Assembly: GCA_946699065.1 (NCBI GenBank)
Contig: CAMPDV010000442.1
Coordinates: 1-64,000, forward strand
Length of the DNA: 64,000 nt
Reading direction: 5' to 3'
From: Loxodes magnus
Taxonomy: Eukaryota; Ciliophora; Karyorelictea; Loxodida; Loxodidae
Shown in pieces: positions 1-64,000 of the stretch (positions are counted from its first letter, which is position 1; the number at the start of each line of letters is the position of its first letter). The translations under genes were made by a program, and so were the position numbers. The notes beneath the pieces are model-generated. The model saw only the letters and a list, made by a program, of their open reading frames with translations, had not been told where the DNA came from and made no database searches.

Positions 1-2264
1 ATTTTTTTAATTTATAGGTATATTTTAATCAATAAAATTAATAAATAAATATGTTTTTAATTCAAAATTTTAATTTATTTTGCTACTTTACTTATATTAA
101 AGTTAGAATCTTAATATTGATATGGATTAAATTATTTTTCAAAACATTTTACTGGATTTCATATTAAGTTTAGAAAATAAAAACTAAATAATTTGTTTAC
201 TTATTTATTCAAATATTTAAAAGTTTTCATTTAAGCTGAAGTTAAAATTTGAGATTAGTAAAATAATATGTATTTTACCATAAATACATCCATAATTGAT
301 GAAAAATAGTAAAAATAAAACTATCTTCAAATAGGCTGATTATAAAAATCTGAGAGTTAGATAATTTTTTAGCATTTTTAACATTTTAATTTTTTATATT
401 TTTTTGTTGAATTACTTTATTTAAAAAGTCAATCGATGCTAGATTTATAAAATTTTTATTTTTAATATTAATCTTAGACACAAATATTGTTAAATATAAA
501 ATTTTAAATTATAATTTTTTAATTTTTAAATTAATCTATTTATACTTTATTTTTCTTTAACAATAATTTTAAATAGTTTAATAGAAGTTGATAGTGTCAA
601 TTAAATAATTAGTAAATTTTATATTCATTTTTTATAGAAAATTTAATTTCTTAAGTTTTCATTATAATTTTTCATTTAACTTTTAAGAATATTTTACTAC
701 ATTTCTAAGGTTAAAATAGAGATTACATAATTTATTATATGTTTTATCTAAACATTATTAAAATATTTAAAATATTTATTTATAATATCATTTAGAATTA
801 TAAATTTCTTAATATTTTTAAATTATATTAATTAATGTTTTTACATTTACTTTGGTTTTTTATAAAATATTAAGAGATTTTATATAAATTATTTTAAATT
901 TTCATTAAACAAAAAGAAAAATATTAATTTTCCTTATTTTAATCTAAAATATTATTCTTCATTAATTAGAAACGCAATCACAGCTTTATTAAATATTTTA
1001 TCTAGAGGATAAGAAAATTTCTTATTAGTCTCTAATTAAACCTATCTTTAACTAGTTAAATTACTTAGAATATTTGCAAGTAAAGCTAAAGTAAAAAGGA
1101 ATTTTCTTTTAAGTTTTTATGAATTAATATTACTAAATGAGTAAAGGAGGCTATAATATATTAAGCACTTGATTTTAAGATAAATAGAGGACTTTAGATA
1201 TATGAATAATTGACTCTATAGAAGATTTAAATTAGCTTTTCTTTATTTAATTATATAAAAGAATAATGTTTTCTCTTTACTATTTATTTTATATAATTAT
1301 CTAAATGCTTTATAGAACTAGTATCATTAATACTTTAAATTTAATATATTCTTATACTCACTAAAATAAACTTAGATAAATTAAGACTAAATATTTTACA
1401 AAATGTACCTTTTTATCAGTTTTCCAAACAAAAGTTAATTACAAAAGATAGTTAAAAAAAGGAATATAAATATAATTTAAATTTAGGAAAATTATAAATA
1501 ATCTAAAATTCAAACTTATTTTAATGTCTAAGTTTCAAATAATTCTATAACTATCTATATTTTTTTTTATATTTTAATCTTTTGTAATGTATAAGATTAA
1601 TAAATGAGGATGTGCTATAAAGCAAAACATGAAGAATTGTTTATTAGGAACAGAAAGATATAAAATAATAGTAGACTAATAAATGTATTAAGAGTAATTA
1701 ATAATATGTTAGATTAGTTTTAAATAACTTATACTAGCTAATCTAATACTTATATTATCTCTTACTTATACAAAGAAATATATTATATTATATTTACTCT
1801 TTCTAATTATTCAGAAAATAATAATAGAAGATATTAAAATATTTTTCTATCTTAAAAGCTTATAAATTTTCTTAATAACAAAAAACCCATTTTAATAAAG
1901 AGAGTATTAATAGTGGTAACAATATAATATAGATTTGTATAGAATAATAGAAAAGAAGTAAGTGTAATATAAAGTAGAATAATTTAGGTATTATTAATTT
2001 GAAATGATAATTCCAAAAATAACATAAATAATAAATATAATATTAGTTAGCTATAAAAAGAGAAAGTTATCTAAATGTATTAATTACAACTAACCTAATA
2101 TCTTTATAAATTAAAGAGAAAATTAATTTAATTAATAACTAATAAAGCTAAAAGGATAAATTTTAAGTATTTAATAGACATAATTAAACATATTAAAACT
2201 TATTTTAATAATAAAATTAAATACTACTATTTAATAATTGTAAGATAAAATTAGAGATCAACCA
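1..2264. other. AT-rich left flank, no gene recognised
   Basis: I see no family motif, no zinc knuckle, no reverse-transcriptase block and no sustained purine-first codon pattern on either strand. The sequence has no clear copy elsewhere in the window. Its right edge is set by homology: from about 2265 onward it matches, inverted, the upstream side of the two minus-strand WD40 genes. Confidence 0.5.
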
Positions 2265-3506
2265 TTTCTAGTTAGTTTAAATATTTACTTTCTACTACTT
2301 CTATTTATTACATTTATATAATCTATTTTGCTTATAATCAACATTATAAGTAATAAATTATATTAGTTTATTATTATAAGAGAGACCTTTATAAGTAAAA
2401 AGTTTTAATGAAGTAGTAGTAAGAAAATGTGCAATTAAAAGAGTTTATCTTATAAATTCTAAAATGCTTTGCTTTAAATAATTTATGCTTCTTAATATTT
2501 ATTCAAACTAATTAATAAGAAACTTATTTTATTTCATTTTTTTTAGTAAAAAGCTTTAACAAATAATTTTTTGGATTAAATGTAAGTGAAAAACAATAAT
2601 TAATAACAATATTTAAAAAAAATTGTAATATTTTATTTATCAATTAAAAGGGTCTACGAAGAAATAAAGTTTTCTTATTAAGAGTTTTGATTTAAAACAC
2701 AATTAAGTAGTAATTAATAAATTCATATTAAAGTTATTATAATAAGGATATAATTCTTCAATATAAACTTTTGATATAAATAAATAAATTTGATTATAGA
2801 GCGCGTAGCACTCTCGTTGGTGAGCAGCTCTTTAAAAAAAAATGTTTCATACTGACAAGAATGTTTGTTACTGATAAAATTATCAGATACTGATAAACCT
2901 TGTTCAATACTGGTATAATTTAAGAATACTCGTAATCTTTAATACTTGCTGGAGGTCCAAGGACATGGAGGATTGTGTCTCATTGCATCACCAAAGCAGA
3001 GGACGACATGTGTCAATTATGGGTACTTAACTTCCCCAACCTCTGATGAAGTTCGCAATATTATTTCTTTTTCGTTCCAGTATTAAAAATAAACGAAACA
3101 AAGTCAAGCCACCGTCGAAGGTCTAAGAATCTTATGTCTCGAGGCCAAACCAAAGCAGAGGAAGACATAAAGTCGATTATGGGTACTTAACTTCCCCAAC
3201 CTCTGATGAAGACGACCTTGTTGTTCACCTTCGAACAACTATGGCGGTTTTAAAGAAAATATAATAATTTTTTATTTAAAAGTAAAAAGATATAAAATAA
3301 TTAAAATTGTAAAAGTTTGTACACTATTAGTTTTATATCTTATCTTGTTTTAAGACAAAAATAGAAAAATCAATGTTTTAGAAATAAGATATTTATAATT
3401 ATGCTTAATAAATTATTTAATTGTTTAATTGTATTGAAATTAAATCAGTAAAATTTATTGAGTTATTTGTATTAAATAGTTATAGAAGTAAGTTATAAAA
3501 GTTAAA
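2265..3506 (+). repeat. Upstream part of the WD40 cassette (inverted copy)
   Basis: Apart from the 480-bp element inserted at 2779-3258, this stretch aligns in reverse complement with about 23801-24560 and 53134-53890, at roughly 85-90% identity by eye. All three WD40 genes therefore share about 0.75 kb of upstream DNA. It presumably includes their promoter, although I cannot point to a specific promoter motif. This copy is the most diverged and lies in the opposite orientation to the other two. Confidence 0.75.
2779..3258 (-). mobile_element. SINE-like element, full-length copy with target-site duplication
   Basis: A 480-bp insertion in the WD40 upstream region: the other two cassettes lack it, and they read straight through the empty site. 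It is flanked by the 5-bp duplication ATATA (2774-2778 and 3259-3263). On the minus strand it starts TTTCTTTAAAACCGCC, carries the hairpin GTTGTTC-gaaggt-GAACAAC and contains two copies of a block centred on GGGGAAGTTAAGTACCC. It ends in a TTTATTTATT tail. Next to the tail, on the plus strand, TAGCACTCTCGTTGG resembles a tRNA A box. It is non-coding and needs a partner LINE. The tRNA relationship is inference. Confidence 0.7.
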
Positions 3507-4520
3507 ATGGAGAAAAAAGAAAAGCAATTTACTAAAAGTGTTTTTTTAAGAAAACTCCTAAGAGCGAGAAACCACATTCTAGGGAAAATATCTCTACTTC
3601 ATTTCAAGTATGAAATTCTGCCCAACTTATGTTCCTAAAAGTTAATAAATAAAATCAGTTATGACCAAAGTAAAGGTATTTCTTTAATATTTTTTAGACT
3701 AAGTCTTCACTGGTCACACTTCACCTGTGTTATCGGTAGCCATATCAAGTGACTTGAATTGAATTATATCAGGTTCTGGATGGCCTAAATATTCGATAAA
3801 GATCTGGAATTTCCAGACAGGTACTCTTTTAAGAACTATAACGGGGCATACTTCAAATGCTTCATCAGTAGTAATATCCTCAGACTCTAGCTATATCGTA
3901 TCAGAATCTGATGACACAATTATAAAGATCTGAGATTTCCACAATGGTGCTCTCATAAGAACTTTAACGGGGCATACTTCATATGTTACCTCGGTAGTAA
4001 TCTCCCCGGACTCTAACTATATTGTATCGGGATCTTATGACAAAACCATAAAGATCTGAAATTTCCACAATGGCGATCTCCAAAGAACTATAGCGGGGCA
4101 TACTGATATAGTTAGATTGGTAGTAATCTCCTATGACTCTAGATATATTATATCGGGATCTTCTGATACAACTGCAAAAATCTGGGATTTCTAGACTGGT
4201 CAGCTTGTGCGAACTCTTATTGGGCATTCAGACTGAGTTAGATCGGTGATAGTGTCTAAGGATAATAGGTATATAGTATCGGGTTCGGATGACAGGATTA
4301 TTAAGATATGGGACTTCTCTTCTGTTTAGTGTATTCGTACTCTTTAAGGTCATGCATATGCTTTATGTAGTATTCAGCTAAGTTTTGATTCAAGTGTTAT
4401 ATTTTCTGGTTCTGGTGACAGAACAATCAAGATTTGAAACTTTGATAAGGGTGAGTGTATATAGACTTTGTAAGGGCATAAGGATCCATTAGAGTAGAGC
4501 GTTTTTACCATCAATTATCC
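3507..4520 (+). pseudogene. WD40 seven-blade protein, copy 1, C-terminus lost
   Basis: Exon 1 (ATG at 3507) encodes a 56-residue basic leader beginning MEKKEKQFTKS. A 22-nt intron (3676-3697) follows, and splicing it restores the frame into D-Q-V-F-T-G-H, the first blade. Six 42-44-residue WD40 repeats (GH...D...IKIW) follow with no frame break, provided TAR=Gln and TGA=Trp. Trp of the IKIW motif is TGG in blades 1, 4 and 5 and TGA in blades 2, 3 and 6. Blade 7 starts (GHKDPLE) but fades near 4505-4520, just before a SINE-like element, so the ring cannot close. WD40 propellers are scaffolds for protein binding; the partner is unknown. Copies at 22714 and 52045 are the relatives. Confidence 0.85.
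3676..3697 (+). other. 22-nt spliceosomal intron in WD40 copy 1
   Basis: Begins GTATTTC and ends TTTTTTAG, all AT except the splice-site G residues and one C. Removing it joins a phase-1 exon end to the first WD40 blade in frame; leaving it in destroys the GH motif frame. The same 22 nt occur in both other copies. Tiny introns of this size are typical of ciliates. Confidence 0.8.
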
Positions 4521-4588
4521 TATCCTTTTTTTTTCTTTGATTTGTTTTATATTATATCTTATTATATATATTTTTTTATTTATTAATA

Positions 4589-4935
4589 TAGTTGTTCGAA
4601 GGTGAGCAACAAGGTCATTTTCATCAGAGGTTGGGGAAGTTAAGTACCCACAATTGACACATGTCGTCCTCTGCTTTGGTGATGCAATGAGACACAATCC
4701 TCCATGTCCTTGGACCTCCAGCAAGTATTAAAGATTACGAGTATTCTTAAATTATATCAGTATTGAACATTTTTATCAGTACTAAATAATTATACCAGTA
4801 TTGAACAAGGTCTACCAGTATCTGATAATTTTATCAGCAACAAACATTCTTGTCAGTATGAAACATTTTTTTTTAAAGAGCTGCTCACCAATGAGAATGC
4901 TACGCGCTCTATGATCAAATGTATTTATTTATTTA
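4589..4935 (+). mobile_element. SINE-like element, short form
   Basis: Same family as 2779-3258 but in the opposite orientation. It starts at the TTGTTCGAAGGTGAGCAAC hairpin (first ~15 nt missing) and has only one GGGGAAGTTAAGTACCC block instead of two. It ends with the tRNA-like segment and a TTTATTTATT tail. It lies directly after the broken last blade of WD40 copy 1. Part of the tail region may belong to the neighbouring LINE piece. Confidence 0.7.
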
Positions 4936-4984
4936 TTATTATTTATATAATTTTTTTGTTTTCTATTTTATTTTATTTAGTCCT

Positions 4985-5490
4985 ATGAAGATTTCTCTAT
5001 TCCTCTGCCTTACATACTTCCAATTCAATTTTAATGAAAAATAATTCTTATTTATTTTAATTATTTTCCTATTCTCCTCAGTTTTATTTCCTTCTCTTCT
5101 TCCCTTGCTTCCTCTATAATCATATACTCTCCTTCTTTAATTATCCTCTTATTTGCTTGATTTAATTTTATTCAGGTTTGTTTATTGTTAATTTCATTTC
5201 TCCTTTAAGCATTTCTAACTATCTTGTATTTAATTTTTCCTTTTTGCTCCTTCCACCCTTCTGCATTGTTGATCTATGTGCCCTTTCAATTTGCATAAAA
5301 AGCAGATAAAATTTACTGGGTGCTGTATTCTCATTTTGTTTCCGTTCAGGTCTAATACTTCGCATATCCTCTTTGCTTCGTCTATATCCTTTAAATCTAA
5401 TCACACATCACTACTACCTGCTAGCATTTTAGTGTTTGGGTATGTATGCTATACCTCATCTCTAGATTTTCCATATTGTCTCATTACCTC
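4985..5490 (-). CDS. LINE ORF1-like fragment with RRM-like fold and CCHC knuckle
   Basis: Read on the minus strand with TAR=Gln and TGA=Trp. An RRM-like stretch (SSDVWLDLKDIDEAKRIC, then LDLNG) precedes a CX2CX4HX4C knuckle, CFLCKLKGHIDQQC, at about 5260-5310, followed by a Lys/Arg-rich tail. RRM plus CCHC is a common layout of LINE ORF1 nucleic-acid-binding proteins that coat the element RNA. There is no start codon, because the N-terminal part is cut off where the repeat unit begins at 5491. The Trp in VWL is TGA. Family assignment comes from the motif layout only. Confidence 0.55.
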
Positions 5491-5935
5491 GATATTCTAC
5501 TTTAGGAAGCGTGAACATTCAGAACCAAATCTTAAAATGTCAAGTTGTCACATTTTTATTTCTTGATAATGTATATACTGCTTTCTTCATAGCAGGCAGA
5601 TAATTAATTGAAACCGATTTGCAGTGATTAATTATATCCTTTTTTTGATGAAGAATTACTCCTAAATATGTTACTTATTACTTCTAAATAATTGGGTTAT
5701 CTTTTATTTTTAAGTTTAACTTCTCTTCTTTTTGATTCTTTTTTAAGAATTAAATAGCTTCGCATTTTGAAGTATTGATATTCAATTAAGTTAATTCGAA
5801 TACTTTTTTTGTTTCATTTATTAAAGTCTGCATCGATTTTTCAGAATCTATCAATTAACAAAAATTTATTTAGCAGAAATAGTAAGCTAAGAAAATGTGT
5901 TGTTGATGCTTAAATTTTAAATATTTATAAATAAA
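5491..5935 (-). mobile_element. LINE reverse transcriptase fragment
   Basis: Minus-strand remnant of the C-terminal palm and connection of a LINE ORF2. In the better-preserved copy at 31493-31905 the same DNA reads LNINTSKCEAI and VTYLGVILHQK, the classic late RT blocks. Here it is truncated on the left, where the unit begins, so the connection and C-terminal knuckle domain are absent. It is non-autonomous and decayed. Confidence 0.65.
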
Positions 5936-5937
5936 TA

Positions 5938-5985
5938 AATTGGGTCATAGAGCATGTAACACTCTCAATGATGCGCAGCTCTTTA
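5938..5985 (-). repeat. Isolated tRNA-like end of the SINE-like family
   Basis: AGAGC-ATGTAACACTCTCAATG-ATGCGCA-GCTCT matches the tRNA-like end of the SINE-like elements, including the AGAGC/GCTCT ends and the adjacent TTTATTTATT tract. The rest of the element is absent. It abuts the LINE fragment on its tail side. Equivalent pieces are at 31953 and 61294. Confidence 0.6.
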
Positions 5986-7961
5986 AAAATTAATTTAATT
6001 TAATTTAATTTAAATAAAAATTTCTCTTTGGAAGTTTCTTCTGCCAAAATTCTTGCTCAGTTGGTTGCTCTTAAAGTACTTCTTGTTACTTGAGATAAGT
6101 TAATCTCAGTTAGAGAATTGCTCCTCCCTATTTAAAATATTAAATAATTAATAAAATAATGTGAATATCTTTAACTAAAAACACAATAAATAGAATTAGA
6201 TGAAATTAAGAATTTTAAGAATACGAATGATAACTTTCCCAATTTGTTACTTCTATTACTTTAGAAATAGAATCTAAAATTTTAAAATTTAGCAATAAAT
6301 CTATTTATTTTAATTTTGTAACTTCAATATTTAAAAAATAAAAGTTTAGAAACATCTTATAACTTATGATTTAAAATTTAAATCATTTATATACAAAAAT
6401 GAGTTAAGTTTACAAAGGTTAAAGAAATTTTCTTTAGTTTAATTAATTAAATTATTTATTTATCAAACAAGAAAAAATTTAAATCTTATAATTTTTGATA
6501 TTTTTCATCGTAATTCAGATAATCAATAGAATTTAAAATATTTTACTTATAATTTAAGAAATATTGGATAATGTAAGGAAGATAAAAGAAAAATGATTGT
6601 ATGATTTAATAAATTAGCATTTATAAAGGTTAAGCTGTTATTCAAAATAAAAAGCAGTACTTATAAAATAAAAAATCTATATTTCTTTACTTTTTATTAT
6701 AAAGTTATGAAATTACATGACTAGGTTATACTGTAATCCAGAAGGAAGACTTTATAAGAAAAGGTTTATGGTGGAGAATAATTACTATTAGATATAGTAA
6801 AAGCTCAAAAAGAAGAAACAAATAAAAGTTTATGCCAAAATGAGATTGGAGCAAGATTATTGTGGTCAAGAAGGTTAAATTTGCACAAGCCGATACTCAA
6901 TAGAATAAGTGAGCTTTGAAGAAGACTCTAATGATCCTATGATCGAACGAAATAATCTTATAATATACTTATAACCTTACCAGTGATAAACTAATAATGG
7001 AAATATCAATTTAATAATCATATCTTATATATTATAACAATTTAAGCTTTTGCTTTCTTTAATTTCTTTTTTACTTATAAAAAATAAAAAATATAACTAA
7101 TAAATTTAATTATGCATAATGTTTAAATTTATATTTTTAAGTTAATTAGAAAATTTTTTTCAAATTAAAAATAGAAAAATTAAAGTATGATGGAAAATTT
7201 TACTAAAACAATCTAAATAATATCTAAATATAAAAAATAAAGTGTTTAGTTATCATTTATTTTAAGATTCATAATGAGCAAAATACATAAATATAGGAAT
7301 CAATCTTAATGTAGAAAAATATTTTATTTTAAATTAAAAAAATTTAGTACAAATTTAGTTTAGGATAATTTATGATGAACAGTAACTAAAATTTTTATAA
7401 AACACATCATATTATTAAATATTTTTCTGTTTAATTTAAGAAAAATAAAAGAACCAAAAACCAATATTTTAGATAATTAAATATATTGAGAAAATTTAAG
7501 CAATTTTTTCATTTCTTAGTTAATATTTTGCTTGGAAATAATTTATTATATTCTGAAAATTAAAACTAACGAAAAAATGTTTTATTTTTAAATGTAGAAT
7601 TATAAAAAGAAATTCGAAAAGTTATATGATATTTTTTATTCAGACTTATTGAAAATGAGATCTAAACATTATTTAATGATTTTCTTTTAAGTTATGTCGA
7701 TTCTATAAAAAACTTCTACTTTGTAAAATTTTTTAAGCATGAACTCTTTTAATATAAAATTGATAATAAAGTCTAAATTAATTTTTATCCTAACTTTTAA
7801 TATTTTTGATAATATCTAATTTGAGTGTTTTAATTTTATACTTAGAACTTATTATTCTTCAATTTTTACTACGATAAAGTTTATAAATTTTTTATTCTTT
7901 TTCGAGTTAAAATTATTTAAATTTTTTGATTTAAATTGAAATTTAAAAACTATTTATTTAT
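5986..7961. other. Mostly non-coding; two weak coding-like scraps
   Basis: About 6020-6130 on the minus strand reads RSTLRATNWARILAEETSK, and about 6730-6960 on the plus strand reads GRLYKKRFMVENNYYQI. Both have plausible protein composition, but I recognise no family, and the second diverges strongly between units 1 and 2. They are probably eroded retroelement coding sequence. The rest is AT-rich without visible signal. Confidence 0.35.
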
Positions 7962-8755
7962 ATGCTTATTTGAAACTGCTTAATAGCAGTACGTCGCTGT
8001 TGTTTAAAATAAGTTCGAAAGTTTAAAACTTCTTGATTATTAAAATCTTGATGTCTTCTCTTTGAATCTTGTAATCGTAAATATATTTCGTATTGTAAAA
8101 CTACTCATTCTTGTTACAATAAAGTTTTTCTCTCTTCTTTTTCCTTAGATTCAATATTATCTTTTAAAATTTTGGAATTTCAAGCAGTTTGTATACAAGT
8201 GTCTTTTGCTGTTGTAATAATATGATTTTTTCTTTTTTCCAAAATCTAAATTTTCTGTCTTATTAATTTCCATAATATGTTTATATTTTGTTGATTAAAT
8301 TAGCTTTTTTAACTTTTGAGGCTCAACTTAATCTGCAGGTGATTCAAGTCTATTTTTTTTTCTCATAAATTATTTTATATGGAGTTAAACAGTTCTTGCT
8401 AGTATTTCCAAATGTAATGAGTTCCTTCTCCTAATTATCCATTTTTGTCTAAGGTATCTTGGTGCCCATGTTGAATCTGTTCCGACGGATTCGATTTATC
8501 CCTCCGTTGTTTCCTAATATCTTCCTGGAAATTTAACCCTATTTTAATGAGCTTTTCCAAGCTTATCTGACCAGAAGGGTTAAATTCTGAGACTTCTTGA
8601 TGCAATAAGAACTTTACTTGTTTACTAGGCTTCTCTTACGATGTTGGTGTTAGTGCATGAGTTACTTTCTTGAGCTGTTACTCCTCGTACTATTGACATG
8701 TATCAGATTTCTACTTCTTAGGAGCATGTAAGAATCCCTTTCGGAAATCTGATAT
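7962..8755 (-). CDS. LINE ORF1-like coiled-coil protein, unit 1
   Basis: About 265 codons on the minus strand with TAR=Gln and TGA=Trp. The N-terminus (SDFRKGFLHAPKKQK) shares the (E/D)-G/F-(R/K)-KGF signature of the other ORF1-like genes here. A long Lys/Glu/Gln-rich helical region follows (ESKEKEERKTLLQQEWVVLQ; FNNQEVLNFRTYFKQQRR). The expected start codon is ATA here but ATG in units 2 and 3. The Trp of QEW is TGA (8105-8107) here and TGG in unit 2. No CCHC knuckle is visible. An internal stretch of about 120 nt near 8270-8390 is missing from the other two units. Likely RNA-binding ORF1 of a decayed retroelement; the family is inferred. Confidence 0.6.
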
Positions 8756-8799
8756 TTCCTTCTTTTTTAACGTTGAATTGATTTAAAATTATTAACTCA

Positions 8800-10680
8800 G
8801 AACTTGTGGAAGAGTAAAAGGTTGAAACGATATATATGGGACTTTGAATAATTTGGTTAGATTTGAATCTGCTTTTCTTAACTATTAACTTAATTTAGTT
8901 ATGCACAAGTGCTTTTAATTAATTTTCCAATTTTCAAGGTTATATTGAAATATTTGCTTAATTTAGTTATACAGTCTTAATTTACTTCTCAATTTTGAAT
9001 AATAAGTTTATGACTTCTTTGTGTAAAAATTTACTAAATCGTAAATCTCAATTTGCAGAGATTTGTTCAGTTTTTTAAATTTCTAATAGCAAATATAGTT
9101 ATTTTTAAGAAATGAAAATAGTCCGAAACAAGTTCATCAAAATAGGTTTTGCAATTAAAGTTGAATATAAAAAATTTAGGTGATTTAACTAGTTTTCAGT
9201 AATCTCGAATTTAAATAATAATAAATATTGGTTTTAAATTACTAAATATGATATCATAATTTCTTTAAAAATATCTATAAAGGAAATTAAAAAATGATTT
9301 AATTCTTTAAATGAAATTAATTATCTAAAAAGGTAGTTATTAGTTTCTTTTAACAACTTACAGTAATTATCAAAATTATTGAGAAATATGAGGCATATAA
9401 TAACTTCTTACTGTTCGTCATAAACTCTCCTAAAATATATTTTTTTCTAAATCTTTTAAAAATAAATAGGAGATGCATAGTTTTTGAAATTGCATTATTA
9501 AAATATTTAAAGAAAGTATTTATGTGTGATTATAATTCATAAAATTACTATTAGAAATTTAAATAAATTTAAAACTATTTTAGGTTAAATAAGATTAAAT
9601 TGCATAAAATTAAGCAAATAAAAACGATAATCAAAACTATTAAAATATGGTAAAATGTAAAAATATATCTTCTAAGAATCTTGTATAGAAAGATGTTTAT
9701 AAGCATCAACAAATAAAATTAAATATTTAATCTTAATTCAACTGCTTAATACTTATTACCTTTAATATCTAAATTTTGTACAAAACACTTTAGTTTGAAA
9801 TATAATTTAATTAAATTTTATCTGTTTAAAGTTATAATCCACATTAAAAGCTTAAAAATTAGAAAATCTTTTAAGTGTAAAAATCTAAAAAATAAGACGA
9901 TAGTATTATATAAAACGAATATTAAACATTTTACTCTAAATAACTTTTTTCATTTTTATTTAAATTTCGAACTCAGAAACGAAATAATAAAATTATTTTT
10001 TGTAATATCTCCTAAAATTTCTTAAATACTAATTTATAAAATACTTATGTTCCTTTTAAAATGTTAAATAAAGTAAAGGTTAAGGATTAAAATTATCAAG
10101 ACTTTTATAGCTAAGGAATGAAATTCTAAATTTTTCTCTACTATGATTTTAGTTTAGCTTATAATAAATCAGTTAGATATTTTTTATTTTCCTATTCAGA
10201 TTATAAAAATTCTTCATTTTTTTCGAATCGTAAATTAAATATTTATAACTCTTCATCAGTTTCTAATTCTTAAAGGAACAAAAACAATTTTTTAAGTTAT
10301 TATATTTGATAAAAAATTTGAACGAAATATTTTATTACATAATGATTTGTTTACTTAATTATGCAATTTCTTCTTTTTTATCTTTGAATCATTAGTAACT
10401 AAACATTTTTTAATGAGCTTTGATATTTTTAGATTTTTACCTTTATTTTTACATTAAGTCTTAATTTTCCTATTTTTAAGTTGCGAAAAATAAAAATTTG
10501 ACTTGAAAGTATATTTAAATGCATTATGATTTAATCTAATATATTTCATTATGCTTTCTAATGTATTTAAACTAACAAAAAGTTAAAGTAAGTAATTCTT
10601 TCCGAAATGTTTAAGCTTTTCTTTTACATTTTGTGCATATTCTAAATAAGTAGCTTCTAAGAATAATAAACTTAAAATAT
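8800..10680. other. AT-rich, no gene recognised (unit 1)
   Basis: Low-complexity AT-rich sequence, about 99.9% identical to 34670-36555 in unit 2. The longest stop-free stretch (about 9.8-10.0 kb) encodes an I/K/N/F-rich string that mirrors base composition, with no motif. Nothing else is visible. Confidence 0.5.
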
Positions 10681-10689
10681 ATTAAGCAA

Positions 10690-11800
10690 AGAATTATATT
10701 GAGGCAAAATGTTCAGTGTACAAAGAAACTCACATATATTGGAAGATTTAATTGATAAGTTATTGATCTTCATTAAACAGCTTTAAAAATTCAAGTTCTC
10801 AGTAAAATTCAAAGGATATTTTTTCTTAAAATAGTAAAATTCTTAATCTGAAACAGAAACTAAATGAATTTTAACTAATAAACATAAGATTAATTCGTTA
10901 GCAATGAGAGAACTTTGTATTTAATAAACTTGAAAACATCGCTTAATTACATATTGATAAGACTTTGAAAATTGGGCATTTTTCTATAAATTATATTTTA
11001 TTAATAATTTAAATCCTAACTCTAGTATTGTATTGCTAATTTAAAATTGTATTTAATGTAGCTTGCCTTATTAGAAATATTTATAAAAATGTCTTAAATT
11101 TATCAGATCGAAGCATTATAGAATTTAATAATTATATAAATAAAAAGTGAATCAAAATTTCTTTTAGGAATGCCTCTAAAGAAACTAGCACATGCCTACG
11201 GTTAATAGATATATTAATTAAATATAAAAGATCAAAGTGTTTCCCTTAGGCAACTTATACGAAATTTAGCAAATAACTTATTTAAGAGACAATCTCCATT
11301 TATAAGTTGAGAACATACTAATTTTTTTAAATGAACTTAGATTAAGCCATATCCAACCTAATTCAATACATTCTACTTATGTGGTTAAGATTTTGATGAA
11401 CTTGATCACATATTTATTAACTTTTACTATTAGGACTTTCTTTAGGAATTTATTAGATGTAAAATTATTATAGAGAAAAATTATTAAAAATTAATGTCTT
11501 GAGACTAAAATTAAATTAGTCAAAACTATACTAAAAATCAAATTCCTAAAATGAAAAATTCATTATCATTATTCATAAGAAATTACTTAAAAGGTGCATA
11601 GAGAGTTTCAAATTTTAAAAAGATGATTAAATAAACTCTTAGACGAAGAAGCCTTTGACTGGAGGCTATAACAAGATGAATGAGAATAAGAAATTTGGTG
11701 ATTATAAAATTCTAGTTTAGCATAATTTGTGTGATTATTTTCAAATAATAATGCAATTATGTCACAATATTAATAAATTTAGAAACCCTTTTAGTTTATT
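10690..11800 (+). mobile_element. LINE ORF2 C-terminal part and 3' end
   Basis: Plus-strand reading with TAR=Gln and TGA=Trp. After a helical region (SVSLRQLIRNLANNLFKRQ) comes the C-terminal domain typical of LINE ORF2: KPYPTQFNTFYLCGQDF followed by DELDHIF at about 11350-11420, resembling the LCG...E..DH zinc-binding segment. A basic tail follows, then a 3' end (TTTAGCATAATTTG...ATGCAATTATGTC) that also ends the LINE piece at 45201-45640. Sequence 5' of about 10690 is too eroded to assign. Its 3' end is an ATT microsatellite into which a SINE-like element abuts. Confidence 0.6.
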
Positions 11801-11822
11801 ATTATTATTATTATTATATATA

Positions 11823-12342
11823 TTTCTTTAAAACCGCCATAGTTGTTCGAAGGTGAACAACAAGGTCATCTTCATCAGAGGTTGGGGAAGTTAAGTACCC
11901 ATAATCGACTTTATGTCTTCCTCTGCTTTGGTTTGGCCTCGAGACATAAGATTCTTAGACCTTCGACGTTGGCTTGACTTGGTTTCGTTTATTTTTAATA
12001 CTGGAACGAAAAAGAAATAATATTGCGAGCTTCATCAGAGGTGGGAAATTTAAGTACCCATAATTGACACATATCGTCCTCTGCTTTGGTGATGCAATGA
12101 GACACAATTCTCCATGTCCTTGGACCTCCAGCAAGTATTAAAGATTACGAGTATTCCAAAATTATATCAGTATTGAACATTTTTATCAGTACTGAATAAT
12201 TATACCAGTATTGTACAAGATCTACCAGTATCTGATAATTTTATCAGTAACAAACATTCTTGTCAGTATGAAACATTTTTTTTAAAGAGCTGCGCACCAA
12301 TGAGAGTGCTACGCGCTCTATAATCAAATTTATTTATTTATA
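11823..12342 (+). mobile_element. SINE-like element, long form, unit 1
   Basis: A 520-bp member with intact ends: TTTCTTTAAAACCGCC at the left, the hairpin GTTGTTC-gaaggt-GAACAAC, two GGGGAAGTTAAGTACCC-type blocks, a run of TATCAGTA-like short repeats (about 12160-12270), the tRNA-like segment and a TTTATTTATTTATA tail. It is inserted directly after the ATT tract closing the preceding LINE. No coding sequence. The copy at 37695 is virtually identical because the whole unit is duplicated. Confidence 0.7.
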
Positions 12343-12359
12343 ACATATTTATTTTGAAT

Positions 12360-13560
12360 AGTAGGATAATCAATAAAATTTACAGAACTAATGAAGATTT
12401 AAAAAGGAATAGCTTTTATATTATTAAGGATTCTATCTCTTTACTTTTGAGGAAACTAAAGAAGTTAAGATAGAAATTTCAAAAGGAATAGCGATAGATT
12501 AAATAGTACGGAAAGTTTTAAGCATCTGGAAATATTTTCATGATTCTTGCTAGTTAGATTCTAAAGGAATGTCATTTAAACATATTATAACTCTGAGGCT
12601 TTTTAGGTCTTTTTACAATATACTATAAGAAATATCAATTTTCCTTAATCAGCAATAGGATCACTTTTTAAGAATAACTGATAAGAAGGATATTAATATA
12701 GAGATTAAGTAGTGAGTCTATCTGAATATTAAAAATAGATATTAATAATTAGGATTATAATATTAGCATTATTACTTTTATGAGATATGAAAGGTAAGAT
12801 ATAAATTTAATTCTAAAAGTAGCTACTTAGAGACTAAAAAGGATGTCACTGAAGGATTTTTATAGAATAATTAATGATTAAAGCAGTTCCTGTAAATTAC
12901 CTATCAGAAATAAAATAAATAGTAATGAATAGAAATAATTATTATATAAAAATTAAGAATCAGAAGCTATTACTTTCTCAAATATCTTTAAGATAGATAT
13001 TATTTAATTGAGAACCCACAATGCATCTGTGAAGAATTTGATCTGTTTGAGCATATTCAAACTGGCGATGTTATATAGAGATGCGAGAATGGATAATAGT
13101 AAAAATTGGATAATGCGATATTAGAAGATTAAAAACTTAGACCAAAACTTTATAAATTAATTTGCAAATACAAATTAGAATATATTGATATACAAATAGG
13201 AATTTTCCAAAGGATTTTGCTTTAAAGGATATTATAATTATTTTAATTGGAAAAATATGAATGATTTGAAAGTTCTGAAATTAAGGATAAAAAAATTAAA
13301 GATCCAAGAAGGATGAAGAGAATGAGGGAGAGAAAGAAAAGCAAGTGGAAGACTAGAAGGAATAATTAGATAATAAAGATGATTTAGCACATGAAGAGGA
13401 TAAAAATGAAAGCATGAAGAAGTGAAAAAATTTAAACAACTTTAAAGCATCTTTAAGTGAAGAAAGCAATTCCAAAAAAGAAAATATATCACAGAACTAT
13501 TTTAATTAAATTAAAATTAAAAAAAGAGAAAGAAAAAATTAAAGTTACAAAAATAGATGA
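12360..13560 (+). mobile_element. LINE ORF2 C-terminal fragment with acidic tail
   Basis: Plus-strand fragment. It includes RIINKIYRTNEDLKRN, then a cysteine segment NPQCICEEFDLFEHIQ (about 13015-13060) equivalent to NPHCICGELDKFQHI in the minus-strand LINE at 30.9 kb. An acidic/basic tail (KDEENEGEKEKQVEDQKEQ... ESMKKW) runs to about 13430. Several frames contribute, so it is decayed. It follows immediately on the tail of the SINE-like element. Confidence 0.6.
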
Positions 13561-15467
13561 GCATTTTTAAATTTAATTTATACTTATTTATATTTAAAAA
13601 AGCAAAAATATTAATTTTATAAATTTCTATTAATCATATAGAAATCCAATTTTTATTTTAGACTTAAAAATGAAACATTCCATATTTAACTAAAAACCAT
13701 GGCATTTAAAAATCCAATATCTAATTTGACTTCAAGTTTTAATGCTAATGATTAGGTTAGATATTAAATTTTACAAACTTTTTATTATATTATATTTCAT
13801 TATTAATTATCATTAAATATAAATTAATATTATCAAGATTTTTATAACTACTTATCATATAATTATATTTTTACCTAATTTTTCTTTTAACTTAGAAGTG
13901 AACACAAAAAATATTTTTAGTGTTTCAAATTTACTATTTCTAGTTTATTTTGTTCATATAAAATAGAAATTAAATCTAATTCTTCATATTTAAATAAAGC
14001 TTATATGAAGACTTTTTCCTCACGACACCTCTTTCTTAATCATAAAATTTTGTCATTTCTGTTATTAAAGAAACTTTTGCAATTTTTAGTGACTTTAACG
14101 AAATCTCAATTCTATTGATAATAGATAATTCTTTTCTATCTTTCATTGATTCAATCTAAAATTTACAAGATATTTCGTATCTTCAGTGAAAAATAAATAT
14201 GTTTTGAACCTACAAACTAAACTACAAAGATACTTTACTCTTAAAATTTTTATAAATACTTTTACATAATTTAAGTCGCTCAAAATTAATTAGTAAGTCA
14301 CTACTTAAATTTATTTTTTTCAATTTTTTAATTTCTAAATTTACATAAAATCAGTAATTACTCTTGACAAATAATTTAATTTTTCTTTCTTGTAATTCAC
14401 CATTTTCTTTTGATGTCCTAGAAGCTAGAATAATTAATTCTGTTCTAAAACTTTTAATTTTTTCAGAAATTGTTTTCCTATTTTCTATTCTGTTATTTTC
14501 TTTTCGTATATTAATTTCTCTAATGCGAATTAGTAAATAATAAAAGTAGACTCTAATATTCTTTCACTTTAATTATGTTCTAACTTAAATTATCTCTTTT
14601 ATATTTTTGACTACTCACTTTTTTAATTTATTGAGATGATATTTTATTTTTTATTAATCATAATTTAAATTTATAAGCTTTTTCCTTCCTCAAATAATAA
14701 ACTTTTTAACTTATAAGTTTAAATTATAGTTATGTATATTAATGAACTAACTGATATAAAAATAGTACATTTTTAAATATTCAAATAAATTTTGAACTTA
14801 AAAAAATAAATTTGAAAATAAGCTAGAAGATTTGATAAAATTTGTACTTAGACAAATAGAAAAAATTTTAAAGGATACTTAATCTTATAAAGGAATTTTA
14901 TTTATAATGTCTTTGTTTTTTCAATTTTTTTGAGTTATTTTTTTGAGTTATTTTAATGAATAATTTTACTATTAGATTATAAATATTTTTTAATTTACTT
15001 AATAAATATAAACATTAAAAATGTTTAATAATAAAAGATATTCCTAAATACAAAATCTTATCACTTACTGATTTCTTATTTTTAATAATTTTCTCTATTT
15101 ATGACTATAGTAGGTAGATATATTTTATATAATAATTAATAATATAATGCATATATATTTATTTTATAAATCAGATAAAAGATCTGAAACATTAACCTTT
15201 ATTTCTATATTCTTTGTTTATTTTTTAATTTAACTACATTATTTATATATGTTTCGTTAACTATTTATTCTAAAATTTTATGATTGCTTTTAAATAAATA
15301 AAATTAAAAAAGTAAAATTTCATTCAACTAACAGATAATCCTTATTTTTTTTAATTTAGATCCTCTTAAAATAAAATAGATAAAAAGATATTTTAATTAA
15401 TGTTATAATCTAAAAATATTAGAAGTAAAAAATGAGTTAAATCTTTAAAGGATTCTAAAAATAAAAA
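13561..15467. other. AT-rich, no clear gene (unit 1)
   Basis: No recognised family. A Lys/Leu/Ile-rich helical reading on the minus strand at about 14340-14560 (EKLIYEKKITEQKIGKQ) could be an eroded coiled coil, but composition alone could give it. A short direct repeat TTTTTTTGAGTTA lies near 14930. Confidence 0.4.
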
Positions 15468-16280
15468 ATGGCAGAAGGTCTCAGGAAGGGTTTTTTTCCA
15501 GCTCCATAGAAAAAGGAAAAAAAAACAGAGACTTCTAATTCTTCTCCTACCACGTCTTCTTTAATAATATAATAATTTTCTTAGGCTCTTTAACCCCCAA
15601 ATTTAGAAAAATAAAGATAATCTTAAATTGAACAAGAAATTAAATCAACAGAAACTGACTAAAGCAAGCGAGACTTTTTACTCCCATAGCCACGATCAAG
15701 CAACTACATGAAAAGTGGTAACTAAAAAATAATGTAGAAATAGAAAAATGATGAATAGCTAATAATAGAATAACTTATGAAATCTATCCGTAACCTATAA
15801 GAAGAAGTTTAAATATTAAAGAAAGAAAACCAAAAATTACTATAGAAAAGTTAAAACAATGAAGAAAGATTAATGAAACAGGAAATCGAAGTGAAACTTT
15901 TGGGAGAAAAAATAATTTAACCTTAAACTTTAGCTGAAAATAAAATGGAACTAGAATGCACAAAACCCTTAGAGATAACTCCTCCCAGAAGGATCGTCAA
16001 GCTGTGCTACCTGTGCAAATCAAAATTCCACACATACAAGAGATGCAAGATATATTTGGATAAACAGAGAAGAAACAGTGAAGAGATTTGGAGAGAACTT
16101 TCAAGAATTTATGTAGACAAGGATAGAAGAATATTTAGAAGGAGGCTTTTTCAAGGGAGTGCCAGAACTCCAAAAAAACTGGGAGTCCCGAACTTTTATT
16201 TTAAACCTCAAGGAACGCACTCTGGAGGTATGTATTGAAGGGGTTTAAAATCCCCGGAGATACGAACACTTTAATTTAGT
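15468..16280 (+). CDS. ORF1-like CCHC protein, unit 1
   Basis: ATG at 15468; MAEGLRKGFFPAPQKKE opens the protein with the signature shared by all ORF1-like genes here. A Gln/Ser/Thr-rich linker, a coiled coil (KSIRNLQEEVQILKKEN) and a CX2CX4HX4C knuckle, CYLCKSKFHTYKRC (about 15999-16040), follow, then SEEIWRELSRIYVD. The region needs TAR=Gln throughout; no internal TGA occurs before the knuckle. A C-terminal block (VPELQKNWESRTFILNL) matches the paralogue at 16563 but lies in a neighbouring frame, so the locus is either decayed or uses recoding. Likely role: RNA-binding ORF1 of a LINE; a gag-like origin cannot be excluded. Confidence 0.65.
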
Positions 16281-16562
16281 ATATTAAATAAATCTTTAAA
16301 GGATTCTTTAGTAATAATATTTATAGATAATCGTTAGTAAAGAGAAAGAAAGTCGCAAATTTTAAGATTCTTTATTAAATTTATGAAGAAAAAATTAATA
16401 TTAAAATTCAGTCCTAAAATGAATTACAATTTAAACATATTTAACTACAAGTTTCTATAAATTTTATATCTTTTTAAAATGCTAAATTTTTATATAAATT
16501 AAAGAACTATTTATAAAATTAATAATAATAATATACTTAATTAAAGTGTTTTTAGCTTTTAG

Positions 16563-17355
16563 GTATTTCAACCTCATTTCCACTGACATTCAGTGATCGC
16601 TCCTGGATACTTAAAATAAAAGTTCGGGTCATCCAGTTTTTTCGGAGTTCTGGAAATCGAATGGAAAATTCTTCTTCTATAAATTCTTCCTTCCATCGTC
16701 ACGTAAATTCTTGCTAGTTCTCTTCAGACTTCTTCGCTGTTTCTCTTCATCTTTTCCTTGTTTATCTTGCAACCCTTGAATCTATGGAATCTTGATTAGC
16801 ACAGGTAACATCTCTTGAGAATCCTTCTAATATTGGTTGGTTCTATTCGTCTATCGTCTATCGTCTTCTACTTCCATTTTTATTTCTTAGATTAGAGGCT
16901 CTATTCTTTTTTGTCCAAGTTGCTATACTTCGATTTCTTATTTGACTAATCTTTCTTCAGTATTTTAACTTCTTTCTAGTAATTTTTTGTTTTCTTATCT
17001 TAATATTTTACTTCTTCTTACAGAATACGTACAGATTTCAAAAGACTTTCAATTAGTAATTATTCTTCATTTGTCTGTTTTTGCGTCGTTTTTGATTCTC
17101 TTATTTCCTATAGTTACTTGGTCTCGGTTTAGGAAGAAAGTAAATATTTGATTATTAGTTTTATTCTGTTTATGTTTATTTAAGTTCTTATTTTATTTAA
17201 GGTTTTCTTAAATTTTCAACTATAGGAGGTTATTAAGATTAAGAAGATTATTATTTTATTAAAGAAGACGTGATGGATGAAGAATTAGAAGTCTCTGGTT
17301 TTTGCTCCTTTATCTATGGAGCTTGCAAAAAACCGTTCTTGAGACCTTCCGCCAT
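16563..17355 (-). pseudogene. Degenerate ORF1-like paralogue, tail-to-tail with its neighbour
   Basis: Minus strand, ATG at 17355. MAEGLKNGFLQAPQIKEQK and TSNSSSITSSLIK align with the N-terminus of 15468-16280, and the knuckle (CQSRFHRFKGC, first Cys region altered), EVWRELARIYV and FPELRKNWMTRTFILS align further on. Trp in EVWRE is TGA here and TGG in the neighbour. Coding signal is spread over more than one frame, so it is not intact. The two genes form an imperfect inverted repeat with about 0.3 kb between arms. Confidence 0.6.
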
Positions 17356-17359
17356 TTTT

Positions 17360-17930
17360 TGATTTTATTTATAAAATTAAATAAATATTTTGTTATATAT
17401 TAAAGAATTTAAAAACTTCTAAAATGTGTAAGACAATTACAAATAAACCTTTCTTTAAAAAAAGTTTAGCATTTAGAAAATTATAAATAAATATACAATT
17501 ACTAAAACATTTAAACTAAAAATTACATAAATATTCTTATTTTTAGCAAATTTTGGCTTTAAATTCTAAAATTAAAAGGCTATCTTAATTTAATAAATAG
17601 AGCAATAAAGATATCTAAAATTTAATAAATTCTAATAGAAAAGCATTTAAATTAAAAGAGATAATATTTATATGATATTAATGAATCTATTAAGTAAAAA
17701 AGAATTTCTAAAGTTTTATTATTATTAAATAATTAATTCTTATGCTACAGATTTATTTGATTTAGTTTAAACTAGCTAAAATGTAATAAACTGAAATATA
17801 ATATAAAATTAGTTGTTTAAGTTTAATAAATAAAATAGATTTAAAATACTTTGATTAATATATAGTTAAATATTCTAAAATGGATTCCTTGATTATGAAA
17901 GTTTTAAATTAGGCTTTTTAATAAATTGAA
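17360..17930. other. AT-rich, nothing recognised
   Basis: Non-coding, AT-rich, slightly diverged between units 1 and 2. Confidence 0.4.
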
Positions 17931-17940
17931 TATGATTTAG

Positions 17941-18420
17941 TGATAATTTTTGAATATTTAAAGTAAATTAGGATTATTTAATAAATGATAATTGAATTTG
18001 ATTAAAAAAGATTAAATGATTAGTTAGTATTTTGACTTAAAGTAGTTAATGAATAATAGACTAATGATTTAATGATTATATTGATTTTGAATAATAATGT
18101 TTATAGTTTTAAAATATTAGTAGTATAATCCCTTATAATGCTTTTATATTTTTGATGACTAATTTAAATTAATATTTTTTGATAAAATAATAATTTAATT
18201 AATTAATTTTATTATTTTTAAATTAAATATACTAATTATTTATTTATCAATTCATAGTCATTTAACATTATTTAAATAACATTTAACTATATCAACAGTA
18301 ACTATCAAAACTACTATTACTACTATCAAATATACTATTTACATATTTTTACTAACAAACCTAAATAACTCATTTCAAATTACTTCTTTAATAACTTATA
18401 TAATATCTATTTATTATTTA
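17941..18420. other. Sharp G-to-C strand-skew switch around an AT core
   Basis: 17941-18120 contains about 25 G and only 2 C on the plus strand. 18241-18420 contains about 32 C and 2 G, with no G at all from 18301 to 18420. The two arms flank an almost pure A/T core of about 120 bp (TTAATTAATTAATTTTATTA). The arms are compositional mirror images, not a strict palindrome. Unit 2 has the same structure at about 43800-44285. Skew switches of this kind occur at replication origins and at ancient inverted repeats; which applies is unknown. Confidence 0.6.
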
Positions 18421-18429
18421 ACATACAAA

Positions 18430-19325
18430 TATTACATTCTACTATTATAACAAAAACCAATTATAAGGTATTTGAGTTCTACTAAATCCAAAGGCATAGG
18501 TAGTTATTAGATAATTAAAAAGTAAATGATTAGCATTTACTTTATTCCTATTAATATCAAAGCTGTACTCTAATGATTTGTATTTCTTAAATAAGAAAGC
18601 CAGCAATAGTTTAAAGGGTACTTCTGAAATTAAAATTTAGAAATTTAAAATGTTTGCTTCAAAGTTTCCTCCTTAATAATCGTTACTTTAATTATTTGCA
18701 TACTATAATGTAACATACTATTGTTTCCTAAAATAGTATTTTAACATAAGAACAACATGTGTAAGAGAAAGATTTAGATTAGCAATCTATAAGTCATTAA
18801 ATATTGCACAAGTGTATTGAAATAATAGTTGATTTTTACCTTTCATTATAATATCAGCAATGCTAGCTCCAATTTAGTAAAAATAATTCTACTTAGTAAA
18901 AAGATAAAAATTACACCATTTAATCTTTATTCTCAAAATCAGAGCAAAGAAATAAATTTGAAGTAAGATAACTATTTATTAAAAATGCAGAGTTGTCAAG
19001 ATAATCGAAACCTTGCTTACTTATGAATATTTGCAAATAGATATTATAGTTGATGATTTCAAAGAGTTTAATAAGCATAGCAATATTTAGCTTAAAAAAA
19101 ATTATTATAAGAATCCCTTTAAAGAAATGAAGTCATATCAACAGCAAAATGATTTACTGATTTAATAAAAAATATATAAAACGTTTACTCTTTAATAATA
19201 TACGCTAAATACGATAGACATCTAATTTAAGAAACTATTTCAATCTAAAAACTAATTACTTATACATATAATTTTTAATATGAACTGAATCATCGATATA
19301 TCAAATTCAATTTAATAAACTTTGC
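18430..19325. other. AT-rich spacer, nothing recognised
   Basis: Near-identical to 44340-45200 in unit 2 for most of its length. No coding pattern, repeat or RNA signal seen. Its right end is the boundary at which the two units carry unrelated inserts. Confidence 0.4.
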
Positions 19326-19337
19326 TTAGAGGAAAAA

Positions 19338-20203
19338 ATGGTAGAAGGGTTCAAGAAAGGTTTTTATACCACCTCCTAAAAAGGGGAGAGAAAGTAAGAA
19401 CCCTCATCTTTAACTTTCACATCTTCTTCCTAGAAATAATCTTCTTCTCAAAACCTTCAAGAATAATAGACTCAACTAGGAACTTCCAGATCAACTTAAA
19501 AGATGGGACAAAAGCGCCAAAAGGCTACCCCGATGACATCAACTGAAGAGGAAGGACCTAGAAAGGTGCTGGAGATGCAAGAAGCAGCAGCCGTGCGAGA
19601 GTTTGCGATGCCACAGTTCCAGGAAGAACAGGCATAAATTTTAGTCGCATTCTCTGACCTGAAGGAGGAAGTAAAGAGGCTACGATTAGAGAATAGAGCT
19701 CTAAAAATCAAGTTACTGAGCTCAAGGAATGGAAAGAAAGCTTCTGGGAAGTCTACGATTGAGAGCAAAACACTTTCTTCAGGGAAATGGGATTGCCACA
19801 GCAGAGAACAACTGTGCTTGAAGAGAACAGCAAGTAGCAACAGTAGTAGGAATTTAAAGTTAGGACAATTCAAGATACAATGGACATAGAAGGAGCTACT
19901 AATTTACCGAGGAGTCCAGACAAGAAATGAATTAGGAATAAACCAAGATGCTTTGTATGCAAACAAACTGGGCATAAATATAGACAATGTTAGAAATTGA
20001 AATTAATTAAATAATAGTACTGGAATAGAAAATAATAAGAAAAATAATAGTACTAATATTAGGATAAGATTAGACGAGAATTCTGTAACTACTTTTATCT
20101 GTCAGGAGGTCAAATCTACAAACCGAAGTGGTACACAATCCAAGGCGACTGAAGAAAGAGTTCTGAAGGAAGCTGGTTCCAGCCAGGTTATCAAACTGGT
20201 CCA
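19338..20203 (+). CDS. ORF1-like CCHC protein, unit 1-specific insert
   Basis: ATG at 19338; MVEGFKKGFYTTSQKGER carries the shared N-terminal signature. A Ser/Gln-rich linker, a Lys/Glu-rich segment (LKEEVKRLRLENRALK, a leucine-spaced coiled coil) and a canonical knuckle CFVCKQTGHKYRQC (about 19957-20000) follow, then a Gln-rich stretch. It is markedly richer in G/C than its surroundings. Trp is written TGA in YDWEQ and KKWIRN. There is at least one apparent break in the coiled-coil region. Only unit 1 has it; unit 2 carries other DNA at this point. Probable retroelement ORF1. Confidence 0.65.
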
Positions 20204-21540
20204 ATATGAAAATATTTTAATTTAATTTCTTGATAAGATCTTTTAAATTTAAATAAGTGCTTAATCAAATCCTATTTATTAAACCACTTTAAATGTTTTT
20301 ATGTTTATGAATATTTAGCATCTTAAATTAAAAAATACTATATTGTATATTAAACCAAACATTTATTAAAGCAATCCTTAAATTATCAATTATCATTTAG
20401 TTGTCTAATCATTTAGAATCAAACAAAAATACCTCATTTTTAAGGTCATTTATGAAATTGTGTATTATTCGCTTTATCATCTTAGAAAAAGCTTTGCTTT
20501 TTATTATGCTATATATGTTTCTTTTTATATTGTACGAAATATTTCCCATATAGATATAATTATAATAGTTATTAAATTACACTTTGTATATTATTTTAAT
20601 TAATACAAAAAATTAAAGCTTTTAACCTTTTTTGATATAATGAAAACTATATTGATTTCTTAATTATTTACACTTTCATTTTGGTAATTCCTATTATTTA
20701 ATATTAGAATATCATTTTATTCTTATTTTAGATGCAAATATAAGATAATTTACAAGAAACTTAAGATTTTTATCATTTTCCATATATTCAAATTATTTAT
20801 ATACTTTACTACCAAATCTTTCTTAATCATAAATAGTCAATCCATTTTTTAAAAAACCTTTCAACTTTAATCAAATAGCTTCATTAGAAATTACAACATT
20901 AATAAATAAAATCTATTTTCTATATACATAGTAGATATATTCAACTTCCTAATCATCAGAAACCTAAACCTATTCCTTTTAATATTACCAAATTAGAACT
21001 AATTTTTAAGAGAAAAAATACTTAATATAGCCATTTTTTCTTAAAATCTTATTTTTCTCTTCTAAATTAACATCTTTTCGCAAACTAAAAACAGATAGTT
21101 AGTCTAAGCTCTTTTCTTTTACTCATCTTAAATTTTTAATATTTTTCTAATTATTATAATAAAGCAGAATATTTTTAAACTTGATTAATAAATTTTTATT
21201 TCTATATTTTATATAGTTAGGTTAGATATATTATTTAGATCCTTGTTTAATTACTTTTTTTAGATTCTTTGTAAATTGGCCTAAAATTTATTATTAAAGA
21301 TGTATTGTACCTCATTTTTTCTATTTGATTGATCATATTTTTATAAAGAGCTTTTTTAGTTCTTTTAGATTAGTTATTTTAAAAATTCGCATTATCTATT
21401 AAAAAGTTAGTTTTAAGCCCTCTTATAGAAAAAAATTTTTACTGATTTTGTTTCTTCCTAAAATTGTAATTTATTTTTTTGAATTTACTTCTTAAAAGTC
21501 ATTTAAAAAACTTTTCAAATTTTTTAAAATTCTATCTCTT
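20204..21540. other. AT-rich, no gene recognised (unit 1)
   Basis: Shared with 49265-50590; the first 0.85 kb is virtually identical and the rest progressively less so. No motif or coding pattern seen. Confidence 0.4.
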
Positions 21541-21544
21541 TAAG

Positions 21545-22270
21545 AAAAGGATTTATCCATCCCGAAAATCTTTTGTTGCGAATAACTCAGAGCGAAAAAA
21601 GGATAATATTTTCACGATTTCATGGTTTATTTAATTATATCTCCTTTTTTCTTGAGATACTTTTTATTTAAGTAAATTCTTATAACATTAAAAATTTTTA
21701 AAGCGAATTTTTTCATTTACTCGAAAAGAAGTTCAAATCAAAAATTTTATTTTTTCCAAATAATAAACAATAAATTATTTTATAATTTAAAAAATAATTT
21801 ACCTTATCAAAAATATATTTTTAAATAAAAAAAAAATGTTTGTTAAAAAATTTAAAATCAAAAAATTTTCCTAAAAACAAAAACATTTTTTTTATTTTTA
21901 CAAAATACCATTTCAACAAAAAAGATTTCCAAATTCTATTTCGAATATAAAGTTTTTTTGTTCCTATTTTTTTCTCAAAAATCTTTTATATTTGAAATTT
22001 TTCTTGAAAATTTATACAATTTTAAAATTTTTTATTCCGAAATAATTAAATTTATTCCGTGCCGAAAATATTTGGTAGTGTAAAACGCTGAGTAAAAAAA
22101 CAAATTTTTTATTTTCATGAAATTTAAGCTCTAAAATTGAAAGATAAATAAAAAATTTACCATCAGAAAAAAAATTCTAATTAGAAACGTAACATGTTGA
22201 ACATAAAAATTAAAATTTAATAATAATAATAAATAATAATAATTAATAATTAATAATAATAATAATAAAA
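21545..22270. repeat. Degenerate repeat block plus AAT microsatellite (unit 1)
   Basis: Two diverged copies of a block reading TTTATTCCGTCCCGAAAATC, then a TTTGGTAGTGTAAAACGCTG-like segment and AGCGAAAAAA (near 21550-21605 and 22045-22110). A/T homopolymer runs lie between them, and an AAT-type microsatellite follows at about 22205-22270. Unit 2 has at least four copies of parts of this block (50590-51540), so copy number differs between units. Confidence 0.6.
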
Positions 22271-22713
22271 AACAAAATTTAATTTAAAATAAAATACTTA
22301 ATTAAATTTTTTAATTAATAATCAAAATTATAAACTAACTTTTACCTTATAAATAATAACTACTTCACAAAAAAAATGATAATTTATACTCAACTTGAAA
22401 TTTTTACAAAATCTAAAAATTAATCTATAAAATTTTATAGCATAAAATTAAACTTAAATTTATTATACGTCTTCATTTAACAAAATTATTCATTCAATAT
22501 TTTTAAATATTACCCACTTTAAATAACAGACCTCACTAATTTCAACCTTTTTTTAAACCAAGAATATTTAAGAATATAACAAATTTTAAATAAATATAAA
22601 GCAAACACTTCATAAAATTACAAACATTATTAACATTAAACATTCATTTAAATACATTACCAATATCTTATATCTTTAATCGTAAAATTTAATTAAGTCA
22701 AATGGCAAGTTAT

Positions 22714-23800
22714 TCAACTCGAAACTCTCCATTTTCTAATTGTCCTGTCCTCAGCTCCCGATACCAACCATCTATTATCAACACTCAATGCTATAGAATA
22801 TATTAATCCTGTATGCCCTTACAAAGTCTATATACACTCACCCTTATCAAAGTTCCAAATCTTGATTGTTGAGTCATAAGAACCAGAAAATATTACACTT
22901 GAATCAACACTTAACTGAATACTTGATACACCACTTTTATGACCTTGAAGAGTACGAATACACTAGCCAGAAGAGAAGTCCCATATCTTAATAGTACTGT
23001 CATAAGAACCTGATATGATATAACTATTATCCTTAGACACTTTTACCGATAAAACTAAGTCTGAATACCCAGTAAGAGTTCGCACAAGCTGACCAGTCTA
23101 GAAATCCCAAATCTTTATAGTTTTATCCTAAGATCCCGATATAATATATCTAGAGTCATAGGAGATTACTACCGATAAAACTCAGTGAGTATGTCCAGAC
23201 AAAGTTCTTTGGAGATCACCATTGTGGAAATTTCAGATCTTTATGGAGTAGTCAGAAGATCCTGATACTATATATCTAGAGTCAGGGGAGATTACTACCG
23301 AGTTAATAGGAGAAGTATGTCCCGTTAAAGTTCTTATGAGAGCACCAGTCTATAAGTTTCAGATCTTTATGGTTTTGTCATAAGATCCTGATACGATATA
23401 GCTAGAGTCTGGGGATATTACTAACGATAAAATAGTAGAAGTATGTCTTGTTATAGTTCTTTGGAGAACACCTGTCTGGAAATTTCAGATCTTTATAGAA
23501 TATTCGGGATATCACGAACCTGATACAATTCAATTCAGGTCACTTGATATGGCTACCGACCAAACAGCTGAAGTGTGACCAGTAAGGATTTAGTCTAAAA
23601 AATATTAAAGAAATACCTTTACTTTGGTCATAACTGATCTTGTTTATTAGCTTTTAGTAGCATAAATTAGGCAGAATTTCATACTTAAAATGAAGTAGAG
23701 ATATTTTCCCTAGGATGTGGCTTCTCGCTCTTAAGAGTTTTCTTAAAAAAATACTTTTAGTAAATTGCTTTTCTTTTTTCTCCATTTATTTTTTCTCCAT
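22714..23800 (-). CDS. WD40 seven-blade protein, copy 2, intact
   Basis: Minus strand. Two in-frame ATGs (23800 and 23785) reflect a five-residue MEKKQ duplication. A basic leader of about 55-60 residues (LRKLLRARSHILGKISLLHF) precedes a 22-nt intron (23595-23616), then seven WD40 repeats of mostly 42 residues, ending IRKWRVSS and TGA at 22714-22716. From 23785 to 22714, less the intron, is exactly 350 codons, with no frame break under TAR=Gln, TGA=Trp (354 aa from the upstream ATG). Seven blades make a closed propeller. Trp of IKIW is TGA in blades 1-3 and TGG in blades 4-6. Terminal TGA as stop is inferred from domain end. Function unknown; a ligand- or partner-binding scaffold is likely. 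Confidence 0.9.
23595..23616 (-). other. 22-nt intron in WD40 copy 2
   Basis: Identical in length and sequence to the intron in copy 1 (GTATTTC...TTTTTTAG) and in the same phase and position, immediately before blade 1. Confidence 0.8.
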
Positions 23801-24560
23801 TTTAATTTTTATAACTTACTTCTATAAATATTTAAATAAAATAACTCAATAAATTTTACTGACTTAATTTCAATACAATTAAACAATAAAATTATTTATT
23901 AAACATATTTATAAATATCTTATTTCTTAAACATTAATTTTTCTATTTTTGTCTTAAAACAAGACAAGATATTAAACTAATAGTGTACAAGCTTTTACAA
24001 TTTTAATTATTTATATCTTTTTACTTTTAAATGAAAGGATAAATTATTATATCAAAAGTTTATAACGAAGAATTATATCCTTATTATAATAACTTTAATA
24101 TAAATTTATTAGTTACTACTTATTTGTGTTTTAAATCAAAGACTCTTAAGAAAACCTTATTTTGTTGTAGACCTTTTAAATGATAAATAAAATATTACAA
24201 TTCTTTTAAAAACTATTGCTATTAATTATTACTTTTCACTTACATTTAATCCAAAAATTATTTCTTTAAGCTTTTTACTAATTAAAAAAAGTAAATAAAA
24301 TAAGTTTCTTATTAATTAGTTTGAATAGATATTAAAAAACATCAAATTATTTAAAACAAAGTATTTTTATATTTATAAGATAGATTCTTTTAATTGCTCA
24401 TTTTCTTACTACTATTTTAAAACTTTTTATTTATAAAGGTCTCTCTTAAAATAATAAAACAATATAATTTATTATTTATAATGCTGTATTCTAAGTAGGT
24501 TATATAAATGTAATAAATATAAGTAGTAGAAAGTAAATATTTAATCTAACTAGAAATGGT
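23801..24560 (-). promoter_or_regulatory. Conserved upstream region of WD40 copy 2
   Basis: Shared by all three WD40 genes, and about 99% identical to the region upstream of copy 3. It is the only candidate location for their promoter. No TATA-like element stands out, because the whole stretch is A/T-rich. Confidence 0.35.
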
Positions 24561-25109
24561 GCTTTATAAATTTTAGATTAATAAGATACTATTTTAATCC
24601 TTAAAAATATTATGCTTTTTATAAATTTAAATATATATTGATAAATGTATTTGTTAAATTTTAGATTTATAATATACGAATTTATCATCTTAAAGTTTTA
24701 TAATTGCTAGTTAGAAATTCTTAATTTTATCTTCTATTATAAAGTAAATTTAATTTTTTATATTTGATGAATAAATATTTTATAGTTATAGCTTAGCAGA
24801 TTTTAAAATATTTTATATCTAACTATTTTTACTTTTGTTACCTAATTATTTTTATGCTATTTAATATAATTTTTTAAATATTCTGTTTTTATATAAAAAA
24901 CTAAATATTTATTTATTTAATGAGATATATCATTTTACTTATTTTCATAATTTTTATCATATTTTACGAATAATTTGTGTGAATAATCATAAAGAATTTT
25001 GTGAAATATCCTTTCAAAATGGTATTGGTTGACAAAGCTTCTAAAGAAGAGAAATAAAAATATTTCTGATATAAAATTTTGTTTTATTTTAATTTTTTTA
25101 AATAATAAT
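24561..25109. other. AT-rich, nothing recognised
   Basis: No coding pattern or motif. Virtually identical in units 1 and 2. Confidence 0.4.
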
Positions 25110-25600
25110 AATGTTTAATTTTAATTTTTCCATTTTGAGATATTTCAACCTTGTCTGGAAGACACCAATTCATACTCTCTGTTGTTAAATAATAGCTTTT
25201 GGCATCCCCAATTTTAGCGAGATTGGGAACTCGGAATAGGATTTCCTTCATCTCTTTTCCTGTTCTTGTCTTATCGCATCTTTCTTGATTTTATAAATTT
25301 CTTCACTTGAACTGCAATACATGCGGTACTATCTTGCTTCTTCTTTCTTCATTTTTTCTTCAACTCAATAGTTCATTTTTTCTGCTAGAATTTCTTACAT
25401 TTCCGATATAAATGTCACAAGCTTCCACAACAAAATTATTATTTTCTAATCTTTATTTACCTCTATTTTCTTTAAGGTTTTCTGATAATTTCTTCTTCAA
25501 TCAACATTGGATCACTTTTATGCTCTCTTATCTTTTTTGATGTTTTATAAAAAATTTATATTTAATTTGATTTCTTAAAAATTTAGCCTTATAAAGCCAA
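25110..25600 (-). pseudogene. Eroded ORF1-like gene, unit 1
   Basis: Minus strand. KYKFFIKHQKRQES near 25550 resembles the shared ORF1 N-terminal signature. EMQEILAEKMNYWVEEKMKK is a coiled coil, and a knuckle-like YRMYCSSSEE has lost part of its Cys/His set. KEILFRVPNLAKIGDAKSYY and CLPDKVEISQNGKIKIK align with the C-terminal block of the 15.5-17.4 kb ORF1 pair. Purine-first codons are strong in these pieces. They lie in different frames, so the locus is not intact. Confidence 0.5.
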
Positions 25601-26050
25601 GCTTCATATTAATTATATAGCATCAAAACCCCTTGTATTATACCATTGATGTAATATATTAATTTCTTATTATTTGGACAATAAGCATTTAAATTAAATG
25701 ACTAAGATTAAACTAGTCTAATGCTACATTCCTAGAGTCTCTTTATTATTTCTACTTGATTCATTTAAAGAACTATTTCTAGCTTATTAAAGAGAAAAAT
25801 AATTATTTAGCAGTCAAAATGGAAGTTAAACCAAATAGATGAAGATTAGATTATAAAAGTTTAATGCTATAATTTCTTGGAAACCTAAAGAACTTATCAG
25901 ATACTTAAAAATACAAATTCCAAGTTTCTGGTGTGTTGGAAGTAAATTAGTTTAGCTATAAGAAGTTTTATTCTCATACTTACTTGTATTTAAGCTTAAT
26001 CAACTCTATCGATATTAAGAAAGCTTGTCCTTGATACGACTCTGAGATTA

Positions 26051-26665
26051 ATGAAGATATTAAGTCAAGAAAATTCCATCCTCGATAATTTCGCGCATAA
26101 ATAAAACTTGACTCAACACCTGGAAAGTATCGAAAATAGTATTAAAGTCTACAAAGGAGCTATCATATCTATTTTTATACAACAATGTTTCGTTTTTCTA
26201 TTAATAGAAATGGGAAGGGCTTGAAGAAATAAAGAATATTATTTTCAAAAGTAGATAGAAGGCGTTACTCACAGATTAAATTCTGATAAAAGATTTTCAA
26301 CCATAATTTATGTAGATGGTATCTTAGTCACACGAATAGCTCATCCAATGGTAACAGCAATGACTCGTCGAGCATTGAGTCGAGATATTTTGGCAGATTC
26401 AGAGATTATTAGATAAAAAATAACTCGCCAAGACAGTCTAAGCCCATTTCAAGTTCCCTTTTGACAGATGAATAATCAAACACTTGGCGAATTTTGTATC
26501 ATAACGTTAGGAAGAACCGATATTGAAGAGATAAAAGGAAATGCCGCTATAAACGCTTGGTTGCAACAAATTAATTATCTTTGTGGTATTTTTTCTGATA
26601 CCTCTGGTTTAAAACTCGTTAAAGATAAAGGATTGGAAATCACAGTTTCCAGTTTATACTGATAC
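26051..26665 (+). CDS. Unidentified coding segment, forward member of convergent pair, unit 1
   Basis: 204 codons from an in-frame ATG to TGA at 26663, with TAR=Gln and two internal TGA read as Trp (GRAWRNK, PFWQMNN). About 65% of codons start with a purine, clearly higher than the antisense frames. Composition is protein-like and the DNA is more G/C-rich than its surroundings. Readable stretches: SIENSIKVYKGAIISIF, KRFSTIIYVDGILVTR, ALSRDILADSEIIRQ, DIEEIKGNAAINAWLQQ. The same frame stays protein-like upstream to about 25982 (LSILRKLVLDTTLRLMK), so the start may be earlier. I recognise no family. Foreign origin is possible but unproven. Confidence 0.5.
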
Positions 26666-26689
26666 TGAGGTTTTGAATGAAGCCAGCTT

Positions 26690-27450
26690 TTCCCTTTTTG
26701 ATCTGTGAGCGGTTTCTGTCCACTTTGAACTTGCCAATAGAAAACTTGTGTTATCTTTTAACAGATGTGCCATCCCAGACAAACTCCCCACATGGTGGTT
26801 TCTCCCACCTAGTTACTTTGCTAGAAAGTTACTACATGAAAGGATAAGTAAAGCAACATTAAGAGTAGTGATATTTCAAGATCGCGGTCTTCCACTTATT
26901 CTACGCACCGGATTAGAGTAAAACTCAACAGGGTCTCCTTCAACCTGATTATGCCAAATCCATTTCTTAGGATGAAGTTTCGCTGGTAAAAGATAGAGAC
27001 AATAGGAATCTCGTTAATCCATTCATATACGTCACAATAATATGACGAGACATTTGACTACTTAAGAGAGAAATAATTACTTGCGCCATTTACTCGAACT
27101 TTTATGAACCTCCTCATATTGGTATTCAAAGCAAAGGGTAGAAAATGCATTGTATTTGCATATAATCCTCAAATTGTTTCGCTTTAATTAAACAGTCAAA
27201 TTCTTCTTGTCGTTCCAGATCTGAGATGGCCATTCGCCTCAGGGTCGACCACTTTCGGCCATAGCGATAAAACTCCCATTTCCATAAAATGAGTCATTCA
27301 TTCCTTTTAAAGTAGATTCCTAACTTGCCTGTGATTCAATCTTTCTCCCAAAATTGCAAACCTAATTTATCGACTACTCTTACCTTTATTTTCCTATTGA
27401 CTAGAGGTAGCCAAACTTGTAATTACTTAATTAAATAAGAAATTCCATAG
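26690..27450 (-). CDS. Unidentified coding segment, reverse member of convergent pair, unit 1
   Basis: Minus-strand reading, about 250 codons in one frame under TAR=Gln, TGA=Trp: VRVVDKLGLQFWEKDW, LGIYFKRNEWLILWKWEFY, MAISDLERQEEFDCLIKAKQ, and toward the C-terminus PPCGEFVWDGTSVKRQHKF and KVDRNRSQIKKGKAGFIQ. Trp and aromatic residues are frequent. A middle part (about 26880-27120) is ambiguous between two frames. Differences from unit 2 are mostly amino-acid-changing (for example MAIS to MTTS), so constraint looks relaxed. No family recognised. It converges on the forward segment with about 25 nt between them. Confidence 0.45.
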
Positions 27451-27459
27451 TACAATGGA

Positions 27460-29490
27460 ATATTTTAATCTTTAATCCTCAACAAATTTTAAAGAGATTT
27501 ATACATCGATTAAGATTTTTCATTATTACAATCTTTCTAATTATATTAAAACATCAGAAAAAGATAAGAGTGTAACTAACCTGGTTTGGAGAATAGTCTA
27601 AATGTAAATCAATTTAAGAAAAGATATTAACTACATAATAATGCAAAAACAAGAGGCTATTTATTGATGAACTTGACCCTTTAGTGTTAGAAAATAACTT
27701 TTAGTAAATATTATATAAATTAAAAAAAGTATTTTTAACTTTTTAGATATTATGTTGTATACTATTTCGTTAAATTTAACTTTCCAGACAAAATATTTGT
27801 CAAAAAAAAAGAATGATATTCCCTAAAAAGGATAAACTTATAAATATATAATAAAAGCTTTAAATTTTTTTAATATTATTAGATATATGTAATTCTTTCC
27901 TCATGACAGTAGTTCATGCTTTAGCTAGTTAATAAAAAACTTGAGACATTCATAAATACAAAAGGGATTATTAGCTGAGCAAGGATTATCCCCATGATTC
28001 TTGCGTAAGCCGTGAGATAATATCCACATTTTATACATGCTTTATTTTCTTTTCTAAAGCGCTTATTCAATTTTGTTAGGTAATTTATTGAATTTTTAAG
28101 TATCTTGAAATTATTGAGTTTATATGATTGCAGTTGGTATTTTAATAATAATCTCAGTACTATAATATACTTATAAGGCATTTAATTAAGATCGATAAGA
28201 TAAATTCATTAAAAGCTTACCCATTTGTTTAGAATATTTTCCTAGTTATGAATATAATACTTAAATTGACTCTATTCATTGCGGTGGTAGGTTAACTAAG
28301 TACATTAGAAAGATTTCTGGTCCTACTTTAAAGGATATTAGTTTCTTGCTATAATAAGGTTTATAAACTAGTAGAAATTAAATCAAAAACAAGTATAATG
28401 AAATGGTATTTAAGCTTTGGAATATCTTACTAGGAGTATTAGCAGATAACTTAAAAGAAGCGCCTAGTTAGAAGCAAAGGGTAGTAAATAGTCAATTTTT
28501 CTTCTTTGAAATCTTAGAAAAATATTCTAAGCATATTCCTAAACTTAACTGCCTCTTTCTATTTTTCTTCCATAGAAATCTATAAACCATTTGAGCTAAT
28601 AAATAAAAAAGTATCTAAACTATCTGAAATATTAGTTTAGTAGCTAATATAGAAGATACCAAAGATTCACTAGAATCTATATACTAAATTTATACTTAAA
28701 TACCTAACTTTAAAGCTTAATCTTAATCAAACTATATTACTACTTCATATACCTAAAGAAGCTTATTAATACTAATAACTCTTATTCCTTTTATTTAAAA
28801 CTAAACCATTCTCTATTATAAAAAAGTACTTAGTACTATTGTCTAGCAATACACTACTAAATATAGTTTAGACTTACTCCTTCCATACTTTTAGTCTTCC
28901 TTTCTATTTGAAAAAGTAAAACGAAACTTTTAAGTTAAAGTAACAGAACTAAGTATGCTTATATAGTCAGGTTTTAGAACATTAATGTAAATATTCAACA
29001 TTATCATTTGAATAATGGAAGTAACAATCCAGTAAACTTTCATAAAACTATAGTAAACTGCTTCTTATATTAGAAGCAATGCTATATGCTAAGCAGTTAA
29101 GTGAGTATATTTAGATAAATAGGTAAAAAATAAGTTCTGTATCAGTTACCAGAAACTTAAAAGACTCTTTTACAAAGCTTTAAATCATGTTATCATTCTA
29201 ATTCCTTCTAACTAACTTAACCTTATAAAGCATTCATTTATATTCTCAGTAAAAGATCTTTGCCATTTGATACACTTAATACTTTCTATGTCACACTCTG
29301 AATTTTTTTTAAATATAGAGTAGCACTTCAAACAAATTAAATAAGAACTAACATAAAGCAAACTTAGCTAAATTAATTATCAATCCAAATAAAAGATGCT
29401 TAAGTAGTAAGAGTTAAAAGTTAAATAAAAATCAATTAAATTAGTATATCAAACGCAGAACATAAAACTACAACTTTCGAAAAGACCTTT
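27460..29490. other. No gene recognised (unit 1)
   Basis: AT-rich; identity to unit 2 falls slightly at 27.9-28.5 kb. A stop-poor minus reading near 28.0 kb contains CIKCG but no complete knuckle (see rejected). Nothing else visible. Confidence 0.4.
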
Positions 29491-29499
29491 AAGAAAGAC

Positions 29500-30010
29500 A
29501 TTATTCTGTCAAGAATCCCAATTGCAATTGTTGAGAATTTAATTAGTTTGAGCATATTTTGGATTGTGGTTGCTATATAGACATGCGGGAATGGATAATA
29601 GTAAAGATTGGTTAATGTGTATTAGAAGATTAATAGCATATGATCAAAACTATATCAATTAATTTCCAAAAGGCAAATTAGAATATATTGATTTATAATA
29701 AAAAATTTTAATAGGATGCTGATTAAAAGGAGATTAGTATTATTATTTGAACTGGAAAAAGATGAGGATAAGAAAATTCTACAACTAAGGAAAAATAAGT
29801 GAAAGACCAAGAAAAAGATGAAGAGGATGAAGAAGAACAAGAAGAGCAAAAAGAAGAATAGAAGGAATAAACTGATGACGAAGATAAACTAGCTGAAAAA
29901 GAGGATAAAGACGAAAGTGTGAAGAAGTGAAAAACTTTACATAACATTATAATATCTTTAAATGAAGGAAACAATTCCAAAAATGAAAAAATGTCACAAG
30001 ACTCTTTTAG
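29500..30010 (+). mobile_element. LINE ORF2 3' fragment with acidic tail, unit 1
   Basis: Plus strand: NPNCNCWEFNQFEHIL (C-terminal cysteine segment), KGKLEYIDLQ, then a Lys/Glu/Asp-rich tail ending DESVKKW near 29930. Homologous to 12.9-13.5 kb and, inverted, to the LINE starting at 30.4 kb. 5'-truncated and decayed. Confidence 0.6.
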
Positions 30011-30399
30011 TTAAATTTAACTAAAAATCAAAAAAATATTTTAAAAATAAAATTTTTATTAAAAGAATAAGTTTTAACAGTAATAATATTAACTACGTTC
30101 TTAAGCACATAATTAAATATATCTTGTATGAACTTTAAGTATGTGAAATTTTGAATAAAATAAGTTCATTAGAGTAAACAAATCGTTCTGATTTTGAAAA
30201 ATATTTTACTTTAAGTCTAACTAAGTAATATTCCTAGTAATAAAAACACCTTGATCAATAAATAGCAGCAACTTTTTTTATAAGAGTTTAGTTTTCAAGT
30301 TTATAAAATGATTCTATTAAAAAATATAAAAATAGACTATACTTAAGAAAAGAAATTAAACTTAAACTAAACTAAAATAGTCTTGTGACATCCTTAATT

Positions 30400-31935
30400 A
30401 TTAGAATTATTTCTTCCTTCAATTAAAGATGATATGGAATTATTAATAAATTCTTCATCTCCTGCTTTCATCTTCATCTTCTACTTCAGCTTGATCATAT
30501 TAGTTATCAATTTGTTCTTTCTTTTCTTCCACTTACTCTTTTAGCTCTTTAGCTCTTTAGCTCTTCTTGTTCTTCATTTTTTTCCTCATTTTCTTCACTA
30601 TTTTCTTGCTCTTTTACTTCCTCTTTCTTAGATTCAAGATTTTCGAATCATTCATCTTTTTCCAGTTCGAATAATTCCAATCTCCTTTTGATTAGAATTC
30701 TGTGGAAAATTTCTATTTGTAAATCTATATATTTTATCTTGTTTTTTTGGGAATTAGTTGATATAATTTTAATCAAGGTTATTAATTTTCTTATATCGTC
30801 TTATTCTATCTTTGCTATTAACCATTCTCTTCTATGTAACAATTAAAATCCATAATATGTTGGAATTTGTCCAATTCTCCACAGATGCAATGAGGATTCT
30901 CGATAAGGTAATGTTTGTCTTGAAGATCTTTACGAAAGTTGTCGCTTTATGTTCTGAGTTTGTATATGCTGATTATTTCTTCTATATTATTTATTTATTT
31001 TCGGATGGGTAATTTCTAGGAATTATCGTTAATTACAGAATTATTCTATAAAAATCTTTGCAGTTGGCATACTGTTAAGTCTTTACGGAGTTACTTTATA
31101 GAATTTATGTTGAATCTAGTTCTTTACATATTTAGTAAAGGTAATTAAGCTACTATTATATTCCTAATTATTAATATCAATTTCGTAGTATTCAGATAGT
31201 CTTGTTAATTAATCTCTATATTAATATCATTCCTATCAATTATTCATAAAGAGAATTCCTATTGTTGATTATGGAAGGTTAATACTTTCTTATCGTATTT
31301 AAAAAAATCTAAAAAACCTCAAAGCTATAATATGTTTAAATGACATTCAGTTAAGATCTATATAACAAAACTCATTAAAGTGTTTTCAGGGGCTTAGAAG
31401 ACTTTCCTTGCTATTAATCTCATATTTTTATCAATTTCATTTGTAGTTCCAATAACTCCATTTTAGATTGCTCAAGGTATTAATTTTCCTCCATATTCTA
31501 CTTTAGGAAGCGTGAAAATTCACATTCAGAACAAAGTCTTAAAATGTCAAGTTGTCACATTTTTATTTCTTGATAATGTATATACTGCTTTCTTCATAGC
31601 GGACAGATAATTAATTGAAACCGATTTGCAGTGATTAATTAGATCCTTTTTTGATGAAGAATTACTCCTAAATATGTTACTTATTACTTCTAAATAATTG
31701 GGTTATCTTTTATTTTTAAGTTTAACTTCTCTTCTTTTTGATTCCTTTTTAAGAATTAAATAGCTTCGCATTTTGAAGTATTGATATTCAATTAAGCCTA
31801 TTCGAATACTTTTTTTGTTTCATTTATTAAAATCTGCATCGATTTTTCAGAATCTATCAATTAACAAAAATTTATTTGGCAGAAATAGTGAGCTAATAAA
31901 ATGTGTTATTGATACTTAAATTTTAAATATTTATA
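30400..31935 (-). mobile_element. LINE ORF2: late RT blocks to C-terminus, unit 1/2 junction
   Basis: Minus strand, about 500 codons. Blocks in order: MQILINETKKVFEQ, LNINTSKCEAIQFL, VTYLGVILHQK (palm blocks 6-7, about 31650-31860), a connection region, then the zinc-binding segment NPHCICGELDKFQHI (about 30855-30900) and LELFELEKDEWFENLESKK followed by a Glu-rich tail. Trp in DEWFE is TGA. The catalytic YxDD position is degenerate in this copy. It spans the boundary between unit 1 and unit 2 and shows that the array junction lies inside an old LINE. Type beyond LINE is not assignable by eye. Confidence 0.75.
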
Positions 31936-31952
31936 AATAAATAAATTGGGTT

Positions 31953-31995
31953 ATAGAGCATGTAACACTCTCAATGATGCGCAGCTCTTTAAAAA
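31953..31995 (-). repeat. Isolated tRNA-like end of SINE-like family, unit 2
   Basis: Same as 5938-5985; adjacent to the LINE fragment via a TTTATTTATT tract. Confidence 0.55.
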
Positions 31996-33959
31996 TTAAT
32001 TTAATTTAAATAAAAATTTCTCTTTGGAAGTTTCTTCTGCCAAAATTCTTGCTCAGTTGGTAGCTCTTAAAGTACTTCTTGGTACTTGAGATAAGTTAAT
32101 CTCAGTTAGAGGATTGTTCCTGCCTATTTAAAATATTGAATCATTAATAAAATAATGTGAATATCTTTAACTAAAAGCACAATAAATAGAATTAGATGAA
32201 ATTAAGAATTTTAAGAATACGAATGATAACTTTCCCACTTTGTTACTTCTATTACTTTAGAAATAGAATCTAAAATTTTAAAATTTAGCAATAAATCTAT
32301 TTATTTTAATTTTGTAACTTCAATATTTAAAAAATAAAAGTTTAGAAACATGTTATAACTATGATTTAAAATTTAAATCATTTATATACAAAAATGAGTT
32401 AAGTTTACAAAGGTTAAAGAAATTCTCTTTAGTTTAATTAATTAAATTATTTATTTATCAAGCAAGAAAAAATTTAAATCTTATAATTTTTGATATTTTT
32501 CATCGTAATTCGAATAATCAATAGAATTTAAAATATTTTACTTATAATTTAAGAAATATTGGATACTGTAAGGAAGATTAAAGAAAAATGATTGTATGAT
32601 TTAATAAATTAGCATTTATAAAGGTTAAGCTGTTATTCAAAATAAAAAGCAGTACTTACAAAATAAAAAATCTATATTTCTTTACTTTTTATTATAAAGT
32701 TATGCAGTTATATGACTAGGTTATACTGCTCTCCAGAAGGAAGACTTTATAAGAAAAGGTTTATGGTGGAGAATAATTACTATTAGATATAGTCAAAGCT
32801 CAAAAAGAAGAACCAAATAAATTTTTGGCCAAAATGAGATTGGAGTAAGATTACTGTAGTCAAGAAAGGTTAAATTTGCCCAAGCCGATACTCAATGAAG
32901 AAGTGAGCTCTGAAAAAGACTCTAATGATCCTATGATCGAATGAAATAATCTTATCATATACTTATAAACTTACCAGGGATAAGCTAATAATGGAAATAT
33001 CAATTTAATAATTATCTCTTATATATTATAACAATTTAAGCTTTTGCTTTCTTTAATTTCTTTTTTACCTATAAAAATCAAAAAAAATAAAGCTAATAAA
33101 TTTAATTATCACATAATGTTTAAATTTATATTTTTAAGTTAATTAGAAATTCTTTTTCGAATTAAAAATAGAAAAATTAAAGTATGATGAAAAAGTTTAC
33201 TAAAGCAATCTAAATAATATCTAAATATAAAAAACAAAGTGTTTAGTTATCATTTATTTTAAGATTCATATTGAGCAAAATACATAAATATAGGAATCAA
33301 TCTTAATGTAGAATGTTTTATTTTAAATTAAAAAAAACTTAGTATAAATTTAGTTTAGGATAATTTATGATAAACAGTAACTAATAATTTTTATAAAACT
33401 CATCATATTATTAAATATTTTTCTTTTTTAATTTAAGAAAAATAAAAGAACTAAAAACAAATATTTTAGATGATTAAAAATATTGAGAAATTGAAGCAAT
33501 TTTTTCATTACTTAGTTACAATTTTGCCTGGAGATAATTTATTATATTCTGCAAATTAAAACTAACGAAAAAATGTTTCATTTTTAAATGTAGAATTATA
33601 AAAAGAAATTCGAAAAGTTTGATGATAATTTTTATTCAGACTTATTGAAAATGAGATTTAAACATTATTTAATGAATTTCTTTTAAGTTATGTCGATTCT
33701 ATAAAATCCTTCTACTTTGTAAAATTTTTTAAGCATGAACTCTTTTAATATAAAATTGATAATAAAGTCTAAATTAATTTTTATCTTAAATTTAAATATT
33801 TTTGGTAATAATTAATTTGAGTTCTTTAATTTTATACTTAGAACTTATTATTCTTCAATTTTTACTACGATAAAGTTTATAAATTTCTGATTCTTTTTTG
33901 AGTTGAAATTATCTAAATTTTTTGATTTAAATTGAAATTTAAAAACTATTTATTTATAT

Positions 33960-34627
33960 AGTTATTTGAAACTGCTTAATAGCAATACATCGCTGTTGTT
34001 TAAAATAAGTTCGAAAGTTTAAAACTTCTTGATTGTTAAAATCTTGATGTCTTCTCTTTGAATCTTGTAATCGTAAACATAATTCGTATTGTAGAACTAA
34101 CCATTCTTGTTACAATAAAGTTTTTCTCTCTTCTTTTGTTCTTAGATTCAATATTATCTTTTAAAATTTTGGAATTTCAAGCAGTTCATATACAAGTATC
34201 TTTTGCTGTTGTAGTAATATGATTTTTTCTTTTTTCCAAAAATCTAAATTTTCTGTCTTAAATAGTTCTTGCTAGTATTTCCAAATGTATTGAGTTCCTT
34301 CTCCTAATTATCCATTTTTGTCTAAGGTATCTTGGTGTCCATGTTGAATCTGTACGACGGATTCGATTTATCCCTCCGTTGTTTCCTAATCTCTTCCTGG
34401 AAGTTTAACCCTATTTTAATGAGCTTTTCCAAGTTTATCTGACCGGAAGGGTTAAATTCTGAGACTTCTAGATGCAATAAGAACTTTACTTGTTTACTAG
34501 GCTCTCTTACGATGTTGGTGTTAGTGCATGAATTACTTTATTGAGCTGTTTACTCCTCGTACTATTGACATGTGTTACATTCCTACTTCTTAGGATCATG
34601 AAAGAATCCCTTTCAGAAATCCGACAT
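33960..34627 (-). pseudogene. ORF1-like coiled-coil gene, unit 2 copy
   Basis: Counterpart of 7962-8755. It has a proper ATG (34625-34627; MSDFWKGFF), but small length differences put parts of the coding signal into other frames, and about 120 nt in the middle are gone. The QEW Trp is TGG (34101-34103), where units 1 and 3 have TGA. Not intact. Confidence 0.55.
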
Positions 34628-34669
34628 TTCCTTCTTTTCTGCGTTAAATTGATTTAAAATTATTAACTC

Positions 34670-36555
34670 AGAACTTGTGGAAGAGTAAAAGGTTGAAACG
34701 ATATATATGGGAATTTGAATAATTTGGTTAGATTTGAATCTGCTTTTCTTAACTATTAACTTAATTTAGTTATGCACAAGTGCTTTTAATTAATTTTCCT
34801 ATTTTCAAGGTTATATTGAAATATTTGCTTAATTTAGTTATACAGTCTTAATTTACTTCTCGATTTTGAATAATAAGTTTATGACTTCTTTGTGTAAAAA
34901 TTTACTAAATCGTAAATCTCAATTTGCAGAGATTTGTTCAGTTTTTTTAAATTTCTAATAGCAAATATAGTTATTTTTAAGAAATGAAAATAGTCCGAAA
35001 CAAGTTCATCAAAATAGGTTTTGCAATTAAAGTTGAATATAAAAAATTTAGGTGATTTAACTAGTTTTCAGTAATCTCGAATTTAAATAATAATAAATAT
35101 TGGTTTTAAATTACTAAATATGATATCATAATTTCTTTAAAAATATCTATAAAGGAAATTAAAAAATGATTTAATTCTTTAAATGAAATTAATTATCTAA
35201 AAAGGTAGTTATTAGTTTCTTTTAACAACTTACAGTAATTATCAAAATTATTGAGAAATATGAGGCATATAATAACTTCTTACTGTTCGTCATAAACTCT
35301 CCTAAAATATATTTTTTTCTAAATCTTTTAAAAATAAATAGGAGATGCATAGTTTTTGAAATTGCATTATTAAAATATTTAAAGAAAGTATTTATGTGTG
35401 ATTATAATTCATAAAATTACTATTAGAAATTTAAATAAATTTAAAACTATTTTAGGTTAAATAAGATTAAATTGCATAAAATTAAGCAAATAAAAACGAT
35501 AATCAAAACTATTAAAATATGGTAAAATGTAAAAATATATCTTCTAAGAATCTTGTATAGAAAGATGTTTATAAGCATCAACAAATAAAATTTAATATTT
35601 AATCTTAATTCAACTGCTTAATACTTATTACCTTTAATATCTAAATTTTGTACAAAACACTTTAGTTTGAAATATAATTTAATTAAATTTTATCTGTTTA
35701 AAGTTATAATCCACATTAAAAGCTTAAAAATTAGAAAATCTTTTAAGTGTAAAAATCTAAAAAATAAGACGATAGTATTATATAAAACGAATATTAAACA
35801 TTTTACTCTAAATAACTTTTTTCATTTTTATTTAAATTTCGAACTCAGAAACGAAATAATAAAATTATTTTTTGTAATATCTCCTAAAATTTCTTAAATA
35901 CTAATTTATAAAATACTTATGTTCCTTTTAAAATGTTAAATAAAGTAAAGGTTAAGGATTAAAATTATCAAGACTTTTATAGCTAAGGAATGAAATTCTA
36001 AATTTTTCTCTACTATGATTTTAGTTTAGCTTATAATAAATCAGTTAGATATTTTTTATTTTCCTATTCAGATTATAAAAATTCTTCATTTTTTTCGAAT
36101 CGTAAATTAAATATTTATAACTCTTCATCAGTTTCTAATTCTTAAAGGAACAAAAACAATTTTTTAAGTTATTATATTTGATAAAAAATTTGAACGAAAT
36201 ATTTTATTACATAATGATTTGTTTACTTAATTATGCAATTTCTTCTTTTTTATCTTTGAATCATTAGTAACTAAACATTTTTTAATGAGCTTTGATATTT
36301 TTAGATTTTTACCTTTATTTTTACATTAAGTCTTAATTTTCCTATTTTTAAGTTGCGAAAAATAAAAATTTGACTTGAAAGTATATTTAAATGCATTATG
36401 ATTTAATCTAATATATTTCATTATGCTTTCTAATGTATTTAAACTAACAAAAAGTTAAAGTAAGTAATTCTTTCCGAAATGTTTAAGCTTTTCTTTTACA
36501 TTTTGTGCATATTCTAAATAAGTAGCTTCTAAGAATAATAAACTTAAAATATATT
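34670..36555. other. AT-rich, no gene recognised (unit 2)
   Basis: Near-identical duplicate of 8800-10680. Nothing visible. Confidence 0.45.
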
Positions 36556-36562
36556 AAGCAAG

Positions 36563-37673
36563 GAATTATATTGAGGCAAAATGTTCAGTGTACAAAGAAA
36601 CTCACATATATTGGAAGATTTAATTGATAAGTTATTGATCTTCATTAAACAGCTTTAAAAATTCAAGTTCTCAGTAAAATTCAAAGGATATTTTTTCTTA
36701 AAATAGTAAAATTCTTAATCTGAAACAGAAACTAAATGAATTTTAACTAATAAACATAAGATTAATTCGTTAGCAATGAGAGAACTTTGTATTTAATAAA
36801 CTTGAAAACATCGCTTAATTACATATTGATAAGACTTTGAAAATTGGGCATTTTTCTATAAATTATATTTTATTAATAATTTAAATCCTAACTCTAGTAT
36901 TGTATTGCTAATTTAAAATTGTATTTAATGTAGCTTACCTTATTAGAAATATTTATAAAAATGTCTTAAATTTATCAGATCGAAGCATTATAGAATTTAA
37001 TAATTATATAAATAAAAAGTGAATCAAAATTTCTTTTAGGAATGCCTCTAAAGAAACTAGCACATGCCTACGGTTAATAGATATATTAATTAAATATAAA
37101 AGATCAAAGTGTTTCCCTTAGGCAACTTATACGAAATTTAGCAAATAACTTATTTAAGAGACAATCTCCATTTATAAGTTGAGAACATACTAATTTTTTT
37201 AAATGAACTTAGATTAAGCCATATCCAACCTAATTCAATACATTCTACTTATGTGGTTAAGATTTTGATGAACTTGATCACATATTTATTAACTTTTACT
37301 ATTAGGACTTTCTTTAGGAATTTATTAGATGTAAAATTATTATAGAGAAAAATTATTAAAAATTAATGTCTTGAGACTAAAATTAAATTAGTCAAAACTA
37401 TACTAAAAATCAAATTCCTAAAATGAAAAATTCATTATCATTATTCATAAGAAATTACTTAAAAGGTGCATAGAGAGTTTCAAATTTTAAAAAGATGATT
37501 AAATAAACTCTTAGACGAAGAAGCCTTTGACTGGAGGCTATAACAAGATGAATGAGAATAAGAAATTTGGTGATTATAAAATTCTAGTTTAGCATAATTT
37601 GTGTGATTATTTTCAAATAATAATGCAATTATGTCACAATATTAATAAATTTAGAAACCCTTTTAGTTTATTA
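36563..37673 (+). mobile_element. LINE ORF2 C-terminal part, unit 2
   Basis: Near-identical duplicate of 10690-11800, including the YLCGQDF...DELDHIF segment and ATT tract. Confidence 0.6.
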
Positions 37674-37694
37674 TTATTATTATTATTATATATA

Positions 37695-38214
37695 TTTCTT
37701 TAAAACCGCCATAGTTGTTCGAAGGTGAACAACAAGGTCATCTTCATCAGAGGTTGGGGAAGTTAAGTACCCATAATCGACTTTATGTCTTCCTCTGCTT
37801 TGGTTTGGCCTCGAGACATAAGATTCTTAGACCTTCGACGTTGGCTTGACTTGGTTTCGTTTATTTTTAATACTGGAACGAAAAAGAAATAATATTGCGA
37901 GCTTCATCAGAGGTGGGAAATTTAAGTACCCATAATTGACACATATCGTCCTCTGCTTTGGTGATGCAATGAGACACAATTCTCCATGTCCTTGGACCTC
38001 CAGCAAGTATTAAAGATTACGAGTATTCCAAAATTATATCAGTATTGAACATTTTTATCAGTACTGAATAATTATACCAGTATTGTACAAGATCTACCAG
38101 TATCTGATAATTTTATCAGTAACAAACATTCTTGTCAGTATGAAACATTTTTTTTAAAGAGCTGCGCACCAATGAGAGTGCTACGCGCTCTATAATCAAA
38201 TTTATTTATTTATA
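37695..38214 (+). mobile_element. SINE-like element, long form, unit 2
   Basis: Duplicate of 11823-12342, carried along with the unit; not an independent insertion. Confidence 0.7.
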
Positions 38215-38231
38215 ACATATTTATTTTGAAT

Positions 38232-39432
38232 AGTAGGATAATCAATAAAATTTACAGAACTAATGAAGATTTAAAAAGGAATAGCTTTTATATTATTAAG
38301 GATTCTATCTCTTTACTTTTGAGGAAACTAAAGAAGTTAAGATAGAAATTTCAAAAGGAATAGCGATAGATTAAATAGTACGGAAAGTTTTAAGCATCTG
38401 GAAATATTTTCATGATTCTTGCTAGTTAGATTCTAAAGGAATGTCATTTAAACATATTATAACTCTGAGGCTTTTTAGGTCTTTTTACAATATACTATAA
38501 GAAATATCAATTTTCCTTAATCAGCAATAGGATCACTTTTTAAGAATAACTGATAAGAAGGATATTAATATAGAGATTAAGTAGTGAGTCTATCTGAATA
38601 TTAAAAATAGATATTAATAATTAGGATTATAATATTAGCATTATTACTTTTATGAGATATGAAAGGTAAGATATAAATTTAATTCTAAAAGTAGCTACTT
38701 AGAGACTAAAAAGGATGTCACTGAAGGATTTTTATAGAATAATTAATGATTAAAGCAGTTCCTGTAAATTACCTATCAGAAATAAAATAAATAGTAATGA
38801 ATAGAAATAATTATTATATAAAAATTAAGAATCAGAAGCTATTACTTTCTCAAATATCTTTAAGATAGATATTATTTAATTGAGAACCCACAATGCATCT
38901 GTGAAGAATTTGATCTGTTTGAGCATATTCAAACTGGCGATGTTATATAGAGATGCGAGAATGGATAATAGTAAAAATTGGATAATGCGATATTAGAAGA
39001 TTAAAAACTTAGACCAAAACTTTATAAATTAATTTGCAAATACAAATTAGAATATATTGATATACAAATAGGAATTTTCCAAAGGATTTTGCTTTAAAGG
39101 ATATTATAATTATTTTAATTGGAAAAATATGAATGATTTGAAAGTTCTGAAATTAAGGATAAAAAAATTAAAGATCCAAGAAGGATGAAGAGAATGAGGG
39201 AGAGAAAGAAAAGCAAGTGGAAGACTAGAAGGAATAATTAGATAATAAAGATGATTTAGCACATGAAGAGGATAAAAATGAAAGCATGAAGAAGTGAAAA
39301 AATTTAAACAACTTTAAAGCATCTTTAAGTGAAGAAAGCAATTCCAAAAAAGAAAATATATCACAGAACTATTTTAATTAAATTAAAATTAAAAAAAGAG
39401 AAAGAAAAAATTAAAGTTACAAAAATAGATGA
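38232..39432 (+). mobile_element. LINE ORF2 C-terminal fragment, unit 2
   Basis: Duplicate of 12360-13560 with the same cysteine segment and acidic tail. Confidence 0.6.
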
Positions 39433-41340
39433 GCATTTTTAAATTTAATTTATACTTATTTATATTTAAAAAAGCAAAAATATTAATTTTATAAATTTCT
39501 ATTAATCATATAGAAATCCAATTTTTATTTTAGACTTCAAAAATGAAACATTCCATATTTAACTAAAAACCATGGCATTTAAAAATCCAATATCTAATTT
39601 GACTTCAAGTTTTAATGCTAATGATTAGGTTAGATATTAAATTTTACAAACTTTTTATTATATTATATTTCATTATTAATTATCATTAAATATAAATTAA
39701 TATTATCAAGATTTTTATAACTACTTATCATATAATTATATTTTTACCTAATTTTTCTTTTAACTTAGAAGTGAACACAAAAAATATTTTTAGTGTTTCA
39801 AATTTACTATTTCTAGTTTATTTTGTTCATATAAAATAGAAATTAAATCTAATTCTTCATATTTAAATAAAGCTTATATGAAGACTTTTTCCTCACGACA
39901 CCTCTTTCTTAATCATAAAATTTTGTCATTTCTGCTATTAAAGAAACTTTTGCAATTTTTAGTGACTTTAACGAAATCTCAATTCTATTGATAATAGATA
40001 ATTCTTTTCTATCTTTCATTGATTCAATCTAAAATTTACAAGATATTTCGTATCTTCAGTGAAAAATAAATATGTTTTGAACCTACAAACTAAACTACAA
40101 AGATACTTTACTCTTAAAATTTTTATAAATACTTTTACATAATTTAAGTCGCTCAAAATTAATTAGTAAGTCACTACTTAAATTTATTTTTTTCAATTTT
40201 TTAATTTCTAAATTTACATAAAATCAGTAATTACTCTTGACAAATAATTTAATTTTTCTTTCTTGTAATTCACCATTTTCTTTTGATGTCCTAGATGCTA
40301 GAATAATTAATTCTGTTCTAAAACTTTTAATTTTTTCAGAAATTGTTTTCCTATTTTCTATTCTGTTATTTTCTTTTCGTATATTAATTTCTCTAATGCG
40401 AATTAGTAAATAATAAAAGTAGACTCTAATATTCTTTCACTTTAATTATGTTCTAACTTAAATTATCTCTTTTATATTTTTGACTACTCACTTTTTTAAT
40501 TTATTGAGATGATATTTTATTTTTTATTAATCATAATTTAAATTTATAAGCTTTTTCCTTCCTCAAATAATAAACTTTTTAACTTATAAGTTTAAATTAT
40601 AGTTATGTATATTAATGAACTAACTGATATAAAAATAGTACATTTTTAAATATTCAAATAAATTTTGAACTTAAAAAAATAAATTTGAAAATAAGCTAGA
40701 AGATTTGATAAAATTTGTACTTAGACAAATAGAAAAAATTTTAAAGGATACTTAATCTTATAAAGGAATTTTATTTATAATGTCTTTGTTTTTTCAATTT
40801 TTTTGAGTTATTTTTTTGAGTTATTTTAATGAATAATTTTACTATTAGATTATCAATATTTTTTAATTTACTTAATAAATATAAACATTAAAAATGTTTA
40901 ATAATAAAAGATATTCCTAAATACAAAATCTTATCACTTACTGATTTCTTATTTTTAATAATTTTCTCTATTTATGACTATAGTAGGTAGATATATTTTA
41001 TATAATAATTAATAATATAATGCATATATATTTATTTTATAAATCAGATAAAAGATCTGAAACATTAACCTTTATTTCTATATTCTTTGTTTATTTTTTA
41101 ATTTAACTACATTATTTATATATGTTTCGTTAACTATTTATTCTAAAATTTTATGATTGCTTTTAAATAAATAAAATTAAAAAAGTAAAATTTCATTCAA
41201 CTAACAGATAATCCTTATTTTTTTTAATTTAGATCCTCTTAAAATAAAATAGATAAAAAGATATTTTAATTAATGTTATAATCTAAAAATATTAGAAGTA
41301 AAAAATGAGTTAAATCTTTAAAGGATTCTAAAAATAAAAA
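39433..41340. other. AT-rich, no clear gene (unit 2)
   Basis: Duplicate of 13561-15467; only scattered single differences. Nothing recognised. Confidence 0.4.
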
Positions 41341-42153
41341 ATGGCAGAAGGTCTCAGGAAGGGTTTTTTTCCAGCTCCATAGAAAAAGGAAAAAAAAACA
41401 GAGACTTCTAATTCTTCTCCTACCACGTCTTCTTTAATAATATAATAATTTTCTTAGGCTCTTTAACCCCCAAATTTAGAAAAATAAAGATAATCTTAAA
41501 TTGAACAAGAAATTAAATCAACAGAAACTGACTAAAGCAAGCGAGACTTTTTACTCCCATAGCCACGATCAAGCAACTACATGAAAAGTGGTAACTAAAA
41601 AATAATGTAGAAATAGAAAAATGATGAATAGCTAATAATAGAATAACTTATGAAATCTATCCGTAACCTATAAGAAGAAGTTTAAATATTAAAGAAAGAA
41701 AACCAAAAATTACTATAGAAAAGTTAAAACAATGAAGAAAGATTAATGAAACAGGAAATCGAAGTGAAACTTTTGGGAGAAAAAATAATTTAACCTTAAA
41801 CTTTAGCTGAAAATAAAATGGAACTAGAATGCACAAAACCCTTAGAGATAACTCCTCCCAGAAGGATCGTCAAGCTGTGCTACCTGTGCAAATCAAAATT
41901 CCACACATACAAGAGATGCAAGATATATTTGGATAAACAGAGAAGAAACAGTGAAGAGATTTGGAGAGAACTTTCAAGAATTTATGTAGACAAGGATAGA
42001 AGAATATTTAGAAGGAGGCTTTTTCAAGGGAGTGCCAGAACTCCAAAAAAACTGGGAGTCCCGAACTTTTATTTTAAACCTCAAGGAACGCACTCTGGAG
42101 GTATGTATTGAAGGGGTTTAAAATCCCCGGAGATACGAACACTTTAATTTAGT
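41341..42153 (+). CDS. ORF1-like CCHC protein, unit 2
   Basis: Duplicate of 15468-16280, ATG at 41341: MAEGLRKGFF, coiled coil, CYLCKSKFHTYKRC knuckle, and the VPELQKNW block in the neighbouring frame. Essentially identical to unit 1. Confidence 0.65.
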
Positions 42154-42435
42154 ATATTAAATAAATCTTTAAAGGATTCTTTAGTAATAATATTTATAGA
42201 TAATCGTTAGTAAAGAGAAAGAAAGTCGCAAATTTTAAGATTCTTTATTAAATTTATGAAGAAAAAATTAATATTAAAATTCAGTCCTAAAATGAATTAC
42301 AATTTAAACATATTTAACTACAAGTTTCTATAAATTTTATATCTTTTTAAAATGCTAAATTTTTATATAAATTAAAGAACTATTTATAAAATTAATAATA
42401 ATAATATACTTAATTAAAGTGTTTTTAGCTTTTAG

Positions 42436-43228
42436 GTATTTCAACCTCATTTCCACTGACATTCAGTGATCGCTCCTGGATACTTAAAATAAAAGTTCGG
42501 GTCATCCAGTTTTTTCGGAGTTCTGGAAATCGAATGGAAAATTCTTCTTCTATAAATTCTTCCTTCCATCGTCACGTAAATTCTTGCTAGTTCTCTTCAG
42601 ACTTCTTCGCTGTTTCTCTTCATCTTTTCCTTGTTTATCTTGCAACCCTTGAATCTATGGAATCTTGATTAGCACAGGTAACATCTCTTGAGAATCCTTC
42701 TAATATTGGTTGGTTCTATTCGTCTATCGTCTATCGTCTTCTACTTCCATTTTTATTTCTTAGATTAGAGGCTCTATTCTTTTTTGTCCAAGTTGCTATA
42801 CTTCGATTTCTTATTTGACTAATCTTTCTTCAGTATTTTAACTTCTTTCTAGTAATTTTTTGTTTTCTTATCTTAATATTTTACTTCTTCTTACAGAATA
42901 CGTACAGATTTCAAAAGACTTTCAATTAGTAATTATTCTTCATTTGTCTGTTTTTGCGTCGTTTTTGATTCTCTTATTTCCTATAGTTACTTGGTCTCGG
43001 TTTAGGAAGAAAGTAAATATTTGATTATTAGTTTTATTCTGTTTATGTTTATTTAAGTTCTTATTTTATTTAAGGTTTTCTTAAATTTTCAACTATAGGA
43101 GGTTATTAAGATTAAGAAGATTATTATTTTATTAAAGAAGACGTGATGGATGAAGAATTAGAAGTCTCTGGTTTTTGCTCCTTTATCTATGGAGCCTGCA
43201 AAAAACCGTTCTTGAGACCTTCTGCCAT
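42436..43228 (-). pseudogene. Degenerate ORF1-like paralogue, unit 2
   Basis: Duplicate of 16563-17355, ATG at 43228; tail-to-tail with the preceding gene and spread over more than one frame. Confidence 0.6.
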
Positions 43229-43799
43229 TTTTTGATTTTATTTCTAAAATTAAATAAATATTTTTATTATATATTAAAGAATTTAAAAACTTCTAAAATG
43301 TATAAGACAATTGCAAATAAATCTTTCTAAAAAAAAAGTTTAGAATTTAGAAAATTATAAATAAATATACAATTACTAAAACATTTAAACTAAAAATTAC
43401 ATAAATATTCTTATTTTTAGCAAATTTTGGCTTTAAATTCTAAAATTAAAAGGCTATCTTAATTTAATAAATAGAGCAATAAAAATATCTAAAATTTAAT
43501 AAATTCTAATAGAAAAGCATTGAAATTAAAAGAGATAATATTTATAGGATATTAACGAAACTATTAAGTAAAAAAGAATTTCTAAAGTTTTTTTATTATT
43601 AAATAATTAATTCTTATGTTACAGATTTATTCGATTTAGTTTAAACTAGCTAAAATGTAATAAAAATATAATATAAAATTAGTTGTTTAAGTTTAATAAA
43701 TAAAATAGATTTAAAATACTTTGATTAATGTATAGTTAAATATTCTAAAAGGGATTCTTTGATTATGAAAGTTTTAAATTAGGGTTTTTAATAAATTGA

Positions 43800-44285
43800 A
43801 TATGATTTAGTGATAATTTTTGAATATTTAAAGTAAATTAGGATTATTTAATAAATGATAATTGAATTTGATTAAAAAGGATAAAATGATTAGTTAGTAT
43901 TTTGACTTAAAGTAGTTAATGAATAATAGACTAATGATTTAATGATTATATTGATTTTGAATAATAATGTTTATAGTTTTAAAATATTAGTAGTATAATC
44001 CCTTATAATGCTTTTATATTTTTGATGACTAATTTAAATTAATATTTTTTGATAAAATAATAATTTAATTAATTAATTTTATTATTTTTAAATTAAATAT
44101 ACTAATTATTTATTTATCAATTCATAGTCATTTAACATTATTTAAATAACATTTAACTATATCAACAGTAACTATCAAAACTACTATTACTACTATCAAA
44201 TATACTATTTACATATTTTTACTAACAAACCTAAATAACTCATTTCAAATTACTTCTTATTCCTTAATTCTTTAATAACTTATAT
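43800..44285. other. G-to-C skew switch, unit 2
   Basis: Same arrangement as 17941-18420. The C-rich arm is slightly altered in unit 2 (extra TTCCTTAATTC near 44260), but the composition switch is kept. Confidence 0.55.
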
Positions 44286-44339
44286 AATATATATTTATTA
44301 TTTAACATACAAATATTACATTCTACTATTATAACTAAA

Positions 44340-45200
44340 ACTATAACCTATTTTACTTCTACTAAATCCAAAGGCATAGGTAGTTATTAGATAATTAAAA
44401 AGTAAATGATTAGCATTTACTTTATTCCTATTAATATCAAAGCTGTACTCTAATGATTTGTATTTCTTAAATAAGAAAGCCAGCAATAGTTTAAAGGGTA
44501 CTTCTGAAATTAAAATTTAGAAATTTAAAATGTTTGCTTCAAAGTTTCCTCCTTAATAATCGTTACTTTAATTATTTGCATACTATAATGTAACATACTA
44601 TTGTTTCCTAAAATAGTATTTTAACATAAGAACAACATGTGTAAGAGAAAGATTTAGATTAGCAATCTATAAGTCATTAAATATTGCACAAGTGTATTGA
44701 AATAATAGTTGATTTTTACCTTTCATTATAATATCAGCAATGCTAGCTCCAATTTAGTAAAAATAATTCTACTTAGTAAAAAGATAAAAATTACACCATT
44801 TAATCTTTATTCTCAAAATCAGAGCAAAGAAATAAATTTGAAGTAAGATAACTATTTATTAAAAATGCAGAGTTGTCAAGATAATCAAAATCTTGCTTAC
44901 TTATGAATATTTGCAAATAGATATTATAATTGATGATTTCAAAGAGTTTAATAAGCATAGCAATATTTAAAAAAATTTATTCTAAGAATGCCTTTAAAGA
45001 ATGCAGTCATGTCAACAGTAAAATTATTTGTTGATTTAATAAAAAATATATAAAACGTTTTCTCTTTAATAATATACGCTAAGTACAATAGACATCTAAT
45101 TTAAGAAACAATTTCAATCTAAAAACTAATTACTTATACATATAATTTTTAATATGAACTGAATCATCGATATATCAAATTCAATTTAATAAAATTTGCT
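44340..45200. other. AT-rich spacer, nothing recognised (unit 2)
   Basis: Duplicate of 18430-19325; no coding pattern, repeat or RNA signal seen. Small differences near its right end. Confidence 0.4.
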
Positions 45201-45660
45201 AAAGTAGATAGGAATTTGATACATTTGAGTACATTTTCAAGCTTTTTACAGATATTTTTAAAATTTTTAATAAACTTAAAATAATTAATGAAAATATTGT
45301 AAAAGACTTGTTTTATATGGCTAAAACTATATTAATAAATAGTTTAAAAAGATAAGATAATTAAATTAGATAAGTACATAAAAATATTTCATCAATAATA
45401 TTTAGAAGTCCATTAAAGATTTTAAGAACTAGAGTGAAAAGAAAATAGATTATATTAAAAACCCATAAACAGATTTAGCTAAAAAATTGTTTATCAAGAT
45501 GAGAGTGAAAGAGAAGCATGAAATATAGAAAGTTTGAAATTTAGCGTAATTTGGCTGGTTAAATGGCAATAATGATGCAATGATGTCTGAATATTTAAAC
45601 TGTTATAGTTGATTATTATGATTTATGATATAAATTTTGAAATAGTAAATAAGATTTTGA
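45201..45660 (+). mobile_element. LINE 3' end, unit 2-specific insert
   Basis: Plus strand. The terminal segment TTTAGCGTAATTTGGCTGG...AATGATGCAATGATGTC matches the 3' end of the LINE at 11.7 kb. The coding part upstream is short and eroded (KKLFIKMRVKEKHEI). Absent from unit 1. Confidence 0.45.
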
Positions 45661-46730
45661 AATGATTAATTTTTAAAAATGAAAATAAATAATTTTAATA
45701 ATTATCATTTATTTTATTATTTTAAGCTAAAATATGAAAATTTTCTAATATAATTGTTGATATAAATAATAAAAATGATAAATAAAATTTAATCTTTTAG
45801 CATTTATAATTTTAAAGGATAGTTTTAGTTAAAATATGTTTTTAAAGAAATAAAGTAATTGAATTATAGTTAAATATGTAAGTATAATTTTCTTATTATT
45901 AGCAAATTAATAATAATGGCTTATATTTAAATTTCTTTAAGCTGACAATTATAAAATAATTAATTTTACATAATTATGTTTAATTAAATTTTGATATATA
46001 AATTAATAATTTATACTTAACTTATAATAAAAGTTAGTTAAGATTATTATTATAATTACTTATATTATTTAGAACTAAAAATTATACATTCATTAAATTT
46101 ATAATTATTGATAATTCTTTATTAATTTTATTTTATACAGTTATCTCTAAAGATATGTTTAACTATATTTACTTTTTAATTAACTAAATTATTGTTTTAA
46201 TTATTGTAGACATTAATTATCAAATGAGAATTTTTATATTTTTATAATCTAGTAATCAAATGCTTATTGTTAACCAATTATTTAAATTCATATCAAAATT
46301 ATGAAAAGCTTCCTCTTTATTAATTTTTAATTATACAAAGATAATTAATTCTAGCATATAATTATTTAATTATTTTAGATTTTTGATATAGTATTTTTAA
46401 TATTAATATCTTACTATTATAAAGGATTATTTTTAACTTGCTATCATTTAGAATTTTATATTATTAAAGTAATAAAGCTAAAGTTTCCTTTGGTTTACTT
46501 AGCACTTCAATTCCTTTAAAATATTTCTTCCTTTATATTATCTATGTTTTATTAATTATAGTTAAGAGTTCATGGCTTAGCAATTTAATTAGTTTTTAGA
46601 ACTTAAATTTTAATATTTATTTATAAAAATAAATGCTATAAATTAAAGCTATTTAGTAATAATATTTCACTTTAATAAAAGAGTTATTGTATGAAACTGT
46701 TTATTTCAATTTTAAATTAAAACAGTTTTT
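45661..46730. other. AT-rich filler within unit 2 insert
   Basis: No gene or motif recognised; very high A/T. Confidence 0.4.
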
Positions 46731-46734
46731 TGAC

Positions 46735-48960
46735 ATCTATAACTGCATGAATTGCTTCAATTATAGACATTAGTAAATGTTTTTAATGCTCTTTAATTAT
46801 AATCTTGATCTCATCAATTTTAAATTACTCTTGTTATAGTCTCTCTTTTATATTTTCCTTTTTTACTTTTTCCATTTCTAATCATTCTAATCTTCTTGAT
46901 ATAAGTTTCTTATACTTTTATTTAGAAATCTAAATATCCCAAATAAGACTTTGGAAACTATTTTATAAGTATTTAATCATATATTATAAAGCGTCTTAAG
47001 TCATAATTCTCAATCTTTTACGATAGTCAATCTCTTATATTAGAATAGTATATATATTTAAAAATGTGCTGTACCATACTCTCCACATATACAGTAGGGA
47101 TTATCAATAGGATAATGAAGATCTTAAAAATCTTTTCGGGGATTAAAAGATTGGGTTCTAAGTTTATATATACTGATAATTTTTTGTCTAAATTCTTTGT
47201 TCAACTTAATGTAAGTGTTTATTGGAAATTTGGTTAAGATTACTGAACTTTTCAGTATATATTTTAGCTTTTTTCATTCTCCTAAACTTTTGAGTAGCTG
47301 TATTATAAAAATATTATTGTATTTTGTTCTCTTTAGTAAACATTTTTTAATTTATACTAATCTTGGAATTCTACAGGTCTATAGAGGTCTGATAATTGCT
47401 AAACTTTATCATAGCATTGAAATCAAATAGTTGGTAATGAAAAGAGAGCCTATTGTCTATGTTGAAAAATCAATACTTTCTTATTTAATTTTATAATAGA
47501 ATTTAAAAAACTTTATTGCCATAATGTGTTTGAAAGATAACCAGTTTAAATCTATGAAACATAACTTATTAATGTTGCTGCTTAAATTGCTTGAAATCAT
47601 TCTCATACTCAATTCTATTCAAAACTCAAGTTATTCCTCTCTGAATACACCATGGTACTAGTTCTCTCCATATTCTGCTTTAGGTAAAAAGTTTGCATAA
47701 AGTTTTAAAATGCCAAACATTCTTATATCTCATAAGTTAAAAAACAGCTTTTTCATTGCAACTAAATACTTGATCACGACTTCTCTACAATGAGAATTAA
47801 AATTCTTCTTCTAATGTAGCATTACATCTAAATATGTTACTAGTTCCTTTTAAATAATTGGTTAATTATCTAATCATAAATTTTATTATTTCTAATGTTT
47901 CTTTAAAATTTAGATGCATTCAGATTTGATAAATTTGATCTTTAATTGAGTTTATGTAAAAATGCTTACCTTTAGCACGTTTCCGATAGTTATCAATTAT
48001 TTGTTATATTATTCAAATTTATTAAGTTGTTTATCTGATTTTTATAAATCCCATTTATGAAGGGTGAATCAAATTTCTCTAATAAATCAGATTGTATAGT
48101 CTTTTTGTTAAAGCTTTATCATATAGTTTTATAATAATATTAATAAGAGAAACAGGTAGTCAGTTTTTCTAGTCATCTTTATTTCCTTTTTTAAGTATTG
48201 GAATTACTGCCCATTTATTTACCTCCTAAGGAATTCTTCCAAATCTTAACAAATTATTCAGAAAAGAGTGAAGAATTATTATCAAATATTATCCACCATA
48301 TTTCAGAAATTCACCTTTTATTCTGTCTGAATCAGCTGATTTTCCATTCGTAATTTCTTTATAATTTGTTGTATGGTAGATAAAATCCTAATAAATAGTT
48401 GATAATCTTTAATTTCTTAAATACTATCTTATATTTTATCTATTTTTTAATTACTAAGATTTATTTATTATTTAGTTAGATTAGAATGCTTTTTAAAAAT
48501 AAATTCTCCCATGAATCAATGGATTTATTTTTGATTTCTTAATTAAAGTTCATTTAATTTATTAGGCTTTTTAATTTTCTTAGTATGTGAAAATATTTCT
48601 TTAGAATCTCCATTTAGAAGTAAAAGTTTCTTTTTTGTTTTTTCAAAATTTCACAAATTAGAATTGAAGTCATTCAGAATGTCGTTTTTTCATGAATATT
48701 AGTTACTTATTAGTTTATTCTTCCAGATATAATGTATGCTTCTTATATACTGAGTTAGCTCTTTTAGGCCTAAATATTTCTTAGTAAGATCTCGAGATAT
48801 TTGTTATAACTTGAATCTGGAATAAAGGATCCTAATGTTTAATCAGCATTGTATTAGATGTTATTTTTGATAAATTTATATTAAACTTCAAGATTATCTT
48901 AATCTATCTAAAAGAATTCTAGATAAGTTTGCAGAAAAGATTCTAAATATTTTTGACGAT
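46735..48960 (-). mobile_element. LINE ORF2 reverse transcriptase, unit 2-specific
   Basis: Minus strand, the most complete RT in the window. NGKSADSDRIKGEFLKYGG (block 2, about 48300-48360), RIPQEVNKWAVIPILKKGN and DDQKNWLPVSLINIIIKLYD (blocks 3-4), then RLYNLIYQRNLIHPSQMGF (block 5) follow family order. NW-P-SL carries Trp as TGA. Downstream are a connection segment (CKLFTQSRIWREL, parallel to the 31.5 kb LINE) and the cysteine segment NPYCICGE near 47090. The region for the YxDD motif is eroded, and several frames are used, so it is defunct. No endonuclease domain recognised. Confidence 0.75.
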
Positions 48961-50589
48961 ATATTGCATCTTATAACCTATTTATTTTATATTTCCTCAA
49001 ATTCTTGCTCATCTTCAATTAATCTCACATAAAATTAAGTTTTTTTTATAAATAAATTTGCAGAAAAAATGTTATTTTTAAGCTATAATATCATCTTATC
49101 ACTGTTTATCTTATAAAAGAATTGTTTTAAGAATTAAGTTTTTATCTTTAAATAATCTAGCAATTTTCAGTTGATATCATACTTTATGAATAAATATAAT
49201 TACAATCTTTAAAACATCAATCAAATAGATAAATATAAATAATGACTATTTAATTAGAAAATGAATATGAAAATATTTTAATTTAATTTCTTGATAAGAT
49301 CTTTTAAATTTAAATAAGTGCTTAATCAAATCCTATTTATTAAACCACTTTAAATGTTTTTATGTTTATGAATATTTAGCATCTTAAATTAAAAAATACT
49401 ATATTGTATATTAAACCAAACATTTATTAAAGCAATCCTTAAATTATCAATTATCATTTAGTTGTCTAATCATTTAGAATCAAACAAAAATACCTCATTT
49501 TTAAGGTCATTTATGAAATTGTGTATTATTCGCTTTATCATCTTAGAAAAAGCTTTGCTTTTTATTATGCTATATATGTTTCTTTTTATATTGTACGAAA
49601 TATTTCCCATATAGATATAATTATAATAGTTATTAAATTACACTTTGTATATTATTTTAATTAATACAAAAAATTAAAGCTTTTAACCTTTTTTGATATA
49701 ATGAAAACTATATTGATTTCTTAATTATTTACACTTTCATTTTGGTAATTCCTATTATTTAATATTAGAATATCATTTTATTCTTATTTTAGATGCAAAT
49801 ATAAGATAATTTACAAGAAACTTAAGATTTTTATCATTTTCCATATATTCAAATTATTTATATACTTTACTACCAAATCTTTCTTAATCATAAATAGTCA
49901 ATCCATTTTTTAAAAAACCTTTCAACTTTAATCAAATAGCTTCATTAGAAATTACAACATTAATAAATCAAATCTATTTTCTATATACATAGTAGATATA
50001 TTCAACTTCCTAATCATCAGAAACCTAAACCTATTCCTTTTAATATTACCAAATTAGAACTAATTTTTAAGAGAAAAAATACTTAATATAGCTATTTTTT
50101 CTTAAAAACTTATTTTTCTCTTCTAAATTAACATATTTTCGCAAACTAAAAACAGATAGTTAGTCGTAGTAAGCTCTTTTCTTTTACTCATCTTTTCGAT
50201 TTTTAATTTTTTTCTAATTATTATAATAAAGCAGAATATTTTTAAACTTGATTAATAAATTTTTGTTTCTATATTTTATATAGTTAGGTTAGATATATTA
50301 TTTAGATCCTTGTTTAATTACTTTTTTTAGATTCTTTGTAAATTGGCCTAAAATTTATTATTACAGATGTATTGTACCTCATTTTTTCTATTCGATTGAT
50401 CATATTTTTATAAAGAGATTTTTTAGTTCTTTTTAAAAATTCGCATTATCTATTAAATAGTTAGCTTTAAGCCCTCTTATAGAATAAATTTTACTGATTT
50501 TTTTTCTTCCTAAAATTGTCATTTATTTTTTTGATTTACTTCTTAAAAGTCATTTAAAAAACTTTTCAAATCTTTTAAAATTCTATCTC
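48961..50589. other. AT-rich, no gene recognised (unit 2)
   Basis: To 49264 the insert has no clear motif; from 49265 it is the counterpart of 20204-21540. Nothing coding seen. Confidence 0.4.
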
Positions 50590-51600
50590 TTTAAGAAAAG
50601 GATTTATCCATCCCGAAAATCTTTTGTTGCGAATAACTCAGAGCGAAAAAAGGATAATATTTTCACGATTTCATGGTTTATTTAATTATATCTCCTTTTT
50701 TCTTGAGATACTTTTTATTTAAGTAAATTCTTATAACATTAAAAATTTTTAAAGCGAATTTTTTCATTTACTCGAAAAGAAGTTCAAAATCAAAAATTTT
50801 ATTTTTTCCAAATAATAAACAATAAATTATTTTATAATTTCAAAAATAATTTACCTTATCAAAAATATATTTTTAAATAAAAAAAAAATTTTTGTTAAAA
50901 AATTTAAAATCAAAAAATTTTCCTAAAAACAAAAGCATTTTTTTTATTTTTACAAAATACCATTTCAACAAAAAAGATTTCCAAATTCTATTTCGAATAT
51001 AAAGTTTTTTTATTCCTATTTTTTTCTCAAAAATCTTTTATATTTGGAATTTTTCTTTTTTCTTGAAAATTTATTCCGTGCCAATTTTAAAATTTTTTAT
51101 CATGAAATTTAAGCCTAAAATTGAAAATAATTAAATTTCAGAAAATTGTATTCCAATCGAAAATGAAACCATAAAAATTAAAATTTTTATTGTAGTGTAA
51201 AACGCTGAGTCTATTTAAAAAAACAAATTTGTATCCCGTCCCAGAAATATTTATTTTCATGAAATTCAAAACCAAGCTCTAAACGCTTTTCTGAAAGATA
51301 AATAAATTTTGAAATTTATTCCTATTTAGAAATTTTTATCCCGAAATAAAAATTTATTCCGTCCCAGAAATCTTTGGTAGTGTAAAACTATGAGCGAAAA
51401 AACATTTGAAATTTTTCGAAATTCAGGCTAAAAATTGAAAAATAAATTAATACAATCAGAAAATTTTTCCTCAATCGGAAACGAAAAATTTTAAACATAA
51501 AATTTTATATTTTATAATTATAATAAATAATTAATTAATAATAATAATAATAATAGTAAAAATATTAATTAATAATCAAAATAAATATCAATCATAAAAA
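50590..51600. repeat. Degenerate repeat block, expanded in unit 2
   Basis: Copies or part-copies of the TTTATTCCGTCCCAGAAATC / GGTAGTGTAAAACGCTGAG block lie near 50605, 51070, 51190-51250 and 51355-51400, ending in an AAT microsatellite. Unit 1 has fewer copies, and alignment there breaks down. Confidence 0.6.
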
Positions 51601-52044
51601 ATAAATAAAATAATTAATTTTTTTAATTAATATTCAAAATTATAAACTAACTTTGCATGTACAAATAATATTTTAACTACTTCACAAAAAAATGATAATT
51701 TATGATCAACTTGAAATTTTTACTAAATCTAAAAATAAATCAATAAAAAATTCTAAAGCATAAAATTAAACTTAAACTTATTATCATGTCTTCATTTAAC
51801 AAAATTATTCTTCAATATTTTTTAACTTTACCCACTTTAAATCAACAGACCTCACTAATTTCAATAACCTTTATTACTTTTTTAAATCAAGAATATTTAA
51901 GAATATAACAAATTTTAAATAAATATATAAAGCAAACACTTCATAAAACAAAAACATAGTTATCATTAAGCATTCATTTTAATGCATTACCAATATCTTA
52001 TATCTTTAATCGATTAAATTTAATTAAGTCAAATAGCAAGTTAC

Positions 52045-53133
52045 TCAACTCGAAATCCTCCACTTTCTTATCGTCCTGTCACTAGCTCCCGATACCAACC
52101 ATCTATTTTCAACACTCGATGCTATAGAAAGTATTTCATATTAGTGCCCTTATAAAGTCTATATACACTCACCCTTATCAGAGTTCCAGATCTTGATAGT
52201 TCTGTCATAAGAACAAGAAAATATTACACTTGAATCAAAACTTAACTGAATACTTCGTACAGCACCTGTATGACCTTAAAGAGTACGAATACACTAACCA
52301 GAAGAGAACTCCCATATCTTAATTGTCTCGTCACCAGAACCTGATAATGATATAACTATTATCCTTAGACACTGACACCGATCAAACTTAAGTCTGAATA
52401 CCCAGTAAGAGTTCGTTCAAGTTGATCTGTCTAGAAATCCCAAATCTTTATAGTGTTATCCCAAGATCCCGATATAATATATCTAGAGTCATAGGAGATT
52501 ACTATCGATATGACTACATTAGTATGTCCAGTTATAGTTCTTTAGAGAGTTCCATTGTGGAAATTTCAGATCTTTATGGAGTAGTCAGAAGATCCCGATA
52601 CAATATATCTAGAGTCATAGGCGATTACTACCGATCAAACTGTAGAAGTATGTCCCGTTATAGTTCTTAGGAGAGCACCAGTCTATAAATTCCAGATCTT
52701 TATGGTTTTATCAGCAGATCCTGATACTATATAGCTAGAGTCTGGGGATATTACTACCGAGTTAACATAATCAGTATGTCCTGTTATAGTTCTTTGAAGA
52801 GTACCTGTCTGGAAGTTCCAGATCTTTATAGAATATTCAGGATATCACGAACCTGATACAATTCAATTCAGGTCACTTGATATGGCTACCGAGTAAACAG
52901 ATGAAGTGTGACCAGTAAGGACTTAGTCTAAAAAATATTAAAGAAATACCTTTACTTTAGTCATAACTGATCTTGTTTATTAGCTTTTAGTAGCATAAGT
53001 TAGGCAGAATTTCATACTTAAAATGAAGTAGAGATATTTTCCCTAGAATGTGGCTTCTCGCTCTTAAGAGTTTTCTTAAAAAAATACTTTTAGTAAATTG
53101 CTTTTCTTTTTTCTCCATTTATTTTTTCTCCAT
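52045..53133 (-). pseudogene. WD40 seven-blade protein, copy 3, frame broken in blade 5
   Basis: Minus strand, ATGs at 53133 and 53118, leader and 22-nt intron (52928-52949) as in copy 2, seven recognisable blades, ending IRKWRISS and TGA at 52045-52047. Two extra single bases relative to copy 2 in blade 5 (about 52345-52395) leave the length two bases out of frame. The protein is therefore truncated or altered after blade 4 unless corrected by processing. Trp of IKIW is TGG in blades 1, 2, 4, 5 and 6 and TGA in blade 3. Blade-face residues differ from copies 1 and 2 while the framework is the same. Confidence 0.85.
52928..52949 (-). other. 22-nt intron in WD40 copy 3
   Basis: Same sequence, length and phase as in the other copies. 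Confidence 0.8.
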
Positions 53134-53890
53134 TTTAATTTTTATAACTTACTTCTATAAATATTTAAATAAAATAACTCAATAAATTTTACTGACTTAA
53201 TTTCAATACAATTAAACAATAAAATTATTTATTAAACATATTTATAAATATCTTATTTCTTAAACATTAATTTTTCTATTTTTGTCTTAAAACAAGACAA
53301 GATATTAAACTAATAGTGTACAAGCTTTTACAATTTTAATTATTTATATCTTTTTACTTTTAAATGAAAGGATAAATTATTATATCAAAAGTTTATAACG
53401 AAGAATTATATCCTTATTATAATAACTTTAATATAAATTTATTAGTTACTACTTATTTGTGTTTTAAATCAAAGACTCTTAAGAAAACCTTATTTTGTTG
53501 TAGACCTTTTAAATGATAAATAAAATATTACAATTCTTTTAAAAACTATTGCTATTAATTATTACTTTTCACTTACATTTAATCCAAAAATTATTTCTTT
53601 AAGCTTTTTACTAATTAAAAAAAGTAAATAAAATAAGTTTCTTATTAATTAGTTTGAATAGATATTAAAAAACATCAAATTATTTAAAACAAAGTATTTT
53701 TATATTTATAAGATAGATTCTTTTAATTGCTCATTTTCTTACTACTATTTTAAAACTTTTTATTTATAAAGGTCTCTCTTAAAATAATAAAACAATATAA
53801 TTTATTATTTATAATGCTGTATTCTAAGTAGGTTATATAAATGTAATAAATATAAGTAGTAGAAAGTAAATATTTAATCTAACTAGAAAT
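53134..53890 (-). promoter_or_regulatory. Conserved upstream region of WD40 copy 3
   Basis: About 99% identical to 23801-24560; probable promoter location, with no specific element identified. Confidence 0.35.
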
Positions 53891-54442
53891 GGTGCTTTAT
53901 AAATTTTAGATTAATAAGATACTATTTTAATCCTTAAAAATATTATGCTTTTTATAAATTTAAATATATATTGATAAATGTATTTGTTAAATTTTAGATT
54001 TATAATATACGAATTTATCATCTTAAAGTTTTATAATTGCTAGTTAGAAATTCTTAATTTTATCTTCTATTATAAAGTAAATTTAATTTTTTATATTTGA
54101 TGAATAAATATTTTATAGTTATAGCTTAGCAGATTTTAAAATATTTTATATCTAACTATTTTTACTTTTGTTACCTAATTATTTTTATGCTATTTAATAT
54201 AATTTTTAAAATATTCTGTTTTTATATAAAAAACTAAATATTTATTTATTTAATGAGATATATCATTTTACTTATTTTCATAATTTTTATCATATTTTAC
54301 GAATAATTTGTGTGAATAATCATAAAGAATTTTGTGAAATATCCTTTCAAAATGGTATTGGTTGACAAAGCTTCTAAAGAAGAGAAATAAAAATATTTCT
54401 GATATAAAATTTTGTTTTATTTTAATTTTTTTAAATAATAAT
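53891..54442. other. AT-rich, nothing recognised
   Basis: Duplicate of 24561-25109. Confidence 0.4.
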
Positions 54443-54933
54443 AATGTTTAATTTTAATTTTTCCATTTTGAGATATTTCAACCTTGTCTGGAAGACACCA
54501 ATTCATACTCTCTGTTGTTAAATAATAGCTTTTGGCATCCCCAATTTTAGCGAGATTGGGAACTCGGAATAGGATTTCCTTCATCTCTTTTCCTGTTCTT
54601 GTCTTATCGCATCTTTCTTGATTTTATAAATTTCTTCACTTGAACTGCAATACATGCGGTACTATCTTGCTTCTTCTTTCTTCATTTTTTCTTCAACTCA
54701 ATAGTTCATTTTTTCTGCTAGAATTTCTTACATTTCCGATATAAATGTCACAAGTTTCCACAACAAAATTATTATTTTCTAATCTTTATTTACCTCTATT
54801 TTCTTTAAGGTTTTCTGATAATTTCTTCTTTAATCAACATTGGATCACTTTTATGCTCTCTTATCTTTTTTGATGTTTTATAAAAAATTTATATTTAATT
54901 TGATTTCTTAAAAATTTAGCCTTATAAAGCCAA
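54443..54933 (-). pseudogene. Eroded ORF1-like gene, unit 2
   Basis: Duplicate of 25110-25600, with the same pieces in the same frames and almost no differences. Confidence 0.5.
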
Positions 54934-55383
54934 GCTTCATATTACTTATATAGCATCAAAACCCCTTGTATTATACCATTGATGTAATATATTAATTTCT
55001 TATTATTTGGACAATAAGCATTTAAATTAAATGACTAAGATTAAACTAGTCTAATGCTACATTCCTAGAGTCTCTTTATTATTTCTACTTGATTCATTTA
55101 AAGAACTATTTCTAGCTTATTAAAGAGAAAAATAATTATTTAGCAGTCAAAATGGAAGTTAAACCAAATAGATGAAGATTAGATTATAAAAGTTTAATGC
55201 TATAATTTCTTGGAAACCTAAAGAACTTATCAGATACTTAAAAATACAAATTCCAAGTTTCTGGTGTGTTGGAAGTAAATTAGTTTAGCTATAAGAAGTT
55301 TTATTCTCATACTTACTTGTATTTAAGCTTAATCAACTCTATCGATATTAAGAAAGCTTGTCCTTGATACGACTCTGAGATTA

Positions 55384-55998
55384 ATGAAGATATTAAGTCA
55401 AGAAAATTCCATCCTCGATAATTTCGCGCATAAATAAAACTTGACTCAACACCTGGAAAGTATCGAAAATAGTATTAAAGTCTACAAAGGAGCTATCATA
55501 TCTATTTTTATACAACAATGTTTCGTTTTTCTATTAATAGAAATGGGAAGGGCTTGAAGAAATAAAGAATATTATTTTCAAAAGTAGATAGAAGGCGTTA
55601 CTCACAGATTAAATTCTGATAAAAGATTTTCAACCATAATTTATGTAGATGGTATCTTAGTCACACGAATAGCTCATCCAATGGTAACAGCAATGACTCG
55701 TCGAGCATTGAGTCGAGATATTTTGGCAGATTCAGAGATTATTAGATAAAAAATAACTCGCCAAGACAGTCTAAGCCCATTTCAAGTTCCCTTTTGACAG
55801 ATGAATAATCAAACACTTGGCGAATTTTGTATCATAACGTTAGGAAGAACCGATATTGAAGAGATAAAAGGAAATGCCGCTATAAACGCTTGGTTGCAAC
55901 AAATTAATTATCTTTGTGGTATTTTTTCTGATACCTCTGGTTTAAAACTCGTAAAAGATAAAGGATTGGAAATCACAGTTTCCAGTTTATACTGATAC
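55384..55998 (+). CDS. Unidentified coding segment, forward member of convergent pair, unit 2
   Basis: Duplicate of 26051-26665; 204 codons, same internal TGA codons, terminal TGA at 55996. Only isolated base differences (for example a synonymous GTT/GTA Val). Confidence 0.5.
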
Positions 55999-56022
55999 TG
56001 AGGTTTTGAATGAAGCCAGCTT

Positions 56023-56783
56023 TTCCCTTTTTGATCTGTGAGCGGTTTCTGTCCACTTTGAACTTGCCAATAGAAAACTTGTGTTATCTTTTAACAGATG
56101 TGCCATCCCAGACAAACTCCCCACATGGTGGTTTCTCCCACCTAGTTACTTTGCTAGAAAGTTACTACATGAAAGGATAAGTAAAGCAACATTAAGGGTA
56201 GTGATATTTCAAGATCGCGGTCTTCCACTTATTCTACGCACCGGATTAGAGTAAAACTCAACAGGTTCTCCTTCAACCTGATTATGCCAAATCCATTTCT
56301 TAGGATGAAGTTTCGCTGGTAAAAGATAGAGACAATAGGAATCTCGTTAATCCATTCATATACGTCACAATAATATGACGAGACATTTGACTACTTAAGA
56401 GAGAAATAATTACTTGCGCCATTTACTCGAATTTTTATGAACCTCCTCATATTGGCATTCAAAGCAAAGGGTAGAAAATGCATTGTATTTGCATATCATC
56501 CTCAAATTGTTTTGCTTTAATTAAACAGTCAAATTCTTCTTGTCGTTCCAGATCTGAGGTGGTCATTCGCCTCAGGGTCGACCACTTTCGGCCATAGCGA
56601 TAAAACTCCCATTTCCATAAAATGAGTCGCTCATTCCTTTTAAAGTAGATTCCTACCTTGCCTGTGATTCAATCTTTCTCCCAAAATTGCAAACCTAATT
56701 TATCGACTACTCTTACCTTTATTTTCCTATTGACTAGAGGTAGCTAAACTTGTAATTACTTAATTAAATAAGATATTCCATAG
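56023..56783 (-). CDS. Unidentified coding segment, reverse member of convergent pair, unit 2
   Basis: Duplicate of 26690-27450, but with several amino-acid-changing differences (W to R in NEWLIL; MAIS to MTTS; Y to D), more than in the forward partner. Confidence 0.45.
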
Positions 56784-56789
56784 TATAAT

Positions 56790-58830
56790 GGAATATTTTA
56801 ATCTTTTAATCCTCAACAAATTTTAAAGAGATTTATACATCGATTAAGATTTTTCATTATTACAATCTTTCTAATTATATTAAAACATCAGAAAAAGATA
56901 AGAGTGTAACTAACCTGGTTTGGAGAATAGTCTAAATGTAAATCAATTTAAGAAAAGATATTAACTACATAATAATGCAAAAACAAGAGGCTATTTATTG
57001 ATGAACTTGACCCTTTAGTGTTAGAAAATAACTTTTAGTAAATATTATATAAATTAAAAAAGTATTTTTAACTTTTTAGATATTATGTTGTATACTATTT
57101 CGTTAAATTTAACTTTCCAGACAAAATATTTGTCAAAAAAAAGAATGATATTCCCTAAAAGGATAAATTTATAAATATATAATAAAAGCTTTAAATTTTT
57201 TTAATATTATTAGATATATGTAATTATTTCCTCATGACAGTAGTTCATGCTTTAGCTAGTTAATAAAAAACTAGAGACATTCATAAATATAAAAGGGATT
57301 ATTAGCTCATCAAGGATTATCTCCATGATCCTTGCGTAAGCCGTGAGATAATATCCACATTTTATACATGCTTTATTTTCTTTTCTAAAGTGCTTATTCA
57401 ATTTTGTTAGGTAATTTATTGAATTTTTGAGCATCTTGAAATTATTGAGTATATATTATTGCAGTTGGTATTTTAATAATAATCTCAGTACCATAATATA
57501 CTTATAAGGATTTAATTAAGATCGATAAGATAAATTCATTAAAAGCTTACCCATTTGTTTAGAATATTTTCCTAGTTATGAATATAATACTTAAATTGAC
57601 TCTATTCATTGCGGTGATAGGTTAACTAGGTACATTAGAAAGATTTCTGGTCCTACTTTAAAGGATATTAGTTTCTTGCTATAATAAGGTTTATAAACTA
57701 GTAGAAATTAAATCCAAAACAAATATAATGAAATGGTATTTAAGCTTTGGAATATCTTACTAGGAGTATTAGCAGATAACTTAAAAGAAGCGCCTAGTTA
57801 GAAGTAAAGGGTAGTAAATAGTCAATTTGATTCTTTGAAATCTTAGAAAAATATTCTAAGCACATTCCTAAACTTAACTGCCTCTTTCTTCGCCTCTTTC
57901 TACTTTTCTTCCATAGAAATCTATAAACCATTTGAGCTAATAAATAAAAAAGTATCTAAACTATCTGAAATATTAGTTTAGTAGCTAATATAGAAGATAC
58001 CAAAGATTCACTAGAATCTATATACTAAATTTATACTTAAATACCTAACTTTAAAGCTTAATCTTAATCAAACCATATTACTACTTCATATACCTAAAGA
58101 AGCTTATTAATACTAATAACTCTTATTCCTTTTATTTAAAACTAAACCATTCTCTATTATAAAAAAGTACTTAGTACTATTGTCTAGCAATACACTACTA
58201 AATATAGTTTAGACTTACTCCTTCCATACTTTTAGTCTTCCTTTCTATTTGAAAAAGTAAAACGAAACTTTTAAGTTAAAGTAACAGAACTAAGTATGCT
58301 TATATAGTCAGGTTTTAGAACATTAATGTAAATATTCAACATTATCATTTGAATAATGGAAGTAATAATCCAGTAAACTTTCATAAAACTATAGTAAACT
58401 GCTTCTTATATTAGAAGCAATGCTATATGCTAAGCAGTTAAGTGAGTATATTTAGATAAATAGGTAAAAAATAAGTTCTGTATCAGTTACCAGAAACTTA
58501 AAAGACTCTTTTACAAAGCTTTAAATCATGTTATCATTCTAATTCCTTCTAACTAACTTAACCTTATAAAGCATTCATTTATATTCTCAGTAAAAGATCT
58601 TTGCCATTTGATACACTTAATACTTTCTATGTCACACTCTGAATTTTTTTTAAATATAGAGTAGCACTTCAAACAAATTAAATAAGAACTAACATAAAGC
58701 AAACTTAGCTAAATTAATTATCAATCCAAATAAAAGATGCTTAAGTAGTAAGAGTTAAAAGTTAAATAAAAATCAATTAAATTAGTATATCAAACGCAGA
58801 ACATAAAACTACAACTTTCGAAAAGACCTT
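56790..58830. other. No gene recognised (unit 2)
   Basis: Duplicate of 27460-29490 with small indels, including a short CTTCGCCTCTTT duplication near 57890. Nothing recognised. Confidence 0.4.
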
Positions 58831-58840
58831 TAAGAAAGAC

Positions 58841-59351
58841 ATTATTCTGTCAAGAATCCCAATTGCAATTGTTGAGAATTTAATTAGTTTGAGCATATTT
58901 TGGATTGTGGTTGCTATATAGACATGCGGGAATGGATAATAGTAAAGATTGGTTAATGTGTATTAGAAGATTAATAGCATATGATCAAAACTATATCAAT
59001 TAATTTCCAAAAGGCAAATTAGAATATATTGATTTATAATAAAAAATTTTAATAGGATGCTGATTAAAAGGAGATTAGTATTATTATTTGAACTGGAAAA
59101 AGATGAGGATAAGAAAATTCTACAACTAAGGAAAAATAAGTGAAAGACCAAGAAAAAGATGAAGAGGATGAAGAAGAACAAGAAGAGCAAAAAGAAGAAT
59201 AGAAGGAATAAACTGATGACGAAGATAAACTAGCTGAAAAAGAGGATAAAGACGAAAGTGTGAAGAAGTGAAAAACTTTACATAACATTATAATATCTTT
59301 AAATGAAGGAAACAATTCCAAAAATGAAAAAATGTCACAAGACTCTTTTAG
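58841..59351 (+). mobile_element. LINE ORF2 3' fragment, unit 2
   Basis: Duplicate of 29500-30010. Confidence 0.6.
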
Positions 59352-59740
59352 TTAAATTTAACTAAAAATCAAAAAAATATTTTAAAAATAAAATTTTTAT
59401 TAAAAGAATAAGTTTTAACAGTAATAATATTAACTACGTTCTTAAGCACATAATTAAATATATCTTGTATGAACTTTAAGTATGTGAAATTTTGAATAAA
59501 ATAAGTTCATTAGAGTAAACAAATCGTTCTGATTTTGAAAAATATTTTACTTTAAGTCTAACTAAGTAATATTCCTAGTAATAAAAACACCTTGATCAAT
59601 AAATAGCAGCAACTTTTTTTATAAGAGTTTAGTTTTCAAGTTTATAAAATGATTCTATTAAAAAATATAAAAATAGACTATACTTAAGAAAAGAAATTAA
59701 ACTTAAACTAAACTAAAATAGTCTTGTGACATCCTTAATT

Positions 59741-61276
59741 ATTAGAATTATTTCTTCCTTCAATTAAAGATGATATGGAATTATTAATAAATTCTTCATC
59801 TCCTGCTTTCATCTTCATCTTCTACTTCAGCTTGATCATATTAGTTATCAATTTGTTCTTTCTTTTCTTCCACTTACTCTTTTAGCTCTTTAGCTCTTTA
59901 GCTCTTCTTGTTCTTCATTTTTTTCCTCATTTTCTTCACTATTTTCTTGCTCTTTTACTTCCTCTTTCTTAGATTCAAGATTTTCGAATCATTCATCTTT
60001 TTCCAGTTCGAATAATTCCAATCTCCTTTTGATTAGAATTCTGTGGAAAATTTCTATTTGTAAATCTATATATTTTATCTTGTTTTTTTGGGAATTAGTT
60101 GATATAATTTTAATCAAGGTTATTAATTTTCTTATATCGTCTTATTCTATCTTTGCTATTAACCATTCTCTTCTATGTAACAATTAAAATCCATAATATG
60201 TTGGAATTTGTCCAATTCTCCACAGATGCAATGAGGATTCTCGATAAGGTAATGTTTGTCTTGAAGATCTTTACGAAAGTTGTCGCTTTATGTTCTGAGT
60301 TTGTATATGCTGATTATTTCTTCTATATTATTTATTTATTTTCGGATGGGTAATTTCTAGGAATTATCGTTAATTACAGAATTATTCTATAAAAATCTTT
60401 GCAGTTGGCATACTGTTAAGTCTTTACGGAGTTACTTTATAGAATTTATGTTGAATCTAGTTCTTTACATATTTAGTAAAGGTAATTAAGCTACTATTAT
60501 ATTCCTAATTATTAATATCAATTTCGTAGTATTCAGATAGTCTTGTTAATTAATCTCTATATTAATATCATTCCTATCAATTATTCATAAAGAGAATTCC
60601 TATTGTTGATTATGGAAGGTTAATACTTTCTTATCGTATTTAAAAAAATCTAAAAAACCTCAAAGCTATAATATGTTTAAATGACATTCAGTTAAGATCT
60701 ATATAACAAAACTCATTAAAGTGTTTTCAGGGGCTTAGAAGACTTTCCTTGCTATTAATCTCATATTTTTATCAATTTCATTTGTAGTTCCAATAACTCC
60801 ATTTTAGATTGCTCAAGGTATTAATTTTCCTCCATATTCTACTTTAGGAAGCGTGAAAATTCACATTCAGAACAAAGTCTTAAAATGTCAAGTTGTCACA
60901 TTTTTATTTCTTGATAATGTATATACTGCTTTCTTCATAGCGGACAGATAATTAATTGAAACCGATTTGCAGTGATTAATTAGATCCTTTTTTGATGAAG
61001 AATTACTCCTAAATATGTTACTTATTACTTCTAAATAATTGGGTTATCTTTTATTTTTAAGTTTAACTTCTCTTCTTTTTGATTCCTTTTTAAGAATTAA
61101 ATAGCTTCGCATTTTGAAGTATTGATATTCAATTAAGCCTATTCGAATACTTTTTTTGTTTCATTTATTAAAATCTGCATCGATTTTTCAGAATCTATCA
61201 ATTAACAAAAATTTATTTGGCAGAAATAGTGAGCTAATAAAATGTGTTATTGATACTTAAATTTTAAATATTTATA
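59741..61276 (-). mobile_element. LINE ORF2: late RT blocks to C-terminus, unit 2/3 junction
   Basis: Duplicate of 30400-31935, again spanning the boundary between two units. Confidence 0.75.
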
Positions 61277-61293
61277 AATAAATAAATTGGGTT

Positions 61294-61336
61294 ATAGAGC
61301 ATGTAACACTCTCAATGATGCGCAGCTCTTTAAAAA
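61294..61336 (-). repeat. Isolated tRNA-like end of SINE-like family, unit 3
   Basis: Same as 5938-5985 and 31953-31995. Confidence 0.55.
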
Positions 61337-63295
61337 TTAATTTAATTTAAATAAAAATTTCTCTTTGGAAGTTTCTTCTGCCAAAATTCTTGCTCAGTTG
61401 GTAGCTCTTAAAGTACTTCTTGGTACTTGAGATAAGTTAATCTCAGTTAGAGGATTGTTCCTGCCTATTTAAAATATTGAATCATTAATAAAATAATGTG
61501 AATATCTTTAACTAAAAGCACAATAAATAGAATTAGATGAAATTAAGAATTTTAAGAATACGAATGATAACTTTCCCACTTTGTTACTTCTATTACTTTA
61601 GAAATAGAATCTAAAATTTTAAAATTTAGCAATAAATCTATTTATTTTAATTTTGTAACTTCAATATTTAAAAAATAAAAGTTTAGAAACATGTTATAAC
61701 TATGATTTAAAATTTAAATCATTTATATACAAAAATGAGTTAAGTTTACAAAGGTTAAAGAAATTCTCTTTAGTTTAATTAATTAAATTATTTATTTATC
61801 AAGCAAGAAAAAATTTAAATCTTATAATTTTTGATATTTTTCATCGTAATTCGAATAATCAATAGAATTTAAAATATTTTACTTATAATTTAAGAAATAT
61901 TGGATACTGTAAGGAAGATTAAAGAAAAATGATTGTATGATTTAATAAATTAGCATTTATAAAGGTTAAGCTGTTATTCAAAATAAAAAGCAGTACTTAC
62001 AAAATAAAAAATCTATATTTCTTTACTTTTTATTATAAAGTTATGCAGTTATATGACTAGGTTATACTGCTCTCCAGAAGGAAGACTTTATAAGAAAAGG
62101 TTTATGGTGGAGAATAATTACTATTAGATATAGTCAAAGCTCAAAAAGAAGAACCAAATAAATTTTTGGCCAAAATGAGATTGGAGTAAGATTACTGTAG
62201 TCAAGAAAGGTTAAATTTGCCCAAGCCGATACTCAATGAAGAAGTGAGCTCTGAAAAAGACTCTAATGATCCTATGATCGAATGAAATAATCTTATCATA
62301 TACTTATAAACTTACCAGGGATAAGCTAATAATGGAAATATCAATTTAATAATTATCTCTTATATATTATAACAATTTAAGCTTTTGCTTTCTTTAATTT
62401 CTTTTTTACCTATAAAAATCAAAAAAAATAAAGCTAATAAATTTAATTATCACATAATGTTTAAATTTATATTTTTAAGTTAATTAGAAATTCTTTTTCG
62501 AATTAAAAATAGAAAAATTAAAGTATGATGAAAAAGTTTACTAAAGCAATCTAAATAATATCTAAATATAAAAAACAAAGTGTTTAGTTATCATTTATTT
62601 TAAGATTCATATTGAGCAAAATACATAAATATAGGAATCAATCTTAATGTAGAATGTTTTATTTTAAATTAAAAAAAACTTAGTATAAATTTAGTTTAGG
62701 ATAATTTATGATAAACAGTAACTAATAATTTTATAAAACTCATCATATTATTAAATATTTTTCTTTTTTAATTTAAGAAAAATAAAAGAACTAAAAACAA
62801 ATATTTTAGATGATTAAAAATATTGAGAAATTGAAGCAATTTTTTCATTTCTTAGTTAATATTTTGCTTGGAAATAATTTATTATATTCTGAAAATTAAA
62901 ACTAACGAAAAAATGTTTTATTTTTAAATGTAGAATTATAAAAAGAAATTCGAAAAGTTATATGATATTTTTTATTCAGACTTATTGAAAATGAGATCTA
63001 AACATTATTTAATGAATTTCTTTTAAGTTATGTCGATTCTATAAAATCCTTCTACTTTGTAAAATTTTTTAAGCATGAACTCTTTTAATATAAAATTAAT
63101 AATAAAGTCTAAATTAATTTTTATCTTAAATTTAAATATTTTTGGTAATAATTAATTTGAGTTCTTTAATTTTATACTTAGAACTTATTATTCTTCAATT
63201 TTTACTACGATAAAGTTTATAAATTTCTGATTCTTTTTTGAGTTGAAATTATCTAAATTTTTTGATTTAAATTGAAATTTAAAAACTATTTATTT
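61337..63295. other. Mostly non-coding (unit 3)
   Basis: Counterpart of 5986-7961, with the same weak coding-like scraps and no recognised gene. Confidence 0.35.
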
Positions 63296-63299
63296 ATAT

Positions 63300-63976
63300 G
63301 GTTATTTGAAACTGCTTATTAGCAATACATCGCTGTTGTTTAAAATAAGTTCGAAAGTTTAAAACTTCTTGATTGTTAAAATCTTGACGTCTTCTCTTTG
63401 AATTTTGTAATCGTAAACATAATTCGTATTGTAGAACTAATCATTCTTGTTACAATAAAGTTTTTCTCTCTTCTTTTGTTCTTAGATTCAATATTATCTT
63501 TTAAAATTTTGGAATTTTGGAATTTCAAGCAGTTCATATACAAGTATCTTTTGCTGTTGTAGTAATATGATTTTTTCTTTTTTCCAAAAATCTAAATTTT
63601 CTGTCTTAAATAGTTCTTGCTAGTATTTCCAAATGTATTGAGTTCCTTCTCCTAATTATCCATTTTTGTCTAAGGTATCTTGGTGTCCATGTTGAATCTG
63701 TACGACGGATTCGATTTATCCCTCCGTTGTTTCCTAATCTCTTCCTGGAAGTTTAACCCTATTTTAATGAGCTTTTCCAAGTTTATCTGACCGGAAGGGT
63801 TAAATTCTGAGACTTCTTGATGCAATAAGAACTTTACTTGTTTACTAGGCTTCTCTTACGATGTTGGTGTTAGTGCATGAATTACTTTATTGAGCTGTTT
63901 ACTCCTCGTACTATTGACATGTGTTACATTCCTACTTCTTAGGATCATGAAAGAATCCCTTTCAGAAATCCGACAT
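63300..63976 (-). pseudogene. ORF1-like coiled-coil gene, unit 3
   Basis: Counterpart of 7962-8755, ATG at 63976. QEW Trp is TGA (63441-63443). Like unit 2 it lacks the 120-nt stretch, and it has a small local duplication near 63515 (TTTTGGAA). Not intact. Confidence 0.5.
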
Positions 63977-64000
63977 TTCCTTCTTTTCTGCGTTAAATTG

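Follow-up and report, generated by a model that had tools for sequence, protein, structure and literature searches.

In the window (the whole 64,000-nucleotide stretch of DNA analysed) we found three copies (c1, c2 and c3) of a two-exon WD40 gene, the frames of which are open with TAA/TAG read as Gln and TGA as Trp. Judging from the sequences and the predicted structure, we consider it probable (about 0.78) that they represent a WD40 family with a diversifying binding face in a karyorelict-like ciliate, convergent with the fungal NWD receptors. Each gene would encode a conserved N-terminal segment, predicted as a helix, and then a single propeller of seven blades. The propeller scaffold appears to be under purifying selection, with four top-face residues per blade, i.e. 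28 per propeller, apparently under strong positive diversifying selection. Given this constraint on the scaffold and the diversification of the face, the paralogues would share one architecture and offer different putative binding surfaces.

Gene structure, genetic code and predicted fold

Copy c2 is the sole intact one (ATG to TGA), as the frame of c3 is disrupted in blade 5 and c1 breaks off in blade 7 (Table 1). Its product of 347 residues consists of a 54-residue N-terminus and one seven-bladed propeller; the stretch that a sequence-only reading had assigned to a WD40 family (22714-23594) coincides exactly with c2 exon 2 on the reverse strand, including the TGA stop (22716-22714). Exon 1, the short intron and the divergence island around exon 2 had escaped that reading. 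Exon 1 of c2 is basic in composition (12 K/R vs 4 D/E). The 28-nt intron has the same sequence and position in c1, c2 and c3, and an alternative 22-nt form of it in c2 (23616-23595) leaves the frame unchanged. A Pfam search with exon 1 and with eight further frames from the window gave no match at the cut-off (best for exon 1: a zinc-knuckle with 15.9 bits vs 27), and no known domain was found 3' of c2 at E-values up to 1. With the c2 protein as tblastn query (table 6, E up to 1e-3) we found no copies in the window beyond c1, c2 and c3. The homology of c1 is lost just within blade 7, near position 4480, and blade 5 of c3 carries two one-base frameshifts; an intron within c3 blade 5 as source of the frame change was rejected by eye, as part of the blade would be removed. 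Short inverted-repeat, MITE-like sequences are located at 2757-3310, 4620-4932, 11764-12358 and 37636-38230; one such element lies in the upstream region of c1 and is absent there in c2 and c3, and another directly follows the c1 truncation.

Table 1. Positions of the WD40 gene copies and of the region of c2/c3 divergence in the window
Feature	Position	Strand	Remarks
c1	3507..4480	+	exon 1 3507-3669, intron 3670-3697, blades 1-6
c2 exon 1	23623..23785	-	ATG at 23785; 163 nt; 54 residues; conserved among the copies
c2 intron	23595..23622	-	28 nt, GT-AG; splicing inferred from sequence
c2 exon 2	22717..23594	-	seven WD40 blades, intact; Pfam WD40 (PF00400) E 8.1e-81, 7 stretches
c2 stop TGA	22714..22716	-	six in-frame TGA codons further upstream taken as Trp
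c3	52045..53118	-	ATG 53118, intron 52955-52928, seven blades
c2/c3 divergence island	22000..23600		exon 2 together with ~0.7 kb of its 3' flank

The WD40 copies read through only under TAA/TAG = Gln and TGA = Trp. In c2, TAA/TAG account for 8 of the 16 Gln codons and TGA for 6 of the 12 internal Trp codons, all six within the first 192 codons. This usage corresponds to a karyorelict-type code (NCBI table 27: TAR = Gln; TGA = Trp and stop), as seen in one gene family and with the end of blade 7 taken as the guide to the stop. The G/C content is 23% for the whole window, 34.9% for the c2 CDS and 18% for the 100 bases after its stop. For Loxodes, passages of PMC11441545 describe UGA as both Trp and the sole stop, with coding UGA depleted ahead of the stop, introns of 19.3 nt on average (93% of them ≤25 nt) and a G/C content of 33.5% in CDS and 18.6% in 3'-UTRs. 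Copy c2 resembles these descriptions in its code, its TGA distribution, its short intron and its CDS and 3' G/C content; the 22-nt variant of the intron fits the Loxodes lengths better than the 28-nt one. A Condylostoma-type code may be an alternative for the window; the heterotrich introns of 15–16 nt given in the same passages argue against it.

Pfam, AlphaFold and PDB matches agree on a WD40 β-propeller with seven repeats closing one propeller. For exon 2, AlphaFold (input alignment: the three window sequences) predicted a propeller with 28 strands at a mean pLDDT of 96.7 and a pTM of 0.92. The best Foldseek matches in the PDB were the designed seven-blade propeller 7BIG, PkwA and 2YMU (TM (query) 0.92–0.95), with WDR5 next (TM 0.93, 37% identity in the fold alignment) and LIS1 and ODA16 also among the matches. 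Exon 1 was predicted as a single long helix (residues 2–55, pLDDT 87.9), a weak prediction because of its pTM of 0.51 and the input of three nearly identical sequences.

Variable face positions and selection

For comparison between blades we used a register of 42 positions that starts at GH, which we take to be consistent with the fungal repeat. The frameshifted stretch of c3 blade 5 (DLSL) was excluded from the counts. The residue differs in 17 of 17 comparisons at position 7, in 16/17 at position 5, in 16/19 at position 23 and in 12/19 at position 25; these are exactly the four most amino-acid-variable of the 42 positions, followed by positions 4 (9/19) and 6 (7/17). In the NWD proteins of Podospora, codons 7, 9, 25 and 27 of each repeat are positively selected (Paoletti et al. 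2007, Chevanne et al. 2010; PMC1805685, PMC2873952); according to the passages of these papers that cover them, the two pairs surround codons 8 and 26, both under purifying selection, and belong to the top surface of the propeller, within the d-to-a loop and the b-to-c turn. We equate the fungal codons with positions 5, 7, 23 and 25 here because of the spacing (2-16-2), the placement in loop and turn and the conserved Asp. Four preset positions would coincide with the top four in one of 111,930 random choices, a figure uncorrected for the window having been flagged beforehand for visible variability. When the blade register is matched to the strands of the predicted model, positions 5 and 7 fall where the d-a loop ends and strand a starts, and positions 23 and 25 in the b-c turn.

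The face and Asp-turn residues listed in the sequence-only reading are all present in c1, c2 and c3, with DLSL in the frameshifted blade 5 of c3. Its picture needs correction in that the variable residues form two pairs, 5 and 7 as well as 23 and 25. Of the residues enclosed by them, position 6 remains hydrophobic despite the differing comparisons (omega 0.78, indistinguishable from 1), and the Asp at position 24 hardly changes (2/19 comparisons differ, omega 0.21).

We fitted a codon model of our own (three tips, F3x4 frequencies) to the three sequences, one of them frameshifted and one truncated. The maximum-likelihood estimates of omega are 6.87 for the face (28 codon sites), 0.38 for the other blade sites (260) and 0.11 for exon 1 and the junction (59 sites); fixing the face at 1 costs 59.5 in 2ΔlnL. 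Among ten single positions examined, with branch lengths fitted without the face, omega reaches 10.4 at position 5, 16.0 at 7, 5.1 at 23, 3.3 at 25 and 3.3 at 4, and is below 1 at positions 3, 6, 24, 26 and 32. With each codon counted once, a difference is present in 61 of 72 comparisons of face codons, and every one of the 61 alters the residue; silent-only differences are found in 0 of 72. In neutral simulations (n = 5000) the number of residue differences averaged 27.0, with a maximum of 48, and none reached 61; with branches lengthened 1.5-fold or twofold, 61 residue differences were likewise reached in 0 of 5000 runs, and with doubled branches 61 codon differences were reached in 18 of 5000. 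Pairwise, dN of the face is 0.97, 1.04 and 1.06, compared with 0.25, 0.28 and 0.18 for the silent divergence of the other blade codons, and the lower 95% bootstrap bounds of pN(face)/pS(rest) range from 1.69 to 2.23 across the three pairs. The result holds in every pair, including c1–c2, which leaves out the frameshifted copy. Many of the altered face codons differ in more than one base; since such changes allow for short conversion tracts or multi-base mutations, omega may be inflated. Thus the proposal of a diversifying family made from the sequence alone, which was to be judged by dN/dS at the variable positions and by the uniformity of divergence, is supported by the three-copy codon model and by pairwise dN: among three copies, dN/dS at the fungal positions clearly exceeds 1 in every pair, and change is not uniform (6.9 for the face vs 0.38 for the rest of the blades).

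A second neutral yardstick is the noncoding 3' flank, which differs by 12% between c2 and c3; between the same two copies 19 of 26 scored face codons differ. Neutral drift of a face that is merely free of structural constraint, next to a conserved framework, would match the between-blade variation of face positions seen also in a repetitive WD40 contig (L001, see below), but face change lies severalfold above silent change in the pairs and above the flanking noncoding divergence in c2–c3, so that we regard drift as very improbable. Dead copies, i.e. pseudogenes or repeat debris in a tandem segmental array and of no present function, are likewise an unlikely explanation: c3 is frameshifted, c1 is truncated and partial LSU rRNA copies and inverted-repeat elements are found in the same array, but c2 is intact from ATG to TGA, and the omega values of exon 1 and of the framework indicate constraint for most of the history of the genes.

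Comparison with known WD40 systems and candidate ligands

With HET-E, HET-D and HET-R of Podospora anserina the family shares selection at the same two codon pairs, the second of which flanks a conserved Asp, and their location on the top face. Of the features of NWD proteins, we found positive selection at two top-face codon pairs per repeat (in three sequences), but not a NACHT upstream, concerted evolution or variation in repeat number; this comparison covers three copies, of which c2 and c3 have seven blades and c1 breaks off in blade 7, with one probable patch exchange. Neither a NACHT nor any other domain at its cut-off was detected in exon 1, in 2.3 kb upstream of c2 or in 3.5 kb upstream of c1 (three coding-strand frames, continuous frames); the upstream scan gave one weak match below the cut-off (Phage_tail_terminator_7, E 0.012). 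Unlike the fungal NWD/HNWD proteins, the c2 family has no NACHT or HET domain that we could find. Fungal NWD/HNWD proteins are described in part of PMC12222747 as having a variable number of 80–100% identical repeats, whereas c2 has one propeller of seven place-fixed blades that are 38–69% identical among themselves, below the 85% threshold for high internal conservation quoted from PMC4986451. Position 6 is not clearly constrained here, in contrast to the purifying selection at fungal codon 8, and positions 3 and 32, with omega below 1, differ from two of the seven high-ratio sites of the fungal proteins listed in the passages of PMC12222747 (with the offset inferred). Of the likeness to HET-E drawn in the sequence-only reading, the selected positions stand; we found neither NACHT nor shuffling of repeats, nor a high identity among the repeats of one protein. 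As NACHT is lacking in the regions scanned and blade identity stays under 85%, we did not file the c2 family as NWD. By analogy, the pattern of selection suggests, as far as it can tell, that the variable face works like the NWD face.

Internal similarity is shared with repetitive WD40 proteins (2YMU and cyanobacterial relatives), 2YMU being the best PDB match by sequence and the third by fold. In contrast to the repetitive WD40 class as outlined in part of PMC5587647 (Hu et al. 2017; cut-offs 0.4 and 0.7), c2 is only moderately repetitive and is encoded by a two-exon gene in a reassigned code. Searching GTDB with two peptide patterns we matched 142 stretches, and 11 loci encode relatives, 10 of them cyanobacterial; with a best identity of 46% they were not accepted as orthologues. 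In viral contigs 4 stretches match a pattern and one, the repetitive WD40 contig L001, encodes a relative that was not counted as a member of the family. This viral-collection contig (L001:1-1680) has highly repetitive WD40 blades, the most variable positions of which are 23, 36, 5, 7 and 25 (9 of 10 GH-anchored stretches, one having been removed by the motif filter). Variability between blades at face positions is thus not special, and the comparison of the same blade between paralogues is the evidence that counts.

WDR5-type propellers share with the family a single seven-bladed propeller. The top-face peptide pocket of WDR5 presumably involves positions equivalent to 5, 7, 23 and 25. The WDR5 face is conserved among animals, whereas the face described here is hypervariable between copies. 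Variable binding residues on a constant scaffold are also reported for the sensors of bacterial diversity-generating retroelements (PMC10907252). Among the matches listed from open-licence literature, we found no report of diversifying WD40 families in ciliates.

Since the propeller is predicted with confidence and the variable positions map to its d-a loop region and b-c turn, we read the face as a binding face; its role in recognition is putative. It would bind a variable protein or peptide ligand, the simplest case being a non-self, parasite or mating-related one, with the constant N-terminus as a putative shared part for coupling or oligomerisation. That the ligand is foreign, parasitic or conspecific non-self, rather than an ordinary client, appears possible at somewhat less than even odds. 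Selection may also be real and reflect the ordinary specialisation of adaptor or scaffold paralogues for different clients, which differs from our preferred reading in the ligand alone. WD40 propellers mostly serve as scaffolds; this counts for adaptors, as do the fold matches, which include WDR5, LIS1 and ODA16, and the lack of any effector domain or NACHT found in exon 1 and upstream of c1 and c2. However, c2 and c3 differ in most of their face codons in spite of an identical 1 kb upstream, and recent adaptors would be expected to have retained more of the face; we consider the adaptor explanation doubtful. If the diversifying family that we favour is large and expressed, it would constitute a recognition-type repertoire in a ciliate, with the same four WD40 codons diversified convergently in fungi and a ciliate. 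A protein of this small size in which no nucleotide-binding switch was found would, if this holds true, help to separate the role of a variable face from that of the NLR machinery.

Mode of diversification and surrounding DNA

The blades cluster by place: framework DNA of the same place is 87–96% identical across copies, compared with at most 86% between places, blades 2 and 3 being the most alike of the blades from different places. These values and a silent divergence of 0.18–0.28 contradict the sequence-only claim that the framework is nearly invariant in DNA. The scored residue pairs at positions 5 and 7 are distinct in 19 of 19 cases, and those at 23 and 25 comprise 16 distinct pairs among 20. 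Because of the clustering by place and the distinct residue pairs, whole-blade shuffling as in Podospora is not a visible process here, and we rejected it as driver of diversification. Blade 3 of c1 and blade 2 of c2 share a YDKT turn down to the codons, for which a single exchange of a patch between the two blades is a likely explanation, judging from this match. Recombination could more generally mimic selection by micro-conversion between blades or with unseen paralogues, and both the shared YDKT turn and the c2/c3 island, which resembles a replaced segment, would agree with it. Blades, however, group by place across copies, and the residue pairs are largely or entirely distinct. Conversion alone would in addition bring along silent changes of the framework, and none of the 72 face-codon comparisons shows a silent difference only; such mimicry is therefore improbable.

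Copies c2 and c3 are located at corresponding positions of segmental duplicates that are spaced about 29.3 kb from each other. Their mismatches amount to 12.0% in exon 2 and to 12.2%, with 318 gap columns in addition, in the 3' flank (22000-22713), in contrast to exon 1 with 3/163 and to the intron and the 1 kb upstream of c2, both with 0. Elsewhere they reach 0.63% on the 5' side (the other 9.9 kb) and 1.24% on the distant part of the 3' side. As the divergence of the island contrasts with the near-identical 5' side, exon 2 and its 3' flank look as if they had a different history from the constant 5' end. Most simply, the pattern of mismatches would reflect gene conversion from another paralogue, or sparing of the island during homogenisation of its surroundings; an assembly fault may also lie behind it. 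Divergence is as high in the noncoding flank as in exon 2, and the island alone is thus no sign of selection; the clustering of change inside exon 2 is such a sign. One tentative and rather unlikely extension of the diversifying-face reading would be a recognition repertoire of stand-alone propellers without NLR machinery, which arrived at the four fungal codons by convergence and would gain new binding exons through recombination, with promoter and exon 1 kept constant in front of them. With identical upstream DNA and intron next to a diverged binding exon, the layout of c2 and c3 is one in which long reads can test directly how the family diversifies.

The window contains a tandem segmental duplication (5484-34651 vs 31485-64000) with steps of ~26 and 29.3 kb, the main blocks of which are 94–99% identical. 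Each duplicated unit carries one 3' part of a eukaryotic LSU rRNA on the reverse strand (26072-27397 and 55405-56730; model positions 1890–3399 of 3401; 459.5 and 457 bits). There were no other Rfam matches in the window at gathering scores, nor in 19500-34500 up to E 0.01, so that these pieces are probably a fragment or pseudogene; a tRNA scan of the window gave no hits. An old large palindrome of ~1.9 kb is present at 15456-17367 and 41329-43240, with a 71% match to its own reverse complement, and a dispersed repeat (12496-13521, 29465-31420 and 58806-60761) occurs in inverted and direct copies of 70–76% identity.
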